A program made the position numbers and the translations under genes. The notes beneath the pieces were generated by a model. The model was not told the DNA's origin and ran no database searches. It saw only the letters and a list, made by a program, of their open reading frames with translations. Source: Luminiphilus sp. (GTDB lineage Bacteria; Pseudomonadota; Gammaproteobacteria; Pseudomonadales; Halieaceae). Taken from it: 64,000 nucleotides of DNA. Numbering within the stretch: the stretch's first letter is position 1; every line of letters begins with the position of its first letter. Below are positions 1 to 64,000 of this stretch, one piece after another. The stretch is from assembly GCA_029242325.1 (NCBI GenBank), contig JAQWUD010000016.1, positions 1 through 64,000 on the forward strand. Reading direction: 5' to 3'.

Positions 1-4
1 AGAC

Positions 5-151
5 CAGCAATGGCCGGAAGTGAATTATTCGATGACTGACGCCAGTAAGATTTCAGGGTGATAGACCGGCTTTTCGCGATCTTTTCAGGTCTGGTGACTC
101 GTATCCATGAGAATATCTGCTCTCGATAGCCCTTTTATGCGTCCTATACTC
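5..151. repeat. ~150 bp direct repeat, left copy
   Basis: This copy matches bases 1542-1692 in the same orientation with only a few substitutions and one 4-base gap near its start. It ends 34 bases before the metallo-hydrolase gene. Its first part stays open in one frame and stops at 59-61, so it may be the 3' end of a gene outside the window plus downstream spacer. It contains AGACC and GGTCT arms about 20 bases apart. I see no transposase, terminal inverted repeats or integron attC core sites. Confidence 0.85.
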
Positions 152-185
152 ATACTTCAGGGCTCAGTGCTCAGAGGAAACTGCT

Positions 186-1211
186 ATGCGGTATTTCGTT
201 GTGGGTTTAATGGCTAATTTACTTGCGGTGGCAAATGCGCTTTCCGCCGAGCCCAATGACATCGTGTTAGGTACGCCCTACGCCCCGGAGGGATCCTTCG
301 CTGATATTTGTGCGCAACAAACCGGCGGCGAGAATTCGAAGCTACCATTATCCCCCGCCTCAGATGATTGGTTTCGTATTTATGAAGCTGGCCCTGGCGT
401 ATACTCGATTGTCGAGCCGTACCAATTTCAAGAAACTATTTCGCATTTGATTGTCGGTGAAACCCGCGCCTTGTTGTTTGATACGGGCATGGGCTTTTCG
501 CCATTGCGGCCGGTCGTAGAGCGCCTAACCAATTTGCCGGTTACGGTCTTAAATTCCCACACCCATTTTGATCACACTGGCGCTAATGCTGAGTTTGATT
601 CTATTCTCGCTATTGACAGCGACTACACCAGAGCCAATATGGCAGGCTTCGATAATAGCGCCGTGGCGGGGGATATTGCCCCCGACGCTTTTTGTGAGGG
701 CCCGCCAGTAGGTTTGGATGTAGAAAACTTTACCGTAAAAGCGTGGCAAGCCACGGGCTATGTAAAAGACGGGGATGTTATTGACCTCGGCGGGCGTCGT
801 CTTCAGGTATTACACGTACCCGGCCATACCCCCGATGCAACCGCCCTGTTAGATGCAGACAAGGGGCTGCTGTTTACTGGCGATACTTACTACGATGCGG
901 AACTATGGTTGTTTGTGCCCGAAACTAATCTCGATGATTACGAGCGCTCCTTAGCGCGGCTGGTTGAAATTGAAAAAGGCGCTAACTATCTCTTGGGCGC
1001 ACATCGTTCGGCTCGGGTCGGTGTAGGCCGCTTGGCCACGGTAACACAGGCAGTTTCGAAACTGCGCTCGGGTAACTATCGTGGTGAACCCGGCTCGGGT
1101 GAGCCGATTGTTTTTGTTATCGATGGCATCGAATTCGTTACGGCCCAAACTGCCCTCGATGGTAGTCTTTACGATAATGCCAAAGGCGGTAGCGGTCTCA
1201 GTGAGCACTAA
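186..1211 (+). CDS. secreted metallo-beta-lactamase-fold hydrolase
   Basis: The product has 341 residues. A hydrophobic N-terminus ending near AXA (about residues 1-21) looks like a Sec signal, so a periplasmic location is likely. The zinc-binding HTHFDH motif lies at residues 125-130. Further ligand candidates are His214 (VPGHTPD), Asp233 (TGDTYYD) and His272 (LGAHRS), which is a complete set for an MBL-fold hydrolase. The substrate cannot be read from sequence; antibiotic hydrolysis is only one possibility, and lactonase, thioesterase or phosphodiesterase-like roles are equally possible. The start is supported by an AGAGGAAA ribosome-binding site. The gene lies between two direct repeats in a region of broken genes, which suggests recent gain or rearrangement. 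Confidence 0.85.
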   Translation: MRYFVVGLMANLLAVANALSAEPNDIVLGTPYAPEGSFADICAQQTGGENSKLPLSPASDDWFRIYEAGPGVYSIVEPYQFQETISHLIVGETRALLFDTGMGFSPLRPVVERLTNLPVTVLNSHTHFDHTGANAEFDSILAIDSDYTRANMAGFDNSAVAGDIAPDAFCEGPPVGLDVENFTVKAWQATGYVKDGDVIDLGGRRLQVLHVPGHTPDATALLDADKGLLFTGDTYYDAELWLFVPETNLDDYERSLARLVEIEKGANYLLGAHRSARVGVGRLATVTQAVSKLRSGNYRGEPGSGEPIVFVIDGIEFVTAQTALDGSLYDNAKGGSGLSEH

Positions 1212-1301
1212 GTTGCAGGCTATTACTCAGAATATTTTTACATCAGGTCACGATGTTAAATATGATCCGAAGTGAGTCTTTTAAACTTTAACCCTTAAGC
1301 C

Positions 1302-1580
1302 ATGATCAATCATCTTTCAGCCTTTAGTTCGCGCTTTGCGCCAATCATTTCCGAGATCGGCAGCGAACGCCTATCATCTCTGCTAGTCAGTATGCTCAAA
1401 GGTTTAGTCCCTTTTGATAATGCAGTCATCGTGCAGTATCACGGTGGTGAGAAGCCTATGGTCCACTAAAATGACACCCCCGTTGGAGAGAGCAAGCACG
1501 CCACTGAAAAAGTCTGGCTCGGCTCTCTGCGTTCTACAGTTCAGCAATGGCCGGCCGAAAGTGAATTATTCGATGACTGA
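1302..1580 (+). pseudogene. LuxR-type regulator remnant (N-terminal domain)
   Basis: A frame from ATG 1302 runs 55 codons to a TAA at 1467-1469, then stays open in the same frame to a TGA at 1578-1580. The first part, with motif SMLKGLVPFDNAVIVQY, resembles the GAF-like N-terminal sensor domain of some LuxR-family regulators. No helix-turn-helix domain follows, so most of the gene is missing. The tail (QQWPAESELFDD) overlaps the right-hand direct repeat. The family assignment rests on pattern recognition of a short segment. A genuinely short protein ending at 1469 is the alternative. Confidence 0.45.
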
Positions 1581-1692
1581 CGCCAGTAAGATTTCAGGGT
1601 GATAGACCGGCTTTTCGCGATCTTTTCAGGTCTGGTGACTCGTATCCATAAGAATAGCTGCTCTCGATAGCCCTTTTATGCATCCTATACTC
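1542..1692. repeat. ~150 bp direct repeat, right copy
   Basis: This is the second copy of the sequence at 5-151. It starts inside the tail of the LuxR-like remnant and ends exactly where leucine-rich-repeat-like coding sequence becomes recognisable (from 1694). The two copies enclose about 1.4 kb carrying the metallo-hydrolase gene and the LuxR-like remnant. This layout fits a tandem duplication or recombination between repeats that removed the front of the downstream gene. Confidence 0.85.
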
Positions 1693-1693
1693 C

Positions 1694-2359
1694 ACCGATC
1701 TTAATGGACTACACAATATAGTCAGCGTGTCAGCAATACTGGCAATCGCAGACACTCCCCTCACCCATATTGACGCACTGTCAAACATGAGTGGCAACTA
1801 CTTCCAAATCATCATTGAAAATAATAAGGCACTGAAGAATATAGACGGGCTTTCAAGCATCCCTATGATGGCGGACCTCCTATCGATTACTGAAAATACG
1901 GCCCTCACAAACCTTGACGGATTAGCAAATGTCTCTGAAATTTTCGGTACCCGTTATCCTCCTCAAGTGGAAATCTATGGGAATGTCGCTCTTGAAAATT
2001 GTCACGGAGTGGCGCGATTATTGGGTTGGCCTGGCGGCCCATCAGGAACAGACCTCGCTGATGGCGTCATTGATATTAGAGACAACTCGTCTAGGTGTAA
2101 CTCAGTCGAAAAACTTCTCGACCTTTATTCCCAGCTACCACAAAGCCGCTTTATAAATTTGCTTGATACACTCATGGGTATTGCAGCTGTTTCAGGCAGT
2201 GCCGACAGCGGATCTCCAAACTCCGCCCGCGCTTCGGAAGAACAAAAAAATCCAGAGGACCGGCACGTCCAACAGATGCCTGCTTTACCTAAACTCGTTC
2301 TAGTAATCTTGAGCGGGCTGATAGGTCTATTCGGAATCCGACGATTAGCTCATCGTTAG
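1694..2359 (+). pseudogene. 5'-truncated leucine-rich-repeat-like surface protein
   Basis: The frame is open from the repeat boundary to 2359. Degenerate repeats of the form L-x-N/H-I/L-D-G/A-L-S-N (TDLNGLHNIVS, LTHIDALSNMSG, LKNIDGLSSI, LTNLDGLANV) resemble receptor-L/LRR-like bacterial surface proteins. The last ~25 residues form one hydrophobic segment followed by IRRLAHR, like an IPTL/PEP-CTERM-type sorting tail. There is no signal peptide. The only usable start is a GTG at 1727 without a clear ribosome-binding site, and the repeat pattern continues upstream of it, so the 5' end is missing. The region is visibly more AT-rich than the core genes to its right. Confidence 0.6.
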
Positions 2360-2574
2360 TGCCCCCGGGGAGGCTAACTGCCATTGTGATAGTGATGGTT
2401 ACCGCCCAGATACATTAGGGGGCATGGGAAGTTTCTAACACACCAGCCGGCAACTCCAGCCCAGAGAGCTTTACTTCAGATCACTAGCTTAATTGTCCAG
2501 AATGAATTGGGTTAAGACGATCATCCTTTAGAAATAAATCGACAGTTCATCAAAAGAAGCGCAGGCAGATGTAG
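2360..2574. other. intergenic spacer without recognised feature
   Basis: This spacer separates the convergent ends of the truncated repeat protein and the glycosyltransferase pseudogene. I see no convincing open reading frame, terminator or RNA gene in it. Confidence 0.5.
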
Positions 2575-4016
2575 CTACTCAAACGAGGCACTCCTCGTCG
2601 TTGCGAACTTCTCAAACTCCGCCATTATTCGATCTATGAGTTGACCTGTAAACTTTGGCGCCTCACCACGAGATATATCTTTGTATGTGTCGAGGAGAGT
2701 TTGATCTTCCATCATCTTTAGCGCGATCTCAGACATATGGTCGTAATCCCTAATTTCCGGGAAGGCCCTAGTCACCAAACCACCATCGCCCACGCGGAGA
2801 GACAAAACAGGTAACTCCGCTCGTAGCGCATACACAACACCCGTTCCACCACCTGATCGCGCAGGATTTATAAAGACATCAGTGATGTTGTGAACGGCCA
2901 TATTATCTTCATGAAAGCCTATAAATGTGGTTGTCTGTCTGAGACTTTGGTGAGCTTCAAGCTTCTCTGAATATCCCGCAAAGTTTCCTGCAAATAAAAA
3001 GTGTGCTCGGCTATTCACCGCAATCTTCTCAAACATCTCTAGGAGTGTTCCGTCCACGTCGATCTGAAGATGCATTCCCACAACACTAAATACAAAGCTA
3101 TCCTCGGGTATGAGAAATTGCTCACGGGTGAGGGCCGACGACGGAGGTTTCACAGCCAAATCGTATTGCTGTGTAAACAAAAATCTGTCCGTAATGCCCT
3201 CGCGTTCCATAGTCAGCGCGTCCTCCGCCGACGGATCCGAGTAGAGCTGAAAATAGTTGCTCTTCACAAGTGGCAGTCCATGCCCGAGTGGGTAAACGAA
3301 TGAAAAGCTGCGCTCTCGGAATGGCTCTGCCATTACTGCAGGCTCCCCCACACACAGAATCATCTCGGGTGACAAATTGTCTATTGCCATAAGGCATTGT
3401 CGGATAGCTATATCGCTTAAAACACCGTCCCCACAAAATGCGGTGTTAGCACTACGACAACATTATTCCGAGAAAACCCCACACTCTTTTTTAGAGCCAC
3501 CTCGTCATAAACACGCTGCACATGTGCCAACTGGATATCGAACAGCTTCTTCGAAAAGTCGCGATTGAATACCTCTCTAAGAGCCGCGCTTTTGAGTGGA
3601 TGTGCCTCAAAAAGAAGTGACTTAACGGCCATCAAGATTCCTGATGCCTCGAAAAAATCTGGGTCATATCGAGACAGGTAGGGCACTATATTGTGTAGGT
3701 GTAACGTATCCTCGGTAAGGTTGAAAAGCAGGGACTAAATCAACATACCGTTGTAAGCGTCTGGGTGACCCGTAATTTCCTGCAAAGCAGACGCTATTTT
3801 ATTTTTTTATGTCTGACTAATCGCATCCCAAGCTTCAACGACTGATGTGGCGGTAATAATAGCTTTTTGGCGCTCCTCCTTTGGAATACCCACTTCGGGC
3901 TTGCGAAGCGTTTTTAGTAAACTGTCCATACCGATATCAATCTTCATTTCTGTCTCTAGCCTCACCAACAACACATGAAACGCGTCAAGCGAAAATCTTT
4001 CACTTGCGCTCGTATT
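2575..4016 (-). pseudogene. glycosyltransferase-like gene, multiply disrupted
   Basis: Reading the minus strand from 4016, one frame continues through TAA (3809-3807) and TAG (3737-3735) to about 3430. At a run of four bases (3429-3432) the reading must shift by one base to continue into the 271-codon stretch ending at 2575. Joined, the pieces encode about 480 residues. The C-terminal half looks like a GT-B glycosyltransferase: a strand after FVFSVVGMHLQID, then FLFAGNF, FIGFHE and the donor-site-like segment NPARSGGGTGVVYAL. Two stops plus a frameshift argue for real decay rather than one sequencing error. The specificity is unknown. It lies in the same degraded region as the other remnants. 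Confidence 0.65.
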
Positions 4017-4083
4017 TCAAGCTACATTAAGTATCCGGGAATGAGTGTGTCAACTTGAGAGCTTCATGGCATATTCTTCGTGA

Positions 4084-4254
4084 GCAGGTGTGCTGAACGA
4101 AAATTGGGATGTCACTCTTTTCGCCGACAATGTCACCGATGAACGCGCTAACCTTGCGGACAACCGGCCAATCGCAGCTGAGATGCCCGGACGGGCTCGT
4201 ATCGTGACTAATCGACCCCGCACCATTGGTCTTGAAGCGCGCTATCGATTCTGA
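4084..4254 (+). pseudogene. C-terminal fragment of a TonB-dependent receptor
   Basis: About 56 codons end in GLEARYRF followed by TGA. The segment WDVTLFADNVTDERA matches the penultimate strands of TonB-dependent receptors, and a terminal aromatic residue is the usual outer-membrane barrel signal. The frame is closed just upstream by a TGA at 4081-4083, and no barrel, plug or signal sequence precedes it. It is therefore the leftover 3' end of a receptor gene, still attached to its terminator. Confidence 0.65.
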
Positions 4255-4276
4255 GTGGTGACATTTGGCTACCAAC

Positions 4277-4304
4277 AGGCGCCCGAAAAAGGGCGCCTTT
4301 TTTT
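4277..4304 (+). terminator. rho-independent terminator
   Basis: An 8-bp perfect stem (AGGCGCCC / GGGCGCCT) with loop GAAAAA is followed by a T-run. It sits 23 bases after the stop of the receptor fragment and was presumably that gene's terminator. Confidence 0.9.
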
Positions 4305-4379
4305 GCCTTTGTTTTCATTGACGCCTACAAGCAAAAAGTTGCGGCCACTCTTTGGGGCTATAGGCAGACCTTTTAGTTT

Positions 4380-5663
4380 TTATCTTCGATCAATAACTCT
4401 TTTAGCTTTGCCCTCAGAGCGCGGCAGCCCCCCACTGCTGTGCACCTTAATTTGACAGCTAATACCCACCAGATTTTTGATGCGCTGCTGTAAATCACTG
4501 GCCTGGGCTTGGGAGTCGTTTGCGTCAGGCTTTTCCTCCACATGCAACGTCACCTCATCCATGTTGCCCGCACGGTTAAGTTCTATTTGATAGTGTGGTG
4601 ACAGCTCTGGCTTTTGCAAAAGGAGCTCTTCAATTTGGCTGGGAAAAACGTTGACGCCACGAATGATCAGCATGTCATCAGAGCGCCCAGTGATTTTGGC
4701 AATCCGCCGCATGACGCACTCACTCCCCGGTAACAGTCGTGTGAGATCTCGGGTGCGATAACGAATCACGGGGAAAGCTTGCTTGGTGAGGCTGGTGAAA
4801 ACCAACTCGCCTTCCTGACCATCTTCTACTACATCGCCCGTTTCGGGATCTATGATCTCCGGTAGGAAATGATCCTCCCAAATGGTCGGTCCATCCTTGC
4901 TGTCCACAAACTCCTGAGCGACGCCCGGTCCCATCACCTCGGAAAGACCGTAAATATCTGTCGCATCTATGCCGCAACGCGCTTCGATCGCCTGTCGCAT
5001 AGCGTTGGTCCAGGGCTCGGCACCAAAAATTCCAAGGCGTAATTTGAGTTCTAGGGGATCGACACCTTGACGGTCTAGCTCATCGGCGATGTTAAGCATA
5101 TATGACGGCGTCACCATAATGATGTCAGCCTGAAAATCCTGCAGCAGCTGCACCTGCTTTTCGGTTTGACCACCCGACATGGGAATGACCGTGCAACCCA
5201 ACTTCTCTGCGCCGTAATGAGCCCCTAAGCCCCCGGTGAAAAGCCCATAGCCATAAGCAACCTGAACCCGATCACCAGCCCGACCTCCCGCCGCCTCAAT
5301 GGAGCGCGCAACACAGGTTGCCCAGTGATCTATATCATCCTTGGTATACCCAACCACAGTGGGTTTTCCTGTAGTGCCACTCGACGCATGAATTCGCGCC
5401 ACTTGGTCCATGGGCACACTGAACAAGCCAAAAGGATAGTGCGCACGAAGATCCTGTTTGGTAGTGAATGGAAACTTTTTTAAGTCTTGCAGATTTTTTA
5501 AATCACCAGGGTGAACACCTGCCTCCTTAAATTTTTCCCGATAAGGTGGTGAATTATCAAATACGTGCTGTAGTGTTTGTTGTAGGCGGGAAACCTGTAG
5601 TGCCTCCAAACTGTCTTTGGATAGCCGCTTCACATCGTTCAAGGAAGTAAGAGTTTCTGACAC
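4380..5663 (-). CDS. paaK: phenylacetate-CoA ligase
   Basis: This enzyme activates phenylacetate to phenylacetyl-CoA with ATP, the first step of aerobic phenylacetate catabolism. The 427-residue length from GTG 5663 matches the family. The adenylate-forming P-loop SSGTTGKPTVVGYT begins near residue 94, the A5-like motif DIYGLSEVMGPG is near 236, and the C-terminal lobe has the ARMP hinge followed by the family-typical MLIIRGVNVFPSQIE. A longer frame is open to 5810, but homology begins at SETLTSLNDV and the extension would cover the shared promoter with paaX. No paaABCDE ring-oxygenation genes are visible here, so the rest of the pathway must be elsewhere or absent. Confidence 0.93.
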   Translation of the reverse strand: MSETLTSLNDVKRLSKDSLEALQVSRLQQTLQHVFDNSPPYREKFKEAGVHPGDLKNLQDLKKFPFTTKQDLRAHYPFGLFSVPMDQVARIHASSGTTGKPTVVGYTKDDIDHWATCVARSIEAAGGRAGDRVQVAYGYGLFTGGLGAHYGAEKLGCTVIPMSGGQTEKQVQLLQDFQADIIMVTPSYMLNIADELDRQGVDPLELKLRLGIFGAEPWTNAMRQAIEARCGIDATDIYGLSEVMGPGVAQEFVDSKDGPTIWEDHFLPEIIDPETGDVVEDGQEGELVFTSLTKQAFPVIRYRTRDLTRLLPGSECVMRRIAKITGRSDDMLIIRGVNVFPSQIEELLLQKPELSPHYQIELNRAGNMDEVTLHVEEKPDANDSQAQASDLQQRIKNLVGISCQIKVHSSGGLPRSEGKAKRVIDRR

Positions 5664-5687
5664 GGCCAGTTTTGCCTTGTTCGGTTG

Positions 5688-5712
5688 GTATACTTTGAAT
5701 TTAAAGTAATAC
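5688..5712. promoter_or_regulatory. imperfect inverted repeat, candidate PaaX operator
   Basis: GTATACTTT and AAAGTAATAC form an imperfect palindrome around GAATTT in the paaK-paaX intergenic region. It shares the GTATAC-like arm with the second palindrome at 5740-5754. A role as a PaaX site is inferred from position only. Confidence 0.35.
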
Positions 5713-5739
5713 AAGTGCAGCATTTTGTGCAACATTTTT

Positions 5740-5754
5740 GTATCGTATTGATAC
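5740..5754. promoter_or_regulatory. inverted repeat upstream of paaX, candidate operator
   Basis: GTATC and GATAC arms flank a 5-base centre, 29 bases before the paaX start. The position suits autoregulation and control of divergent paaK. Confidence 0.35.
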
Positions 5755-5782
5755 CTAATGCAGTTCCCGTCGAGGAAATAAT

Positions 5783-6715
5783 TTGAGTATTGCCAAACAG
5801 TTACAACCAATTATCAATGCCTTTCGAGAGAGACAGCCGATGCGGGCAAAATCTCTCATCATCACGCTCTTTGGTGACGTCATCTCTCAGCACGGTGGAG
5901 AGATCTGGTTGGGCAGTATTGCCAAGTCGGTAGACGCTTTAGGCGTTAATGATCGTCTGGTTCGAACTTCAGTTTTTAGACTCGCCAAAGAGGGTTGGTT
6001 AGAGGTCGAGCGCGAGGGTCGCAAAAGCTTCTATGGGTTCACTCGTAGTGGTGGCAAGGAATACCAACGCGCAGCACAGCGCATTTACAGCGCTGGCGGG
6101 GACAGTTGGCGCGGCGGTTGGCAACTGCTTATGCCAACAAGTTTGCCCGAGCACCTGCGCGACGATTTCAGGCGAAGTTTAACTTGGCTTGGCTTTCGCT
6201 CTATTAGCAATGGCACCTTCGCGCGGCCGGGTGGGGACGAGGAATCCATACGCGACCTACTGGACGAGTTTGACCTCAGCAGCGGCGTGGTGGTTATGGA
6301 GGCAAAAACAACGGCGCTTACAACGTCAAAGGAGTGGCGTGCCATCGTCAGCGAACACTGGCAACTGAGCCATCTTGAGGAAGACTATCGGCAATTAATT
6401 GGGTTGTTCAGACCGTTGAAAAAAGCCCTCGATAAAGGCCAGTTAGCAACACCCGTTGAAGCCCTTCAGGCTCGACTGCTGCTCATTCACGAATACCGCC
6501 GTATTCTCCTCAGAGATACGCCACTTCCCAATGACCTTCTCCCAAACCGTTGGCAAGGCACGGTCGCGAGACAGCTTGCACAGGCCTTGTATCGGGATCT
6601 CGCCGCGCCCTCTACCAACTACATCCAAACCGAACTGGTGAATCGTCAAGGGCGATTGCCAGAGTCAGAGCATTATTTTTATGAGCGCTTTGGCGGCATC
6701 GCCAAAGAACGCTAG
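5783..6715 (+). CDS. paaX: PaaX-type phenylacetate repressor
   Basis: The product has 310 residues. PaaX is a transcriptional repressor of phenylacetate genes that is released by phenylacetyl-CoA. The N-terminal winged helix-turn-helix covers about residues 20-95 (MRAKSLIITLFGDVISQHGG, VRTSVFRLAKEGWL), and the PaaX-specific middle and C-terminal domains continue to the end (LPNRWQGTVARQLAQALYRDL). The start is TTG 5783, preceded by GAGGAAA. It is divergent from paaK, whose product makes its expected inducer, giving a compact control loop. Confidence 0.92.
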   Translation: MSIAKQLQPIINAFRERQPMRAKSLIITLFGDVISQHGGEIWLGSIAKSVDALGVNDRLVRTSVFRLAKEGWLEVEREGRKSFYGFTRSGGKEYQRAAQRIYSAGGDSWRGGWQLLMPTSLPEHLRDDFRRSLTWLGFRSISNGTFARPGGDEESIRDLLDEFDLSSGVVVMEAKTTALTTSKEWRAIVSEHWQLSHLEEDYRQLIGLFRPLKKALDKGQLATPVEALQARLLLIHEYRRILLRDTPLPNDLLPNRWQGTVARQLAQALYRDLAAPSTNYIQTELVNRQGRLPESEHYFYERFGGIAKER

Positions 6716-7083
6716 CCACTGAAACCGTTTTGTTATGGGCGTATAGCTTCTCTGGATACGATAATGCCCCGCTCAGCGAGGAGATCTTCGATATCGCGGT
6801 GGCTGAGATTGAATCGGTAGTAGAGCCAGGCGGCGCACGAAATGATATCTGGAGGGAATCTGTACCCTTTGTATATATTCGTCACCAGATTATCGAATGT
6901 GGGGATCTAATTTGCCAATACCGTTCAGCCTGTTGCAGGCTGATGAGGCATAGAACGACGTTACCTGCAGCGAGCTACTGAGCGCCTCGGATCAGCCCTA
7001 AACCTCAATATACATTTTCACATCCTGCTCCTGGATGGCATCTACGTCTATCGCAACAACCGTCCACCCCGATTTCAACGCGT
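6716..7083. other. intergenic region with hairpin, no convincing gene
   Basis: The spacer lies between convergent paaX and the acyl-CoA dehydrogenase gene. The only open stretch (from TTG 6730, ~83 codons) has no recognisable domain or good ribosome-binding site. The one clear structure is the hairpin at 6925-6943. Confidence 0.5.
6925..6943. other. perfect 8-bp hairpin
   Basis: TCAGCCTG and CAGGCTGA arms are separated by TTG. No T-run follows on either strand, so this is not a standard intrinsic terminator. It could be a processing or protein-binding site. Confidence 0.4.
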
Positions 7084-8883
7084 CTAAGCGCCGGTGAACC
7101 AGCTGGCCTGCGCGTCGAGCACCGATCGATCCTGAGACCCAACATACCGAAGCTTCTCCGCTGTCTGCGGCAAGTGATAGCGGTAGAAAAAATGACATGC
7201 GGCGACCTTGCCCTCATAGAAATCAGTGTCCGCCTGCGCGCCACTTTGTAGCGCCTCGTGAGCAATCAGTGCCTGACGTAGCCACAGCCAGGCAATGACC
7301 AGATGCCCAAACGCGTCCAGAAATGGCGTGGCACTGGCAAGGCGCGTGACGGGATCGGGCTCCTGATTCACAGTCTCAATCGTGCGCTTGGCCAGCTGCC
7401 AGATGTCAGAAAGCGACTCACCCATCTCGGCTAGCGTCTCGTTGCCTGATGCAGCGTCCAACGCCGGCTGCATTTTCTCTTCGAAGATGGCCAGGGTCGC
7501 GCCGCCCGCCAGATTCACCTTGCGACCCAGCAAATCGAGCCCGTGGATACCGTGGCTGCCCTCGTGGATGGGATTGAGGCGGTTATCCCGATAGAGACGT
7601 TCGACGGGATATTCCCGGGTGTAGCCGTAGCCGCCCAAAATCTGAATAGCATGCTTATTGGCCTCCAGGGTGTACTCCGAAGGCCAGGATTTGGCGATTG
7701 GGGTCAATAACTCGAGTAATAATGTGAGCCGCTGCGAAGTCTGTGAATCTTCTGAGGTCAGTTGCTGATCCACCAGCTGGGAACAGTACGTCAGCAGCGC
7801 GAGACTCCCCTCCACCGCCACCTTTTGCTCCATTAGGAGCCTGCGAATATCGGCGTGCTCAATGATGGGGAGCATGTCACTGTTCGGATCTTTATCGCCC
7901 GGGTGTCGGCCCTGTGGACGATTGCGCGCGTAATCCAGCGAATACAGATACCCCGCCAACCCCGACATTGTAGCCAGCATGCCCACACCAATCCGCGCCT
8001 CGTTCATCATGTGGAACATGTTCTTGAGGCCCTCGTTTTCTGCTCCCACGAGGTAACCTAGACAATCACCACCCTCACCAAAATTCAGCAGCGTATTGGT
8101 GGTACCGCGTTGACCCATCTTATGGTTAAGGCCCGCCAGCGCGATATTGTTGGGCTCACCCGGCGAACCATCTTCTTCCACTCGGATTTTGGGTACGAGA
8201 AATAGCGAGATGCCCTTCACCCCCGGCGGCGCGTCCGGGGTGCGGGCCAACACCATGTGCACAATATTTTCGGAGATATCCTGCTCACCACCCGAGATCC
8301 ACATCTTCGTGCCAGTTAGCTTGTAGCTACCGTCACCGACCGGTTCCGCCATACAGCGGATATCGGACAGTGAAGACCCCGCATGGGGCTCAGACAGACA
8401 CATGGTGCCAAACCAACGGCCCTCAATGAGCGGAGGGAGATAGCGCTGGCGTAATGTCTCGCTACCGCAGGCCTGCAGCATGTGTGCAGTGGAGGATGTG
8501 AGAAACACGTATCCGACAGCCGGGGCATTGGCTGCCTGAAAGATGCCCTGCATGAAGTTGGCCACCATTACGGGCAGTTGCATGCCACCCAAATCCTGAT
8601 CGAAAGTTGCTGTAGGCAGCCCTGCCTCGACAAATTTTTTGAGGCAGTCTTTCAACACTTGGGGCGTGATCGCTTTGCCGTCCGTAAACAGCGGCTCGTT
8701 CTCATCGAGCTCCGCTGCACAAGGCAGAAACTCTTCTTCCGCCATGCTTTGGCAAAGATCCAGTATCGCGGTAATGCTCTCGCGATCATGCTCACGGTAA
8801 CGATCTGCCTTTAGCAGCGTACTCAGATCAAACATTTCATCGAGATAAAAATCGACGTCGCGCCGATTGACGATCATAGACAT
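7084..8883 (-). CDS. acyl-CoA dehydrogenase, ~600-aa DmdC/FadE-like
   Basis: The product has 599 residues. It is an FAD-dependent enzyme that oxidises an acyl-CoA thioester to the enoyl-CoA. The FAD/substrate motif MCLSEPHAGS lies at about 161-170, KMWISGGEQD follows, and ILGGYGYTREYPVERLYRD and IHEGSHGIHGLDLLGR lie in the C-terminal half. The extra ~150-residue C-terminal region ending in SWFTGA is typical of the long family that includes DmdC (methylmercaptopropionyl-CoA dehydrogenase). The substrate cannot be assigned. Proximity to paaK suggests, but does not prove, a link to aromatic or fatty acid breakdown. Confidence 0.88.
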   Translation of the reverse strand: MSMIVNRRDVDFYLDEMFDLSTLLKADRYREHDRESITAILDLCQSMAEEEFLPCAAELDENEPLFTDGKAITPQVLKDCLKKFVEAGLPTATFDQDLGGMQLPVMVANFMQGIFQAANAPAVGYVFLTSSTAHMLQACGSETLRQRYLPPLIEGRWFGTMCLSEPHAGSSLSDIRCMAEPVGDGSYKLTGTKMWISGGEQDISENIVHMVLARTPDAPPGVKGISLFLVPKIRVEEDGSPGEPNNIALAGLNHKMGQRGTTNTLLNFGEGGDCLGYLVGAENEGLKNMFHMMNEARIGVGMLATMSGLAGYLYSLDYARNRPQGRHPGDKDPNSDMLPIIEHADIRRLLMEQKVAVEGSLALLTYCSQLVDQQLTSEDSQTSQRLTLLLELLTPIAKSWPSEYTLEANKHAIQILGGYGYTREYPVERLYRDNRLNPIHEGSHGIHGLDLLGRKVNLAGGATLAIFEEKMQPALDAASGNETLAEMGESLSDIWQLAKRTIETVNQEPDPVTRLASATPFLDAFGHLVIAWLWLRQALIAHEALQSGAQADTDFYEGKVAACHFFYRYHLPQTAEKLRYVGSQDRSVLDAQASWFTGA

Positions 8884-9052
8884 AAAAGCTCTCGTAAATT
8901 GCGCCCCCGACAGAGGGTTGGAACGGGGACGTTACTCAAGCCATAGTGGCAGAGCAAGTCATACCAGCCTGCCCCTTGCTTCACGAAAGGAAAGGCACAA
9001 CCAGCACCACTCGAAGCAGCCAACACTGTCAGTGCGGCTACGGCGCTAAGGG

Positions 9053-11131
9053 TCAGTCCGTCGGATTTCCCAAATGCTGATTAGGTCCAACTAGTTCCGG
9101 ACGGATTGGCGTGACATTCTCTGCGTCGAGAGATCTGCGAGTACGCTTCCCAACACGGCCCTGCTTGACCCAGACGTAATCATGGCGTGGCTCGTGGCCG
9201 GAGAAGCCCATCACGTGCTCGGTAAGAATCGCTGTGACGTCATTTAGGTCCATCTCGGCACAGGCTCTCAGTAGGCGATGCGCCGCGTCCTCGATCTGGT
9301 CGAAATCAAACGATTCCTCTTCCGCACGCATAATCATGGGATGCCCGGTTCCTGTCACAGAAGTTCCCAGCAGCAACTCTTCATGCAGCTTTTCACCGGG
9401 ACGCAGGCCAATGTACTCAAGGTCAATATGTTCGCCAAAGATATTGTCCTGCTCAATGTCATAGCCGCTCAGGCGAATCATGCGTTCGGCCAACTCTACG
9501 ATACGGACCGGCTCACCCATATCCAGCACAAAAACATCACCGGCTGTTCCAAGTGCTCCCGCCTGCAATACCAGTTGGGATGCCTCGCGAATACTCATGA
9601 AATAACGCGATACTTCTGGATGAGTCACTGTCACGGGCCCACCGTTACTGATCTGCTCCCTGAAAAGGGGGACCACGGAACCAGAGGATCCCAAAACATT
9701 TCCAAAGCGGACAATACAAAAGCGCGTGCCTGTCTCGATTTGCGACAGGCCCTGAAGAATTAATTCCGCAAACCGTTTGGAGGCACCCATCACATTTGTG
9801 GGCCGCACTGCCTTGTCCGTAGAAACCAGCACAAAGGTGTCCACTCCAGCCCGATGCGCTGCCCAGGCGGCGCTCCATGTGCCGTGCACGTTGTTGGCAA
9901 CACCTTCGGAAACGTTGTATTCCACCATAGGCACATGCTTGTAGGCAGCAGCGTGGTAGACCGTCTCCACTTCAAACGTACGGAAGATGGATTCCAAACG
10001 CTGCTCATCCCTAACGCTGCCCAAAAGGGTCACTACGGGAAACCGCAATCCTTGTTTCTGGCACAAGCCCTTGATTTCACGGTCAATGCTGTAAAGGGCA
10101 AACTCAGAGATATCGAGCAGGATCAGCTCTCGGGGCGAGGATGCCAGAATCTGTCGGCACAGTTCGGAGCCGATACTGCCTCCAGCACCGGTCACCATCA
10201 CCACTTTGCCCGTAATGCACCGATCGATCAGCTCCGGGTGGGGCGGCACCGGCTCACGACCCAGCAGATCATCGAGATCCACATCCTGAATTTGGTTGAC
10301 GATGGCATTGCCAGAAATCAACTCGGAAATCTTGGGGATGGTGCGAACACGCACAGGCAGGCCGACCAGCGAAGTGATGATGGCGCGACGCCGGTCCTGA
10401 GATGCAGATGGAATCGCCAGCAACACCTGACGCACTCCATGCTCTGCCACCAAATCGGCCAGCTCATCCACCCCCCAAACTGGCCGCCCATTGATCACGC
10501 TGTCATGTAGTGCGGGATTGTCGTCGACAAAAGCCGCCACGCGGTAATCGGAACCATGGTTCAGCGCATTGAGTAACTGCCTCCCTGTGTCTCCCGCACC
10601 ATAGATGATGACGCTGCGAACTTCCGACTGGGTGCTGAACTGATACAGCGCCCGTGATACAAGGCGCGATCCCCCGACTCCGACAAAAAGCAATAACCAA
10701 TACACCAGAGGGGCAGTTTTGGGTAGGCCCACCGAAGTCATCAGGATCGCGGCAGCGAGCGCGGCGGTGGAGAGGCTAACGGCTTTAACCAAATCCCAGA
10801 CCGCTTGCTGACCCATGTAGCGAATCACCGACCGGTAAAGGCCCTGGGAGGTAAAAATAACCGCAGTCGCTACCAACAAGAGGGCCACGGTTAACGCAGA
10901 GAGCTGGTTGAGGTGCCCCACTGTGCTACCCGCACCAATCGAGGCAGCACCGAAGAGCGCACCCACGACCAACGACAGGTCGAGAAGTAACCAACCTGAC
11001 AAACGGTAGGTTGGCGGAAGACTGCGGCGCGCCAGCATCCAGATGACTGCCGACACAGAGTAGGAACCGGTCGCACGGAGAAAGGACACCCACTTCTTGA
11101 TCATACGCACTTTTACCACACAGCCCCCCAC
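9053..11131 (-). CDS. wbpM: nucleotide-sugar 4,6-dehydratase, WbpM/FlaA1/CapD family
   Basis: This integral membrane enzyme acts in O-antigen or other glycan synthesis and typically dehydrates UDP-GlcNAc. Four hydrophobic segments occupy about residues 30-170. A first Rossmann-like domain (GAGDTGRQL) follows, then the catalytic SDR domain (GAGGSIGSEL near 318). The usual Tyr-x3-Lys is replaced by Met (VMGASKR) with STDKA upstream, as in WbpM-type enzymes. The start is uncertain: GTG 11131 gives 692 residues, while ATG 11104 (MIKKWVSF) is an equally plausible start. It is last in the order wbpV-wbpL-wbpM. Confidence 0.9.
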   Translation of the reverse strand: MGGCVVKVRMIKKWVSFLRATGSYSVSAVIWMLARRSLPPTYRLSGWLLLDLSLVVGALFGAASIGAGSTVGHLNQLSALTVALLLVATAVIFTSQGLYRSVIRYMGQQAVWDLVKAVSLSTAALAAAILMTSVGLPKTAPLVYWLLLFVGVGGSRLVSRALYQFSTQSEVRSVIIYGAGDTGRQLLNALNHGSDYRVAAFVDDNPALHDSVINGRPVWGVDELADLVAEHGVRQVLLAIPSASQDRRRAIITSLVGLPVRVRTIPKISELISGNAIVNQIQDVDLDDLLGREPVPPHPELIDRCITGKVVMVTGAGGSIGSELCRQILASSPRELILLDISEFALYSIDREIKGLCQKQGLRFPVVTLLGSVRDEQRLESIFRTFEVETVYHAAAYKHVPMVEYNVSEGVANNVHGTWSAAWAAHRAGVDTFVLVSTDKAVRPTNVMGASKRFAELILQGLSQIETGTRFCIVRFGNVLGSSGSVVPLFREQISNGGPVTVTHPEVSRYFMSIREASQLVLQAGALGTAGDVFVLDMGEPVRIVELAERMIRLSGYDIEQDNIFGEHIDLEYIGLRPGEKLHEELLLGTSVTGTGHPMIMRAEEESFDFDQIEDAAHRLLRACAEMDLNDVTAILTEHVMGFSGHEPRHDYVWVKQGRVGKRTRRSLDAENVTPIRPELVGPNQHLGNPTD

Positions 11132-11166
11132 CTCGTGGTGAAGCCGCTCAGAAACGAGCCGCTAGT

Positions 11167-12138
11167 TTAAGCGCTAGCCCTCGCGTACACCACCACCATC
11201 AGAGCAGGAATAGCTGACAAAACTACCAGAAGCGGAGGGAATAGCTGACTGCTGACAGCCGTCACCGCTAGTGGGAATTGCCAAATCACCTGCAATCCCA
11301 TCAACCCTAGCACCACAGGTAGAGAGCCTCCCATTTTGATCGTGAGACGTTGATATGCGTGATCCCGATGCGCCAGGTGGGGCGGCTTTCCAGCAAATGT
11401 GCGCACGCACAATGTCAGCCCCGTATCAACAATGAAAGGCATCATAAGGATGAGCCAAACACAGGCCAGCATCGCGGACGATCTGACTGCCAACAACCCG
11501 AGCAGCGCCAGAAAGAAGCCTAAAGGTATGGCCCCCGCATCCCCCATAAACAGTTTTGCGGGAGGCCAGTTGAACCATAAAAATGGGAGACACGCGGCAA
11601 ATAACACAGAGCACAAGGTAACCAGTTCTGGCGAGCCGACTGGGCTGAACATTGCGACCAGGCCTAACCCACACGCAACGGACAACAGCTGCACCATCGC
11701 AATGCCGTCGACACCGTCCATAAAGTTAAATAAATTTGTGCACCAAGCCACACCTATCCCGGCAACCGCCATCATCAGCAGTTGAGCGGGACTGATCGCG
11801 TCTGTTACGGGCAATACAACCCCTACCAGAGCGAGGCCCGCAGCGAGATAACATACCAGCCGGAAAGCTGCTGGTATCCCCCACCTATCATCTGCTAGCC
11901 CAATTGCCATCAACCCCGCGAGCAATAGCGACACCTCAGCCGCGATGGAGAAAGACGCCACTCCCCCTAACGCGAGGCAGCCAATGATGACGCTCACAGG
12001 GATCACGCCGCCCCCGACCACGGTAGGTTGCTCATGCAAGCTACGAGCATTAGGCAGGTCTACAAGCCCCCATAACGGGGCGAGACGCGCATACCCCCAC
12101 AATCCCAAACCAGAGCACAATGTCAGTAGCAACAGCAT
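11167..12138 (-). CDS. wbpL: undecaprenyl-phosphate sugar-1-phosphate transferase, WbpL/WecA family
   Basis: The product is a polytopic membrane protein of 323 residues that transfers a HexNAc-1-phosphate to the lipid carrier and so starts a glycan repeat unit. Family motifs are present: LPNARSLHEQPTVVGGG near the N-terminus, NLFNFMDGVDGIA, LFMGDAGAIPLGFF and the late cytoplasmic loop AHRDHAYQRL. About ten hydrophobic segments are visible. It lies 5 bases after wbpV and just before wbpM, the order seen in Pseudomonas O-antigen loci. Confidence 0.9.
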   Translation of the reverse strand: MLLLLTLCSGLGLWGYARLAPLWGLVDLPNARSLHEQPTVVGGGVIPVSVIIGCLALGGVASFSIAAEVSLLLAGLMAIGLADDRWGIPAAFRLVCYLAAGLALVGVVLPVTDAISPAQLLMMAVAGIGVAWCTNLFNFMDGVDGIAMVQLLSVACGLGLVAMFSPVGSPELVTLCSVLFAACLPFLWFNWPPAKLFMGDAGAIPLGFFLALLGLLAVRSSAMLACVWLILMMPFIVDTGLTLCVRTFAGKPPHLAHRDHAYQRLTIKMGGSLPVVLGLMGLQVIWQFPLAVTAVSSQLFPPLLVVLSAIPALMVVVYARASA

Positions 12139-12143
12139 GCTGA

Positions 12144-13070
12144 TTAAAGCGGCTCTCTCAGGAGAGCGGACTCAAGCCTAAGCTCCGGTCGCCATCCCGT
12201 GATCTGCGGATGAACGCCACTCCAATGTGTAGCCGACAACAACTGCCATGCAGTACCAGGTGCTCTTGCACCTTTCCAATCCAGCAAACGTCCCCCCAGA
12301 TAACAAAGCCACTCAGGCGTCCTCAAGTGCGCCGTCGCTCCAGAAACACGGCGTCCGGCAACTGCCCTTGAAATAGCGAGGGCGCTGTAGCAACCCCCGT
12401 CTGACGCGACAACGACTGGCTGGCCCACCGGCGCCCCAGCAGCATCCTCAGCACAGGCCATCAGAAGCCGAACAACGTCTGGCCGACCGATCAAACATCG
12501 TTGCCCCACCTCGGGAAACGAGAGGGGCCACCACCGCATGATGCTTGCAAAAATCGCCAAATTGGCAGTGAGCTCGGTGTCATACATGAGCGCCGATCGC
12601 ACGACGGTCAGCGCAATGCCATACTGAACGCAGATGGTCTCGAGTTCACGCTCGGTCTGCCATTTAGACCGTGCATAGGCCTCCTCGGGCGCGGGAAGTA
12701 AACGCGCTGGCAGCAGGGGATCTTCCGCCGCGGCAGGCACCACATTTAGCGAGCTGACATAAATAAAATGGCCCACACCCGCCCGCCCAGCCGCTTCAGC
12801 CAATCGCCGGGTAGCCGCAACATTGAGCGCAGTGTATTCATTGTCTGGTGCCTGGCGATGCGATACGCCGGCACAATGAATAACGTGTGTCACGTCATCG
12901 AACGTACGCTGAAACGCATAGGATGCATCAGCGAGATCGTAAGGGAGCCATTCAACGCCTTCCTCAGCGGGCGCTGCCCGGCTAAGGCAGCGTAGTGAAC
13001 TCCCATGTTGGAGCAAGGCTGGGCAGAGTGACCTGCCCAGATACCCCGTGGCACCTGTCACCAGCAACAA
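12144..13070 (-). CDS. NAD-dependent nucleotide-sugar epimerase/reductase, WbpV-like
   Basis: The product is an SDR protein of 308 residues with N-terminal GATGYLGRSL and catalytic YARSKWQTE; the preceding YVSSLN supplies the Ser. By family and position it probably reduces the 4-keto sugar made by WbpM before WbpL loads it on the lipid carrier, but a plain 4-epimerase is possible. It is first of the three glycan genes and begins 21 bases after the ComEA-like gene ends. Confidence 0.75.
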   Translation of the reverse strand: MLLVTGATGYLGRSLCPALLQHGSSLRCLSRAAPAEEGVEWLPYDLADASYAFQRTFDDVTHVIHCAGVSHRQAPDNEYTALNVAATRRLAEAAGRAGVGHFIYVSSLNVVPAAAEDPLLPARLLPAPEEAYARSKWQTERELETICVQYGIALTVVRSALMYDTELTANLAIFASIMRWWPLSFPEVGQRCLIGRPDVVRLLMACAEDAAGAPVGQPVVVASDGGCYSALAISRAVAGRRVSGATAHLRTPEWLCYLGGRLLDWKGARAPGTAWQLLSATHWSGVHPQITGWRPELRLESALLREPL

Positions 13071-13091
13071 AGCGCCCTGACTCCCGATCGA

Positions 13092-13445
13092 TTACTGCAA
13101 ACGAATAACGTCACGATTCCGCTCAACCGTCTCCAAACCAATTCCCTGGACAGCAGCAAGTTCCTCGACTTGCTCAAAAGGGCCATGCGCCTCTCGATAT
13201 TCCACAATGCGGGAAGCTTTGGTCAACCCCACCCCGTGTAGCGCCTCTGCCAGCACTTGGGCATTGGCGAGATTGATATTCACCGGTTCGCTCGCCGCCA
13301 AGGTCTGGGCATTAAGGCTCAACATTAAAACCCATAGACTCATCATGCCCGCTCTCAGGAATTGGCGCAGGCCAAATACCGTGCCACCCAAGCTGGATGA
13401 GCTGGAATGAAGAGGTTGTCTCACACTTGCAATCTGATGCTTCAT
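13092..13445 (-). CDS. comEA: ComEA-like helix-hairpin-helix protein
   Basis: The product has 117 residues from ATG 13445, chosen because GGAG lies 6 bases upstream; the frame is open further to 13472. A hydrophobic segment near residues 30-50 ends in LAASEP, so the protein is exported or anchored. The C-terminal ~65 residues carry the tandem HhH fold (VNINLANAQVLAEALHGVGL, VQGIGLETVERNRDVI). ComEA-type proteins bind incoming DNA in the periplasm during transformation. A homologue occupies the same place beside wbpM in Pseudomonas. Confidence 0.85.
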   Translation of the reverse strand: MKHQIASVRQPLHSSSSSLGGTVFGLRQFLRAGMMSLWVLMLSLNAQTLAASEPVNINLANAQVLAEALHGVGLTKASRIVEYREAHGPFEQVEELAAVQGIGLETVERNRDVIRLQ

Positions 13446-13550
13446 AGAAATCTCCATAAATCTGAATACCACTCGACCCCAAATTTGAGATCAGAAGCAA
13501 GTTTGGAGAGGTGTCGACAACACCAACAGATCATTGGCCGCAATAGACGC

Positions 13551-14264
13551 TTAATGACCTTGCAAGCCTTGCAGTGATTCAAGCACATCGTCGACAGTAC
13601 CCGCGGGGTCGGGGGCATCGGTAATAGAACGGCCCATGACCAAGTGAGTCGCCCCGGCAGATACCGCCTCGACAGGTGTAACCACACGCCTTTGATCACC
13701 AACTGCGTCACCTGTTTGTCTGATACCCGGCGTCACCAGACAAAACCCCGGGCGCTGGCGGTCAGACAATACAGCGGCCTCAGCCGCGGAACATACAACA
13801 CCATCCAAGCCGGCCTTTTGCGCCAGAGACGCGAGATGACACACGCGATCAATGGGTTCCGCGCCCCAGCCCAACTCATCGAGGTCTTCACGCCCCATGC
13901 TTGTCAAAACAGTCACTGCGACTAACAGGGGCGGGTGACTCCGGGCTGACAACGCCTTCGTGGCTGCTGCCATCATTCGCGAACCACCCAGTGCATGGAC
14001 ATTCACCATCCAAACTCCAAGATCGGCAGCAGCCTGCACGGCCTGCGCCACGGTGTTAGGAATATCGTGGAATTTCAGGTCGAGAAAAATGTCAAAGCCC
14101 AGATCATGCAGCTTACGCACCACATCCGGCCCTGCATGTGTGAAAAGTTGTTTACCCACCTTCAGGCGCACTTGCTCAGGATTCAATTTCTCTGCCAGCT
14201 CAATCGCGGACTCAGCAGAAGAATAATCCAGTGCGACAATCAGATTGCTACCCCGTTCAACCAT
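13551..14264 (-). CDS. pyrF: orotidine 5'-phosphate decarboxylase
   Basis: This enzyme makes UMP from OMP, the last step of pyrimidine synthesis. The product has 237 residues from ATG 14264, the usual size; the open frame reaches 14387, but that part lies inside lapB. The catalytic LDLKFHDIPNT motif and the phosphate-binding LVTPGIR and LVMGRSIT are present. The start overlaps the end of lapB by 8 bases, so the two are probably translationally coupled, as in related gammaproteobacteria. Confidence 0.96.
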   Translation of the reverse strand: MVERGSNLIVALDYSSAESAIELAEKLNPEQVRLKVGKQLFTHAGPDVVRKLHDLGFDIFLDLKFHDIPNTVAQAVQAAADLGVWMVNVHALGGSRMMAAATKALSARSHPPLLVAVTVLTSMGREDLDELGWGAEPIDRVCHLASLAQKAGLDGVVCSAAEAAVLSDRQRPGFCLVTPGIRQTGDAVGDQRRVVTPVEAVSAGATHLVMGRSITDAPDPAGTVDDVLESLQGLQGH

Positions 14265-15453
14265 CAACGGAATCCCCCGCAGCGCCAAGGTAATGGTTGG
14301 AGTCCCAATGTCGGCAACCGGGGCACCGCCAATGGCGTGTGGATCCAGTGAATCCGCAGTGGCCGCAGCGATAACCCTGATCGGCACCTATCAGGTGCTG
14401 AAGCACTCCACGCTCAGGAGAAGATTCAGCCTCCTGCTCGCCGTTCAACATCAGAGAGGCCGCCACAGAAACCGAGGGATGCTGTCTGAGTGTTTCACGC
14501 AAAAAAGTCTCGGCACTATCCTTCCCCTGAACGCTCTCCAATACGGATCCCAATTCCAATGCCAGCAATGAACAGGGCTGCTGTTCGTAGTAGCGCCGCA
14601 GGCAACGCAGATGCGAATCGGCGCCCCCCTGCTGAGCACAAATATCCTCAAGCAGCTTAAGAAGCTCTGGTGTGCAGGTGCGTACGCTCGCCATAATAAA
14701 CTCAAAATGATGAAGCGCACGCTCAATCTCACCGTTTAAAAGTGACATTCGCGACAACCCCATTCTCGCTCTTAAATCCTCCTCGGTATCTCTGAGCGCA
14801 AGCTCAAAAAGACGCGAAGCCTGTGCCGAATCACCGCGCTCTAAGACCGCGTCGGCCTGCTCACACAGATACTGGCAACGCAACTGATGAACAGACTGGC
14901 CGTGCCCCGCGGCAGCCGCCCCCTCTCTCTCAGCGACAGTAATCAAAGCCTCAGCAATGGCGACAGCTGCCGGCCAGTCTCTCTGTGCCTCGTAGACCTC
15001 CAGTAAATGCCGTTGCGCAGTCGCGCCGAAGTCCAAGGACTCAGCAACCAAATCAATTAACAACTGCTCCGCACGGTCATAAATGCCCGCCGCAATAAAA
15101 TCTCTCGCCAATTCCAAGTGCGACTGGTGTAGCTGCACCCGCGTCAAGTGTGGGCGGGTCAAGAGATTCTGATGGATTCGAATGGCCCGATCGACTTCAC
15201 CGCGCTTGCGAAGCACGCTGCCCAGAGCAATATGCGTATCGAGCGTCTCTTCATTGACAGCTAATGCCTCAGTGAAGGCGTCGACCGCATCTTCCTCTTC
15301 TCCGTCAAGCAAGAAATTAAAGCCGCGGTAGTACTGGGAAGGCAGCTGTGAGCGATCTGCGCCGCTGATCCGAAGCCCTCCGCGACCCAACGTCCAGCCT
15401 GCAGCTACGGCGAGAACGAGCAAAACCAGCAACAGTGCGTTGTTAAAGATCAT
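14257..15453 (-). CDS. lapB: lipopolysaccharide assembly protein B
   Basis: The product has 398 residues. LapB is an inner-membrane-anchored cytoplasmic protein that controls LpxC turnover and LPS assembly. One membrane helix lies at about residues 4-21, followed by many TPR helices. A C-terminal rubredoxin-like metal site (CGHCGF and CPGC) lies near the end. The order ihfB-lapA-lapB-pyrF is conserved. It overlaps lapA by 11 bases and pyrF by 8. Confidence 0.93.
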   Translation of the reverse strand: MIFNNALLLVLLVLAVAAGWTLGRGGLRISGADRSQLPSQYYRGFNFLLDGEEEDAVDAFTEALAVNEETLDTHIALGSVLRKRGEVDRAIRIHQNLLTRPHLTRVQLHQSHLELARDFIAAGIYDRAEQLLIDLVAESLDFGATAQRHLLEVYEAQRDWPAAVAIAEALITVAEREGAAAAGHGQSVHQLRCQYLCEQADAVLERGDSAQASRLFELALRDTEEDLRARMGLSRMSLLNGEIERALHHFEFIMASVRTCTPELLKLLEDICAQQGGADSHLRCLRRYYEQQPCSLLALELGSVLESVQGKDSAETFLRETLRQHPSVSVAASLMLNGEQEAESSPERGVLQHLIGADQGYRCGHCGFTGSTRHWRCPGCRHWDSNHYLGAAGDSVDG

Positions 15454-15736
15454 TCGGCTGATCCTTTCCCATTTCGGCCAGTAACCGATCGCGTTGCTTG
15501 CGCAAACGTCGTATCGTGGCGGCGCGACGAAGCGTCAACAGCAGACCCGTAACAAGACCCATCATCACCCCGACACCCATCGCCGACAGGACCCAAATGG
15601 CGATGGGCTGTTCGGGCAATTGGAGCACCAAAAGGTCAAGCGGAACGGGTTGCGGGTTTTGCAGAGCGAACATGCCACCGGCTACAACTGCCAATGTGCC
15701 AAGCAGTAGCATCAGGCCCCTTCGCAAAAACTGCAC
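15443..15736 (-). CDS. lapA: lipopolysaccharide assembly protein A
   Basis: The product is a 97-residue DUF1049 protein with two membrane helices (about residues 8-28 and 44-66) separated by a short loop with PQPVPLDLLVLQLP. A basic cytoplasmic tail (RRAATIRRLRKQRDR) follows. LapA works with LapB in LPS assembly. It lies 2 bases after ihfB. Confidence 0.9.
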   Translation of the reverse strand: MQFLRRGLMLLLGTLAVVAGGMFALQNPQPVPLDLLVLQLPEQPIAIWVLSAMGVGVMMGLVTGLLLTLRRAATIRRLRKQRDRLLAEMGKDQPNDL

Positions 15737-15738
15737 GG

Positions 15739-16035
15739 TTAAAAACCGGACTTTATAGACCGATTGACTCTATCGCGCAGTTCCTTACCAGGTTTGAAAT
15801 GCGGAACATGTTTACCCCGAAGCGCTACGGCGTCGCCCGTTCTCGGGTTCCGCCCCTGCCGGGGCTCGCGGTAATGAAGCGAAAAGCTTCCGAATCCACG
15901 AATTTCAATTCTTTGCCCGCTGGACAGCGTTTCAGCCATGTGGTCAATCAACAGCTTGACTGCCAACTCCACGTCCTTGGCGCTTAACTGGTGTTGACCA
16001 TCGGTCATCAACTCAATCAATTCGCTGCGCGTCAT
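15739..16035 (-). CDS. ihfB: integration host factor subunit beta
   Basis: The product has 98 residues. IHF-beta forms a heterodimer with IHF-alpha and bends DNA in replication, recombination and transcription. The HU/IHF fold is complete, with beta-arm signature [21 protein letters not shown]. It is the first gene of the ihfB-lapA-lapB-pyrF run, separated from rpsA by a terminator. Confidence 0.96.
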
Positions 16036-16142
16036 CTACTTGCTCCCTTACCGGACAGCACTATTTTCACGCACCCCCGTTTTCTTGGCAAGTGATTCAA
16101 TTTAAAACGTTTTTTGATCGGGTTTTCACCCCTTCACGCGGC

Positions 16143-16172
16143 CAAAAAAAAGCCGGCGCAAGCCGGCTTTTC
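16143..16172 (-). terminator. rho-independent terminator of rpsA
   Basis: On the minus strand AAGCCGGC-TTGC-GCCGGCTT is followed by a run of eight Ts. It lies just after the rpsA stop and separates it from ihfB. Confidence 0.92.
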
Positions 16173-16188
16173 TGCGGACTCGATGAAT

Positions 16189-17862
16189 TTACTGCCCTTC
16201 CATCTTAGCCTTGATGAGGTCACCAATGGTGCCAGGTGAAGAGGCTTCTTCCTGCTCCTTGAGTGAAGCCACTGCCTCCTTCTCGTCATCTGTATCCTTC
16301 GCTTTGATAGACAGACCCAACCCCCGGTTTTTACGGTCCACGTTAACCACCTTGGCCTCAACCGAATCTCCTACGTTGAGCACTGCGCGAGCGTCATCCA
16401 CACGATCGAAACTAATGTCGACCGCTTTGAGGTAGCCGTCGACTTCGTCAGACAGCTTGATCGTGGCGCCCTTAGCGTCGACTTCGGTAACGGTGCCCGT
16501 CACCAAGCTGCCGCGATCGTTATCGCTGACATACAGTGAGAAAGCGTCTTCCTCCAGCTGCTTGATCCCCAGAGAGATTCGTTCGCGCTCAGGATCAATC
16601 GAGAGGATGACAGTCTCAATCTCGTCACCCTTTTTGTAATTACGCACCGCTTCTTCGCCCGTCTCGTTCCAGCTGATGTCGCTGAGATGTACTAGGCCAT
16701 CAATGTTGCCCTCAAGCCCAATAAAGATGCCAAAATCGGTGATGGATTTGATACTGCCAGAGATCTTGTCTCCCTTGGCGTGATCTGCCGCAAAGGCGTC
16801 CCATGGGTTTTGAGTGCACTGTTTGATGCCAAGAGAAATACGTCTTCGCTCTTCATCAATGTCGAGTACCATCACTTCCATCTCGTCACCGAGCTGAACG
16901 ATCTTGGAGGGATGCACATTCTTGTTGGTCCAGTCCATTTCGGAGACGTGAACCAAGCCTTCTACGCCTTCCTCAATCTCTGCGAAACAACCGTAATCCG
17001 TCAGGTTAGTGACCTTGGCAACTACGCGGCTGCCCTCTGGGTAACGTCCAGTAATCTGAACCCAAGGATCCTCACCCAACTGCTTGAGTCCTAAGGACAC
17101 CCTGTTACGCTCGCGATCAAACTTCAGGATCCTGACGTCCATCTCTTGTCCAACTTCCACTATCTCACTGGGGTGCTTGATACGCTTCCACGCCATATCA
17201 GTGATGTGCAGCAAGCCATCGACGCCGCCCAGATCAACAAAGGCCCCGTAATCAGTGAGGTTCTTCACAACCCCTTTCACAGACTGCCCTTCCTTAAGGT
17301 TTTCCAGCAGTTCTTCGCGCTCAGCGCTGTTGGCAGACTCCATCACAGCGCGTCGAGAAACCACCACATTATTGCGCTTCTGATCAAGCTTGATGACTTT
17401 GAACTCGAGCTCCTTGCCCTCTAGATGAGTGGTCTCGCGAATCGGCCTGACGTCAATTAATGACCCAGGGAGAAACGCTCTGATGGACTCGATATCGACG
17501 GTAAAGCCACCTTTCACCTTGCCGTTGATTACGCCCATCACGACTTCATCAGCTACATGAGCAGCCTCCAGGCCTTTCCAGGCCTCAGCGCGCTTGGCTT
17601 TCTCACGCGAGAGTTTAGTCTCACCAAAGCCGTCTTCTACGGTCTCAAGTGCAACCTGCACTTCGTCGCCAACGCTGAGACTGCACTCACCATTAGCATT
17701 GGTAAATTGGTCAAGAGGAATCACACCCTCTGATTTCAAACCAGCGTGGACCGTTACCCACTCGTTATCAATATCAATGACGACGCCAGTCACAATGGAC
17801 CCGGGCTCCATGTCGACGGTTTGCAGACTTTCTTCAAATAATTCGGCGAAGGATTCGCTCAT
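16189..17862 (-). CDS. rpsA: 30S ribosomal protein S1
   Basis: The product has 557 residues, the standard gammaproteobacterial length. Six S1/OB repeats are visible, with recurring signatures such as [24 protein letters not shown] and the related later copies. S1 binds mRNA upstream of the start and lets the 30S subunit unfold it. It lies downstream of cmk and ends in a strong terminator. A hairpin precedes its start and may serve in autoregulation, which is known for rpsA in this class. Confidence 0.97.
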
Positions 17863-17899
17863 GATGACATTCCTGAGGTGCGGGGTGTTGCCACTCCCA

Positions 17900-17920
17900 C
17901 CGGCTTCCAGACCCAGCCGG
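17900..17920 (-). promoter_or_regulatory. hairpin in rpsA leader
   Basis: CCGGCT and AGCCGG arms flank a 9-base loop in the 63-base spacer between cmk and rpsA, with further GC-rich pairing potential (GGGAGTGGCAACACCCC) nearer the start. No T-run follows, so it is more likely an rpsA leader element than a terminator. This is an inference from position and the known S1 autoregulation. Confidence 0.35.
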
Positions 17921-17925
17921 GCTAG

Positions 17926-18651
17926 TTATCTCGAGATTAAGGCGGGGTCCAGCCGTGGATCCAAAATCTCAGTGGTTAATCCTCTGTCGATTGCCAAACT
18001 CAGTGCTTTGCCCAAGACCTCACCCGCTGAGAGCGGAGTGCTGTCGATGACGATGGCATCACCGGCCGGAGACAACGGTGAGACCGATCGGGCTTGATCG
18101 CGCGCGTCTCGTTCTTCGATGTCAGACAGAAGGCGCGGGAGACTAACACTCTCCCCACGGCCCTGCAACTGATCTAAGCGCCTTTTAGCACGTGCTTCAG
18201 GGCTTGCTATGAGAAATATTTTCAGTGGTGCCTCAGGGAAAACCACCGTGCCCATATCGCGACCATCTGCAACCAATCCCGGGGGTCTGGCCAACTCCTG
18301 CTGACGATAGAGCAGCGCCGCTCTGACCTTAGGCAGCGCCGCAACCCGCGAGGCATCAGCCCCTCCCTGCTCAGATCGCACCGCGCCGGTCACATCCTCG
18401 CCCTCTAGCCAAACGGATACCCCTGCGGGCTCCAATCTGAACAGAACATCCAATTGTCGGGCAACCTGTGTTACCTCAGCTTCGTCATCCAAACACACCT
18501 GCCTGCGCTGACAGGCCCACCCAACAACCCGGTAAAGCGCTCCACTATCGAGCAAATGCCATCCCAATCTGGTGGCAAGCCCCTGGCTCAAGGTACCTTT
18601 CCCAGCACCGCTGGGGCCATCTACGCAGATAACCGCACTGTCGCCGCTCAT
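17926..18651 (-). CDS. cmk: cytidylate kinase
   Basis: The product has 241 residues from ATG 18651, which overlaps the aroA stop as ATGA; an upstream extension inside aroA is unlikely. Cmk phosphorylates CMP and dCMP. The P-loop GPSGAGKGT is at about residues 12-20, the CMP-binding insert follows, and GRDMGTVVFPEA and the lid RRLDQLQGRG are present. The aroA-cmk-rpsA order is conserved. Confidence 0.95.
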   Translation of the reverse strand: MSGDSAVICVDGPSGAGKGTLSQGLATRLGWHLLDSGALYRVVGWACQRRQVCLDDEAEVTQVARQLDVLFRLEPAGVSVWLEGEDVTGAVRSEQGGADASRVAALPKVRAALLYRQQELARPPGLVADGRDMGTVVFPEAPLKIFLIASPEARAKRRLDQLQGRGESVSLPRLLSDIEERDARDQARSVSPLSPAGDAIVIDSTPLSAGEVLGKALSLAIDRGLTTEILDPRLDPALISR

Positions 18652-19949
18652 TGGTCTGCCACTTGGAGCAGCAAACCCGCCTCGCTCGCCAACTCTGCGA
18701 ATCTGGGAAATGAGGTCGAGACATGCGCGCAATCGCTGATCTTGATGCGATCCGTCGCACGCAACGCCGCCATGGCAAAGCTCATGGCGATACGATGATC
18801 GTGATGGGTGGTAATCACGCCGCCACCAAGATCCCCGCCCGTCACCCTGATCCCGTCCGGCATGACTTTATTGGCGATACCCAACTGCGAGAGACCATCG
18901 GCCATGCTGGCGATACGGTCACTCTCTTTGACTCTGAGCTCCTCAGCGCCACCGAGCACGGTCTCTCCCTCTGCACAGGCGGCTGCAATCAGGATAGCGG
19001 GAAGCTCGTCTATCGCCAGCGGCACCTCGTTCTCAGGAATGTCTATTCCGCGGAGCGGAGCCGATCTTACCCGCACATCGGCAACGGGCTCGCCCCCCAC
19101 ATCGCGCTCATTGGAGACCTCTATATCGGCACCCATGGCCCTTAGAATTCTCACAACGCCGTCTCGGGTAGGATTCATACCGACGTGCTCAATGAGCAGA
19201 TCCGAGCCAGGCGCAATAGACGCCCCCACCATGAAAAATGCTGCCGAGGAAATGTCCGTAGGAATATCGATATCGCAACTCCGGAGCACTCCTCTGCCCT
19301 TAAGGCTAATCACGTCACCTTCGCGCGCAACCTCATATCCGAATCCTTTCAACATGCGCTCAGTATGATCACGAGTGGGTGCCGGCTCAGTCACACTAGT
19401 AACACCCTCGGCATACAGCCCCGCCAGCAACAAGCTGGACTTCACCTGGGCACTGGCGACGGGCAGATCATAATGAATCCCCGCCAGCGCGCGGCCTCCC
19501 TGTATCTCAAGTGGAGGGCACCCCTCACGCGATCTGATCAGCGCCCCCATTTGCGACAAAGGCGTAATCACTCTGCCCATAGGCCTGCTGAGCAATGACT
19601 CGTCCCCAGTGAGGATGCTGTCGAAGGACTGACCCGCCAGCAAACCAGCCATCAGCCGGATGCTGGTACCAGAATTCCCGACATCCATCACGCGCTGAGG
19701 CGGACGCAAACCGGTCAAACCGACCCCTTCGATGATGACCTCACCTGCTCGCGGGTCGCTGATCATGACGCCCATTTCACGAAACGCGGCCAACGTCGCT
19801 AGGGCGTCCTCTCCCTCTAGAAATCCTTTTACCGTTGACCGTCCTTCGGCAATCGAGCCCAGCATGATCGCCCGGTGGGACATTGACTTATCCCCCGGCA
19901 CCCGGATTCTGCCTTTCAGCCTGCCACCCGGTTCCATATAAAAATGCAT
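18648..19949 (-). CDS. aroA: 3-phosphoshikimate 1-carboxyvinyltransferase (EPSP synthase)
   Basis: The product has 433 residues. It joins PEP and shikimate-3-phosphate in the sixth step of the shikimate pathway. The substrate motifs VPGDKSMSHRA and GNSGTSIRL are near the N-terminus, LRVKESDRI is in the C-terminal half and HDHRIAMSF is near the end. ATG 19949 was chosen because it overlaps the tyrA stop (TGATG). In many Pseudomonas relatives tyrA and aroA are one fused gene; here they are two coupled genes. Confidence 0.95.
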   Translation of the reverse strand: MHFYMEPGGRLKGRIRVPGDKSMSHRAIMLGSIAEGRSTVKGFLEGEDALATLAAFREMGVMISDPRAGEVIIEGVGLTGLRPPQRVMDVGNSGTSIRLMAGLLAGQSFDSILTGDESLLSRPMGRVITPLSQMGALIRSREGCPPLEIQGGRALAGIHYDLPVASAQVKSSLLLAGLYAEGVTSVTEPAPTRDHTERMLKGFGYEVAREGDVISLKGRGVLRSCDIDIPTDISSAAFFMVGASIAPGSDLLIEHVGMNPTRDGVVRILRAMGADIEVSNERDVGGEPVADVRVRSAPLRGIDIPENEVPLAIDELPAILIAAACAEGETVLGGAEELRVKESDRIASMADGLSQLGIANKVMPDGIRVTGGDLGGGVITTHHDHRIAMSFAMAALRATDRIKISDCAHVSTSFPRFAELASEAGLLLQVADQ

Positions 19950-20851
19950 CAGGAGGGGGCCTCGGCATCGTTCAGTGCGGGATTGAGAACGGCGTCGTGC
20001 TCTCGGCGAAGCACTCTGCACTGCTTAAAATACTGCTCTAGTCCCTCTGCGTCGCGGTCAGCAATCAAGCCTCGAAGTGCATCATGCTCCGCAGAAAGCG
20101 CGTCCATCGCAGCGAGAACCGCCTCTCGATTAGTCAGCGCGATGTCACGCCACATTACCGGGTCGGACGCGGCGATGCGTGTCATGTCCCGCAACGCGCC
20201 ACCGCCATGTTTCATCGGCGCAAGCGCGTGATCCCCCAACATGGCGGTCAGAGCATAAGAGATCATGTGAGGCACATGGCTACTCGCGGCCAACGCGGCG
20301 TCATGTTCAGCAACAGACATATGCGTCATTCTCGCTCCAGCGGCGGACCATAGGTCTTCTACCAACGTCACTGCTTCCGGATCGGTATCAGCTGTGGGCG
20401 TCAGAATGACCTCTCGCCCCCGGAACAAATCGCTTCGCGCAGCCTCCACTCCACTGTTCTCACTCCCGGCGATAGGATGCCCCGGCACGAACTTTGGGTA
20501 ATGGCGTGTGGCCGCCTCGACGATAAACCCTTTGACACTCGCCATATCCGTCACGACGGGCTCACCATACTGGAGCGCTTTAGTCAGCACCTCAGGTAAG
20601 AGTTCGGCGGTCGCAACCGGTGGCGCACCAATCACGACTAGGTCTGATCGCAACAGCACCTCATCAAGATCGAGACAAATATGATCAACAATACCGAGTC
20701 TTTTACCGTGCTCAAGTGAGGGTAACCGCGGACCCCAGGCGATCCGATCACCTCCCCATCCCGAAGCTCTGAGTGCTCCCGCCAGCGACCCCGAAATCAA
20801 ACCGAGACCGAGAAAAGCGACTACCGGCGCATTGACATTCGAGGAGGTCAA
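19949..20851 (-). CDS. tyrA: prephenate dehydrogenase
   Basis: The product has 300 residues. It oxidises prephenate (or arogenate) toward tyrosine with NAD(P). The nucleotide-binding GLGLISGSLAGAL is at about residues 15-27, and the catalytic region VPGHPIAGSE and HVPHMISYAL follows. There is no chorismate mutase domain, so it is the monofunctional cyclohexadienyl type. The start is TTG 20851, overlapping the pheA stop (TTGA); no ATG or GTG lies before the Rossmann motif. Confidence 0.92.
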   Translation of the reverse strand: MTSSNVNAPVVAFLGLGLISGSLAGALRASGWGGDRIAWGPRLPSLEHGKRLGIVDHICLDLDEVLLRSDLVVIGAPPVATAELLPEVLTKALQYGEPVVTDMASVKGFIVEAATRHYPKFVPGHPIAGSENSGVEAARSDLFRGREVILTPTADTDPEAVTLVEDLWSAAGARMTHMSVAEHDAALAASSHVPHMISYALTAMLGDHALAPMKHGGGALRDMTRIAASDPVMWRDIALTNREAVLAAMDALSAEHDALRGLIADRDAEGLEQYFKQCRVLRREHDAVLNPALNDAEAPS

Positions 20852-21948
20852 ATCGGAGCTCGCGGATAAGACCCCAGCTTCTTGAGCATGATGGAGTGCT
20901 CTTCGATCTGGTTAATCACCTCAGCCATGACCTCATCAGCGAGGTGACCTTCACACTCTATGTAAAACACGTAGGTCCATTTTTCGGTCTTGGAGGGCCT
21001 GGAATCAATTCTCGTCAAGCTGATTCCGTTCTCTTCAAACGGGCGCAACAAGCCCAACAAGGCCCCTGGTCGGTTGCGAGCCGACACCAACAGCGAGGTT
21101 TTATCAAAACCGCTCGGTGGAACGCTGTCACGACCCAGCACCAAAAATCGGGTGGTATTGTTGGAGCTGTCCTGAATGGCATTTGCCAGCGGAGAGAGAC
21201 CATATAACTTCGCCGCCATGTCACCGGCAATGGCAGCGATACGCTGCTCACTACTCGCCCTACGAGCCGCCTCTCCATTACTCGCCACGGCGTCTCTGGG
21301 GACGTTGGTCAGATGACTATCGAGCCACTGGCGACACTGGGCAAGCGCCTGCTCATGGCCTATCACCAGCGCGATGTCATCAATTGATGCACCCTCGCTG
21401 GCGAGTAAATGGTGAACCACCGGCAGCTCGATCTCCCCGGTAATCTGCAGGGGAGACTCCAGAAAACAATCCAGTGTCTGGCCCACCATCCCTTCGGTGG
21501 AGTTCTCTACCGGCACCACTCCATAATCACACAGCCGCTCCTCAACTTGCCTGAATACATTGTGGATGCTTGCCTGCCCCTGCGGCACCGCTGACTGGCC
21601 AAAATGCTTTAATGCCGCGGCTTGCGAATAGGTGCCTTCAGGGCCAAGGAACGCGACCGCCAAGGGCTGCTCCAGCGCGAGGCAGCCCGACATGAGTTCT
21701 CGGAATATGGACGCTACTTGATCACCCGCCAGCGGGCCGGGGTTACGTTCCCGTATCGCTCTGAGGACCTGAGCTTCTCTCTCCGGCCGGTAGAAAACGG
21801 GGGGCTCCTCATCTGACCGAGAGTCGGCCAACTTCACCTCAGCCACCTCCTGAGCGCACCGAGCACGCTCGCTGATCAGGTCAAGCAGCTTCGTATCTAT
21901 CGCATCGATTCGAGCACGAATCTTGCCGAGTTGTTCTTCGGGGTCCAT
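20848..21948 (-). CDS. pheA: bifunctional chorismate mutase/prephenate dehydratase
   Basis: The product has 366 residues from ATG 21948. The AroQ chorismate mutase domain covers about residues 5-90. The dehydratase domain follows (FLGPEGTYSQAAALKHFG, VPVENSTEGMVGQTLD, NNTTRFLVLGRD). The C-terminal ACT domain (RPGALLGLLRPFEENGISLT) carries DSRP, close to the ESRP phenylalanine-binding motif, so feedback inhibition by phenylalanine is expected. It sits between serC and tyrA. The hisC-type aminotransferase often found after pheA in Pseudomonas is absent. Confidence 0.96.
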   Translation of the reverse strand: MDPEEQLGKIRARIDAIDTKLLDLISERARCAQEVAEVKLADSRSDEEPPVFYRPEREAQVLRAIRERNPGPLAGDQVASIFRELMSGCLALEQPLAVAFLGPEGTYSQAAALKHFGQSAVPQGQASIHNVFRQVEERLCDYGVVPVENSTEGMVGQTLDCFLESPLQITGEIELPVVHHLLASEGASIDDIALVIGHEQALAQCRQWLDSHLTNVPRDAVASNGEAARRASSEQRIAAIAGDMAAKLYGLSPLANAIQDSSNNTTRFLVLGRDSVPPSGFDKTSLLVSARNRPGALLGLLRPFEENGISLTRIDSRPSKTEKWTYVFYIECEGHLADEVMAEVINQIEEHSIMLKKLGSYPRAPI

Positions 21949-21970
21949 TAGAATGCCCTTGCCACGCCGA

Positions 21971-23050
21971 CTAACCGTAGCGTCGCTCAAAGTCCTGCAT
22001 GAAGTCACACAGCGCATCAACCGACGCCTGTTCCACCGCATTATATAGGCTTGCACGCATTCCGCCGACCGATCGATGCCCCTTGAGATTAAGCAAGTTG
22101 GCTTGCTGCGCTTTCTCCAAAAAAGCCGCATCCAGATCGGCTTTGGGAAGAGTAAAGGGCACATTCATCCATGAACGACTCACGGGTTCGACCGGGTTCT
22201 GATAAAAATCGGTCTGATCAATCAGTGCATACAGCGTCTCAGCCTTGCGTCGGTTAATGCTCGCCATCGCCTCCAAACCACCTAAAGACTCTAACCATTC
22301 AAAGACAAGCCCAGCAAGGTAGATCGCGAAACTCGGTGGCGTGTTGTACATCGAGTCGTTCTCGGCGGCGATCCGCCAACTGAGCATAGCGGGGATATCC
22401 TCCCGGCCATGCTTTAAAAGGTCTCTTCTGACGATCACGATGCATAATCCTGCGGGGCCAATGTTCTTCTGCGCGCCAGCATAAATCACACCGAACCGCG
22501 AAACATCAATCGGCCGAGAGAGAATTGTGGAGGACATATCAGCCACCACAGCCGCCTCAACCTCGGGAACAAAGCCAAATTCCAAGCCACCGATAGTCTC
22601 ATTCGGGCAGTAGTGTAGATACGCTGAATCGCCACCGACCCGCCATTCATTCTGAGGCGGCACAACTGAGAACCCCTGCTCAACAGACGTTGCCGCTACA
22701 TTGGCTGCTACAAAGCGTTGCCCCTCCGCCAGTGCCTTTTTCGACCACTGACCGGTCACCACATAATCCGCTGAAAGGTGAGGGCCTGCGAGGTTGAGCG
22801 GCACCGCCGCAAACTGGAGCGAGGCCCCGCCTTGTAGGAAGAGCACCGCATAATCATCCGAAATCGTCAACAGGCGTCGCAGCGACGCCTCAGCTCGCTC
22901 GGCAACATCAATAAATTCAGGGCTACGATGACTGACTTCCATTACCGAGGATCCAACACCTGCCCAGTCTATTAGCTCTTCCTTCGCGCGCTGCAGTACC
23001 GGCAACGGCAGGGCGGCGGGCCCCGCACAAAAATTGTGCGCACGGATCAC
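21971..23050 (-). CDS. serC: phosphoserine aminotransferase
   Basis: The product has 359 residues. This PLP enzyme converts 3-phosphohydroxypyruvate to phosphoserine and also acts in pyridoxal phosphate synthesis. [10 protein letters not shown] opens the protein, and the PLP lysine lies in [15 protein letters not shown]. The start is GTG 23050, overlapping the gyrA stop as GTGA. The gyrA-serC-pheA order is conserved in Pseudomonas relatives. Confidence 0.96.
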
Positions 23051-25683
23051 TCGGTCTTTTCCTCGACTCCTTCAGAATCAGCGGGCGGCGCCACAGGGGC
23101 GTCGGAAGCGGCGCCCGGCGCAGTCTCATCCGTCGTGTCCACGTCGTCTTCCGCAATTCGACTGACGCTAACAAACGCCTCTCCCTCACGGGTCCGAATC
23201 ACACGCACGCCTTGAGTATTTCGACCCTGCACACCAACCTCATCGACGCGGGTTCGTACCGCTGTACCCTGGTTGGAGATCAGCATCATTTCGTCGCCAT
23301 CCCATACCTGCTCGGCGCCCACTAAAGATCCATTGCGATCTGACATGGTCATTCCAATGACCCCTTTGGTACCCCGCCCCTTAACCGGGAATTCGCTGGT
23401 TTCAGAGCGTTTACCATAGCCATTTTCGCTCACTGTCAGGATTTTACTTCCCGGTTTCGGCACAACAAGCGAGATTAAACAGTGGCCGCCTGCAAGCCGA
23501 ATCCCGCGCACACCTCGCGCAGTACGACCCATCGCCCTCACTGTCTCCTCGGCAAAACGCACCACTTTGCCCTCACTCGAAAACAGCATGATGTCTTGGG
23601 TCCCGTCCGTCACGGCCGTGCCAATCAGAACATCTTCCTCGTCCAATTCAATGGCGCGCAGCCCCACGCTCCGTTGACGAGAAAAGAGGCTCATATCAGT
23701 TTTCTTTACGGTGCCGTTGGCGGTCGCCATGAAGATGAAGTGGTCCGTTTCATAGCCCTCGATGGGCAGGATAGAGGTAATCCGCTCGCCCTCGTCCAGC
23801 GGCAATAAGTTCACCATAGGGCGCCCACGGGCAGAGCGACTGGCCAGCGGGATGTGGAATACCTTGAGCCAATACACCTTGCCCAAATTGGAAAAACAAA
23901 GAATCGTTGCGTGCGTACTGGCAATCAAAAGGTGCTCGATGAAATCCTCGTCTTTGACTGCTGTTGCGCTCTTTCCCGTGCCACCTCGCCGCTGTGCCTG
24001 ATAATCAGTCAGGGATTGTGTTTTTGCATAGCCACCGTGTGAAATTGTGACGACTCGGTCTTCCTCGGTGATCAGATCCTCAACCGTGAGATCATGGGCG
24101 GAATCGGAGATTTGAGTTCGCCGCTCATCACCAAACTCCTCGACCAACTCCTCGAGCTCTTCCTTAATCACCTGCTTCAGCCGATCAGGATCAGCCAGAA
24201 TATCGAGGTAATCTGCTATCTCGGCAATTTTGTCCGCATACTCCTGCAGCAATTTTTCGTGCTCCAGCCCAGTCAGACGGTGTAAACGCAGATCCAATAT
24301 CGCTTGCGATTGGGCGGGCGACAAATGGTACTCACCGGCAAGCAAACCATATTGCTCGGGAAGCTCATCGGGCCGACAGGCATCGGCGCCAGCGCGCTCC
24401 AGCATTGCCATAACGTCACCCGGCGCCCAAGGCCTGGCCATTAACGCTTCCCGTGCATCGCCAGCGGTTGGCGATGACTTAATCAACTCAATCACCTCGT
24501 CGATATTGGCCAAAGCGATCGCGAGCCCCTCTAGCACGTGGCCGCGCTCGCGCGCCTTCTTGAGCAAATAGACCGTGCGACGCGTCACAATCTCACGCCT
24601 GTGGCGGACAAAGGCCTCTATCATCTGCTTCAGATTGAGCACTTTAGGCTCACCATCCACCAGCGCGACCATGTTGATGCCCACTACTGCCTGCAGTTGG
24701 GTCTGCGCATAGAGGTTATTGAGCACCACATCACCAACTTCGCCACGCCGAAGCTCGATCACCACGCGCAAGCCGTCTTTGTCTGACTCATCCCGAAGCT
24801 CGGTAATGCCCTCTATTTTTTTCTCCTTGACCAGCTCGGCAATACGCTCGATCAACCTCGCCTTGTTCAACTGGTAGGGAATTTCGTGGATGATGATGGT
24901 GTCTTTACCCTTGGATTCATCCGTCACCACTTCGGCTTTGGCGCGCACGTAGATGCGTCCGCGACCGGTGCGGTAAGCCTGAACGATGCCCGCGCGACCA
25001 TTGATCTGCGCGCCGGTCGGAAAATCCGGTCCGGGGATGTACTGCATCAACTCGTCGATAGAAATCTCGGGGCTCTGCAGACACGCCAGACATCCTGCGA
25101 CCACTTCTCGCAAATTGTGCGGAGGTATGTTGGTAGCCATTCCAACTGCGATACCGGACGAGCCGTTGACCAAAAGGTTTGGCACGCGAGTGGGCATCAC
25201 AGCGGGGATCTGCTCAGTACCGTCATAATTGTCGACGAAATCGACAGTCTCTTTATCAAGATCAGCGAGCATGGCGTGGGCAATTTTGGTCATGCGTATC
25301 TCGGTGTAACGCATCGCGGCAGCCGAGTCGCCATCAATAGAGCCGAAATTCCCCTGCCCATCCACCAGCCTATAGCGTAAAGAGAAACTTTGCGCCATGC
25401 GGACAATCGTGTCGTAGACCGCAGAGTCACCGTGAGGATGATACTTACCAATCACATCCCCCACGACGCGAGCCGATTTCTTGTAGGCTTTATTCCAGTC
25501 GTTATTGAGCTCGTTCATCGCAAAAAGAACGCGACGGTGCACTGGCTTTAACCCGTCTCGCACGTCGGGTAATGCACGCCCTACTATCACGCTCATCGCG
25601 TAATCCATGTAGGACTGTTTTAATTCGTCTTCGATGTTGACCGGAACGATTTCCGGAGCCATTTCTTGCGGATTTTCTGCCAT
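23047..25683 (-). CDS. gyrA: DNA gyrase subunit A
   Basis: The product has 878 residues. GyrA cuts and rejoins DNA in the A2B2 gyrase. The breakage-reunion domain is complete, with [10 protein letters not shown] holding the catalytic Tyr. The quinolone region reads [15 protein letters not shown], so Ser and Asp occupy the two main resistance positions (wild-type state). The C-terminal six-bladed wrapping domain carries the GyrA box QRRGGTG, followed by an acidic tail rich in Asp, Glu, Ala and Pro. It heads a long minus-strand run and is divergent from mtaD. Confidence 0.98.
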
Positions 25684-25845
25684 TCGGGTTACTTAACTCG
25701 GGCTTCTATTTGGGCCGAGAACCGCCCAAATTTGTCAGGGTCGAGTGTATCAAATAAGACCGGACCAAGCGAGTTTTTGATCGCCAATCTACGGAGCTTA
25801 TGCCGCACCATCAGGGTATACTGAGCGGCCCCAGAAGGAGCAGCA

Positions 25846-27177
25846 ATGGCTCAGTTTGACACTATCCTGCACCCCGATTTCGTGGTGCCCATCGTTCCTC
25901 GCTACGAGGTGCTTCCCGCGCATAGTGTTGGCATTAAAGGAGATACAATCAGCGCCGTGTTACCTCGTGCTGAAGCGCTCGAGCTCGAAGCATCTGAGCA
26001 CGTTGATCTGGCCGGTTGTGTCCTGATGCCAGGTTTGATCAACTCGCATTGCCATGCCGCCATGTCATTGCTGCGCGGCTATGCGGATGACCTGCCATTA
26101 ATGACTTGGTTGCAGCGCTATATCTGGCCAACAGAGCGTCAATTTATCAGCTCAGAGTTTGTTCTTGCAGGGTCGGAGCTGGCTATTGCCGATCTCATAC
26201 TCGGTGGCACTACCACGCTCGTCGACCACTATTTTTTCCCCGAAGTGACGGCCGAGGCCTGCGAGCGAGCTGGTCTGCGCGCCCTGCTCACGTTTCCGGT
26301 AATAGATGTGACAACGGCGTGGGCGCGCGATACGGAAGAATGCATTAGCCGAGGGTTGGCGCTGCGCGACCGCTACCGCAATCATGACCACATTGAAATC
26401 GGTTTCGGGCCTCACTCGACTTATCAAGTCAGTGAAGAAACCCTAGCCCGGGTAGCCGTGCTCGCGGAAGAGCTGGATGCTCCGATTCAAATACACCTGC
26501 ATGAGACTGATGATGAGGTGCTGAGCGTGGTGGAACAAAGTGGCATGAGACCCGTTGATCTACTCGAAAAACTCGGAGTATTGGGGCCACGGACGCAATG
26601 CGTCCACATGACTGCACTGGGTGAGCAGGATATGGATACCATCGCCACCCATGGCGCCCATGTTGTCCACTGCCCTCGCTCTAATCTGAAGCTGGGCACC
26701 GGTGTTTGCGCGGTGCAGAAACTGCTCGATCGCGGCATCAATGTTGCGCTAGGGACAGATGGCGCCGCCAGCAACAATCGTCTCAACATGATAAGTGAGC
26801 TACAAACAGCAGCATTGATTGGAAAGACCGCACACGGCGACCCCAAAGCCGTGGATGCCTGGACAACTTTGGAAATGGCGACACTGTCGGGCGCACGAGC
26901 ACTCGGCAGGGCAGCCGACCTGGGCAGCGTCGAAATCGGCAAGCTGGCCGATCTGATTGCCCTGGATTTGTCGGGCGTACAACATCTTCCCCTTTATGAT
27001 TTAGCGTCCAGTCTGGTTTACGGAACCAGTGGCAGTGAAGTCAAATGGAGTTGGGTTGCCGGTCGCTGCGTCCTGCGTGATGGGCAACTTCAATCAGTCG
27101 ACTACACTGAGGTCACCGAGCGGGCGAGCGACTGGTCAGATCAACTTGCTGCGTTCCGAACAACTCTGGAGCAATAA
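25846..27177 (+). CDS. mtaD: 5'-methylthioadenosine/S-adenosylhomocysteine deaminase
   Basis: The product is an amidohydrolase of 443 residues in the TRZ/ATZ family. Metal ligands are visible in PGLINSHCHAAMSLLRG, GFGPHSTYQV, IHLHETDDE and LGTDGAASNN, so the site looks complete. The name follows the Pseudomonas gene in the same position beside ubiG (PA3170), described as a methylthioadenosine deaminase. Start ATG 25846 has AAGGAG upstream. ubiG follows after 3 bases, so it is probably the first gene of a four-gene operon. Confidence 0.85.
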   Translation: MAQFDTILHPDFVVPIVPRYEVLPAHSVGIKGDTISAVLPRAEALELEASEHVDLAGCVLMPGLINSHCHAAMSLLRGYADDLPLMTWLQRYIWPTERQFISSEFVLAGSELAIADLILGGTTTLVDHYFFPEVTAEACERAGLRALLTFPVIDVTTAWARDTEECISRGLALRDRYRNHDHIEIGFGPHSTYQVSEETLARVAVLAEELDAPIQIHLHETDDEVLSVVEQSGMRPVDLLEKLGVLGPRTQCVHMTALGEQDMDTIATHGAHVVHCPRSNLKLGTGVCAVQKLLDRGINVALGTDGAASNNRLNMISELQTAALIGKTAHGDPKAVDAWTTLEMATLSGARALGRAADLGSVEIGKLADLIALDLSGVQHLPLYDLASSLVYGTSGSEVKWSWVAGRCVLRDGQLQSVDYTEVTERASDWSDQLAAFRTTLEQ

Positions 27178-27180
27178 GAC

Positions 27181-27888
27181 ATGCCTGCGCACGACAACGT
27201 GGATCTCGACGAGATCGCAAAGTTTGAGAAACTGGCCTCCCGTTGGTGGGATCCCAACAGCGAATTCAAGCCACTTCACGACATTAACCCGCTCCGCGCT
27301 GAATGGATAAATGAGCGGGCGAGTGTTCATGGAAAAACGGTGTTGGATGTGGGCTGCGGCGGGGGATTATTGTGTGAAGCTTTGTCACATCGTGGCGCTC
27401 ACGTGACCGGCATCGACATGGGTGAAGCACCCCTGTCGGTCGCGCGACTGCACCAACTCGAGAGTGGCGTCGAAGTAGATTACATTCACAGCACCGCGGA
27501 ATCGCTGGCAGAGGAGTGGGCGGGAGCGTTTGATGTCGTCACGTGCCTCGAAATGCTCGAGCACGTACCGGACCCCTCGATTGTTATTCAGGCATGCGCA
27601 GACTTGTGTTGCTCAGGAGGTGACTTGTTTTTTTCCACCATCAACCGCAACCCAAAATCCTTCCTTTTTGCGATTGTGGGTGCTGAGTACGTGCTGAACC
27701 TGTTGCCCCGAGGCACGCACGAGTACGCCAAACTGATAAAGCCCTCCGAGCTTGCGCGATGGATTCGCGCCGCAGGACTGGAAATGGTAGAGACGAGCGG
27801 AATGACCTACAACCCGCTCACCAAGCGATACCGGATTACCGCGGATGACGTCTCCGTGAACTATCTGGTGAGAGCGCGCAAGCCTTGA
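27181..27888 (+). CDS. ubiG: ubiquinone O-methyltransferase
   Basis: The product has 235 residues. UbiG methylates both hydroxyl groups during ubiquinone synthesis using S-adenosylmethionine. N-terminal WWDPNSEFKPLHDINPLR and SAM-binding VLDVGCGGGLLCE are typical, as is TCLEMLEHVPDP. It follows mtaD, which handles products of SAM chemistry, and its stop overlaps the next start. Confidence 0.96.
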   Translation: MPAHDNVDLDEIAKFEKLASRWWDPNSEFKPLHDINPLRAEWINERASVHGKTVLDVGCGGGLLCEALSHRGAHVTGIDMGEAPLSVARLHQLESGVEVDYIHSTAESLAEEWAGAFDVVTCLEMLEHVPDPSIVIQACADLCCSGGDLFFSTINRNPKSFLFAIVGAEYVLNLLPRGTHEYAKLIKPSELARWIRAAGLEMVETSGMTYNPLTKRYRITADDVSVNYLVRARKP

Positions 27889-28559
27889 CAGGACCCCGCC
27901 CTCAGGCGGTGCTTTTCGATCTCGATGGCACGCTGATTGATACCGCCCCGGAGTTTATCGCTATTGCCGCGCGCTTACGCGAAGAGGCGTCGTTACCCGC
28001 AATTGACGAAGCACTCATTTGGCGCAGCGTGTCTAACGGTGCAGTCGGCATGGTACAAGCCGCGCTGCAGGTTGACAGCAGCCATCCGCACTTAGAGCAT
28101 TGGCGGGAGCGTTTTCTAACACATTATGAGGCGGGCCTGGGTGCTCTTAGCGAGCCATATCCCGGGTTGGTTGGCCTCGTCTCTCAGCTGCAGAAAAATC
28201 AGATCAAGTGGGGTGTGGTCACCAACAAACTGGCGCGCTTTGCCAACCCGCTAATGAACAAGATGCCTTTCCGCCCTGCAGCGGGCGTGATCGTCACACC
28301 CGACGACGTCGGTCAACCAAAACCGCATCCCGAAGCGCTGCTGCTCGCCTGCAAAGAACTGCAATGCTCCCCCGCAAAGACGATTTTTGTAGGCGACCAT
28401 CTCCGCGATATCGAGGCTGGCCGGGCAGCCGGCTGCCACACCATCGCCGCCGCTTACGGATATTTGGCAGAAGGAGAATGCGCCTCAACGTGGGGCGCGG
28501 ATCAGTTAGTCAATAGCAGCTCCGAACTCGCACAATCCATCGAGGCGCTTCTGATATGA
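27885..28559 (+). CDS. mupP: HAD phosphatase, MupP-like (MurNAc 6-phosphate phosphatase)
   Basis: The product has 224 residues. HAD motif I is FDLDGTLIDTAPEF near residue 12, motif II is GVVTNK, and motifs III/IV are KPHPEALL and FVGDHLRDIEAGRAAG. By sequence it could be called phosphoglycolate phosphatase, but the ubiG-mupP-yciK position is that of Pseudomonas MupP, which acts in peptidoglycan recycling. The start is TTG 27885, overlapping the ubiG stop. A biochemical distinction from Gph cannot be made here. Confidence 0.8.
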   Translation: MTGPRPQAVLFDLDGTLIDTAPEFIAIAARLREEASLPAIDEALIWRSVSNGAVGMVQAALQVDSSHPHLEHWRERFLTHYEAGLGALSEPYPGLVGLVSQLQKNQIKWGVVTNKLARFANPLMNKMPFRPAAGVIVTPDDVGQPKPHPEALLLACKELQCSPAKTIFVGDHLRDIEAGRAAGCHTIAAAYGYLAEGECASTWGADQLVNSSSELAQSIEALLI

Positions 28560-29311
28560 CGGCCGCCCCCGCAGGATGGCATCCCGACGACAACGAACTA
28601 TCTGGTAAAACCATACTGGTCACCGGAGCCAGCGATGGCATCGGCCGGGCGGTTGCAATCTCCTGTGCCAGAGTCGGGGCAGAGGTACTGGTGCTGGGGA
28701 GAAGCGAAAGCGCGTTGGAATCAGTCTATGACACCATCGTAAACGAGGGGCTGCCCACTCCGGGGCTGATACCGTTTGACTTGCGCCAAAGCTCGAGCGA
28801 GCCCTACGAGGCACTTGCGGCGGCAATGGCGGAGGCGGACGTGAAACTCGACGGACTCCTTCACAATGCCAGCGTGTTGGGTGAGCGTCGCTCGCTGGCA
28901 CAAACCTCTCCAGAGAGTTGGCAGGAGGTGATGCAGGTGAACATCACAGCGATATTTCTGCTGACCCGAGCGTTGATACCCTTGCTTGAGAGCGCATCCT
29001 CATCTTCAGTCGTGCTCACGAGTTCCGGCGTCGGGCGCCGCGGAAAAGCGTATTGGGGCGCCTACGCCGTATCCAAATTTGCGACTGAGGGTTTCATGCA
29101 AGTATTGGCAGATGAGCTGGCAACCACCAGCCGCATTAGGGTAAACAGCCTGAATCCGGGGGCGGTCAACACTAAGATGCGCCGCGCCGCCTACCCGGGA
29201 GAACCCCCGGATAACAATCCCTTGCCAGAAGCCCTCGTTAATCAATGGATTTATTTGCTCAGCACCGCCAGCGCGGGTGTCAATGGGAAAACCTTGAGCG
29301 CACAAAGTTAG
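28556..29311 (+). CDS. yciK: short-chain dehydrogenase, YciK family
   Basis: The product is a 251-residue SDR oxidoreductase. NAD(P)-binding GASDGIGRAVA is near residue 27, the catalytic Ser lies in VLTSSGVG, and Tyr/Lys lie in YAVSKFATEG. The substrate of YciK is unknown. It overlaps mupP by 4 bases (ATGA) and ends one base before the convergent rluB stop. Confidence 0.88.
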   Translation: MTAAPAGWHPDDNELSGKTILVTGASDGIGRAVAISCARVGAEVLVLGRSESALESVYDTIVNEGLPTPGLIPFDLRQSSSEPYEALAAAMAEADVKLDGLLHNASVLGERRSLAQTSPESWQEVMQVNITAIFLLTRALIPLLESASSSSVVLTSSGVGRRGKAYWGAYAVSKFATEGFMQVLADELATTSRIRVNSLNPGAVNTKMRRAAYPGEPPDNNPLPEALVNQWIYLLSTASAGVNGKTLSAQS

Positions 29312-29312
29312 C

Positions 29313-30194
29313 TCATCGACGCCTGCTGCGGTTGGCTCGCTGCTGGCCTTTCTGAGATAGCCGGTCCCGCCGCTCCCTCTCCTTTTTGCTGACCGAGGCC
29401 GCCTCCCTCGGAGGCAAGTCGGCCATCTGGTACACCACATCAACATCACGTTGCGGTAGCTCGAGCCACTGCCCTCTCTTCAGTTTGGAGGGGAGAAACA
29501 CCTCTCCGTAACGCACTCGCTTAAGTCGAGACACCGTGACACCTTGGGATTCCCACAATCGCCTCACCTCTCGGTTCCTACCCTCCAAGAGCACCACGTA
29601 AAAAAATCGATTTATGCCGTCTCCACCACCCTCTTGAATGTCAGAGAACCGAGCCGGACCATCATCAAGTTGCACTCCACTCTTGAGACGGTCTGTCATG
29701 GCCTCATCAACTTGCCCCATTACACGCACCAGATACTCCCTCTCAACCGCCGTGGACGGATGCATCAGGGCGTTTGCCAAGGCACCATCGGTGGTGAAAA
29801 GCAGGACCCCGGAAGTATTAAAATCGAGACGCCCCACCGAAATCCATCGGCCTTGCTTTAGCCTCGGTAAACTCTCAAAGACTGTCTTCCGGCCCTCAGG
29901 GTCGTTGCGCGAGCACACCTCTCTCAGGGGCTTGTGATACAACAACACGCGCACATGAGATGAACTCTCCAGAGCAACTGTCTTACCATCCAATCGAACG
30001 GTTTGGTCTACTTGAACACGGTCACCGATGCTCGCCAAAGTGCCGTCGACGGTGATCCGCCCGTCCTGAATCCAGCGCTCTACCTCGCGCCGCGAACCCA
30101 AACCGAGATTGGCAAGGGCCTTCTGCAGTTTCTCTCCGTTGTGCCCAGCCGAAGGCGCCTCTGGATCAGGTTGCGCCGATGCTCTCTTCGCCAT
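29313..30194 (-). CDS. rluB: 23S rRNA pseudouridine synthase B
   Basis: The product has 293 residues from ATG 30194; the open frame extends to 30260 but that lies in scpB. An N-terminal S4 domain (KLQKALANLGLGSRREVERWI) precedes the RsuA-type catalytic domain with GRLDFNTSGVLLFT, whose Asp is catalytic. RluB modifies U2605 of 23S rRNA (E. coli numbering). The basic C-terminal tail is rich in Arg and Lys. It ends the rnm-yciO-scpA-scpB-rluB run. Confidence 0.93.
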   Translation of the reverse strand: MAKRASAQPDPEAPSAGHNGEKLQKALANLGLGSRREVERWIQDGRITVDGTLASIGDRVQVDQTVRLDGKTVALESSSHVRVLLYHKPLREVCSRNDPEGRKTVFESLPRLKQGRWISVGRLDFNTSGVLLFTTDGALANALMHPSTAVEREYLVRVMGQVDEAMTDRLKSGVQLDDGPARFSDIQEGGGDGINRFFYVVLLEGRNREVRRLWESQGVTVSRLKRVRYGEVFLPSKLKRGQWLELPQRDVDVVYQMADLPPREAASVSKKERERRDRLSQKGQQRANRSRRR

Positions 30195-30858
30195 CACTTG
30201 TCTCTTCTGATTCGGCAGGATGCGCTGCTCCGCGATCTTCACCATCCTTCTCGGCATCACTTACCGGCGCAGCTGCGCCGGCCTCCGACACCTCTAGTGC
30301 CAGTTCACCCGAGAGATTATCCAGCTCTTTGATCTCAGCCAAAGGCGGCAACTGGTCGAGCGATTTGAAATTAAAATAGTCGAGGAACTGTTTGGTCGTG
30401 GCATACATGGCGGGTCTACCCGGAACATCGCGATGTCCGACAACGCGCACCCATTCGCGCTCGAGTAAAGTCTTGATGATATTCGTGCTCACTGCGACCC
30501 CGCGAATCTCCTCAATCTCGCCGCGCGTGATGGGCTGGCGGTAGGCGATCAGGGACAGCGTCTCCATGAGCGCACGCGAGTAGCGCGCTGGCCGCTCCTG
30601 CCACAGTCGGCCCACCCAGGCGGACAGGTTTTGGCGCACCTGAAAGCGATACCCTGAGGCGACTTGCACCAGCTCGTAGCCGCGATCTTCGCAACGCTCA
30701 CCAACGGTTTTGATAGCCGCTCGCAGCTCGTCTTTGGAGGGTCGCTCTTGCTCCTCAAACAATAGCGCCATCCGTTGAACCGATAAAGGTTCCCCAGCCG
30801 CCAGTAGCGCTCCCTCTAGGATCTGCACCAATCCCGCTTCCATGTTGACTCCACTCAC
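30166..30858 (-). CDS. scpB: segregation and condensation protein B
   Basis: The product has 230 residues. ScpB is a kleisin-associated winged-helix (KITE) protein of the SMC condensin. Two winged-helix domains occupy about residues 5-170 (ETLSLIAYRQPITRGEIEEIRG, FLDYFNFKSLDQLPPL). The C-terminal ~60 residues are acidic and low-complexity. It overlaps scpA by 4 bases. Confidence 0.94.
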   Translation of the reverse strand: MSGVNMEAGLVQILEGALLAAGEPLSVQRMALLFEEQERPSKDELRAAIKTVGERCEDRGYELVQVASGYRFQVRQNLSAWVGRLWQERPARYSRALMETLSLIAYRQPITRGEIEEIRGVAVSTNIIKTLLEREWVRVVGHRDVPGRPAMYATTKQFLDYFNFKSLDQLPPLAEIKELDNLSGELALEVSEAGAAAPVSDAEKDGEDRGAAHPAESEETSDGEESIGAT

Positions 30859-31733
30859 TCCGTTTTCGCTTTGATGTGAATCGGTCCGAAGGCCTCCGTC
30901 TGAACCAGCTCCACGAGTGATTCTTTCATGAGCTCCATCAAGGCTAAGAATGTCACGACCACTCCAAGCCGCCCTTCCTCGGGGCTAAACAAAGAGATAA
31001 ATGGCACGAATCCACCCGTCTTTAGCGTCTCGAGCACCTGCGACATACGCTCTCTCGTAGAGAGTGATTCCATCTGAATCTGATGACTGGTGTACATCTC
31101 TGCGCGTCTGAGCACTTCACCCAATGCCATCAATATCTCCCGCATATCAACATCGGGTAGTGGACGCTCCAAATGTAAATCGGGCGGCGCTGCCGAGGCT
31201 TGCCAGAGCTCTCTCTCCAGTCTGGGCAGGGCCTCCAGATCCTCGGCCGCTTTTTTGAAACGCTCGTATTCCTGTAACCGCCGAACAAGATTTGCGCGAG
31301 GATCCTCCTCCTCGCTCTCACCTTCACCGGAACGAGGTAACAACATTCTCGACTTAATCTCTGCGAGCATGGCCGCCATCAGCAGGTATTCAGCCGCCAA
31401 CTCAAATTGCATGGCATCCATTAGCTCAACATAGCGCATGTACTGCTCAGTAATTTGCGCAACATCGATATCCAGAATATCGAGGTTCTGGCGTCGAATT
31501 AGATAGAGAAGCAAGTCCAGCGGGCCCTCGAACGCCTCGAGAAACACTTCCAGCGCTTGCGGAGGGATATAGAGGTCCTTGGGCAGCTCCGTAACGGCCT
31601 CGCCTCGGACCATGGCAAAGGGCATCTCCGCCTGTTCAGGATGCGATGCCCCCCCGGTGACAGCCACCGGAACAGGGACATCCCGGGAGCTTTCCTCGGT
31701 CACCAAAGACACATTTTCTGGGGAATTGTTCAC
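30855..31733 (-). CDS. scpA: segregation and condensation protein A
   Basis: The product has 292 residues. ScpA is the kleisin that bridges SMC heads. The family core starts at FEGPLDLLLYLIRRQNLDILDIDV, preceded by a ~65-residue N-terminal extension, and continues through YLLMAAMLAEIKSRMLLPR to a winged-helix end (FLALMELMKESLVELVQ). Which SMC-type partner it uses is not shown in this window. Confidence 0.94.
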   Translation of the reverse strand: MNNSPENVSLVTEESSRDVPVPVAVTGGASHPEQAEMPFAMVRGEAVTELPKDLYIPPQALEVFLEAFEGPLDLLLYLIRRQNLDILDIDVAQITEQYMRYVELMDAMQFELAAEYLLMAAMLAEIKSRMLLPRSGEGESEEEDPRANLVRRLQEYERFKKAAEDLEALPRLERELWQASAAPPDLHLERPLPDVDMREILMALGEVLRRAEMYTSHQIQMESLSTRERMSQVLETLKTGGFVPFISLFSPEEGRLGVVVTFLALMELMKESLVELVQTEAFGPIHIKAKTE

Positions 31734-31748
31734 GCTCGGAGTATACCC

Positions 31749-32375
31749 TCAGGCCACCTCAAAGTCGCTCACGTCGCCCAAACCTCGCCGCATTATCAGG
31801 GGTTCTGACGCGGTCAGGTCCACTACCGAGGTCGGTTCCAAGCCGCAGAATCCACCATCAATCACCAGATCTACCTCATGCTCCAATTGCTCACGGATAT
31901 CATAGGGATCAGTCAGCGGAAATTCGTCTCCGGGAATCTGCAGGGTGACGCTCATTAGAGGCTCATCCAGGGCATTCAACAGGGCAAGCGATATGGCGTG
32001 GTTCGGCACCCTCAGACCGATTGTCTTTCGTTTGGGTTGCACTAGCCGGCGCGGCACGTCGCGCGTAGCTTCGAGAATAAAGGTGAAGGGGCCCGGCGTA
32101 TTGTGGCGGAGGAGCCGATACACGGGATTATCGACCCTGGCGTAGTTACCCAACTCTGACAGGTCACGACACATGAGCGTGAAATTGTGGTCATCGCTCA
32201 GTTTGCGGATTCGCCTGATACGCTCGACCGCTTTCTTTTCGCCTAGCTGGCAGCCTAGCGCGTAGGCAGAATCAGTGGGATACACCACCACACCGCCGCG
32301 TTGAATAATCGCCATTGCCTGTTGAATCAGGCGTGGTTGCGGGTTGTCGGGGTGGACAGCAAAGAACTGGCTCAC
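31749..32375 (-). CDS. yciO: YciO/Sua5/YrdC-family protein
   Basis: The product has 208 residues with the YrdC-like nucleotide and RNA-binding fold: VVYPTDSAYALGCQ, IRKLSDDHNFTLMCRD, NTPGPFTFILEAT and KRKTIGLRVP. The position beside rnm and scpA and the sequence pattern favour YciO rather than the main threonylcarbamoyl-adenylate synthase TsaC. The exact role of YciO is not settled. Confidence 0.88.
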   Translation of the reverse strand: MSQFFAVHPDNPQPRLIQQAMAIIQRGGVVVYPTDSAYALGCQLGEKKAVERIRRIRKLSDDHNFTLMCRDLSELGNYARVDNPVYRLLRHNTPGPFTFILEATRDVPRRLVQPKRKTIGLRVPNHAISLALLNALDEPLMSVTLQIPGDEFPLTDPYDIREQLEHEVDLVIDGGFCGLEPTSVVDLTASEPLIMRRGLGDVSDFEVA

Positions 32376-32457
32376 CGTCCATCAACCTCAGGTAGGGGTG
32401 CGCACTTCCCGCATAACGCCGGGGTGTCCATGACGGGTGGTTTCATCAGGGAGCGTC

Positions 32458-33279
32458 TCAACACCACGTCTCCCAAACCCCGTAGCCCCTGGGGATGCTC
32501 GCCGGATCAACCCCTAACCCCGCTCCGTAAGGCGAGTCACGATGAAAATCTGAACCGACCGACACGAGCAAATCATTCTCTTCGACCAAACGCCACAATT
32601 GTTTGACCTCCTCCGGCCGAGGCCGCCCATTAATCACTTCTATTGCCGTTCCGCCCGCCTCGTGAAAAGCGCGGCATAACGCCCGCAGGCGCGTCATGGT
32701 CATCTTGTAATGCAGCGGATGCGCCAACACAGCGACCCCCCCCGCATTCGTAATCGCGGATACCGTGTCTGCTAATGACGGCCACAGGAGTGAAATATCT
32801 CCGGGCTTTCCTCGCCCGAGGAATCGCTTGAAAGCCACCGCTTCGCTTTCGACGTGACCAGCAAGCACCATCCAGCGAGCAAAGTGCGGACGGCCTATTT
32901 GTGCGCCATTGGCCACTGCCAGAGCACCCGCCAGCGAATCAGAAATGCCCTCGCGATCCAATTTATGTGCGATACGTTCGGCCCGATCAGATCGCGCCAA
33001 ATCGAGCTGACTAAGGTGGCTTTGAATCACAGAAGACGAGACATCCAGATTGAGCCCCACCACATGAATACCCGTGCGCCCCCATTGGCAGGACAGTTCC
33101 ACACCACTGATCAATTTCAGGCCCGAATGGTCCATATTCTTCACACACTGGTATCCTGCTACGGTGTCATGATCCGTCAGTGCCAGGCATTGGAGGCTTT
33201 CCGTGATTGCACGCGCCAGCAAAGCCGGGGCACTAAGGGCGCCATCAGAGGCGGCACTATGTGTGTGGAAGTCAATCAA
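32458..33279 (-). CDS. rnm: PHP-domain phosphoesterase, Rnm/YciV type
   Basis: The product has 273 residues. PHP metal motifs are visible: DFHTHSAASDG at the N-terminus, LTDHDTVAGY, the insert GRPHFARWMV, AHPLHYKMT and GSDFHRDSPYGAG. Homologues include E. coli YciV (RNase AM) and 3',5'-nucleotide bisphosphate phosphatases. It is divergent from yciB, as in other gammaproteobacteria. Confidence 0.88.
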   Translation of the reverse strand: MIDFHTHSAASDGALSAPALLARAITESLQCLALTDHDTVAGYQCVKNMDHSGLKLISGVELSCQWGRTGIHVVGLNLDVSSSVIQSHLSQLDLARSDRAERIAHKLDREGISDSLAGALAVANGAQIGRPHFARWMVLAGHVESEAVAFKRFLGRGKPGDISLLWPSLADTVSAITNAGGVAVLAHPLHYKMTMTRLRALCRAFHEAGGTAIEVINGRPRPEEVKQLWRLVEENDLLVSVGSDFHRDSPYGAGLGVDPASIPRGYGVWETWC

Positions 33280-33403
33280 GGCAATCTCTACACTAGGCGC
33301 GGGTCAGGTAAGGCACCTGACGCGAGAATTCAGTTCAAAAACAGATTGTCTACCATTGTACGAATGATAGCGAGCACGCGCACGGGAAGGAATCAGTCAC
33401 TTC

Positions 33404-34018
33404 ATGAAGCAACTTTTCGAATTGGTCCCACTGGTGCTTTTTTTTAGCGCCTATCAAATGAATGGCGAGACCTTATCGATAGCAGATTGGACGTATTCAT
33501 TTGATGGCATTTACAGCGCGACCGCCGTGTTGATGATCAGCAGTGTAGCGGTGTGGCTCGCGGCCACTCTCATAGAAAGGAGTGTCGATAAACCCCTGAT
33601 GTGGATGACCCTTGCGGTCATTGTATTCGGCTCTGCGACGCTGATATTGCGCGACCAGCGCTTCATTCAATGGAAGCCAACAGTATTTAATTGGGCTCTG
33701 GCTGCAGCCTTCCTCTCATCTCAGTTCATTGGCAGGCGAAGTCTCTTGCAGCGCTTGCTGGGCCAGCAGCTTACCTTGCCCCAGCCGGTGTGGATTCGAC
33801 TCAACTTGCTCTACGTCGCGCACTTTAGTCTAGTCGGCGCGCTGAATCTCCTCGTGGCCTATCGTTACGAGGAAGCGTTTTGGGTGTCGTATAAACTTTA
33901 CTCCAGCATCGGTTTCACAATACTGCTGATGGCACTCACGGTGTTGTTATTGCTCCCCCATCTGAAAAGTCAAAGCCCGCACATGGACGAGAAAGATTCG
34001 GTGAAAGGCGAGTTATGA
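33404..34018 (+). CDS. yciB: inner membrane septation/IspZ-family protein
   Basis: The product has 204 residues and at least five hydrophobic segments, with family signatures MKQLFELVPLVLFF and FIGRRSLLQRLLG. YciB is an inner-membrane protein implicated in envelope maintenance and septation. The C-terminus overlaps the next gene by 4 bases. The yciI gene that often follows is not present. Confidence 0.92.
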   Translation: MKQLFELVPLVLFFSAYQMNGETLSIADWTYSFDGIYSATAVLMISSVAVWLAATLIERSVDKPLMWMTLAVIVFGSATLILRDQRFIQWKPTVFNWALAAAFLSSQFIGRRSLLQRLLGQQLTLPQPVWIRLNLLYVAHFSLVGALNLLVAYRYEEAFWVSYKLYSSIGFTILLMALTVLLLLPHLKSQSPHMDEKDSVKGEL

Positions 34019-34713
34019 CCTGTCATTGCTATCACCGGCATCTCTTGATCGCGGCGGCCTGTCTGCTACCGTGGCTTGCGGTCACTGAAAGTGTTGCTCA
34101 GGACACGCAATACATTAGCGATAAGGTCTTGGTCCCTGTGCGTAACGGAGCGGGGGATGAGCAACTGATCGTCAATCAAGGGCTGCCCTCAGGCACCGTT
34201 GTACTCGTATATGAACAATCAGACGACGGCGCGTGGACTGAGATAGAAACTCGGGCAGGCACGCGAGGCTGGATCCGATCCGCCTACTTACAGCAAGACC
34301 CCACCGCGGCACTGGTATTGAACGACATTCAAGTCGAGCTAGCGCAGGTCCGGGCCGAGCGCGACCGCCTGCTGCGTCAGACGAAGGCTAGTTCATCGGA
34401 GGCTGACGAAGCCGACAAAAGAATTGCAGAGCTCAATGCGGTATTGGCGAGTACCCGCGCCGAGTTGGTCGAGATCAAACGGGTCTCAGCGGCTTCAACA
34501 GAGCTGGACCTTATGAATCAACAGTTGTTAGCAGAGCTCGAATCAGAGCGCTCCCAGTCGGACGTGCTTCGCCTTGAAAATGTGCGGCTACGAGAGCGGA
34601 TCGCCAATAACCAGATGCTGGATGGGGCACTGGCGGTCCTTCTAGGCGTGCTGTTGGCCTTCATCGCACCGCGTCTGTGGCCATCCAAAAAACGAACAGA
34701 CGGCTGGTCCTGA
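34015..34713 (+). CDS. SH3-domain, coiled-coil membrane protein (TIGR04211/YgiM type)
   Basis: The product has 232 residues. A signal peptide (about residues 1-28, ending in ESVAQ) precedes a bacterial SH3 domain (about 30-95, VLVPVRNGAGDEQLIVNQGL and RGWIRSAYLQ). A long coiled coil covers about 100-200, and one membrane helix near the C-terminus (GALAVLLGVLLAFIAPRLW) is followed by basic residues. This is the YgiM/TIGR04211 layout, which suggests periplasmic peptide or glycan binding. The function is unproven. Confidence 0.85.
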   Translation: MTCHCYHRHLLIAAACLLPWLAVTESVAQDTQYISDKVLVPVRNGAGDEQLIVNQGLPSGTVVLVYEQSDDGAWTEIETRAGTRGWIRSAYLQQDPTAALVLNDIQVELAQVRAERDRLLRQTKASSSEADEADKRIAELNAVLASTRAELVEIKRVSAASTELDLMNQQLLAELESERSQSDVLRLENVRLRERIANNQMLDGALAVLLGVLLAFIAPRLWPSKKRTDGWS

Positions 34714-34737
34714 ATTACACCGCAGGGGAACATTGTT

Positions 34738-35361
34738 ATGGCACTTTTAGGTTTGAAAACGAATTGTCTTCACTGGCTACTCTTAACCTTCGGCCTATTG
34801 CTGCACGTGCTGCCTGTCATCGCCGCAGACGATCCGGAGGCAAATCCACGCGTGCTGATGAAGACCAGTGACGGTGACGTTACGATAGAACTGTTCGCCG
34901 ATAAATCGCCCATCACGGTGGAAAACTTCCTTCAATATGCGGACGAGGGTCACTACGATGGCACTATTTTTCACCGCGTAATCAGCAATTTCATGATTCA
35001 GGGTGGCGGCTTCACCGCGCGGCTAACAGAGAAACCAACCCGCGAGCCTATTGCCAATGAGTCAAGTAACAAGCTGCATAACACGCGAGGCACGCTGGCG
35101 ATGGCAAGGACGAGTGATCCGGACTCCGCCACCGCGCAGTTTTTTATCAATCAGCGTAGCAAGCTTCATCTCGACTGGTCGCCCGGCAAAGACGGCTACA
35201 CCGTGTTCGGTGAAGTCATTGATGGCATGCAAGTTGTTGACATCATCGCGCTGTCTGACACGGGGGCAGCGCAGGTACAAACCACTCGGGGCCCGACCAC
35301 GTTTCAGGATGTGCCGGTCAAGCCGGTCGTGATTCTCTCGATAAGTCGATTGGTGCCGTGA
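34738..35361 (+). CDS. periplasmic peptidyl-prolyl isomerase (cyclophilin)
   Basis: The product has 207 residues. A signal sequence (about 1-30, ending VIAADD) indicates export. The cyclophilin core has FHRVISNFMIQGGGF with the catalytic Arg, and AMARTSDPDSATAQFFIN. It assists proline isomerisation in exported proteins. The stop overlaps the pdxJ start as GTGA. Confidence 0.92.
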   Translation: MALLGLKTNCLHWLLLTFGLLLHVLPVIAADDPEANPRVLMKTSDGDVTIELFADKSPITVENFLQYADEGHYDGTIFHRVISNFMIQGGGFTARLTEKPTREPIANESSNKLHNTRGTLAMARTSDPDSATAQFFINQRSKLHLDWSPGKDGYTVFGEVIDGMQVVDIIALSDTGAAQVQTTRGPTTFQDVPVKPVVILSISRLVP

Positions 35362-36140
35362 CACAGCTCAGCATCAATCTGAACAAGATCGCGCTGATCC
35401 GAAACTCGAGGGAGACCCAGTATCCGGATCCCTGCGAGTTTGCCATAGCGGCGCTGCAGGCTGGGGCCCATAGCATTACCGTGCATCCGCGTCCTGACCA
35501 GCGCCACATCAGGGCTGAGGATTGCTACCGACTGAGTAAGTTGGAAAGTCGTCAGTCAGGGGTGTCAGCACACATTGAACTCAACATTGAGGGGAATCCC
35601 TTTGCTGCCCCAGAGGTATCCAACCGCGCGGGTGTTACCGATTATCCGGGATTCATGTCGTTAATCGAAACGATCCGTCCGCACCAAGTGACATTAGTTC
35701 CCGACGGCGCGGATCAACTCACATCCGACCACGGATTCGATATTGAACAAGACGGTGAACGGCTGCTGCCGATCATCGACACAATCAAGGGCTGGGGCTG
35801 TCGAGTCAGCCTATTTATGGATCCCCTTCCTGCACAAATCGAGCTGGTCAGCGCGCTGGGCGCGGATCGAATAGAGCTCTATACCGAGGCCTATGCCAGA
35901 GCGCATGAACGTGGCGAGCACACAGCGGTGCTTGCACAGTTCCAAGAGGCTGCCGCTGTGGCGGCTCAGCACGGGCTCGGTATCAACGCTGGACATGACT
36001 TGAATGTTGAGAATCTCAGCGAGTTTCTCATCCCTGAACTTTTGGAGGTTTCTATTGGGCATGCCTTCACTATTGATGCGCTACGCTACGGTATCTTCGA
36101 AGCCACTCGGCGATACCTCGAAGTGCTGGGGCCCTCCTGA
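35358..36140 (+). CDS. pdxJ: pyridoxine 5'-phosphate synthase
   Basis: The product has 260 residues. PdxJ condenses 3-amino-2-oxopropyl phosphate with deoxyxylulose phosphate. It is a TIM barrel with SINLNKIALIRNSR, GAHSITVHPRPDQRHI, VTLVPDG and LGINAGHDLNVENL. The start is GTG 35358. serC elsewhere in the window also feeds pyridoxal phosphate synthesis, but the two genes are not linked here. Confidence 0.95.
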   Translation: MTQLSINLNKIALIRNSRETQYPDPCEFAIAALQAGAHSITVHPRPDQRHIRAEDCYRLSKLESRQSGVSAHIELNIEGNPFAAPEVSNRAGVTDYPGFMSLIETIRPHQVTLVPDGADQLTSDHGFDIEQDGERLLPIIDTIKGWGCRVSLFMDPLPAQIELVSALGADRIELYTEAYARAHERGEHTAVLAQFQEAAAVAAQHGLGINAGHDLNVENLSEFLIPELLEVSIGHAFTIDALRYGIFEATRRYLEVLGPS

Positions 36141-36164
36141 TACAGCCATTATCGAGAGGATATC

Positions 36165-36854
36165 GTGAACCCGCCCGCAGACGAGGCGCCACCCTATCTG
36201 GTCCCGCACTCGCAGGAAGCAATCAGACTGCTTTACCGCGACAGTCACCTCCTTATCGTCGACAAGCCCTCATTATTGTTGAGTGTTCCGGGACGTCACC
36301 CTAAAAATTATGATTGCCTGCTCGCTCGACTGGGACGCAGATACCCCGGCGTCAGTGCTGTGCATCGTTTGGATCTTGACACCTCTGGCGTCATGATTGT
36401 GCCCAGACGTCGGGAAGCTCTGTCACATCTCGCGCGGCAATTTCAAGAGCGTCAAGTGGATAAAATCTATGTTGCACGTGTAGCGGGCCATGTCTCGGGC
36501 GAGACAGGCGAGGTCGATTTACCACTGACTGCTGATTGGCCCAATCGTCCAAAGCAGAAAGTTTGTGGGGATTTTGGCAAGGCGGCGCTCACAAAGTGGC
36601 GAGTGCTCAGCCGGGACGCACAGAGCTCACTGTTGGAACTGAAGCCCGTTACGGGGCGCTCACATCAATTGCGTATCCACATGAAAGAAATGGGGCATCC
36701 CATCCTGGGTTGTGATTTCTACGCACCCGCTTCGGTGCTGAGCGCCGCTCCCAGGCTGCTTCTGCACGCGACGCAGATCCGCTTCCACCATCCGGTGTCG
36801 GGTCACCGCCTGACGGCCCGCTCGCCCCCGCCTGCACTCTTTCAGTGTGATTGA
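36165..36854 (+). CDS. RluA-family pseudouridine synthase
   Basis: The product has 229 residues. The catalytic motif HRLDLDTSGVMI holds the active Asp, and GRSHQLRIHMKEMGHPILG is typical of the RluA subfamily. There is no S4 domain. This compact form fits RluA (tRNA U32 and 23S U746) or TruC-like enzymes, and the target base cannot be decided here. The start is GTG 36165 with GAGGATA upstream. Confidence 0.88.
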   Translation: MNPPADEAPPYLVPHSQEAIRLLYRDSHLLIVDKPSLLLSVPGRHPKNYDCLLARLGRRYPGVSAVHRLDLDTSGVMIVPRRREALSHLARQFQERQVDKIYVARVAGHVSGETGEVDLPLTADWPNRPKQKVCGDFGKAALTKWRVLSRDAQSSLLELKPVTGRSHQLRIHMKEMGHPILGCDFYAPASVLSAAPRLLLHATQIRFHHPVSGHRLTARSPPPALFQCD

Positions 36855-36918
36855 GATACTTTTCCGCCTCAGCATTAAGATGCATTAACATGCAGCATCT
36901 CATTCTGCGGAGCACACC

Positions 36919-37422
36919 GTGGTTTTTTTAGATCAGGCTGGGCAGGAAAAGGTCATCGTAGCAAAACCCAATCATTCTGCGACCTGGCATCAAAACCTGT
37001 GGCTACTGGCTGCGCTGGCAGTGCCCTCCCTTGGCGCAGGGATCGGATTTGCGCTACTCGGCGCATGGCCAATCCTTCCGCTGGCAGGTCTGGAACTCTC
37101 AGCACTGGGCGGCGCGCTGTACTGGGTGAATTGGAAACTGGAGTATCGACACGTCATTCGCGTTACTGATGAAGTGATTACCGTCGACAAAGGCTATTTT
37201 GTTCCTAAGCGACGCTGGAGATTCGCCCGCAACGAATCAGCGCTCCGTGTCATTCCACAACATCACCAGTGGCAGGGGCCCGAGCTATCTGTCCATGACA
37301 CGCTCTCCGAAACGCGGATCGGCGACTTCCTCAACCGCGACGAAACTTTACACTTACTCAGTCTACTCCGCGAGGAGTTGCGTATCCGTACCCACAGCAG
37401 CAGCAGCTCGATAAAGGCCTGA
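36919..37422 (+). CDS. DUF2244 membrane protein
   Basis: The product has 167 residues. Two hydrophobic segments (about 28-47 and 51-71) are followed by a C-terminal domain with [16 protein letters not shown] and [12 protein letters not shown]. This matches DUF2244, an inner-membrane family without a known function. The start is GTG 36919. rimO follows after 4 bases. Confidence 0.8.
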
Positions 37423-37426
37423 CACT

Positions 37427-38764
37427 ATGACACGTGCAGATACGCTCGCTACCGTTGGGGAAAAAGTGGGCTTCATTTCACTGGGCTGCCCCAAAGCGTT
37501 AGTAGACTCTGAACGCATACTCACCCAATTGCGCATTGAGGGATACCAGATCACGTCCCATTACGAGGACGCAGGAGTCGTCATTGTCAACACCTGTGGC
37601 TTTATTGATGCCGCCAAAGAGGAGAGCCTTGAGGCGATTGGCGAGGCAATCAAGGAAAACGGCCGGGTACTCGTCACCGGATGTATGGGACGCGGTGACG
37701 ACGCGGATAGGATTCGCGCAAAACACCCCAAAATTCTGGGCATCAGCGGACCCGCTGCCTACGAGGAGGTGCTGGGTAGTGTTCGAGAGGTGCTCCCCCA
37801 GGAACACCGGCCGGATCCGCTGGTCGATTTGATCCCTGCTCAGGGCGTGAAACTGACGCCCCGCCATTACGCATACCTTAAGATCAGCGAGGGCTGTAAC
37901 CATCGGTGTCGCTTCTGCATCATCCCAAGTATTCGCGGCGATTTGGTAAGCCGCCCGATAGGCGAGGTCATGTCCGAGGCCGAGGGCTTGGCGCGCGCAG
38001 GCGTCAGAGAGTTGTTAGTGGTCTCTCAGGATACGAGTGCGTACGGCGTTGATCTCAGGTATCAAACGGACTTCTGGCACGGCCGGCCGCTGAAGAGCAA
38101 TCTGGAGAGTCTTGCGTCCGCACTATCAGAGCTGGGTATCTGGATTCGACTGCACTATGTGTACCCCTACCCCCATGTCGATGCCCTCATCCCCATGATG
38201 GCGGAAGGGAAACTGCTCCCCTACATTGATATGCCGCTTCAACATGGCTCACCCAGCGTTCTGGCGCGTATGAAACGCCCCGCCGCGGCTGAAAAAACAC
38301 TTGACCGGATCGCCCAATGGCGCGACACGTGCCCAGAATTAACGATCCGATCAACATTTATCGTGGGCTACCCGGGCGAAACCGAGAAAGAGTTTCAGGC
38401 ACTGCTCGAATTTATTGAAGCAGCGCAGCTCGATCGTGTTGGCTGCTTTCAATACTCCGCAGTGGAAGGTGCGCAAGCCAACACTTTGCCCAATCCCGTG
38501 CCTGAGGAAGTCAAAGAAGCGCGCTGGATACAATTCATGGCGCTGCAGCAAACCATCAGTGCTCGTAAGTTGCAGCAAAAGGTAGGGAGTTCTCAAAGCA
38601 TTCTTATCGACACGGTTTCTGATGAGGGGTCTCTGGGTCGAACGCGAGCGGATGCTCCAGAAATAGACGGCATCGTTCATTTACCTGGCGTGACGGAGTT
38701 TCAACCGGGAGATCTCGTGGAGGCTGAAATCACCTCGGCCGACGACTACGACTTGTGGGCCTGA
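37427..38764 (+). CDS. rimO: ribosomal protein S12 methylthiotransferase
   Basis: The product has 445 residues. RimO adds a methylthio group to Asp88 of S12. The N-terminal UPF0004 cluster domain ([14 protein letters not shown] and later cysteines) is followed by the radical-SAM triad [15 protein letters not shown] and a C-terminal TRAM domain. The cysteines of both iron-sulfur clusters are present. Confidence 0.96.
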
Positions 38765-38783
38765 CGAGGCTGACTGCTCGCCC

Positions 38784-39494
38784 ATGAACATCATTCTGCT
38801 CGAATCTGATGACTGGATGGATGACGGGACGGTCAGACTCACCGACAGACGCCTTCAGCATCTGACCAAGGTGTTGAAGAGCCAACCCGGTGATTCACTC
38901 AAAGTGGGCGTGATGGACGGAAATCGTGGGCGAGGTGAGGTGCTCAGCGTCGACGATCACGAGGCCTACTTGCAAGTAACCCTGAATCAAACCCCACCCC
39001 ATCGCCACCCCTGCGATATCGCAGTGGCACTCCCTCGACCCAAAATGCTCCGGCGCGTTCTGCGCACCGCAGCAGAGATGGGTGTCACAGATCTTCATCT
39101 GATCCACAGCGCGCGTGTTGAAAAAAGTTTTTGGCAAAGCCCCCTACTCACGCCCGACAAAATAAAAACAAGCCTGTGTGCTGGCCTCGAACGCTCGGGG
39201 GACACTCGGTTGCCCTGCGTTCACATGCATCAGCGATTCCGACCATTTGTCGAGGATGAATTACCATCACTGATGGCGGGGCGCCCTTGCTGGCTTGCCC
39301 ATCCCGGCGCCACGATAAATCTGGCGGCGCAACGAGGCGCTGGAATAATCATGCTGGGGCCGGAGGGCGGTTTCATACCGTTTGAGGTGGAGCTTGCCCA
39401 ATCAATCGGCGCACTCCCTGTCAACCTCGGAGAGAGGACATTGAGTGTGGATACAGCGGTCACAGTCGCACTGAGTCAATCAATGAATGCTTGA
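38784..39494 (+). CDS. rsmE: 16S rRNA (uracil-1498-N3)-methyltransferase
   Basis: The product is a SPOUT methyltransferase of 236 residues. The N-terminal PUA-like domain (RLTDRRLQHLTKVLKSQPGD) precedes the knotted SAM-binding end with MLGPEGGFIPFEVEL and LGERTLSVDTAVTVAL. It lies 19 bases after rimO and converges on msrA. Confidence 0.95.
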   Translation: MNIILLESDDWMDDGTVRLTDRRLQHLTKVLKSQPGDSLKVGVMDGNRGRGEVLSVDDHEAYLQVTLNQTPPHRHPCDIAVALPRPKMLRRVLRTAAEMGVTDLHLIHSARVEKSFWQSPLLTPDKIKTSLCAGLERSGDTRLPCVHMHQRFRPFVEDELPSLMAGRPCWLAHPGATINLAAQRGAGIIMLGPEGGFIPFEVELAQSIGALPVNLGERTLSVDTAVTVALSQSMNA

Positions 39495-39503
39495 GAAACC
39501 TGA

Positions 39504-40157
39504 CTACGCGCCCGTTCCAATCGCACAGGACACACCCGTACCCCCCATCCCGCAATAACCCGCAGGATTCTTGTGCAGATACTGCTGATGGTAGTCCTCA
39601 GCAAAATAAAATGTCGGAGCAGGCAGGACCTCAGTGGTGATCACCCCAAAACCAGCGGCTGACAGTCTGGATTGAAAGGCGCACAGACTCTCCTCGGCAG
39701 CGCGGCGCTGAGACTCATCGTAATAGTAAATCCCGGAACGGTACTGCGTTCCTCTGTCGTTACCCTGGCGCATGCCCTGAGTAGGGTCATGATGCTCCCA
39801 GAAAGCCCTCAACAGCGTTTCGTAGCTCACCGCCGCCGGGTCGTAGACCACCTTTACCACCTCGTTATGACCGGTTTGACCGGTGCAGACCTCTTGATAC
39901 GTTGGGTTGGGGGTGAACCCGGCGGCGTATCCAACCGCGGTAGTGGCTACGCCACTTATTTGCCAAAAAAGCCGCTCTATGCCCCAGAAGCACCCCATAC
40001 CAAACAGCGCTTCTCGCAGATTTTCCGGGTAGGGAGCGGTGAGAGGCGCAGCCAATACTGCGTGTTGATTAATAATGGACACCCTTTCGTCGCGCCCGGG
40101 CAGGGCGGCTCCGGCGTCGGGTAATGCTGGGTCACGGCGGATTTCTAACCAACTCAT
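39504..40157 (-). CDS. msrA: peptide methionine (S)-S-oxide reductase A
   Basis: The product has 217 residues from ATG 40157, chosen for GAGGAAAAT directly upstream; the frame is open to 40343. MsrA repairs oxidised methionine. The catalytic [13 protein letters not shown] lies near residue 52, and recycling cysteines occur in [12 protein letters not shown] near the C-terminus. A ~45-residue extension precedes the core and looks cytoplasmic. Confidence 0.95.
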
Positions 40158-40321
40158 ATTTTCCTCAAAAATGCCCCTATGGCGCATTGATACTCGTTTT
40201 TGTAATAATAGCCGGCTATTTTGACAACTAACAGTAAAGACCGCCCGGGGAGTGAGGTTGTGTAACCAGCAACCGCCTGACAAGAAAATCGGCTCGAGCA
40301 GATGGCGGGGGAGACAAAAAA

Positions 40322-40525
40322 ATGAATCAGAAGAAACGTGCAACTTTTAACGCAGGCCAATTTTCCAGCCGGAAGCTGATGAACATTGTGAGTGGTGAGC
40401 AGGGCAGTGACCGACTCACCCTCGATCAAGAGGCGCTTGATGCCGTTGTCTCCGAACTCGCAAGCAGGCGCCACTATCTGCGAGAGCTCCGTGATCGCGG
40501 TTTGCTCGCACCCAGAGCATCATAG
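40322..40525 (+). CDS. 67-aa protein of unknown function
   Basis: The start is ATG 40322 with GGGGGA nine bases upstream. The product is hydrophilic with no signal or membrane segment; its second half is predicted helical ([20 protein letters not shown]). I do not recognise a family. It ends in TAG at 40523-40525, and the VWA gene continues in the very same frame directly after that stop. It is either a small partner gene or the N-terminal part of an interrupted longer gene. Confidence 0.6.
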
Positions 40526-40534
40526 GCGTCTCCA

Positions 40535-41227
40535 ATCAAAAAAGACCTTGACCGCACGCGCTCGGGTGCTGTCTCCGCGTTTTTACAAACAGCACGTGCC
40601 ATCCAGACTGTTACCCGGCGTCAAGCAAGGCTCATTTTTGCTTTAGATGCTACTGCCAGTCGGGAGCCCACTTGGGATCAAGCGAGATCACTACAGGGTG
40701 AACTATTCAGCGCAGCGGCTTCCGAAGCCGCTCTGGCAGTCCAGCTTTGTTATTATCGAGGGCTCGGGGAATTTGAGGTCACTGAATGGCTGACCCACCC
40801 TGACAGACTGCTTGATCATATGACCGGCGTGACCTGCCAGGCGGGAACGACCCAGATACGCCGCGTGGTCAGTCACGCGCTGCAAGCTGGCTCACCCTCG
40901 CTCCCCATCCGCGCTCTGGTATTCGTTGGTGACGCCTGCGAAGAACCTTCCGACACGCTGTTATCTCTGGCTGGTCAATGTGGCGTGAGACGGCTACCCC
41001 TATTTCTTTTCCAAGAGGGCGACGATACTTCGACCCGCTCATTGTTTAGACGGATGGCGGGGCTGAGTGGAGGTGCCAGCGTCCCATTTGACGCCGACAG
41101 CGCGGAAACATTACGTCTATTGCTTGGTGCAGTCGCGCGTTTTGCAGGGGGCGGCATCAAGGCATTGCAACGGTCGAACTCAGCGGGAGATCGAATGTTG
41201 CTCGAGCAGCTTGAAAAGAAATCATAG
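40535..41227 (+). CDS. VWA-domain protein lacking a standard start codon
   Basis: The frame is open from 40526 to 41227 and encodes a von Willebrand A-like domain: RLIFALDATASREPTWD with the metal-site variant DATAS, VQLCYYRGLGEFEVTEW, CQAGTTQI (the site Thr) and ALVFVGDACEE. The first ATG is at 40820, after the metal-site motif, so that start would destroy the domain. No ATG, GTG or TTG precedes the domain in frame. The best candidate is ATC 40535, followed by AAAAAA and with AGG eight bases upstream. Alternatives are read-through of the TAG at 40523-40525 or a nonsense mutation. A membrane DnaJ gene follows. Confidence 0.65.
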   Translation: MKKDLDRTRSGAVSAFLQTARAIQTVTRRQARLIFALDATASREPTWDQARSLQGELFSAAASEAALAVQLCYYRGLGEFEVTEWLTHPDRLLDHMTGVTCQAGTTQIRRVVSHALQAGSPSLPIRALVFVGDACEEPSDTLLSLAGQCGVRRLPLFLFQEGDDTSTRSLFRRMAGLSGGASVPFDADSAETLRLLLGAVARFAGGGIKALQRSNSAGDRMLLEQLEKKS

Positions 41228-41289
41228 CGCACCAACAAAAGCGATATCATGAGGGCTATTGGAGATGCCCCATAGGAGTTGCCTTCACC

Positions 41290-42006
41290 GTGCCCAGATT
41301 GATTTTGCTCATCGCGATCGTCACCACGCTGGTGATTCTGGTAAGACGCGCGCAACAGCAGCCACCTCACAAGCGGCGAGGAGCCTACCTGCAAATCATT
41401 CTTGGCAGTGCGGTGATTGGCGTCATTATTCTGACTCTGATGGGCAAAATGCATTGGGTTGGAGCAGCCCTCACCGGCTTGCTGGTTCTGGCGAGGCAGA
41501 CGTTGCCGCTGCTGATACGACTGCTTCCAGTGCTGGGGAGCTTCCGCAGTCAGGGCGCGACCGCCCGCGGCAAGCAATCTGAGGTCGCTTCTCAAATTTT
41601 GAGGATGTCGCTGGACCACGATACCGGCAGCCTCAGTGGCGTCGTGCTGGAGGGCCGCTACAAGGACTGGTTGCTCGACGAATTGGATCGACAGCAACTC
41701 GATGACCTAATGGCCTTTTGTCAGACAGAGGATGCTGACTCGGTGCAACTGCTGGCCAGCTATCTGGAACAGCGCTTCCCCGACGATGCCGGTCACACAG
41801 AGCAGGGAGAAGGTGCACCGACCCAGCCGTCCACAGAACCTAGCCGCAGGGAGGCGCTGGCAGTGCTTGGCCTTAACGAAGAGGCGGAACGCGAAGACAT
41901 TATTGCAGCACACCGTGCGCTCATTCAAAAGCTGCACCCAGACCGTGGCGGCAACGATTACCTCGCAGCAAAGATCAATGAAGCCAAGGATTTTTTACTC
42001 AACTGA
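41290..42006 (+). CDS. membrane-anchored DnaJ-domain protein
   Basis: The product has 238 residues. Hydrophobic segments lie at about 2-18, 33-52 and 56-80. A cytoplasmic linker contains GVVLEGRYKDWLLDELDRQQ, and a C-terminal J-domain holds the HPD motif (IQKLHPDRGGND, about residue 217). It should recruit and stimulate DnaK at the membrane. The start is GTG 41290 with AGGAG upstream. It lies between the VWA gene and a 95-aa conserved gene. Confidence 0.85.
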   Translation: MPRLILLIAIVTTLVILVRRAQQQPPHKRRGAYLQIILGSAVIGVIILTLMGKMHWVGAALTGLLVLARQTLPLLIRLLPVLGSFRSQGATARGKQSEVASQILRMSLDHDTGSLSGVVLEGRYKDWLLDELDRQQLDDLMAFCQTEDADSVQLLASYLEQRFPDDAGHTEQGEGAPTQPSTEPSRREALAVLGLNEEAEREDIIAAHRALIQKLHPDRGGNDYLAAKINEAKDFLLN

Positions 42007-42090
42007 GCACCCACAATCTTCCCACCCCGGGGCGCACCAAGCCCGCGCATATTCGCAACACCACCCACACCCTCAGGAGAACCCTGTGAC

Positions 42091-42378
42091 ATGAACGACA
42101 ACTTTGTCATTCGTAACCAACTAGGTCATTACTGGAGCAAATCAGGAAGCTGGATTTCCGGGGCTCGAATAGGACAGATCGCCTGTTGGGATCATCATGA
42201 TGAAGCAGTGAATACCTTGTTTGAGCTGAGTTCCAAGGACATGGACTTACGCGGCGAGGTGATCGCAGCCAAAACCGACGGCGCACAGCTCCAAAACCTT
42301 GAGATAAGCGAGCGTCCTGTGCCTAAAATTGACGAGGAGGGGACACTTGAAACAAGTGAAGATGCCGCCAATGAATAG
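42091..42378 (+). CDS. conserved 95-aa protein of unknown function
   Basis: The product is soluble and acidic with no signal peptide. N-terminal FVIRNQLGHYWSKSGSWI and DEAVNTLFELSSKDMDLRGEVI look like a small conserved domain, and the last ~20 residues are acidic. The start ATG 42091 has CAGGAGAA upstream. I cannot assign a function. It lies between the membrane DnaJ gene and htpX. Confidence 0.65.
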   Translation: MNDNFVIRNQLGHYWSKSGSWISGARIGQIACWDHHDEAVNTLFELSSKDMDLRGEVIAAKTDGAQLQNLEISERPVPKIDEEGTLETSEDAANE

Positions 42379-42411
42379 AAGGGAAATGCCTTTTGTAGGG
42401 GAGCGAGAAGC

Positions 42412-43293
42412 ATGAGGATTTTGTTGTTTTTGGCGACCAATCTGGCGGTGCTGGTTCTAGTCAGCGTGATTTTTAATCTGCTGGGTCTGGACGGTATTCT
42501 AGCCAGTAATGGTGTTGATCTGAATCTTGGAAGCCTCTTGGTATTCTGCGGTCTGTTCGGCATGAGCGGATCGCTCATCTCACTGCTGCTGTCCAAGTTT
42601 ATGGCCAAGCGCGGGACCGGCACCCAGATCATCGAAACACCAACAAACCGTGACGAGCAGTGGCTGCTGGATACTGTCAAGTCGCTGGCTGACGATGCAG
42701 GTATTGGTATGCCCGAAGTAGGCGTTTTCCCCTCTGATGCCGCAAACGCCTTCGCGACTGGTTGGAACCGCAACAGCGCTTTGGTGGCTGTCAGTACTGG
42801 GCTGTTACGCCGCTTCGACCAACACGAGGCGCGCGCGGTGCTGGCCCACGAAATTGGCCATATCGCTAACGGCGATATGATCACTTTGTCACTGGTTCAG
42901 GGTGTGGTGAACACTTTCGTCATGTTTTTTGCTCGAATCATTGGCCACACAATCGACCGCGTCGTTTTCAAGACCGAGCGTGGCTATGGTATAGGGTATT
43001 ACATTGTGACGATCATCGCCGAAATCGTGTTGGGTATTCTCGCCAGTATGATCGTGATGTGGTTCTCGCGGTACCGGGAATTCAGGGCCGACGCGTCCGG
43101 AGCGCAGCTCGCGGGCAGCGCAGGAATGATCGCTGCCCTACAACGACTAAAGGCCGAGCAGGGTCTCCCGCAAGACTTGCCGGGCGAATTGACCGCCTTT
43201 GGTATTCGTTCGAAGGCTGGCTCTGGGCTGGCTACCCTCCTCCGTTCGCATCCGCCTCTGGATGATCGCATTTTGGCGCTCCAGAATCGATGA
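42412..43293 (+). CDS. htpX: membrane zinc metalloprotease HtpX
   Basis: The product has 293 residues. HtpX degrades misfolded inner-membrane proteins. Two N-terminal and two later membrane helices are visible. The zinc motif LAHEIGHIANGD is near residue 142, and the third ligand is expected in REFRADASGAQLAG. The stop overlaps the next start (ATGA), coupling it to the HtrA-like protease gene. Confidence 0.95.
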   Translation: MRILLFLATNLAVLVLVSVIFNLLGLDGILASNGVDLNLGSLLVFCGLFGMSGSLISLLLSKFMAKRGTGTQIIETPTNRDEQWLLDTVKSLADDAGIGMPEVGVFPSDAANAFATGWNRNSALVAVSTGLLRRFDQHEARAVLAHEIGHIANGDMITLSLVQGVVNTFVMFFARIIGHTIDRVVFKTERGYGIGYYIVTIIAEIVLGILASMIVMWFSRYREFRADASGAQLAGSAGMIAALQRLKAEQGLPQDLPGELTAFGIRSKAGSGLATLLRSHPPLDDRILALQNR

Positions 43294-44363
43294 AACGCTA
43301 TGGATTCTGGGGTAGTTGCCTGGCTGCGATATGTCTTCAATGGAGCGGCCTGTCAGTCGCAGCCGATGAGACTCCGGACTATCTCAGCTTCTCAACAGAC
43401 GACGAAGCCAACACAACCGAAGTTTTTCAAAAGGCCAGTCCGGCCGTCGTATTTGTCACATCCAGCGAGTTGCGCCGCCAGCGCTTTACGCGAAATGTCA
43501 TGGAGATTCCTCGAGGCGCAGGATCAGGGTTTATCTGGAACGCTAACTCGGGGTTGGTGGTCACCAACTACCATGTGGTTGCCGGCGCCGACCGGCTGGC
43601 CATTACGCTAGAGGACGAGCAGTCATTCCAAGCCGAGGTGGTAGGCCTTGCCCCGGAACGAGATCTTGCTGTGCTGCGGATGATTGATCCGCCCCAGAAC
43701 CTTACAGAGCTACCCTTGGGCAACTCATCTGAACTTTCCGTCGGTCGCAAAGTGATGGCCATTGGCAACCCCTTCGGTCTCGATACAACACTCACCGTTG
43801 GCGTCGTCAGTGCACTGGATCGAGAAATTCAGTCACCGAGCAATCGCACTATTCGGGGTGTTATTCAGACGGATGCGGCAATCAACCCGGGAAACTCTGG
43901 TGGCCCTTTGCTCAACTCGCTGGGTCAGCTGGTAGGCGTTAACACGGCGATCTACTCACCAAGTGGGGGCAGCGCCGGTATCGGTTTTGCTATTCCGGTA
44001 AACACAGTGACCGAGGTGGTGCCGCAACTGATCGCCTATGGCAAGATCATGCGCCCGGTCTTGGGTGTGGAGTTGGCATCAGACCGGTGGCTTAGACGCT
44101 ATCGGGTTGAGGGAGTCCCTATCGTCAGAACGTATCGCGGCTTCCCTGCGGAAAACGCCGGCATGGTGGGAGCACGACGTGGATCACGGGGAGAAATTGT
44201 TCTGGGAGACGTCATTACCCAAATAGACGGCGAGCGGGTGGTGAACAACGATCAATTTCTGTCTGCCATGGAAAAGCATCGCGTCGGAGATACCATTAAC
44301 GTCGTCACGACAAGAGAAGGCAAAGAAAAGCGATTTACTGTTGAGCTGTCAGAGACAGAATAA
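43290..44363 (+). CDS. periplasmic HtrA-like trypsin/PDZ serine protease
   Basis: The product has 357 residues. A signal peptide (about 1-25, ending SVAADE) marks export. The catalytic triad is visible as His in VVTNYHVVAGAD, Asp in ERDLAVLR and Ser in NPGNSGGPLLN. One C-terminal PDZ domain follows (about 255-355, with GDVITQIDGERVVNNDQF). DegP has two PDZ domains, so this is DegS-like in layout but with a cleavable signal. The last 29 bases overlap the convergent transporter gene. Confidence 0.9.
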   Translation: MKRYGFWGSCLAAICLQWSGLSVAADETPDYLSFSTDDEANTTEVFQKASPAVVFVTSSELRRQRFTRNVMEIPRGAGSGFIWNANSGLVVTNYHVVAGADRLAITLEDEQSFQAEVVGLAPERDLAVLRMIDPPQNLTELPLGNSSELSVGRKVMAIGNPFGLDTTLTVGVVSALDREIQSPSNRTIRGVIQTDAAINPGNSGGPLLNSLGQLVGVNTAIYSPSGGSAGIGFAIPVNTVTEVVPQLIAYGKIMRPVLGVELASDRWLRRYRVEGVPIVRTYRGFPAENAGMVGARRGSRGEIVLGDVITQIDGERVVNNDQFLSAMEKHRVGDTINVVTTREGKEKRFTVELSETE

Positions 44364-45771
44364 ACTGCTTATCCTTGATACGCTGCGGCCAACTGCGAGG
44401 ATCGAGGGTTTCATCGGGCATCTGATCGCAACTAAAGACGGGAGCCTGGCCTGCATCAAGTTGTTGCTCAAACTGTTTGAGCAACGCTATTGCGACAGGA
44501 TACAAAGCCCACAGCGCCAACAGATTGGTCAATGCGAGTAGCGCCATTGTCAAATCTGCGAAACCAAACACTGTGCTGAGATCCTGAACCGACGCCCAGG
44601 CAATCATGGCTAATACACTCAGCCGAAATACCAGCACCGCACGCGGCCCCAGCCTTTCAAAATAGGAAATGCTGTTCTCGCCAAGGAAGCTGTTATAGGC
44701 GATTGTAGTGGTGGCAAATAGCACTAGTATGACGCTGACCAGCGGCTCTCCCAAGGGCCCTAGATGCTCGGCAACCGCCATCTGCGTCAACACCACTCCC
44801 TGGACCCCGGGCGCTTCCGCGCCATATACCGAAGACATCAAGATGATCAGTGCTGTAGCAGTGCAGAGTACGATTGTGTCGATGAACACGCTCAGCGACT
44901 GCACCAGCCCTTGGGACATGGGGTGTGGGACATCCGCCGCCGCCGCCACGTTCGGGACCGTGCCCAGCCCCGCTTCATTCGAGAAAAGGCCTCTTCTTGC
45001 CCCCTGCACAATCGCTGCGGCCACCCCTCCTCCCATCGCCTGCTCAAAACCAAAAGCGGACGAAAAAATCAGTCCCAGAGCTTGTGGAATATGCGTGACG
45101 TTGAGCAAAAGCACGAGCGATGCGATGCCGAGATAGCCTATGACCATTAATGGCACGATGATTTCGGACACTAGCGCGAGACGTCGTATACCGCCGAACA
45201 GGATGAACGCCATTACGACAGTCATCACCGCGCCGCTCACTGCCGGCGGGACATCAAAAGCCGACGCAATGGATGCGGTCACCACATAGCTTTGCACAGC
45301 GTTGAAACCAAAACCGATGGTGATCAGCAAAAGCGCACTATAAATCACGGGCACTACATGCCAACCCAGGCCGAAACGCATTACGTACGCAGGCCCACCC
45401 CGGAACGTCTCCTCTCCGTGCCGACGCTTATAGAGTTGCGCCAGCGCGCATTCAAACAAACTGGTTGCCATACCCAACAGAGCAATCAACCACATCCAGA
45501 ACAGCGCACCGGGGCCACCCAGTGTTATGGCGACCGCCACGCCGGCTATATTGCCGCCGCCCACGCGACCGGCGACGCTTACTGCCAGCGCCTGAAAGCT
45601 GGATATCCCTCTGTCCGAGCCCCGCCACTGAATATTCGTAAGGACTGTGAGCGTGTGCCGGAAAAGTCGGAGCTGGACGCCTCGGGATCCCAAGGTAAAC
45701 CGCGCTCCCACAACCAAGAGCGCTGCTATCAGCACGTAGGACCAGAGCCAATCCGTCACGATCATCAACAT
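44335..45771 (-). CDS. sodium:alanine/glycine symporter (AGCS family)
   Basis: The product has 478 residues and about eleven membrane segments. AGCS signatures include GRVGGGNIAGVAVAITLGGP and FWMWLIALLGMATSLFECAL, plus RRGLFSNEAGLGTVPNVAAA. It imports alanine, glycine or related amino acids with Na+. The final coding bases overlap the HtrA-like gene on the other strand. The NSS transporter gene lies 4 bases upstream. Confidence 0.93.
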   Translation of the reverse strand: MLMIVTDWLWSYVLIAALLVVGARFTLGSRGVQLRLFRHTLTVLTNIQWRGSDRGISSFQALAVSVAGRVGGGNIAGVAVAITLGGPGALFWMWLIALLGMATSLFECALAQLYKRRHGEETFRGGPAYVMRFGLGWHVVPVIYSALLLITIGFGFNAVQSYVVTASIASAFDVPPAVSGAVMTVVMAFILFGGIRRLALVSEIIVPLMVIGYLGIASLVLLLNVTHIPQALGLIFSSAFGFEQAMGGGVAAAIVQGARRGLFSNEAGLGTVPNVAAAADVPHPMSQGLVQSLSVFIDTIVLCTATALIILMSSVYGAEAPGVQGVVLTQMAVAEHLGPLGEPLVSVILVLFATTTIAYNSFLGENSISYFERLGPRAVLVFRLSVLAMIAWASVQDLSTVFGFADLTMALLALTNLLALWALYPVAIALLKQFEQQLDAGQAPVFSCDQMPDETLDPRSWPQRIKDKQFILSLTAQQ

Positions 45772-45775
45772 GGAT

Positions 45776-47119
45776 TCAGAACAGCCCGGTAATCAAAATC
45801 ACAGCAACTGCAGGCACCACCACAAACCGGGTTAACGCACGCCATAGAGCGTACCATTGCGCGTCGTCGCTGAGTTCATCTGCGCTGTGCTCGCGATGCA
45901 TGAACCAGCCAGTGAAAAGCGCCACCAAAAAACCCGCCATGGGCAAAAACAACTTGTCGTAGAACGCCTCAGTCAGCTCGTTGAAGTTCATGCCCAGCAA
46001 TCGATAATCTTCCCATACGTTGTAACTCAATATAGAAATGACGCTCAGGCAGGTAACCGAACCCACCACCAAAATCGTGCTTTGTTGACGGGAGATACTG
46101 AATTTTTCTTTGGCCCAACTGGTAACACTTTCGAGCAGGCCCACCATGGAAGTGACACCGGCGACACTTAGCATCACAAAGAAAAGTAGCGCGAAGACCG
46201 TCCCGCCCGGCATTTGGGCGAATGCAATGGGCAAAGTCTGAAAAATAAGTCCGGGGCCACTCGCCATATCGAGGCCAAAATGGAATACCGCGGGAAACAC
46301 GACAAAACCCGCTAGCAGTGCGACCAGCGTATCCGCCAGAACGATGGTGCCGGCGCCACGGGCAATAGAGAAATCTCTGGGTAGGTAGGCACCGTAAGTC
46401 ATCATTCCACCCATTCCCACACCGATGGAAAAAAAAGCCTGCCCAACTGCGGCAAGCACGGTAGCGCCAGTGACTTTGCTAAAATCGGGCGTAAACAACC
46501 ACTCCAAAGTTTCAAAAAAGCCCCCAGCAAAATAATTGTAGATACTGAGCCCGATAAGGAGTGAGAACATCAGTGGCATCATGATGGTAACCGCCCTCTC
46601 GATACCCGATGTCACACCCGCGTAGATAATGCTGCCGACGAGAAAATTACCTATCACCGTACAAAGCACCATCGCTTGGTTGTCAGCCAAAAGGCCCGAA
46701 AAGGTCGCTTCTGCAGTCGTCGCGTCGAAATCTGCAAAGCCACTGAGCAACGCGCGGGCGAGGTACCACAGCACCCAACCGACCACCACGGCGTAAGTAA
46801 TGGCAATGGTATAAGCAGTCACGACGCCCAGGCCGCCGACCACTTTCCAGCCTTCACTACGTCCAGATTCACGTGCGACCATCGCCATCGAACTGGGTGG
46901 ACTCCCGCCGCCGCGCCTGCCCACCAAAAGCTCTGCGGTCAAGCATGGAATGCCTATCGCCACCGCGCACAAAAGATAAATAACGACAAAGGCACTGCCT
47001 CCGTTTTCGCCCGTAACATAAGGAAAACGCCAGATGTTACCGAGCCCTACGGCGAAACCAACTGACGCCATAACGAAAGCGAAACGGCTAGACCAAACCG
47101 CATTCCCTGTAGAAACCAT
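45776..47119 (-). CDS. sodium-dependent amino-acid transporter (NSS family)
   Basis: The product has 447 residues and about eleven to twelve membrane segments. The first helix carries the Na+ and substrate motif GFAVGLGNIWRFPYVTGENGGSAF. Helix 6 has GQAFFSIGVGMGGMMTYGAYL. The substrate, probably an amino acid, cannot be set. It is the first gene of a two-transporter unit. Confidence 0.93.
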   Translation of the reverse strand: MVSTGNAVWSSRFAFVMASVGFAVGLGNIWRFPYVTGENGGSAFVVIYLLCAVAIGIPCLTAELLVGRRGGGSPPSSMAMVARESGRSEGWKVVGGLGVVTAYTIAITYAVVVGWVLWYLARALLSGFADFDATTAEATFSGLLADNQAMVLCTVIGNFLVGSIIYAGVTSGIERAVTIMMPLMFSLLIGLSIYNYFAGGFFETLEWLFTPDFSKVTGATVLAAVGQAFFSIGVGMGGMMTYGAYLPRDFSIARGAGTIVLADTLVALLAGFVVFPAVFHFGLDMASGPGLIFQTLPIAFAQMPGGTVFALLFFVMLSVAGVTSMVGLLESVTSWAKEKFSISRQQSTILVVGSVTCLSVISILSYNVWEDYRLLGMNFNELTEAFYDKLFLPMAGFLVALFTGWFMHREHSADELSDDAQWYALWRALTRFVVVPAVAVILITGLF

Positions 47120-47235
47120 TAACGGATCTCCTGCGTGGGTGAACCCGCGAGGGCATGCCCCTGCCAGACAAATGTTGTGTTACGCAGATGCCACATTCGC
47201 CCCCACACTACGTAACGGCGCCCTCGATGGCAATC

Positions 47236-47985
47236 TTACAGTTGTCCCTGCAGAAAGATATCGAACCCATTGGCAGTCGGGGTTGCCAATACCGACACCG
47301 CGCGGCGAAAGCTCTCTTCCCGTGCCACTGGACCCGAAGCGCGCAAAGACACATCATAGGAATCGTCCGATAGCAAAAAACCCCCGGTCAATACGAGCGC
47401 CCCCTCGATTGTCTCCATGGCGCCCCGCACTTCACCCAACTCAGATCCAGAGTCAGCCAGATTAATCCGATAGGTCCCCAGCGGGAGATTGCCACCACGG
47501 GCGGTCCAGACCATTTCGCGCAGGAGCATCCCACCAAGCGCCTGCTGAATGCGCGCATCCGTTATTTCAATACGCTCTAAATGCGCGGATACGGTGCCGC
47601 CCAGATACAGCGGGAAAAAAAGGCGAAAGATCCGAGCATCGATGCTTATATGCGTATCGCGCAAGAGCCATGACCCAGTGGCACTAAGACCTGCCCGAGT
47701 GTGTAAAGTCTGCTCTCCCCATTGTGTGCTCAACGTCAGGGGAGTGCTCCAAAACATTCTCCATGGCTGCAATCGCCACTGCAAACGGCCCAACATCAGT
47801 GGCTTGCCGTCGTGCTTTACCCAGGCTCTGGCCCCCTGTCCCGACCATATAGTCCCAGAGAGCCCAGATAGTTTTACCTGCTCTGGCAGCAGCCATACGA
47901 GCGTGCGGGCTGGAATCTGCGAGATCAGCAAAAGCATAAAGACGGCGAGTGAGACACCACGAGCCCGCTGCGTGAGCCGCTCCAT
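47236..47985 (-). CDS. gspN: type II secretion protein N
   Basis: The product has 249 residues. One N-terminal membrane helix (about 10-30) is followed by a beta-rich periplasmic part beginning VKLSGLSGTIWSGQGARAW, typical of GspN. Its exact role is not clear and many systems lack it. It is the last gene of the cluster. Confidence 0.88.
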   Translation of the reverse strand: MERLTQRARGVSLAVFMLLLISQIPARTLVWLLPEQVKLSGLSGTIWSGQGARAWVKHDGKPLMLGRLQWRLQPWRMFWSTPLTLSTQWGEQTLHTRAGLSATGSWLLRDTHISIDARIFRLFFPLYLGGTVSAHLERIEITDARIQQALGGMLLREMVWTARGGNLPLGTYRINLADSGSELGEVRGAMETIEGALVLTGGFLLSDDSYDVSLRASGPVAREESFRRAVSVLATPTANGFDIFLQGQL

Positions 47986-47988
47986 CAG

Positions 47989-48453
47989 TCAGCTACCCGT
48001 AATCCGCAGTGTTGCATTGACCCCACCACGCTTACCCGCACTGCTGATCGACGCGTCGAGCACAACAAGTCCTATAGCACCTTCTATCTGCTCCAGAAAT
48101 TTGAGCAACCCATCAAAGGCAACCCCTTCGAATCGAATTTGCACCTCGCCGCGACTATTCGGCTGCAAACGTTTGACTGCCAATCCGTTGGCCTCGCTCG
48201 CCTGATTCAAGGTGCGAGTGAGGTTCACTTTGCGGCCGCCACCACTCTCACGCAAGGCCGCCAGCTGCTCAACCTTGAGATCGACCCTATTGAGCTTGAT
48301 TGCCAAAAATTCATTAGCAGCGGATAAACGCGCTCTGCGCCCATCGAGTTCGATAAAAATCAGTTGGATAAAAATCCATGCACCGACCACCAGAGCGAGA
48401 ATAAAAAGCGCTATTTGATCCTGGCGAGGGAGAGATTCAAACCACCTCAACAC
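47989..48453 (-). CDS. gspM: type II secretion protein M
   Basis: The product has 154 residues. The N-terminal WFESLPRQDQIALFILALVVGAWIF gives a cytoplasmic stub and one membrane helix. A small periplasmic ferredoxin-like domain follows (VQIRFEGVAFDGLLKFLEQIE). GspM pairs with GspL in the inner-membrane platform. It lies 1 base after gspL. Confidence 0.9.
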   Translation of the reverse strand: MLRWFESLPRQDQIALFILALVVGAWIFIQLIFIELDGRRARLSAANEFLAIKLNRVDLKVEQLAALRESGGGRKVNLTRTLNQASEANGLAVKRLQPNSRGEVQIRFEGVAFDGLLKFLEQIEGAIGLVVLDASISSAGKRGGVNATLRITGS

Positions 48454-48454
48454 A

Positions 48455-49609
48455 TCAGATCTCCATGCGAAGGCGCGCTAAAACACCACTCTGGCGGGCG
48501 TTGGAATTCTCCAATTCAGCGCTTAGCGAACGTTTGCCCAGTTGTTCGCGCACCTGCTCTACTGATCTGAAATCAGGTGCAGACAGATTGACCCGCATAT
48601 CACCGCCACTGTAGTTCACCGACATCAATGTGACGCCATCAATTTCGGCGGCCGCACTGAGCAGGGCCACGAGAACGGGTGTAAACGCACGCGTCTGCGC
48701 ACCGGCGCCAAATTCAGCCAACTGACGATTAAGCTGTTTCTCGACATCAACCACGGCGCCTTGCGGATTTACGCGCCGATAACTGTCTTGCACGGCCTGG
48801 CGAAGCTGCACATCTTCCTGCTTCAGCATCTGATAGTCGGCCACGGAAACCCCCGTCTTGAGGATCAACGCAGCACACAGTGCGAATGCCACTCGCCGCC
48901 ATGCACCCCACCAGCGCTGCAAAGGCAACCGCGGTGCAAAGGCTCCCTGTCGAAGATCAGGACCCGCCGAGTCGCCAGCCGCCAACAATAAAGCCTCGGC
49001 GAGGCCACCCTGCCGCCATTGCAATCGGGATTGAAGCGGTTCAGGCACAACCGCCATCGCAGCTTGTTGGTTCTGTCCGTACGCCACCAGCACCTCGTAG
49101 CTGCCCTCGAGTGTGCTCAACAACGCCGGTAACAGTGTCGCTTCTATGCGAGTCCCCTGAGCCTCATCCCATCGTGCCAACACCCACTCAGCCTCAAACA
49201 CCAAAGTACACTGTCCCTGCGACCAGGGCAGGCATAGCGCTTCGCTGACCCAGGGCAACTCTCTGAGCGTTTCGGGTAATGCTTCCACCCACTCGGTCAT
49301 AGCGGAGCGTTTGACCACTGCCACGGCATGCAAATCATCATGCAATGCAGTGTGAGCAAAATGTAGCTCTGCGACATCCTCGAGTAGGGATTCCTCGAGC
49401 ATGAAGGGCAGCGCCTGTCCCAGGTGTTTCACTTCATCGGGTGCCACCGGCAAGGTAAAGCTGCGGACCGCGTCAGACGGGAATGCCACACAGCAATGGT
49501 CTGGTACTCGAGGATGATCGGGGTCAAGCCTCTCTGCCGCCCGCCCGGGCCTAACCAACACGCACTTGCCTTGCTGCCAGCGCACAACATTACGATTTTC
49601 TATAGTCAT
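48455..49609 (-). CDS. gspL: type II secretion protein L
   Basis: The product has 384 residues. The first ~240 residues form the actin-like cytoplasmic domain that contacts the GspE ATPase (VKHLGQALPFMLEESLLEDV). A membrane helix near 250-265 (WRRVAFALCAALILK) and a periplasmic domain that pairs with GspM follow. Confidence 0.9.
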   Translation of the reverse strand: MTIENRNVVRWQQGKCVLVRPGRAAERLDPDHPRVPDHCCVAFPSDAVRSFTLPVAPDEVKHLGQALPFMLEESLLEDVAELHFAHTALHDDLHAVAVVKRSAMTEWVEALPETLRELPWVSEALCLPWSQGQCTLVFEAEWVLARWDEAQGTRIEATLLPALLSTLEGSYEVLVAYGQNQQAAMAVVPEPLQSRLQWRQGGLAEALLLAAGDSAGPDLRQGAFAPRLPLQRWWGAWRRVAFALCAALILKTGVSVADYQMLKQEDVQLRQAVQDSYRRVNPQGAVVDVEKQLNRQLAEFGAGAQTRAFTPVLVALLSAAAEIDGVTLMSVNYSGGDMRVNLSAPDFRSVEQVREQLGKRSLSAELENSNARQSGVLARLRMEI

Positions 49610-49661
49610 GGGAGAGGACTACACAAAGTGAGTATGGGCCGGATCACGGACAGGATAGCTA

Positions 49662-50768
49662 TCATAGCTCTCCCTCCGATCGAAAAACAGCGACAGCACC
49701 TTCGGGGGAACGCTGCAGCACACTGAACAAATGGCGCTCGCGCTTCACGAGTTCAACGGTGGCTTCAAGAAGAAACCAATCGCTGTTGATGTCGAGCAAG
49801 GATTCAAGCTCAGTCAACTCCTGGCCCTCGAAAGCAGGGTCCCCGAGTAAATCCTCAACCCGCGTAATATTACCCCCGCGGCGCAAGGCATCCAATCGTT
49901 CAGCTTCAGTTTCTGGTAGCGGTGCAAGCTGATCATCTCCATTAAGGCTGCGTAATACAGTTAAGGGGCAAGTCAAAATATTGAGCCGCCCCGACTCTTC
50001 TGGCCAGACGGTTACCAGAGGTGCAAGAGACTCATAAACGGGAAGCGTCATGCCGCGGACAGCGCGCAGCTCGCTCACGCTTGCCAGCGGACGGTTGGCT
50101 GGCAGATAGGGAAAATCCAAATAGCGATATTCATCCACCTCTGCTCCGTTCAAACGCCTGTCCGCATCGTGGTCAATGAAATCTGTGATCGCATCGGTTA
50201 ATACCATGGCCTCTTCAAGACTAAGCGCGTTATCTCCAAGAGACTGAAGCAGGCGAATCAGGAGTTTTTGCGCCGGGGTCCAGCGCGCGACGGGGTCATT
50301 GATGCTGGAGCCTGTCTGGCCGGCAGCACCCAATCCGGCACCCTGCGCCTCATCCATGCTAACTTGCCCGCTACCATCTTCACTGCTGGCGGTGCGCGTT
50401 GTTGCCAATAAATTGAGATTGATGCGACCTTGAAGATCCTCAATACGACCACTCATCCATCCGCCAGCCTCAAGCGGGTAGGGCTTACCCGGTTGAGCCC
50501 ACAGCTCACCGAGATGATCCGAGGGCGTGTCCGATTGCGCATCGACCCGGCGATCCTCTCTCAACGCTAGTTTCGCCAGATCCTCAGCGCCCATGAGATA
50601 GGCCCAGGCCTGCTCTGAAAACAGCTGATGTGTGCCGCGCTGAAGTGTCAACGTGAAGTCACGCTGCAAACCCACCAGCAGCGCCGCGACCAAGGCAAAA
50701 ACAAGCATCGCAACAACCAGCGCGGCACCGGCTTGGGATGAGCAGCAATTAGCGCCCGGGCAAGACAT
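49662..50768 (-). CDS. gspK: type II secretion minor pseudopilin K
   Basis: The product has 368 residues, the large tip pseudopilin. The prepilin site is near residue 14 (SQAG then AALVVAMLVFALVAALLV); the usual Glu5 is not obvious, as expected for GspK. The alpha domain and DFIDHDADRRLNGAEVDEY (calcium-binding-like) are present. It overlaps gspJ by 20 bases. Confidence 0.91.
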   Translation of the reverse strand: MSCPGANCCSSQAGAALVVAMLVFALVAALLVGLQRDFTLTLQRGTHQLFSEQAWAYLMGAEDLAKLALREDRRVDAQSDTPSDHLGELWAQPGKPYPLEAGGWMSGRIEDLQGRINLNLLATTRTASSEDGSGQVSMDEAQGAGLGAAGQTGSSINDPVARWTPAQKLLIRLLQSLGDNALSLEEAMVLTDAITDFIDHDADRRLNGAEVDEYRYLDFPYLPANRPLASVSELRAVRGMTLPVYESLAPLVTVWPEESGRLNILTCPLTVLRSLNGDDQLAPLPETEAERLDALRRGGNITRVEDLLGDPAFEGQELTELESLLDINSDWFLLEATVELVKRERHLFSVLQRSPEGAVAVFRSEGEL

Positions 50769-51402
50769 AAACCCTCCTTACTTCACCCAAACCAATCACA
50801 TCCAACAGCACCTCTACCGCAACGGGTGGCGGTGGGATCTGGCCTGGCTGAGAGAGATCGGCGATCCAGCTCTCCTGCCAGTTGCGGCGATCGATTACGT
50901 CGTCTCGATCACTTTCAATCAGAGCCACTGAGGGTAAAAAGCGCACCTCAAAGCGGGTTACGCGGTCCAAGACAAGCGTCTCGATTTGCTCTGCAGCCTC
51001 TGTTCTGTCCAGCACAGAGAAATAGCCCCGCCATAAATCCTCGCCGTCTAACCACCAGTGCACTCGCTGCAGGGCACTGCGCGGTGCGGCAGTAGAATTG
51101 TGCCAGCCGGCACGGGTGAGAGACAGCGTGTCGCGCGCGAGCTCGCCGCCGCTCAGTGCGGGCACCCTTTGTCCAAATTCATCAACCACCGAACGATTCA
51201 CAACTTGACGCAGGTCTCTCGAGAGGAGCCTAAGTGTTTGATGGATATCATTCGCCCGCAGAGAGGCAACTCGAAGGCTTTCCGCCCCGGATAACGCCGC
51301 AGAAAATCCGCTGTAGGCAACGACGGCGACCAGGGCCGTAATCGCCATTGCAATGAGTACTTCAACCAAGGTGAAGCCGCCATGCGATTGGCTAAGGCGC
51401 AT
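50749..51402 (-). CDS. gspJ: type II secretion minor pseudopilin J
   Basis: The product has 217 residues from ATG 51402, which places the prepilin cleavage site GG|FTLVEVLIAM after residue 9. The frame is open further upstream, but that part lies inside gspI. It joins GspI and GspK in the tip complex. It overlaps gspI by 11 bases. Confidence 0.92.
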   Translation of the reverse strand: MRLSQSHGGFTLVEVLIAMAITALVAVVAYSGFSAALSGAESLRVASLRANDIHQTLRLLSRDLRQVVNRSVVDEFGQRVPALSGGELARDTLSLTRAGWHNSTAAPRSALQRVHWWLDGEDLWRGYFSVLDRTEAAEQIETLVLDRVTRFEVRFLPSVALIESDRDDVIDRRNWQESWIADLSQPGQIPPPPVAVEVLLDVIGLGEVRRVYVLPGR

Positions 51403-51838
51403 TGTCAGCGGGTGCCTGTGCGAAATAACCGTCGAGGGTGTGCACCGGAGCGTCGCGGCCATCCTCCTGATCGGAGACCATAATTTCATAGTGAAAAAAT
51501 CCGGGCACGGGAGTTTCCTTGCCCTCACTCCACCAATACCAATTTCGCCCCGCGAGCTCCTCACTGCCTGAAACAAGGCGCGTTTGCACCCCCCCCTTCG
51601 CCGCTAGTACCAGCCGTAACTCGGCCAAACGGTTAGCGGCAATCCATTGCGCATGAGTGCGATCCTCCAAATAGCGTAATCCGTCGATTTGTTGTGACAA
51701 AGCGATCAAAAGCGCTGGAAGCGCCACAGCGACTACCGCCAGAGCCACCATCACCTCCACCAACGTGAATCCCAACAAGCGGCCCAGTGACCGCTTGCCT
51801 GGCATATTGGAACGCGTTACGTGCATCTGCTCACTCAT
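51392..51838 (-). CDS. gspI: type II secretion minor pseudopilin I
   Basis: The product has 148 residues from ATG 51838, chosen because it overlaps the gspH stop closely and has AGGG upstream; 51853 is possible. The cleavage site is LLG|FTLVEVMVAL near residue 23, a long leader but with the correct Glu5. Confidence 0.91.
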   Translation of the reverse strand: MSEQMHVTRSNMPGKRSLGRLLGFTLVEVMVALAVVAVALPALLIALSQQIDGLRYLEDRTHAQWIAANRLAELRLVLAAKGGVQTRLVSGSEELAGRNWYWWSEGKETPVPGFFHYEIMVSDQEDGRDAPVHTLDGYFAQAPADNAP

Positions 51839-52409
51839 CCGCTGCCCTACCATTGGGCATTAACGTCATCCGGCCCAGAAGATCCCACTCCAGTCGATAC
51901 AACAGATCGCCCGTTCTGGCATCCCACCACTCCAAAGACCCCGGAGTGATCTCACCGCCAGCCCAGACTACGATCTGCGGTGTTGGGTTGAGCTCGGGGT
52001 CATAGGGCATGATGTCCACGTCGGGTTGCCCGTCGAGTTCCAGTCTGAGTTCATACCCCACCGCCAATCGCACTGGTGAGAAGACTTCGACACCGGTGCG
52101 TGGCGCCGCCCAACCCTGATCGAAACGGCTGAGCCAGATGCCACGATAACTCGAGGCATCTGGCTCGACAGAGCGCCCGAGAAAAAAACCGTGGTCGGTC
52201 GCTGAAAGGCCGGCTTCAGCGCTGGCGAAACCCAGCAAACCGGCGACGTGTCGGACCTCACTTTCGAGCGCAATATCTGCACCGCCGCGCCCCACATTAA
52301 GACTGACTATCCCCGTAAGCAGGACGATAACGAATACCGCTACCAGTAACTCGATCAAGCTGAAACCGCGCTGGATCGATTCGACCCGCGCCGTTTGAAG
52401 TATAGGCAT
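51831..52409 (-). CDS. gspH: type II secretion minor pseudopilin H
   Basis: The product has 192 residues with prepilin site RG|FSLIELLVAV after residue 15. The globular domain is beta-rich. It links the tip complex to the GspG shaft. It lies 13 bases after gspG. Confidence 0.91.
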   Translation of the reverse strand: MPILQTARVESIQRGFSLIELLVAVFVIVLLTGIVSLNVGRGGADIALESEVRHVAGLLGFASAEAGLSATDHGFFLGRSVEPDASSYRGIWLSRFDQGWAAPRTGVEVFSPVRLAVGYELRLELDGQPDVDIMPYDPELNPTPQIVVWAGGEITPGSLEWWDARTGDLLYRLEWDLLGRMTLMPNGRAADE

Positions 52410-52422
52410 CGTTCAGGGATGG

Positions 52423-52854
52423 TCAGACATCGGCTTCGTTCCAGTTACCGATGTCCGTGTTCTGGCCGTCGCCACCTGGGAGTCCGTCGGCGCCCAGGGA
52501 GTAAATATCGATCTCCCGATATTCTCCCGGCGACAGGTAAAGATAGGGCCGGCCCCAAGGATCTGTCGGTATCTCCGAAAGATATCCACCCCGCTTGAAA
52601 TTTCTCGGCTCCGGCTCAAGCGAGCTAGGCGAGACCAGCGCCTCAAGGCCCTGTTCAGTAGTGGGATAAATATAGTTGTCGAGACGATAAATCTTTAGCG
52701 CGGTTTCGATGGACTTGAAGTCAGCCTTTACTTTCTGTATCCGCGCGTCATCCGCGCTGTTGAGCACAGTGGGCGCCACAACGCTGATCAGAAGGCCCAT
52801 GATAACCAGAACCACCAGTATCTCGATCAGGGAAAACCCCTTTTTTTTGTTCAC
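52423..52854 (-). CDS. gspG: type II secretion major pseudopilin
   Basis: The product has 143 residues with a short leader MNKKKG|FSLIEILVVL and Glu5. The calcium-site region follows (YPTTEQGLEALV, DPWGRPYLYL, SLGADGLPGGDGQNTDIGNW). It forms the pseudopilus shaft. Confidence 0.97.
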   Translation of the reverse strand: MNKKKGFSLIEILVVLVIMGLLISVVAPTVLNSADDARIQKVKADFKSIETALKIYRLDNYIYPTTEQGLEALVSPSSLEPEPRNFKRGGYLSEIPTDPWGRPYLYLSPGEYREIDIYSLGADGLPGGDGQNTDIGNWNEADV

Positions 52855-52860
52855 GGTTGG

Positions 52861-54081
52861 TCACCTCACCATCGTATTCAAATCAAAAATCGGCAAGAGC
52901 ACAGCCAATACTATCGTCAGCACGAGCCCCCCCATCAATACCACCATCGCCGGTTCGAACAGGCCCATAATCGCTCCCAAGGTCATCTCCAGCTCGCGTT
53001 CCTGATTCTTTGCGGACCGGTCCAGCATGACTTCAAGATCGCCACTGGCCTCTCCCGAGGCAACCATGTGGACCATCATTGGGGGGAAAAACCTCTGCTG
53101 CGACAGAGCCCGGCTCAGACTGGTCCCCTCTTGAACTGCAATAGATACCTCCTTGCTGGCCTCGCGTAAGACCAGATTGGTCATCACAGATCCGGCAATA
53201 CTCAGTGCGTGAATCAGGGGTACACCCGATGCCATGAGAATACTCAGGGTGGATGCAAACCTGGCGCTATCCAGTGCAATCAGCACACTCCTCAAACCGG
53301 GGACATTCAACAAAGCTTGGTGCCATCCCCTCCTGCGGGTGGGTTCACGTAGCAAACGGCGAAACAACCACACCATGCCCAACAGGATGACGAGGCACAA
53401 GAGCGCGTAGTCCCTCATGAAATCGCTCAGCCAAATCAGTGCCACAGTGAGGGGCGGTAAAGCCTTCTTCGTGTGCGCAAAAATGCCGACCAATTCCGGC
53501 ACCACAAAGATCATCAAAGCGGACACCACCGCAACTGCCACAGCCATCAATACGAACGGATAGATAAGTGCCATCTGAAGTTTTTGCGCAGTATGCTGAC
53601 GCGTTTCCGTATAGTGAGCCAGTTGCTCCAGCACTGGCGCGAGTTGCCCAGCCTCCTCGCCCGCCGTCACCATAGCGCGATACATTTCTCCAAAGGCCTG
53701 AGGATATTGATTCAGAGCATGAGCGAGAGTGTGCCCTTCAGCTACCTTGGAGCGCACCTGAAGCATCATGGATTTGATGGCCGGCTTCCGACTTTGTTCC
53801 GCCACTGCCTGCAGACACTCATCGAGAGGCAACGCCGACGCAATCAGCGTGGCCAACTGACGCGTAATCAACGCCAAATCGCCGGCGGCTAATCTCCTGC
53901 TGAACAATCTGACTCGCCCGCCCGCCTCAGAACGCCCGGAGTCCGCTGCCACCACTACTTCGACAGGACGCAAATGTCGCTGACGCAACGTCCCCCTGAC
54001 CTGTCGATCGGAATCGCCCTCCAATACGCCCTTGACCAGTTTGCCTCGTTCATTCAGGGCCTTGTAATGAAATGCCGCCAT
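52861..54081 (-). CDS. gspF: type II secretion inner-membrane protein F
   Basis: The product has 406 residues. Two related cytoplasmic helical domains (about 70-190 and 275-395) alternate with three membrane segments. Signatures include TRQLATLIASALPLDECLQAV and GEEAGQLAPVLEQLAHY. It forms the platform for pseudopilus assembly. Confidence 0.95.
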   Translation of the reverse strand: MAAFHYKALNERGKLVKGVLEGDSDRQVRGTLRQRHLRPVEVVVAADSGRSEAGGRVRLFSRRLAAGDLALITRQLATLIASALPLDECLQAVAEQSRKPAIKSMMLQVRSKVAEGHTLAHALNQYPQAFGEMYRAMVTAGEEAGQLAPVLEQLAHYTETRQHTAQKLQMALIYPFVLMAVAVAVVSALMIFVVPELVGIFAHTKKALPPLTVALIWLSDFMRDYALLCLVILLGMVWLFRRLLREPTRRRGWHQALLNVPGLRSVLIALDSARFASTLSILMASGVPLIHALSIAGSVMTNLVLREASKEVSIAVQEGTSLSRALSQQRFFPPMMVHMVASGEASGDLEVMLDRSAKNQERELEMTLGAIMGLFEPAMVVLMGGLVLTIVLAVLLPIFDLNTMVR

Positions 54082-54084
54082 AGA

Positions 54085-55608
54085 TCAGTTTACTGCCGTC
54101 ACCCGCAAGACCTCTTCCAAGCTGGTCTCGCCACTGATAATCCGGCGACGTCCATCTGCATCGATGCCAGCACTCTGCTGACGCGCAATACGCAACAGAG
54201 TCTGCTCACCCTCCCCGGCGTGAATCGCCTCCCGGAGGGAATCTCCTACCTCTATCAGCTCATAGATACCGGTGCGGCCGCGGTAACCGGTCATATTGCA
54301 GTGCTCACAACCGCGCGCTCGGTACAACTGCACACTCACATCGGTGAGCCTCACGCGTTGTCGCTCTGTTTCAGTGGGCTCATAAGGCTCTCGACACTCG
54401 AGACAGAGCAGCCGCACCAGCCGCTGCGCCATTACAGCCAGCAGGCTGGAAGAGAGAAGAAAAGATTCAACGCCCATATCCTGCAGCCGCGTCACGGCGC
54501 CAATGGCAGTATTCGTGTGCAGGGTTGAAAGCACCATATGGCCGGTAAGCGATGCCTGCACCGCAATCTCCGCTGTTTCCAGATCGCGTATTTCGCCGAC
54601 CATGACGACATCCGGATCTTGACGTAGGATGGCTCGCAAACCACGGGCAAAGGTCATGTCGACCTTGGGATTCACCTGCGTCTGTCCTACTCCCGGCAGC
54701 ATGTACTCTACGGGATCCTCAATGGTCAGAATATTCCTTGAGCTCTCATTGATGCTGGACAGGCCCGCATACAGTGTCGTCGTTTTGCCAGATCCAGTAG
54801 GGCCCGTGACAAGAATGATGCCGTGTGGACTGGCAAGTGCGCTCCGGTAGGCCGTCTCCACCTGATCATTCATACACAACCCGCTCAGATTCAGCTGCCC
54901 CCCTTGCTTATCAAGCAATCTCAGTACAACCCGCTCGCCATAAGCCGATGGAATGGTGGACATACGAATGTCCATACCATGGCCCGCGATGCGCACCGAT
55001 ATGCGACCATCCTGTGGCACACGCTTTTCCGCAATATCCAGTTTGGCCATGACCTTGAGACGTGACACCAAAAGCGGTGCCAACATCCTCTTTGGCGAGA
55101 GCACTTCATTCAAAACACCGTCCACGCGATAACGTACGCTCAGGCGCTCCTCGAAGGTTTCGATATGGATATCGGAGGCCTTCTCTTTTACGGCTTGTGA
55201 CAGGATGGCATTGATCAGGCGAATAATGGGGGCGTCGTTCTCTGCGTCCATTAAATCAGCGACATCGGGCAATTCGTCCACCATCCTCGACAAATCAACA
55301 TCGGAGGACAGATCCTCGACCATCTGCGCCGCTTCGTTCTGAGTGCGCTGATAAGCCATGGTCAGTCTCTGCCGAAACACCTCTTCGGAGAGCGGTTCGA
55401 GCGTAAAAGCCTCGCCTACGAAGCGACGCACTTCCAAAAGGACCTCGGTTGAGAGTGGTGGCAGGTGATAAAGTGTCAATGCTGACCCAGACCGCTCCAG
55501 TAAAACACCCCTGCTCTGAGCAAACGTAAAGGGGATACCCGATGCCAGATAAGGGCTCGCGCTTTGAGTCGCTGCCGGCGTCTCCAGTGTCGGTTCATTT
55601 TCGGACAT
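54085..55608 (-). CDS. gspE: type II secretion ATPase E
   Basis: The product has 507 residues. Walker A GPTGSGKTTTLYAGL lies around residue 270, Walker B DPDVVMVGEIRDLETAE follows, and the zinc-site cysteines CLEC and CEHC are near the C-terminus. It powers pseudopilus assembly through GspL and GspF. It abuts gspD directly. Confidence 0.97.
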   Translation of the reverse strand: MSENEPTLETPAATQSASPYLASGIPFTFAQSRGVLLERSGSALTLYHLPPLSTEVLLEVRRFVGEAFTLEPLSEEVFRQRLTMAYQRTQNEAAQMVEDLSSDVDLSRMVDELPDVADLMDAENDAPIIRLINAILSQAVKEKASDIHIETFEERLSVRYRVDGVLNEVLSPKRMLAPLLVSRLKVMAKLDIAEKRVPQDGRISVRIAGHGMDIRMSTIPSAYGERVVLRLLDKQGGQLNLSGLCMNDQVETAYRSALASPHGIILVTGPTGSGKTTTLYAGLSSINESSRNILTIEDPVEYMLPGVGQTQVNPKVDMTFARGLRAILRQDPDVVMVGEIRDLETAEIAVQASLTGHMVLSTLHTNTAIGAVTRLQDMGVESFLLSSSLLAVMAQRLVRLLCLECREPYEPTETERQRVRLTDVSVQLYRARGCEHCNMTGYRGRTGIYELIEVGDSLREAIHAGEGEQTLLRIARQQSAGIDADGRRRIISGETSLEEVLRVTAVN

Positions 55609-57618
55609 TTACCCGTCTCCGGCGGCGCCTGCTGGGACCTCAGGTAACTGCTGGATTTGCTGCTCCCAAGTGGGGAGGACCGGTAAATTACCGTCATCCA
55701 GAAACATCAAACCGCGCTCACGACGCTCTATCTGTTGCTCCCGGATGAACCGGTACTTCTCAGCGGTCGCACCCGCGACATCCTCGTCGTCTCGGATGAT
55801 AGTAGGTCGGATAAAAACCAACAGGTTCGATTTGGTCACTGTGACCACATTGTTTCTGAACAAACGTCCAAGCAAAGGGATATCAGACAGCAAGGGTATG
55901 CCTTGCGTAGAGTCTTGAACGTCGTCCTTTACCAGACCACCCAACACCACAATATCACTGTCGTTTGCCAGCACTTTGGTTTCGATCTTGCGCTCATTAG
56001 TAATGACATCTGAGGCAGCCAGGATTTGCGCGGAAATACTCGATACCTCCTGCACAATATCGAGCACCACCGAATCGCCCTCATTGACCTGAGGGGTGAC
56101 CTTGAGGGTCACACCAACGCTTTGGCGCTCAATCGTCTGAAACGGATTTTGGGCTCCGTTACCTACCCCGGTGTTCGTATACGAGCCGGTCACAAACGGG
56201 ACCTGCTGCCCCACCGTGATGAAGGCTTCCTCGTTGTCCAAGGTCAACAGGCTGGGAGTAGACAGAATGTTGGCGTTGCCCTGTGTCTCGAGCGCATTAA
56301 GAATCACCGTCATGGTGAGCGACTTATCCACTACACCCCAACCTAGAGTGGTACCCGGTATCTGGGCCAAAGCTCCCGCCACTTCGCGCGTACCGATATT
56401 TTCGGAGCCGTCATCTGGAACAATCGCGCTGGCAATTGCTCGATTGCGGGCTTGCTGCGCCGAGCTGTTGCTGATGTTGCTGCCATACACGCCGCTGGCG
56501 TTGGAAAACAACCACTGCAAACCTAATTCCTGCCCCTCGGTCATTTCCATCTCGACGATGATCGCCTCGATCAACACCTGAGCACGACGGATATCCAGTC
56601 GCGCGATGACCGCCTCCAGTGACGCCATCTCATCCGTATCGGCTGCGATGATCAGGCTATTGGTTCCCGCGTCGGCCTCGATCGTCGAGTCCTTGTTGCC
56701 CGCTCGCTTGTTGCTGCCGCCATCCTCGAGTCGGGAAATATTCTGCATGACGCGGGTCAGCACTTTCGCCACTTCCTGTGCGTCTGCGTACTCGAGATAG
56801 ATCACGCGCACGTTACCGGACTGCTCCAACGGCGCATCAAGATAGGCAACCAGCTTGCGGATACGGTCAACTGATAACTCGTCGGCAGTAACAACCACGC
56901 TGTTGGTGCGCTTATCTGCCACCAATACTGCTTCCTTGTCAGCTTCGGCGCCCTCACCCTGACGTGACTTTTCTAATGTATTGAGCATGCTGACCACGTC
57001 CTCTGCCACACCATACTTGAGGCGAATGACTTCAGTGGTCTGGATTGCCGAGCGATCCATACGCTCGATAATGTCAACAATACGCCCTATGTTAGATCGA
57101 ATGTCCGAAATAATAATCGCGTTGCTCGGGGCGTAGGCTGCCATGTGAGCTTGCTGGGGGACGAGTGGGCGCAGCACAGGGATGAGCTTCGCAGCTGAAA
57201 TATTGTCTAGTCGAATAACCTGAGTAACATACTCGGCGCTTCCGACTGCGCTCCGATCACCCATGAGCGGCACTGGTGAAGAGCGCGCGTCTTTGGCGGG
57301 CACAATGCGAATCACCTGGCCACTCCGCACTGCCGTGTAGCCCTGCACATCTAGGATGGATAAAAACAGATCGTACAGCTCGGCTTGAGACACGGGCTTT
57401 GAGGAGATAACCTTCACTTTCCCCTTTACGTTTGGGTCCACCACCATGGTGGTGCCCGTGACGTCAGCGACAAACTTGATGAACTCCTGAATGTCAGTGT
57501 CCTTTAAATTCACCGTATATTCCTGCGAAGCCGCTCCGTATGAATGCGCAAGCAGCATTGCTATGGCCGCGTTACGAACATAGGTCAGACAATTACAGAT
57601 CAATGCATGAGTTTTCAC
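55609..57618 (-). CDS. gspD: type II secretion secretin D
   Basis: The product has 669 residues. A signal sequence (about 1-30) is followed by N0 (YTVNLKDTDIQEFIKFVADV), N1-N3 repeats and the secretin barrel with VPLLSDIPLLGRLFR. It forms the outer-membrane pore. The start is GTG 57618. No gspS pilotin gene is recognised nearby. Confidence 0.96.
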   Translation of the reverse strand: MKTHALICNCLTYVRNAAIAMLLAHSYGAASQEYTVNLKDTDIQEFIKFVADVTGTTMVVDPNVKGKVKVISSKPVSQAELYDLFLSILDVQGYTAVRSGQVIRIVPAKDARSSPVPLMGDRSAVGSAEYVTQVIRLDNISAAKLIPVLRPLVPQQAHMAAYAPSNAIIISDIRSNIGRIVDIIERMDRSAIQTTEVIRLKYGVAEDVVSMLNTLEKSRQGEGAEADKEAVLVADKRTNSVVVTADELSVDRIRKLVAYLDAPLEQSGNVRVIYLEYADAQEVAKVLTRVMQNISRLEDGGSNKRAGNKDSTIEADAGTNSLIIAADTDEMASLEAVIARLDIRRAQVLIEAIIVEMEMTEGQELGLQWLFSNASGVYGSNISNSSAQQARNRAIASAIVPDDGSENIGTREVAGALAQIPGTTLGWGVVDKSLTMTVILNALETQGNANILSTPSLLTLDNEEAFITVGQQVPFVTGSYTNTGVGNGAQNPFQTIERQSVGVTLKVTPQVNEGDSVVLDIVQEVSSISAQILAASDVITNERKIETKVLANDSDIVVLGGLVKDDVQDSTQGIPLLSDIPLLGRLFRNNVVTVTKSNLLVFIRPTIIRDDEDVAGATAEKYRFIREQQIERRERGLMFLDDGNLPVLPTWEQQIQQLPEVPAGAAGDG

Positions 57619-57628
57619 GGCTGTCCTG

Positions 57629-58666
57629 TCAGGGCTTGGTGAGGTCGACGCTAATCGTCACCGTTCCACCACCCCTCTTTATATCAAATGTTGCCTCGTC
57701 AGCCTCTTTCATCAGCTGATAAAGCTTGATGGTATTACTAGCGTCACTTAACGCCAGCCCATTCACCGCAGTGACAATGTCGCCCGCCTCAAAACCCCAG
57801 GTATCGAAAGCGGCTGGATCAGTCCCCGGCGCAATTCGATAGCCCACTAAGCGATCGCCCTCTCGTACTGGCGAGACATTGACCGCGGTAGCCAAAGACG
57901 CGGGGTCGTTATACAACTGATCCACGTACTCGCCCGCCAGTGCTTTTTGTGCTGCCGCATTCTGCTGGCCATCTCGACGCTTAGGTCGCGTATTGGGTTG
58001 TGGGGGCGCCGAAGGCGATGCAATCTGCTTCGAGGGCCTGGCGGGAATACTGACTCCGGGGCCATCGTATAGCTTGATCAACTCATAGGTGCCGTTATTG
58101 TCGATGACCACCTGCTGAGGCATGACCTTGGCCAACACAACCTGCCCCGAGGCGGGTAGTTTATCGCTGACCGAATAGGTTTGCTCGGCCGACCCCGATT
58201 TAATGACCGCGCTGCCCAAGCCGGCTTCGGCCGACGCCACGATACCTGTAAGCGTCAATGCCAACCGGGTCTCTTTAGCGTTTTTCTCAATACCTTCACG
58301 ATCGATACTGACCACGCTTGATTCAAGGTCCGCAGGCAGCGCGTCGGACGCACCACCAAATAAGCCGGATCCAAGGATGGAGCTGATATCAATCACTGCT
58401 GCCTCGCTGTGCATCGCAAGTGACGGCGGATTCAGCGCCATCTGTGAGGCCGCATCAATAGTGTGTGTGCGAAATGGCATCCAGACCAGCTGAGCCATAC
58501 TCACCAACGACCAGAGCACCAACAGTGCCAGAAGGCCGTTCTGCATGCGCCGCAAGCGCTCAGGATCTCGGGCATACCCCTGCCAAATCGCCAGAGCCTG
58601 GGTCTCTGTGAGAGCGGCTATGTGTTGATAGCGCGCCTTCCATGCACTGTGGTTCAGATTCTTCAC
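57629..58666 (-). CDS. gspC: type II secretion protein C
   Basis: The product has 345 residues. A membrane helix near 45-65 is followed by the HR domain (LTLTGIVASAEAGLGSAVI) and a C-terminal PDZ domain (WGFEAGDIVTAVNGLALSD). GspC connects the inner platform to GspD and helps select substrates. The start is GTG 58666. It is the first gene of the operon. Confidence 0.93.
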   Translation of the reverse strand: MKNLNHSAWKARYQHIAALTETQALAIWQGYARDPERLRRMQNGLLALLVLWSLVSMAQLVWMPFRTHTIDAASQMALNPPSLAMHSEAAVIDISSILGSGLFGGASDALPADLESSVVSIDREGIEKNAKETRLALTLTGIVASAEAGLGSAVIKSGSAEQTYSVSDKLPASGQVVLAKVMPQQVVIDNNGTYELIKLYDGPGVSIPARPSKQIASPSAPPQPNTRPKRRDGQQNAAAQKALAGEYVDQLYNDPASLATAVNVSPVREGDRLVGYRIAPGTDPAAFDTWGFEAGDIVTAVNGLALSDASNTIKLYQLMKEADEATFDIKRGGGTVTISVDLTKP

Positions 58667-58847
58667 GTTTATGCGCTAAGTCTCAGGATTGCTGTCCACT
58701 TATGATACGTCGGAGCCTCAGGAAACACCCGCAATCCGTCGCGACGCGAAACGGTAACCAACTGTCGGTGACAGTTTACCAGCTTATCGCCAATTGGACT
58801 GTCGCACCGGTTGCGCGCTGGGGATGAGCACTGTGCTAATATTTGGG

Positions 58848-58932
58848 CACCTGCGGGGTGGTTAAAACCTGAGATGCCAGAGGGCAAACCCGTCGAACCT
58901 GATCCGGATTATACCGGCGGAGGGACTAGGTG
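58848..58932 (+). promoter_or_regulatory. TPP riboswitch (THI element)
   Basis: The conserved thi-box pieces are all present: GGGGTG, CTGAGA, ACCC, GAACCTGATCCGG, ATACCGGCGGAGGGA. P1 can form from CACCT (58848-58852) and AGGTG (58928-58932). It lies 59 bases upstream of the TonB receptor gene. Thiamine pyrophosphate binding should lower expression of the operon. Confidence 0.95.
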
Positions 58933-58960
58933 AACGGGTCTAGAGACGACCGAGCGCTTA

Positions 58961-58986
58961 GGGCATCCGCCACCATTGAGGAGCCC
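58961..58986 (+). promoter_or_regulatory. possible SD-masking hairpin of the riboswitch
   Basis: GGGC (58961-58964) can pair with GCCC (58983-58986), which abuts and partly covers GAGGAG (58978-58983), the likely ribosome-binding site of the receptor gene. There is no T-run, so translational control is more likely than termination. The stem is short, so this is tentative. Confidence 0.4.
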
Positions 58987-58991
58987 AATGC

Positions 58992-61160
58992 GTGACCACC
59001 CCAACCGAGCCTTCACCTCCACCCACTCGACCACACCAATACGCAGACGCAGTTACACCTGCGAGAGCGGCCGCTGTGCTGGCATTAATGTTATTGAGTG
59101 GCGCGTACATGGCCCCTGTGGCCAGTCAGGAAGCCTTCACGCTGCTGGAGGAAGTCACGGTTACTGCAACGTTACTTGAGGCATTGGGTTCACCCGTCAG
59201 TGCAACCGTGCTGACTGAACGTGATCAGCGCCAGCGAGGCGCGGCACATTTAGAAGACGTGATCACACTCGCACCTAATGTCGCCAGCTCGTCAGGCGCT
59301 TCCCGCAACCGTTTTTTTCAAATTCGCGGTATCGGGGAGCGCAGTCAATTTGTGGAACCCGTCAACCCTTCTGTGGGGATCTTACTCGACGGTATCGATA
59401 TGAGCGGTGCAGGAGGTGCACTGACACTGTATGACCTGGAGCAGGTCGAGATTTTACGCGGACCTCAGGGCACTCTGATGGGCGCCAATGCGCTGGCCGG
59501 ACTCATAGCATTGCGGAGCCAAACCAGCGACTCATCGGTCAGCGATATGCAGGTGGGATGGGAAAATTATGGCGGCCGTCGCTTAGGGGCTCGGCTGGGT
59601 GGCACCCTCTCGGAACGGGTGCACGCGCGCTTTGCCGTCCAGCACTACGAAAACGACGGGTATGTTGACAATCATTGGCTGCAACGCAACGACACCAATG
59701 CCCGTGGAGAACTCACGGCTCGTGGCACCTTCACATGGGAGAGCGCATCGCACTCAGTCGAGGGGGGTATCTATTACACCCAAGTGGACAACGGCTACGA
59801 CGCGTTTTCATTGGACAACACCCGCGCAACACTCTCCGACCAACCGGGTAAAGATGATTTGACGCTGAAGGCGGGGCGTGTCAACTGGCAAGCGACACTC
59901 GCTGGCTTGCAAAGCTCACTGCAAATCAGCCACGCCGATACCCAAACGCGATACGGTTACGACGAGGATTGGAGCTACGTCGGCATCGCCCCAGGCTGGG
60001 AATACAGTTCCTATGATGAGTACCATCGAGACCGAGAGATGAGCAGCTTCGAATGGCGTTTACAGGCTCCAGAGGACAAGGGCAGGGAGTGGGTAATTGG
60101 CACCTACTTGCGCGCTGAATCAGAAGACCTCAGACGACAATATACCTATCTGCCCGCCCCCTTCACCAGCAGCATTGACACCGATACCATGGCCTTTTTT
60201 GGGCAGGTGAATCAGGGCTTCACTGAAATTTTGTCAGGTTTCGCCGGTGCGCGTATAGAGCGTCGGGACAGCGAGTATGACGACAGTGCCGGCGTCGACA
60301 AATCCTTTGGTCACACATACTGGACGGGGCGCCTGGGCCTGATCTGGCGCTATCAGCCAAACCAATCGCTCTTCGCGACACTCGCCCGGGGCGCACGCGC
60401 AGGTAGCGCTAACGCCGGCTTACTTGCCAGCGTGGCGGCGCTGCCAGAGCAAAATCAGAGCGCGGTCAGAGCGCTCGGTGTTTTTAACGAAGAGACCCTG
60501 ATCAGCGCAGAACTTGGTTGGCAAGCAGATTGGGCGCAACACAACCTTTTCGCACGGCTCACCGCCTTCAGCATGGAACGAGATGATCAGCAAGCCAAGG
60601 GGTCGCTCGTGATTCCGCGGCGAGACGGCAGTACCGCTTTCATCGACTACACCGACAATGCCGCCAAGGGCCGCCATCGTGGCTTAGAATGGGAAGTCCA
60701 CATTCAGCCCGCCGAGCCATTGCTGGTGCACGTCAGCATTGGCTTGCTCGACGCGCGTTTTAACGAGTATGTGGATGCAACCGGCAGCAATCTATCGGGC
60801 AGGGATCAACCTCAGGCGCCTGACTGGCAATATGCGGCAAGATTCAGCTGGCAATTGGCGGAAGCGACCCGGGTTGGAGTGGAATTCACAGGAAGCGATT
60901 CCTATTTTTTTTCTGATCGTCACGACGTGCGTGCCCCCGAGACTCATCTGCTCAACGCCAGTTTGTCAGGCGACTGGGGTGATTGGCGATGGACGTTGTG
61001 GGGGCGCAACCTCACTAACGAAACGACCTTTGTTAGGGGGTTCGGTACATTTGGCAACGACCCCCGTAAAGAATATGTTCTCGAGCCCTACCGCCAATAC
61101 GGTGAACCTCGTATTGTGGGCCTCACTCTAAGCTATGACCTGAGGGGGGAAATGCGATGA
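58992..61160 (+). CDS. TonB-dependent receptor, probable thiamine transporter
   Basis: The product has 722 residues from GTG 58992, with GAGGAG 8 bases upstream; an ATG at 58988 is in another frame. The N-terminus is long for a signal sequence: the hydrophobic core ALMLLSGAYMAPVAS is at about residues 32-46. The TonB-box-like EEVTVTAT follows, then the plug (FQIRGIGERSQF, EILRGPQGTLMGANALAG) and a 22-strand-type barrel. It is an outer-membrane active transporter. The TPP riboswitch and the downstream genes point to thiamine or a precursor as substrate. Confidence 0.9.
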   Translation: MTTPTEPSPPPTRPHQYADAVTPARAAAVLALMLLSGAYMAPVASQEAFTLLEEVTVTATLLEALGSPVSATVLTERDQRQRGAAHLEDVITLAPNVASSSGASRNRFFQIRGIGERSQFVEPVNPSVGILLDGIDMSGAGGALTLYDLEQVEILRGPQGTLMGANALAGLIALRSQTSDSSVSDMQVGWENYGGRRLGARLGGTLSERVHARFAVQHYENDGYVDNHWLQRNDTNARGELTARGTFTWESASHSVEGGIYYTQVDNGYDAFSLDNTRATLSDQPGKDDLTLKAGRVNWQATLAGLQSSLQISHADTQTRYGYDEDWSYVGIAPGWEYSSYDEYHRDREMSSFEWRLQAPEDKGREWVIGTYLRAESEDLRRQYTYLPAPFTSSIDTDTMAFFGQVNQGFTEILSGFAGARIERRDSEYDDSAGVDKSFGHTYWTGRLGLIWRYQPNQSLFATLARGARAGSANAGLLASVAALPEQNQSAVRALGVFNEETLISAELGWQADWAQHNLFARLTAFSMERDDQQAKGSLVIPRRDGSTAFIDYTDNAAKGRHRGLEWEVHIQPAEPLLVHVSIGLLDARFNEYVDATGSNLSGRDQPQAPDWQYAARFSWQLAEATRVGVEFTGSDSYFFSDRHDVRAPETHLLNASLSGDWGDWRWTLWGRNLTNETTFVRGFGTFGNDPRKEYVLEPYRQYGEPRIVGLTLSYDLRGEMR

Positions 61161-61420
61161 AGATGACCGCAGAGCTCAGCATTTATCCACTGCGCGAAGG
61201 ATATAAAGAAGCGGTAAAGGGATTTATTGCGGCGCTACTGGACGAACACGCTATTGTCGCTGTCACCAACTCGATGAGCACACAAATCAGCGGTGACGAT
61301 TCAGACGTATTCAACGCCATCCAGTCCGCGCTCCGCGAGAGCTACGAGCGGTTTGGTCGTCAAGTACTGGTGGCCAAGTTCATTCCAGAGCACTTTGCAG
61401 ATATCGGGCCGGAAGCCTGA
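61157..61420 (+). CDS. YkoF-like thiamine-binding protein
   Basis: The product has 87 residues in one compact domain: AELSIYPLREGYKEAVKGF, AIVAVTNSMSTQISGD and FGRQVLVAKFIPEHF. This pattern matches the YkoF/MTH1187-type thiamine-binding fold. There is no signal peptide, so it is probably cytoplasmic. It overlaps the receptor stop by 4 bases (ATGA) and is one base from the permease gene. It could hold thiamine after uptake or sense its level. Confidence 0.8.
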   Translation: MKMTAELSIYPLREGYKEAVKGFIAALLDEHAIVAVTNSMSTQISGDDSDVFNAIQSALRESYERFGRQVLVAKFIPEHFADIGPEA

Positions 61421-61421
61421 G

Positions 61422-61988
61422 GTGAGTGCTATCGAGGGCTGCGCGGTGGCCTTGGCGCTAGCGTACGTCTTGCTGGCGATTTACCAGCGTCGACTCTGTT
61501 GGATTGCCTCAATTGCCAGCGCCTCTCTGTACATCATCATTTTTTGGCAGGTGCAGCTGTACCTGGAAGCGGTGCTTCAGATTTGTTACATCGCCATGGC
61601 GATATTTGGTTGGTTCGCCTGGACAAATGACGATGATCAAGCAGGTACTGCGATCCGAACTTGGCCGCCGCGACGCCACGCCGCAGCCTGCGGTCTTATA
61701 TTGCTACTGAGCCTAACGCTGGGCGGCGTTATGAGTAGTTGGAGCGACGCAGCCTCTCCTTTCATAGACGCTGCCACAACGGTCTCTGCGTTGCTCGCCA
61801 CGTGGATGGTGGCGCAAAAACTGCTCGAAAATTGGCTTTACTGGATCATAATCGATTTAGCTTCCATCGGTTTGTACCTATCCCGAGACCTTGCGCTGAC
61901 GGCGGCGCTATTTGCGGGCTACGTTCTGCTGGCCTGGTTGGGTTACCGCACGTGGCGGAATCAATGGCGGCTGCAGCAGATCGACTGA
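61422..61988 (+). CDS. pnuT: PnuC-family permease, probable thiamine transporter PnuT
   Basis: The product has 188 residues from GTG 61422 and about seven membrane helices. The PnuC core motif appears as AIFGWFAW, and the C-terminal half has LLENWLYWIIIDLASIGLYL. PnuC relatives under THI-element control (PnuT) carry thiamine across the inner membrane by facilitated diffusion. Net uptake then needs trapping by phosphorylation, which fits the kinase-like next gene. Confidence 0.88.
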   Translation: MSAIEGCAVALALAYVLLAIYQRRLCWIASIASASLYIIIFWQVQLYLEAVLQICYIAMAIFGWFAWTNDDDQAGTAIRTWPPRRHAAACGLILLLSLTLGGVMSSWSDAASPFIDAATTVSALLATWMVAQKLLENWLYWIIIDLASIGLYLSRDLALTAALFAGYVLLAWLGYRTWRNQWRLQQID

Positions 61989-62782
61989 GTCAGGCATTGG
62001 CTCACTGGCAGACTTGGGATCTTCCCGGGCCACTGAGCGGTGCACCCAGCATTGGCCGCCAGTTGGCCAAGGGAAGCGGCCATTCCGTATACAACATTCT
62101 GTGTGATCCCCCACTAGTCGCTCGCATCAGGCATCAATCCACTCGGACCATCGAGAGGCCCTTTGAAAAAGAACTCACCGTCTGGTCGATGGCCTCCGAG
62201 AAACATTTGGCGCCTGGCATCGTGTATGTGGACGCGTCCGTTGAGGCAGTGATCTGCTATCGCGGTGACAGCCCAACAGCATTGATTACCGGAGAGCAGC
62301 TGGGAATACTCTGTCGCCACATTCATCAATTACCTCCTGTTAGTCATTCGCTGACATTAAGGTCGGATATTGAGGACTACCTAAAAATGCACTCTCCCAC
62401 GACAAAGCTAGCGTGGCGATTTGCCATGACAAGCGCTGACGTGAACGAGGCACTGTGTGCTCTGGAAGAAGACGACCCATACCTGTGTCACAACGACCTT
62501 ACTGCAGGTAATCTCATGCTATGTGGTGGCGATCTGACCGCCATTGACTGGGAGTACGCGGCCATGGGTAGCCGTTACTTTGACATCGCAATCGCTGGAG
62601 CGCATCTCCCCCCCGCTGAGCACGCGAAGATGTTGCAAGCGGCGTTGGGCGAGGGGGCAGATAACGAGCTAATGCGGGCGGGACGATGTATTGCCAGCCT
62701 CGTGACTGCCCTGTGGCAAATCCAATTTACGCCTGACGCCGCGCCAAACCCTGATGAGTGGCTAGCGGGGATCCGTTTCTAA
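61964..62782 (+). CDS. APH/choline/thiamine-kinase-fold phosphotransferase
   Basis: The product has 272 residues from ATG 61964; GTG 61952 is an alternative, and the open frame further upstream lies inside pnuT. The Brenner motif HNDLTAGNLM and the metal-site IDWEYAAMGSRYFDIA are both present, so the kinase core looks active. The N-lobe GSGHSVYNIL replaces a P-loop. By context it is a candidate thiamine kinase (ThiK-like) trapping imported vitamin. No thiamine pyrophosphokinase gene is seen beside it. It overlaps pnuT by 25 bases. Confidence 0.75.
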   Translation: MAAAADRLSQALAHWQTWDLPGPLSGAPSIGRQLAKGSGHSVYNILCDPPLVARIRHQSTRTIERPFEKELTVWSMASEKHLAPGIVYVDASVEAVICYRGDSPTALITGEQLGILCRHIHQLPPVSHSLTLRSDIEDYLKMHSPTTKLAWRFAMTSADVNEALCALEEDDPYLCHNDLTAGNLMLCGGDLTAIDWEYAAMGSRYFDIAIAGAHLPPAEHAKMLQAALGEGADNELMRAGRCIASLVTALWQIQFTPDAAPNPDEWLAGIRF

Positions 62783-63726
62783 TGGCGCTCGGATGGCATG
62801 TGCTGGGGGTTGGCGCCATAGGGGGGCTGTTTGCCTGCCGGCTGCAAGAAGGCGGCGCCCACGTGACGTTGCTGACGCGGGATCAGCTCGCCGACTCTCG
62901 AGCGCTCACACTGATCGCCAATGGTAAGAAAATTCATACCTTCCCCCAACAGTCAGTGGCTGGCCATTCCGGGGATACACGGGAGCCCTCCACTGCCCAA
63001 CCTGTGGGCCCTCCTATTAGTCATCTGCTGGTCTGCACGAAGGCGTGGGCCGTTGCCGAAGCGATTGCGTCCGTCGCTGACAGACTCTCAGATCAGAGTA
63101 TTGTGGTATTGCTTTGCAATGGGATGGGTCTGACCAAGGATATCGCTTCGCTGATTCAGCCATCATCTCTGGTGCTGGGAACCACCACTTCGGGATGCCG
63201 GCGCGCCAGCGATAGTGAACTGATACTGTCTGGTGAGGGGACCACCGTCTTGGGGTTGGCCGGCGACCCAACGGGTCTGCCCAACTGGCATTTGCCCTGG
63301 CAACGCGGCGTACCCAATATCAGTTGGGCCTCAGATATTGAGTCGGTCCTGCTTGCGAAAGCAGCCCTCAATGCCGTAATTAATCCACTCACGGCCCTGC
63401 ACAGGGTCGCCAATGGTGCGTTATTGACGCCCCCTCTCCGAGACACAACAGACAAAGTGATCCGCGAGATTCAGATGTTACTGTGCGCTGCCGGAGCCAG
63501 TGCCGTAGCGGAGGCACTCCCCTCGAGGGTGACAGAGGTCTGTACCGTTACCGCCACAAACCACTCCTCAATGAGGGTAGATCTGGAATCGGGTCGACGC
63601 ACCGAGATTGATGCCATCGTGGGTTGGCTGCTGACGGAACTGCTGCCAAACCCTCCGGCAACCCCCTTGCTGAGCGAACTCTATAGGTCGATACGACATG
63701 CAGAAAGATCTCTATTGTATTCTTGA
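62782..63726 (+). CDS. ketopantoate-reductase-family protein (PanE/ApbA-like)
   Basis: The product has 314 residues from ATG 62782, which overlaps the kinase stop (TAATG). N-terminal VLGVGAIGGLFACRLQEGG binds NADP, CTKAWAVAEAI and CNGMGL match the family, and the catalytic Lys is expected in LLAKAALNAVINPLTAL. PanE makes pantoate for coenzyme A. The family was also named ApbA because of an early link to thiamine (alternative pyrimidine synthesis), explained through pantothenate. Its place in a TPP-controlled operon is unusual. Confidence 0.82.
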   Translation: MALGWHVLGVGAIGGLFACRLQEGGAHVTLLTRDQLADSRALTLIANGKKIHTFPQQSVAGHSGDTREPSTAQPVGPPISHLLVCTKAWAVAEAIASVADRLSDQSIVVLLCNGMGLTKDIASLIQPSSLVLGTTTSGCRRASDSELILSGEGTTVLGLAGDPTGLPNWHLPWQRGVPNISWASDIESVLLAKAALNAVINPLTALHRVANGALLTPPLRDTTDKVIREIQMLLCAAGASAVAEALPSRVTEVCTVTATNHSSMRVDLESGRRTEIDAIVGWLLTELLPNPPATPLLSELYRSIRHAERSLLYS

Positions 63727-63911
63727 GGACTAGGCCTGTTGAACACGTCTGGCAAGAATCTGGGTTTCCAGCCGGCACCATACCGGCACTAGAGAGGAGC
63801 GGTTTGATCATCTTGATCGGTGAAAAACTGATGCCCTGAAGCGTCCGTGGCGGTTCCACTCACACACAAACTAAGAGAGGACCAGGAGCACTTAAGCGGG
63901 AGGCCCAAGCG
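63727..63911. other. intergenic region without clear feature
   Basis: This spacer lies between the PanE-like gene and the possible minus-strand gene at the window end. It contains GCCGG/CCGGC arms (around 63770-63787) without a T-run. I see no convincing gene; a weak minus-strand open stretch overlapping the PanE-like gene has no recognisable domain. Confidence 0.4.
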
Positions 63912-64000
63912 CTAGAAAAGCGCCCCGAGAGAGGCCAAAACAACCCACACCGCCATGGCGCGATTGATAGCAGTACGACTGGCTTCAACCGCTTCAACGA
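63912..64000 (-). CDS. possible C-terminal end of a membrane protein (partial)
   Basis: The minus strand is open from the window edge to TAG at 63914-63912. The last ~28 residues include RTAINRAMAVWVVLASLGAL, one hydrophobic segment. It may be the end of a membrane-protein gene continuing beyond 64000. The family cannot be named from this length. Confidence 0.35.
   Translation of the reverse strand, partial: VEAVEASRTAINRAMAVWVVLASLGALF

Follow-up and report, generated by a model that had tools for sequence, protein, structure and literature searches.

A Probable Thiamine Import-and-Trap Operon Headed by a TPP Riboswitch in Luminiphilus, with panE Most Likely Annexed upon Loss of yajQ

Introduction

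In a 64,000-nucleotide stretch of a Luminiphilus sp. contig (JAQWUD010000016.1; the whole stretch is hereafter called the window), a TPP riboswitch, a TonB-type receptor and a PnuC-family permease belong to a single run of genes that ends with panE. This locus raises two questions: which compound the run imports, and why a gene that looks like one of pantothenate synthesis stands at its end. The explanation that we favor, and consider quite likely as a whole, is that of a thiamine import-and-trap operon whose last gene was annexed after the loss of yajQ and is most likely cotranscribed with the others under TPP control.

Results and Discussion

Operon Layout and Recurrence

The original prediction described a THI element followed by five genes, each overlapping the next or separated from it by a single base, a layout borne out by an Rfam match of 68.4 bits and by Pfam and NCBIfam matches (table 1). 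The match to RF00059 (gathering score 54.3; E-value 2.5e-11) covers all 105 model positions (1–105); nothing else in the window reached a gathering score, and it is the only TPP riboswitch that the Rfam scan found in the whole assembly. The receptor is recognized by its barrel and plug domains (Pfam scores of 95.4 and 62, respectively). Its frame overlaps that of the YkoF-like protein by 4 nt, a 1-nt gap separates the latter from the permease, permease and kinase overlap by 25 nt, and kinase and panE by 1 nt (TAATG). A consensus scan of the leader showed no terminator-like site on the + strand. In the computed leader fold, the Shine-Dalgarno sequence is unpaired with a probability of 0.56 when the leader is free and 0.30 when the aptamer is enforced, whereas the start codon changes in the opposite direction (0.10 and 0.34).

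Table 1. Features of the Riboswitch-Headed Operon in the Window (Gene Starts Are Inferred)
Feature	Positions	Strand	Source
TPP riboswitch aptamer (THI element)	58844..58943	+	Rfam RF00059
Leader with Shine-Dalgarno-like GAGGAG (about 58978–58983) ahead of GTG start	58944..58991	+	sequence
TonB-dependent outer-membrane receptor (TBDR), plug + barrel, omr1/OMthi-type candidate	58992..61160	+	PF07715, PF00593
One-domain YkoF/thiamine-binding-like protein, 87 aa	61157..61420	+	PF07615
PnuC-family inner-membrane permease, PnuT candidate	61422..61988	+	PF04973
APH/choline-kinase-fold kinase, thiamine kinase candidate	61964..62782	+	PF01636, PF01633
PanE/ApbA 2-dehydropantoate 2-reductase, most likely annexed fifth gene	62782..63726	+	TIGR00745

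Because receptor, YkoF-like protein, permease and kinase follow a TPP riboswitch in many other genomes, the arrangement is not due to chance. A riboswitch was found at 31 of the 38 relative loci examined, and at six of the seven loci lacking a match the 5' part of the operon is missing at a contig end. Within the genus, four of 37 genomes have no PnuT match; operon loss was considered for these genomes and rejected for G008, G014 and G020, in which riboswitch and receptor reach the contig end, while the fourth, G028 (68% complete), gave no riboswitch match. Among the 40 named permease loci, 38 were scanned (L072 and L073 were left out) and nine carry a TPP riboswitch at gathering score. The loci without one are no strong argument against a thiamine reading, as seven of the eight named loci combining receptor, YkoF and permease carry a riboswitch; the eighth, L037, has a subthreshold match (34.1 bits) in the right place. 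Several Bacteroidota YkoF-PnuT pairs, as well as the Pseudoalteromonas loci L044 and L046 (YkoF, permease and kinase), gave no TPP match in the stretch scanned, which counts against a purely thiamine story. As to the fifth gene, panE is absent from the examined stretch in 15 of 32 riboswitch loci of other genera.

Origin and Control of the Fifth Gene

In other genera of the family, 17 loci contain both kinase and panE in the stretch; in 12 of them, yajQ lies between the two on the opposite strand, and in 11 of these 12 (11 genera) it is the single intervening gene. The divergent yajQ–panE pair also occurs in Escherichia coli K-12 (b0426, b0425) and in four of 16 loci from other families, the remaining 12 showing no yajQ near panE in the 3–4 kb examined. 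In the genus of the window, yajQ was found in one of 57 genomes, versus 61 of 83 other family genomes. At each of the 35 readable loci of the genus, panE extends over the kinase stop; with the start codon closest upstream of the Rossmann motif, the overlap is 4 nt at 27 loci, 1 nt at five, and 8, 11 and 25 nt at a single locus each. These three observations, the interposed yajQ of other genera, its near absence from the genus and the constant overlap, make it most likely that panE joined the riboswitch operon upon yajQ loss, the polarity of the change resting on the outgroup yajQ–panE pairs.

Annexation apparently occurred at least twice, with a count that depends on tree rooting. When 59 PanE sequences are placed in a tree with its root on E. 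coli, the root state is yajQ-linked, with two changes to direct adjacency; PanE alone with a midpoint root gives one change. A midpoint-rooted concatenated tree of 49 loci (without L089, in which a frame break divides panE) places direct adjacency at the root, with three changes, and in a TBDR+PnuT tree of 63 loci kinase–panE adjacency is scattered.

Since its start overlaps the kinase stop, panE is most likely cotranscribed with, and translationally coupled to, the upstream genes under TPP control, and a step of B5/CoA synthesis would thereby come under B1 control. Adjoining genes need not share regulation, and in relatives panE presumably has its own promoter beside the divergent yajQ; panE might then belong to the operon by position only, with a promoter of its own inside the kinase gene and no TPP control. 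We regard this as unlikely, because the stop/start overlap is kept at all readable loci of the genus, across PanEs of which some are only 34–43% identical to that of the window, and because the consensus scan revealed neither a promoter-like nor a + strand terminator-like site at the kinase–panE junction, the nearest + strand sites of these kinds ending at position 61852 and starting at position 63077.

Under the preferred reading of a cotranscribed panE, the TPP riboswitch might act as a cross-vitamin switch, the loss of yajQ having coupled panE to it, apparently at least twice, so that B1 status sets the B5/CoA pathway; we advance this tentatively, giving it a little less than an even chance. 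The 2-oxoacid dehydrogenases require both TPP and CoA, and a link between B1 and B5/CoA may for this reason be adaptive; TPP control of panE may instead be a tolerated by-product. In the CC-licensed PMC literature, a search of titles and abstract beginnings retrieved no description of a TPP-controlled panE, and the terms ketopantoate reductase and TPP riboswitch were not found together in any paper.

The encoded protein itself looks like the ketopantoate reductase of pantothenate/CoA synthesis. It scores 189.5 bits against TIGR00745 (cut-off 141.35), 96.2 against ApbA and 76.8 against ApbA_C (Pfam), and in an alignment of 50 frames of over 250 aa (shorter ones were dropped) 12 ketopantoate-reductase positions, including K176, E256, N98 and N180 (E. 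coli numbering), are identical in all. The window's genome, in which panB is present, has no other strong ApbA match; another genome of the genus, G029, has a second strong match. IlvC, an enzyme that might also reduce ketopantoate, is present as well. These features, together with the yajQ that parts panE from the kinase in 11 genera, speak against the initial view of PanE as a member of the thiamine system. It is very unlikely that PanE functions in thiamine salvage, acting on a thiamine-related substrate: the strict linkage of panE within the genus would fit such a role, and apbA/panE mutants of Salmonella were reportedly first picked up through a thiamine phenotype, but the 12 positions are kept, no other strong ApbA match accompanies panB, none of the 40 named permease loci showed a PanE in the stretch examined, and yajQ intervenes as described. 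Because of that opposite-strand gene, we also rejected the idea that PanE belonged to the thiamine system from the start.

Thiamine as the Imported Compound

For the four genes that precede the ketopantoate reductase, the proposal of a riboswitch-headed operon importing and phosphorylating thiamine without an ABC transporter was upheld, the substrate and the mechanism of transport being what we infer. The kinase matches PF01636 (APH; 44.6 bits) and PF01633 (choline kinase; 32.6 bits) and contains HNDLTAGN and IDWEY, which we take to be APH-family catalytic motifs; of the 68 kinase frames at least 200 aa long, 65 contain HxD...N and 43 ID[WF]E[YFH]. Its score against the ThiK equivalog TIGR02721 (39.5 bits) is far under the cut-off of 299.45 and lower than its GntI score (53.3; NCBIfam).

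Taken as a single sequence, the YkoF-like protein gives a weak match to PF07615 (Ykof; 24.1 bits, cut-off 21) and one below the cut-off to PF01910 (22.4 and 24.9 bits). This assignment was firmed up by a confident structural model (mean pLDDT 87.9) and by a 22-member profile, which retrieves the solved Bacillus subtilis YkoF with a whole-sequence E-value of 8.2e-9 (i-E 7e-5 for the first repeat and a weak 4.1 for the second). Of the 22 homologues, 18 match Ykof and 21 Thiamine_BP (E-values up to 0.01). As it opens directly with the domain, we read the protein as cytoplasmic.

Gene content points in the same direction, and the check suggested with the original prediction bears this out: thiC has no match in any of the 57 genomes of the genus, and thiE none in the window's genome (one ThiE-family match over cut-off was found in another genome of the genus, G017). 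Matches to thiC occur in only five of 140 family genomes, with a search that was positive in 13 of 14 known genomes. In 21 genomes from other families of the order, thiC is missing from five of the six with the permease and present in 14 of the 15 without it (one-sided p = 0.0017, the relatedness of the genomes not being corrected for). Thiamine pyrophosphokinase, the enzyme encoded by tnr3, gave no TPK_catalytic match in 58 genomes, that of the window included, with a search positive in seven of 14 known genomes; thiL was matched in all 58, over the cut-off in 55. The APH-type kinase and ThiL may together stand in for the pyrophosphokinase. To judge from its genes, the organism is probably a thiamine auxotroph; four isolates of the OM60/NOR5 clade are reported to require thiamine (PMC3679898).

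The permease (PF04973, NMN_transporter family; 165.8 bits) has homologues behind TPP riboswitches in other genomes, and this genomic context makes it a PnuT candidate for thiamine. With 73.4 bits it also exceeds the cut-off (42.45) of the NCBIfam model for the nicotinamide riboside transporter PnuC (the name comes from NCBIfam alone), as would be expected if permease and kinase handled nicotinamide riboside, as PnuC plus a nicotinamide riboside kinase, and merely shared the riboswitch. This is highly improbable given that the permease tracks the TPP riboswitch, the YkoF neighbor and the absence of thiC, and that, in approximate whole-frame alignments, its identity is about 26% with E. coli PnuC versus 29–41% with eight riboswitch-linked homologues from named genomes. 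That the operon imports HMP or some other precursor or degradation product of thiamine is very improbable: the marine B1 literature lists YkoF as a B1/HMP-binding protein (PMC10881298), but with thiE not found in the window's genome HMP could not be joined to the thiazole by the known route, and HMP would leave a thiamine kinase without a purpose.

Proposed Mechanism

With thiamine as the substrate, the leader would permit expression of the operon when TPP is low; the TonB receptor would carry scarce thiamine over the outer membrane and the PnuT-like permease would equilibrate it across the inner one. Binding by YkoF and phosphorylation to thiamine monophosphate by the kinase would thus trap it, and ThiL would finish the synthesis of TPP, which would turn the operon off. 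As for panE, many genera of the family have yajQ and panE as an old divergent pair immediately after the thiamine operon, and from such a pair it would have come; once yajQ was lost, panE would abut the kinase gene, its start overlapping the kinase stop.

The core illustrates the way in which intact thiamine probably enters B1 auxotrophs of this group without an ABC transporter. The history of panE would be a clear case of a riboswitch regulon growing because a single gene in between was removed, the layouts before and after both being visible in related genera. If B1 does control panE, one RNA sensor joins two vitamin pathways in an auxotroph.

Comparison with Known Systems

In E. coli K-12, yajQ and panE diverge from each other just as they do in 11 genera of the window's family. 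The stretch examined in E. coli contains no thiamine import operon, and the genus of the window no longer has yajQ at this site. E. coli ThiK (YcfN) is, like the kinase described here, a member of the APH superfamily, but our kinase misses its equivalog cut-off. B. subtilis YkoF (PDB 1s7h, 1s99, 1sbr), which the profile of our protein matches, consists of two repeats in 200 residues, in contrast to one domain in 87. PnuT of Shewanella woodyi, a thiamine permease of the PnuC family, as is our permease, is cited as working by facilitated diffusion (PMC8552899, PMC7749635), which fits a trap made of a binder and a kinase.

The original prediction did not recognize the five-part combination as a described system. 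The core, however, is of a described kind (OMthi-pnuT-tnr3, PMC5613172; omr1, PMC12442306), and the locus adds to OMthi-pnuT-tnr3 a one-domain YkoF and panE, most likely annexed. As reported for Bacteroides thetaiotaomicron and its relatives, OMthi-pnuT-tnr3 forms one operon in most Bacteroidetes genomes, and double deletions that include the biosynthesis genes raise the need for thiamine (PMC5613172). It shares with our locus the TPP riboswitch, the TonB-type receptor, the PnuT-type permease and a phosphorylating enzyme, which is tnr3 there and an APH-fold kinase here, with ThiL encoded elsewhere in the genome. The omr1 proteins, putative B1 transporters of marine bacteria used as a marker gene, are likewise TonB-dependent receptors, near a TPP riboswitch in some clusters, and the passages that concern them mention no operon in which YkoF, PnuT, kinase and PanE are combined (PMC10881298, PMC12442306). 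Cellvibrionales, cited as obligate B1 auxotrophs, express omr1 (PMC12442306). With the present locus, omr1-type receptors gain a concrete set of candidate partners: YkoF, PnuT and an APH kinase.

Architecture of the operon

The predicted arrangement of a riboswitch followed by five tightly packed genes was borne out by Rfam, Pfam and NCBIfam matches and by the junction lengths. The TPP riboswitch (table) is the sole Rfam match at gathering scores within the window and the sole TPP match across the 2.76 Mb, 51-contig assembly. Downstream, on the same strand and separated by junctions of -4, +1, -25 and -1 nucleotides, Pfam and NCBIfam identify genes for a TonB-dependent receptor, a YkoF-like protein, a PnuC-family permease, an APH/choline-kinase-fold kinase and PanE/ApbA. 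The single-sequence YkoF match was weak; a 22-homologue profile matched solved YkoF sequences (whole-sequence E-values 8.2e-9 and 2.8e-8), and the confidently predicted structure has the element order beta-alpha-beta-beta-alpha-beta.

Coordinates of the riboswitch and of features in the window and related genomes (G, genomes; L, fetched loci; g, genera of the family)
Feature	Location	Positions	Strand	Remark
TPP riboswitch, complete	Window	58844-58943	+	Rfam, 68.4 bits, gathering score passed
gspD- and gspC-like Type II secretion genes	Window	55609-58666	-	Divergent from thiamine operon
Riboswitch, receptor, kinase	L117 (G068, g27)	354-4400		PnuT homologue not detected between
Riboswitch, receptor, kinase	L142 (G158, g48)	350-2762		PnuT homologue not detected between
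yajQ	L169 (G133)	G133:C1:1406664-1407137		>1 Mb from operon
ThiE/TenI-family match	G017	G017:C7:63234-63761		Inside 325-aa frame
panE in two frames	L089 (G035)	6955-7958		Real lesion or assembly error

Recurrence of the thiamine core

Among the 38 fetched relative loci, 31 carry the riboswitch at gathering score; in six of the other seven (L074, L076, L080, L084, L095, L107) the contig stops before the 5' part of the operon, and the seventh (L110) shows a permease homologue only, in a genome that has ThiC. Riboswitch matches were found in 52 of the 57 genomes of the genus, one per genome, and in 127 of the 140 family genomes (124 over cut-off). The receptor, YkoF and permease genes also occur in order in 8 of the 40 named loci retrieved by permease search (Colwellia, two Cocleimonas, a gammaproteobacterial MAG, Porticoccus, Steroidobacter and two Paraglaciecola), with the kinase detected in five of these eight, and PanE was found in the fetched stretch of none of the 40. 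The core thus recurs widely and does not include PanE, so that the original prediction of a five-part thiamine system is supported for the receptor-YkoF-permease(-kinase) core but not for its fifth member.

Other layouts were also observed. In L117 and L142, where PnuT was not detected, passage across the inner membrane must depend on another component. In L136 (G143) and L138 (G135), of genus g44, unrelated genes encoded on the opposite strand come after the riboswitch and receptor, and YkoF, PnuT and kinase were not detected beside them. YkoF lies immediately 5' of PnuT in Bacteroidota loci L051, L054, L060-L062, L064, L068, L069 and L071-L073, an independent hint of the two proteins working together; no TPP riboswitch reached gathering score in the fetched DNA of those scanned (all but L072 and L073).

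Origin and identity of the fifth gene

The fifth gene is the interesting part of the operon and most likely encodes an annexed ketopantoate reductase, not a thiamine protein. Kinase and panE both lie in the fetched stretch of 17 of the 32 riboswitch loci from the family's other genera, panE being absent from the stretch in 15. In 12 of the 17, yajQ stands between them on the opposite strand, as the single intervening gene in 11 loci from 11 genera (g24, g25, g30, g33, g37, g38, g40, g41, g45, g46, g49) and with further genes in g42. In the other five, panE directly follows the kinase: g23 (+5 nt, two loci), g28 (-4 nt), g27 (overlap) and g47 (+113 nt). The divergent yajQ-panE pair also occurs in E. 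coli K-12 and, within the family, further downstream in g26 and g34 (L166, L167). Of 16 loci from other families centred on the best ApbA match, four have it (L156, L158, L164, L170; spacers wider in L158 and L164). No yajQ was seen in the 3-4 kb fetched at the remaining 12, nor was the pair found in a further 10 kb of G084 (L168).

YajQ is encoded in 62 of 140 family genomes versus 1 of 57 in the genus (G133), whose distant yajQ could mean that relocation came before loss. Taking as panE start the nearest start codon 5' of the conserved Rossmann motif, panE begins within the end of the kinase gene in all 35 genus loci showing both ends; the overlap is 4 nt at 27 loci, 1 nt at five, and 8, 11 or 25 nt at one locus apiece. 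When the PanE tree is rooted on E. coli, linkage to yajQ is the root state and adjacency arises twice; midpoint-rooted trees give the opposite polarity.

In the window's genome the operon PanE is the only strong ApbA match (next listed, E-value 3.6e-6), unlike G029, which has a second. Twelve positions (E. coli numbering), including the catalytic residues K176, E256, N98 and N180, are identical in 50/50 PanE frames >250 aa from these loci. PanB is encoded on the same contig, and the genome has IlvC, a possible back-up for PanE.

Probable thiamine requirement

The predicted lack of thiC was confirmed: ThiC had no match in the window's genome or in any of the 57 genus genomes searched. ThiE likewise had no match in the window's genome; among 37 genus genomes one match was over cut-off (G017) and two were weaker. 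ThiC is present in 5 of 140 family genomes, where thiC adjoins a second TPP riboswitch (G093, G111, G156) or the only one listed (G082, G137), and no import operon was found at that of G082. Fetched loci L121 (G082), L123 (G093) and L132 (G111) display this thiC-riboswitch neighborhood. Across 21 genomes from the order's other families, the permease homologue and ThiC are almost mutually exclusive: 5 have the permease homologue only, 14 ThiC only, one both and one neither (one-sided Fisher p = 0.0017, kinship ignored).

Because no thiamine pyrophosphokinase domain was found in the 58 genomes searched, while ThiL was over cut-off in 55, including the window's, the cell most likely depends on a thiamine kinase acting together with ThiL, a need that the operon's kinase fits; this kinase scores far below the ThiK equivalog cut-off. 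According to the accessible text of PMC3679898, four OM60/NOR5 isolates require thiamine, biotin and B12, and pantothenate is not listed there among the required supplements.

Proposed mechanism and relation to known systems

Anatomy, recurrence, gene content, yajQ absence and the conserved overlap are observed. In the model we propose, expression would open at low TPP, thiamine would be taken up by the TonB-driven receptor and equilibrate through the PnuT candidate (PnuT works by facilitated diffusion, judging from the title of a paper that PMC8552899 and PMC7749635 cite), and YkoF and the kinase would trap it, before a ThiL step and feedback. Kinase-panE coupling suggests that panE too may be under TPP control, of which we found no description in the literature searched.

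The thiamine core is a variation on an already described type of operon. TPP-riboswitch OMthi, pnuT and tnr3 form one operon in most genomes surveyed, with deletion phenotypes given (PMC5613172); TonB receptors adjoin pnuT (PMC2771747); and a Variovorax TPP-riboswitch operon includes a TonB receptor (PMC10409787). The marine TonB-type omr1 is described as a putative B1 transporter (PMC12442306, PMC10881298), with a TPP riboswitch nearby in four clusters (PMC10881298) and with reported expression, in a paper that cites Cellvibrionales as being without thiE (PMC12442306).
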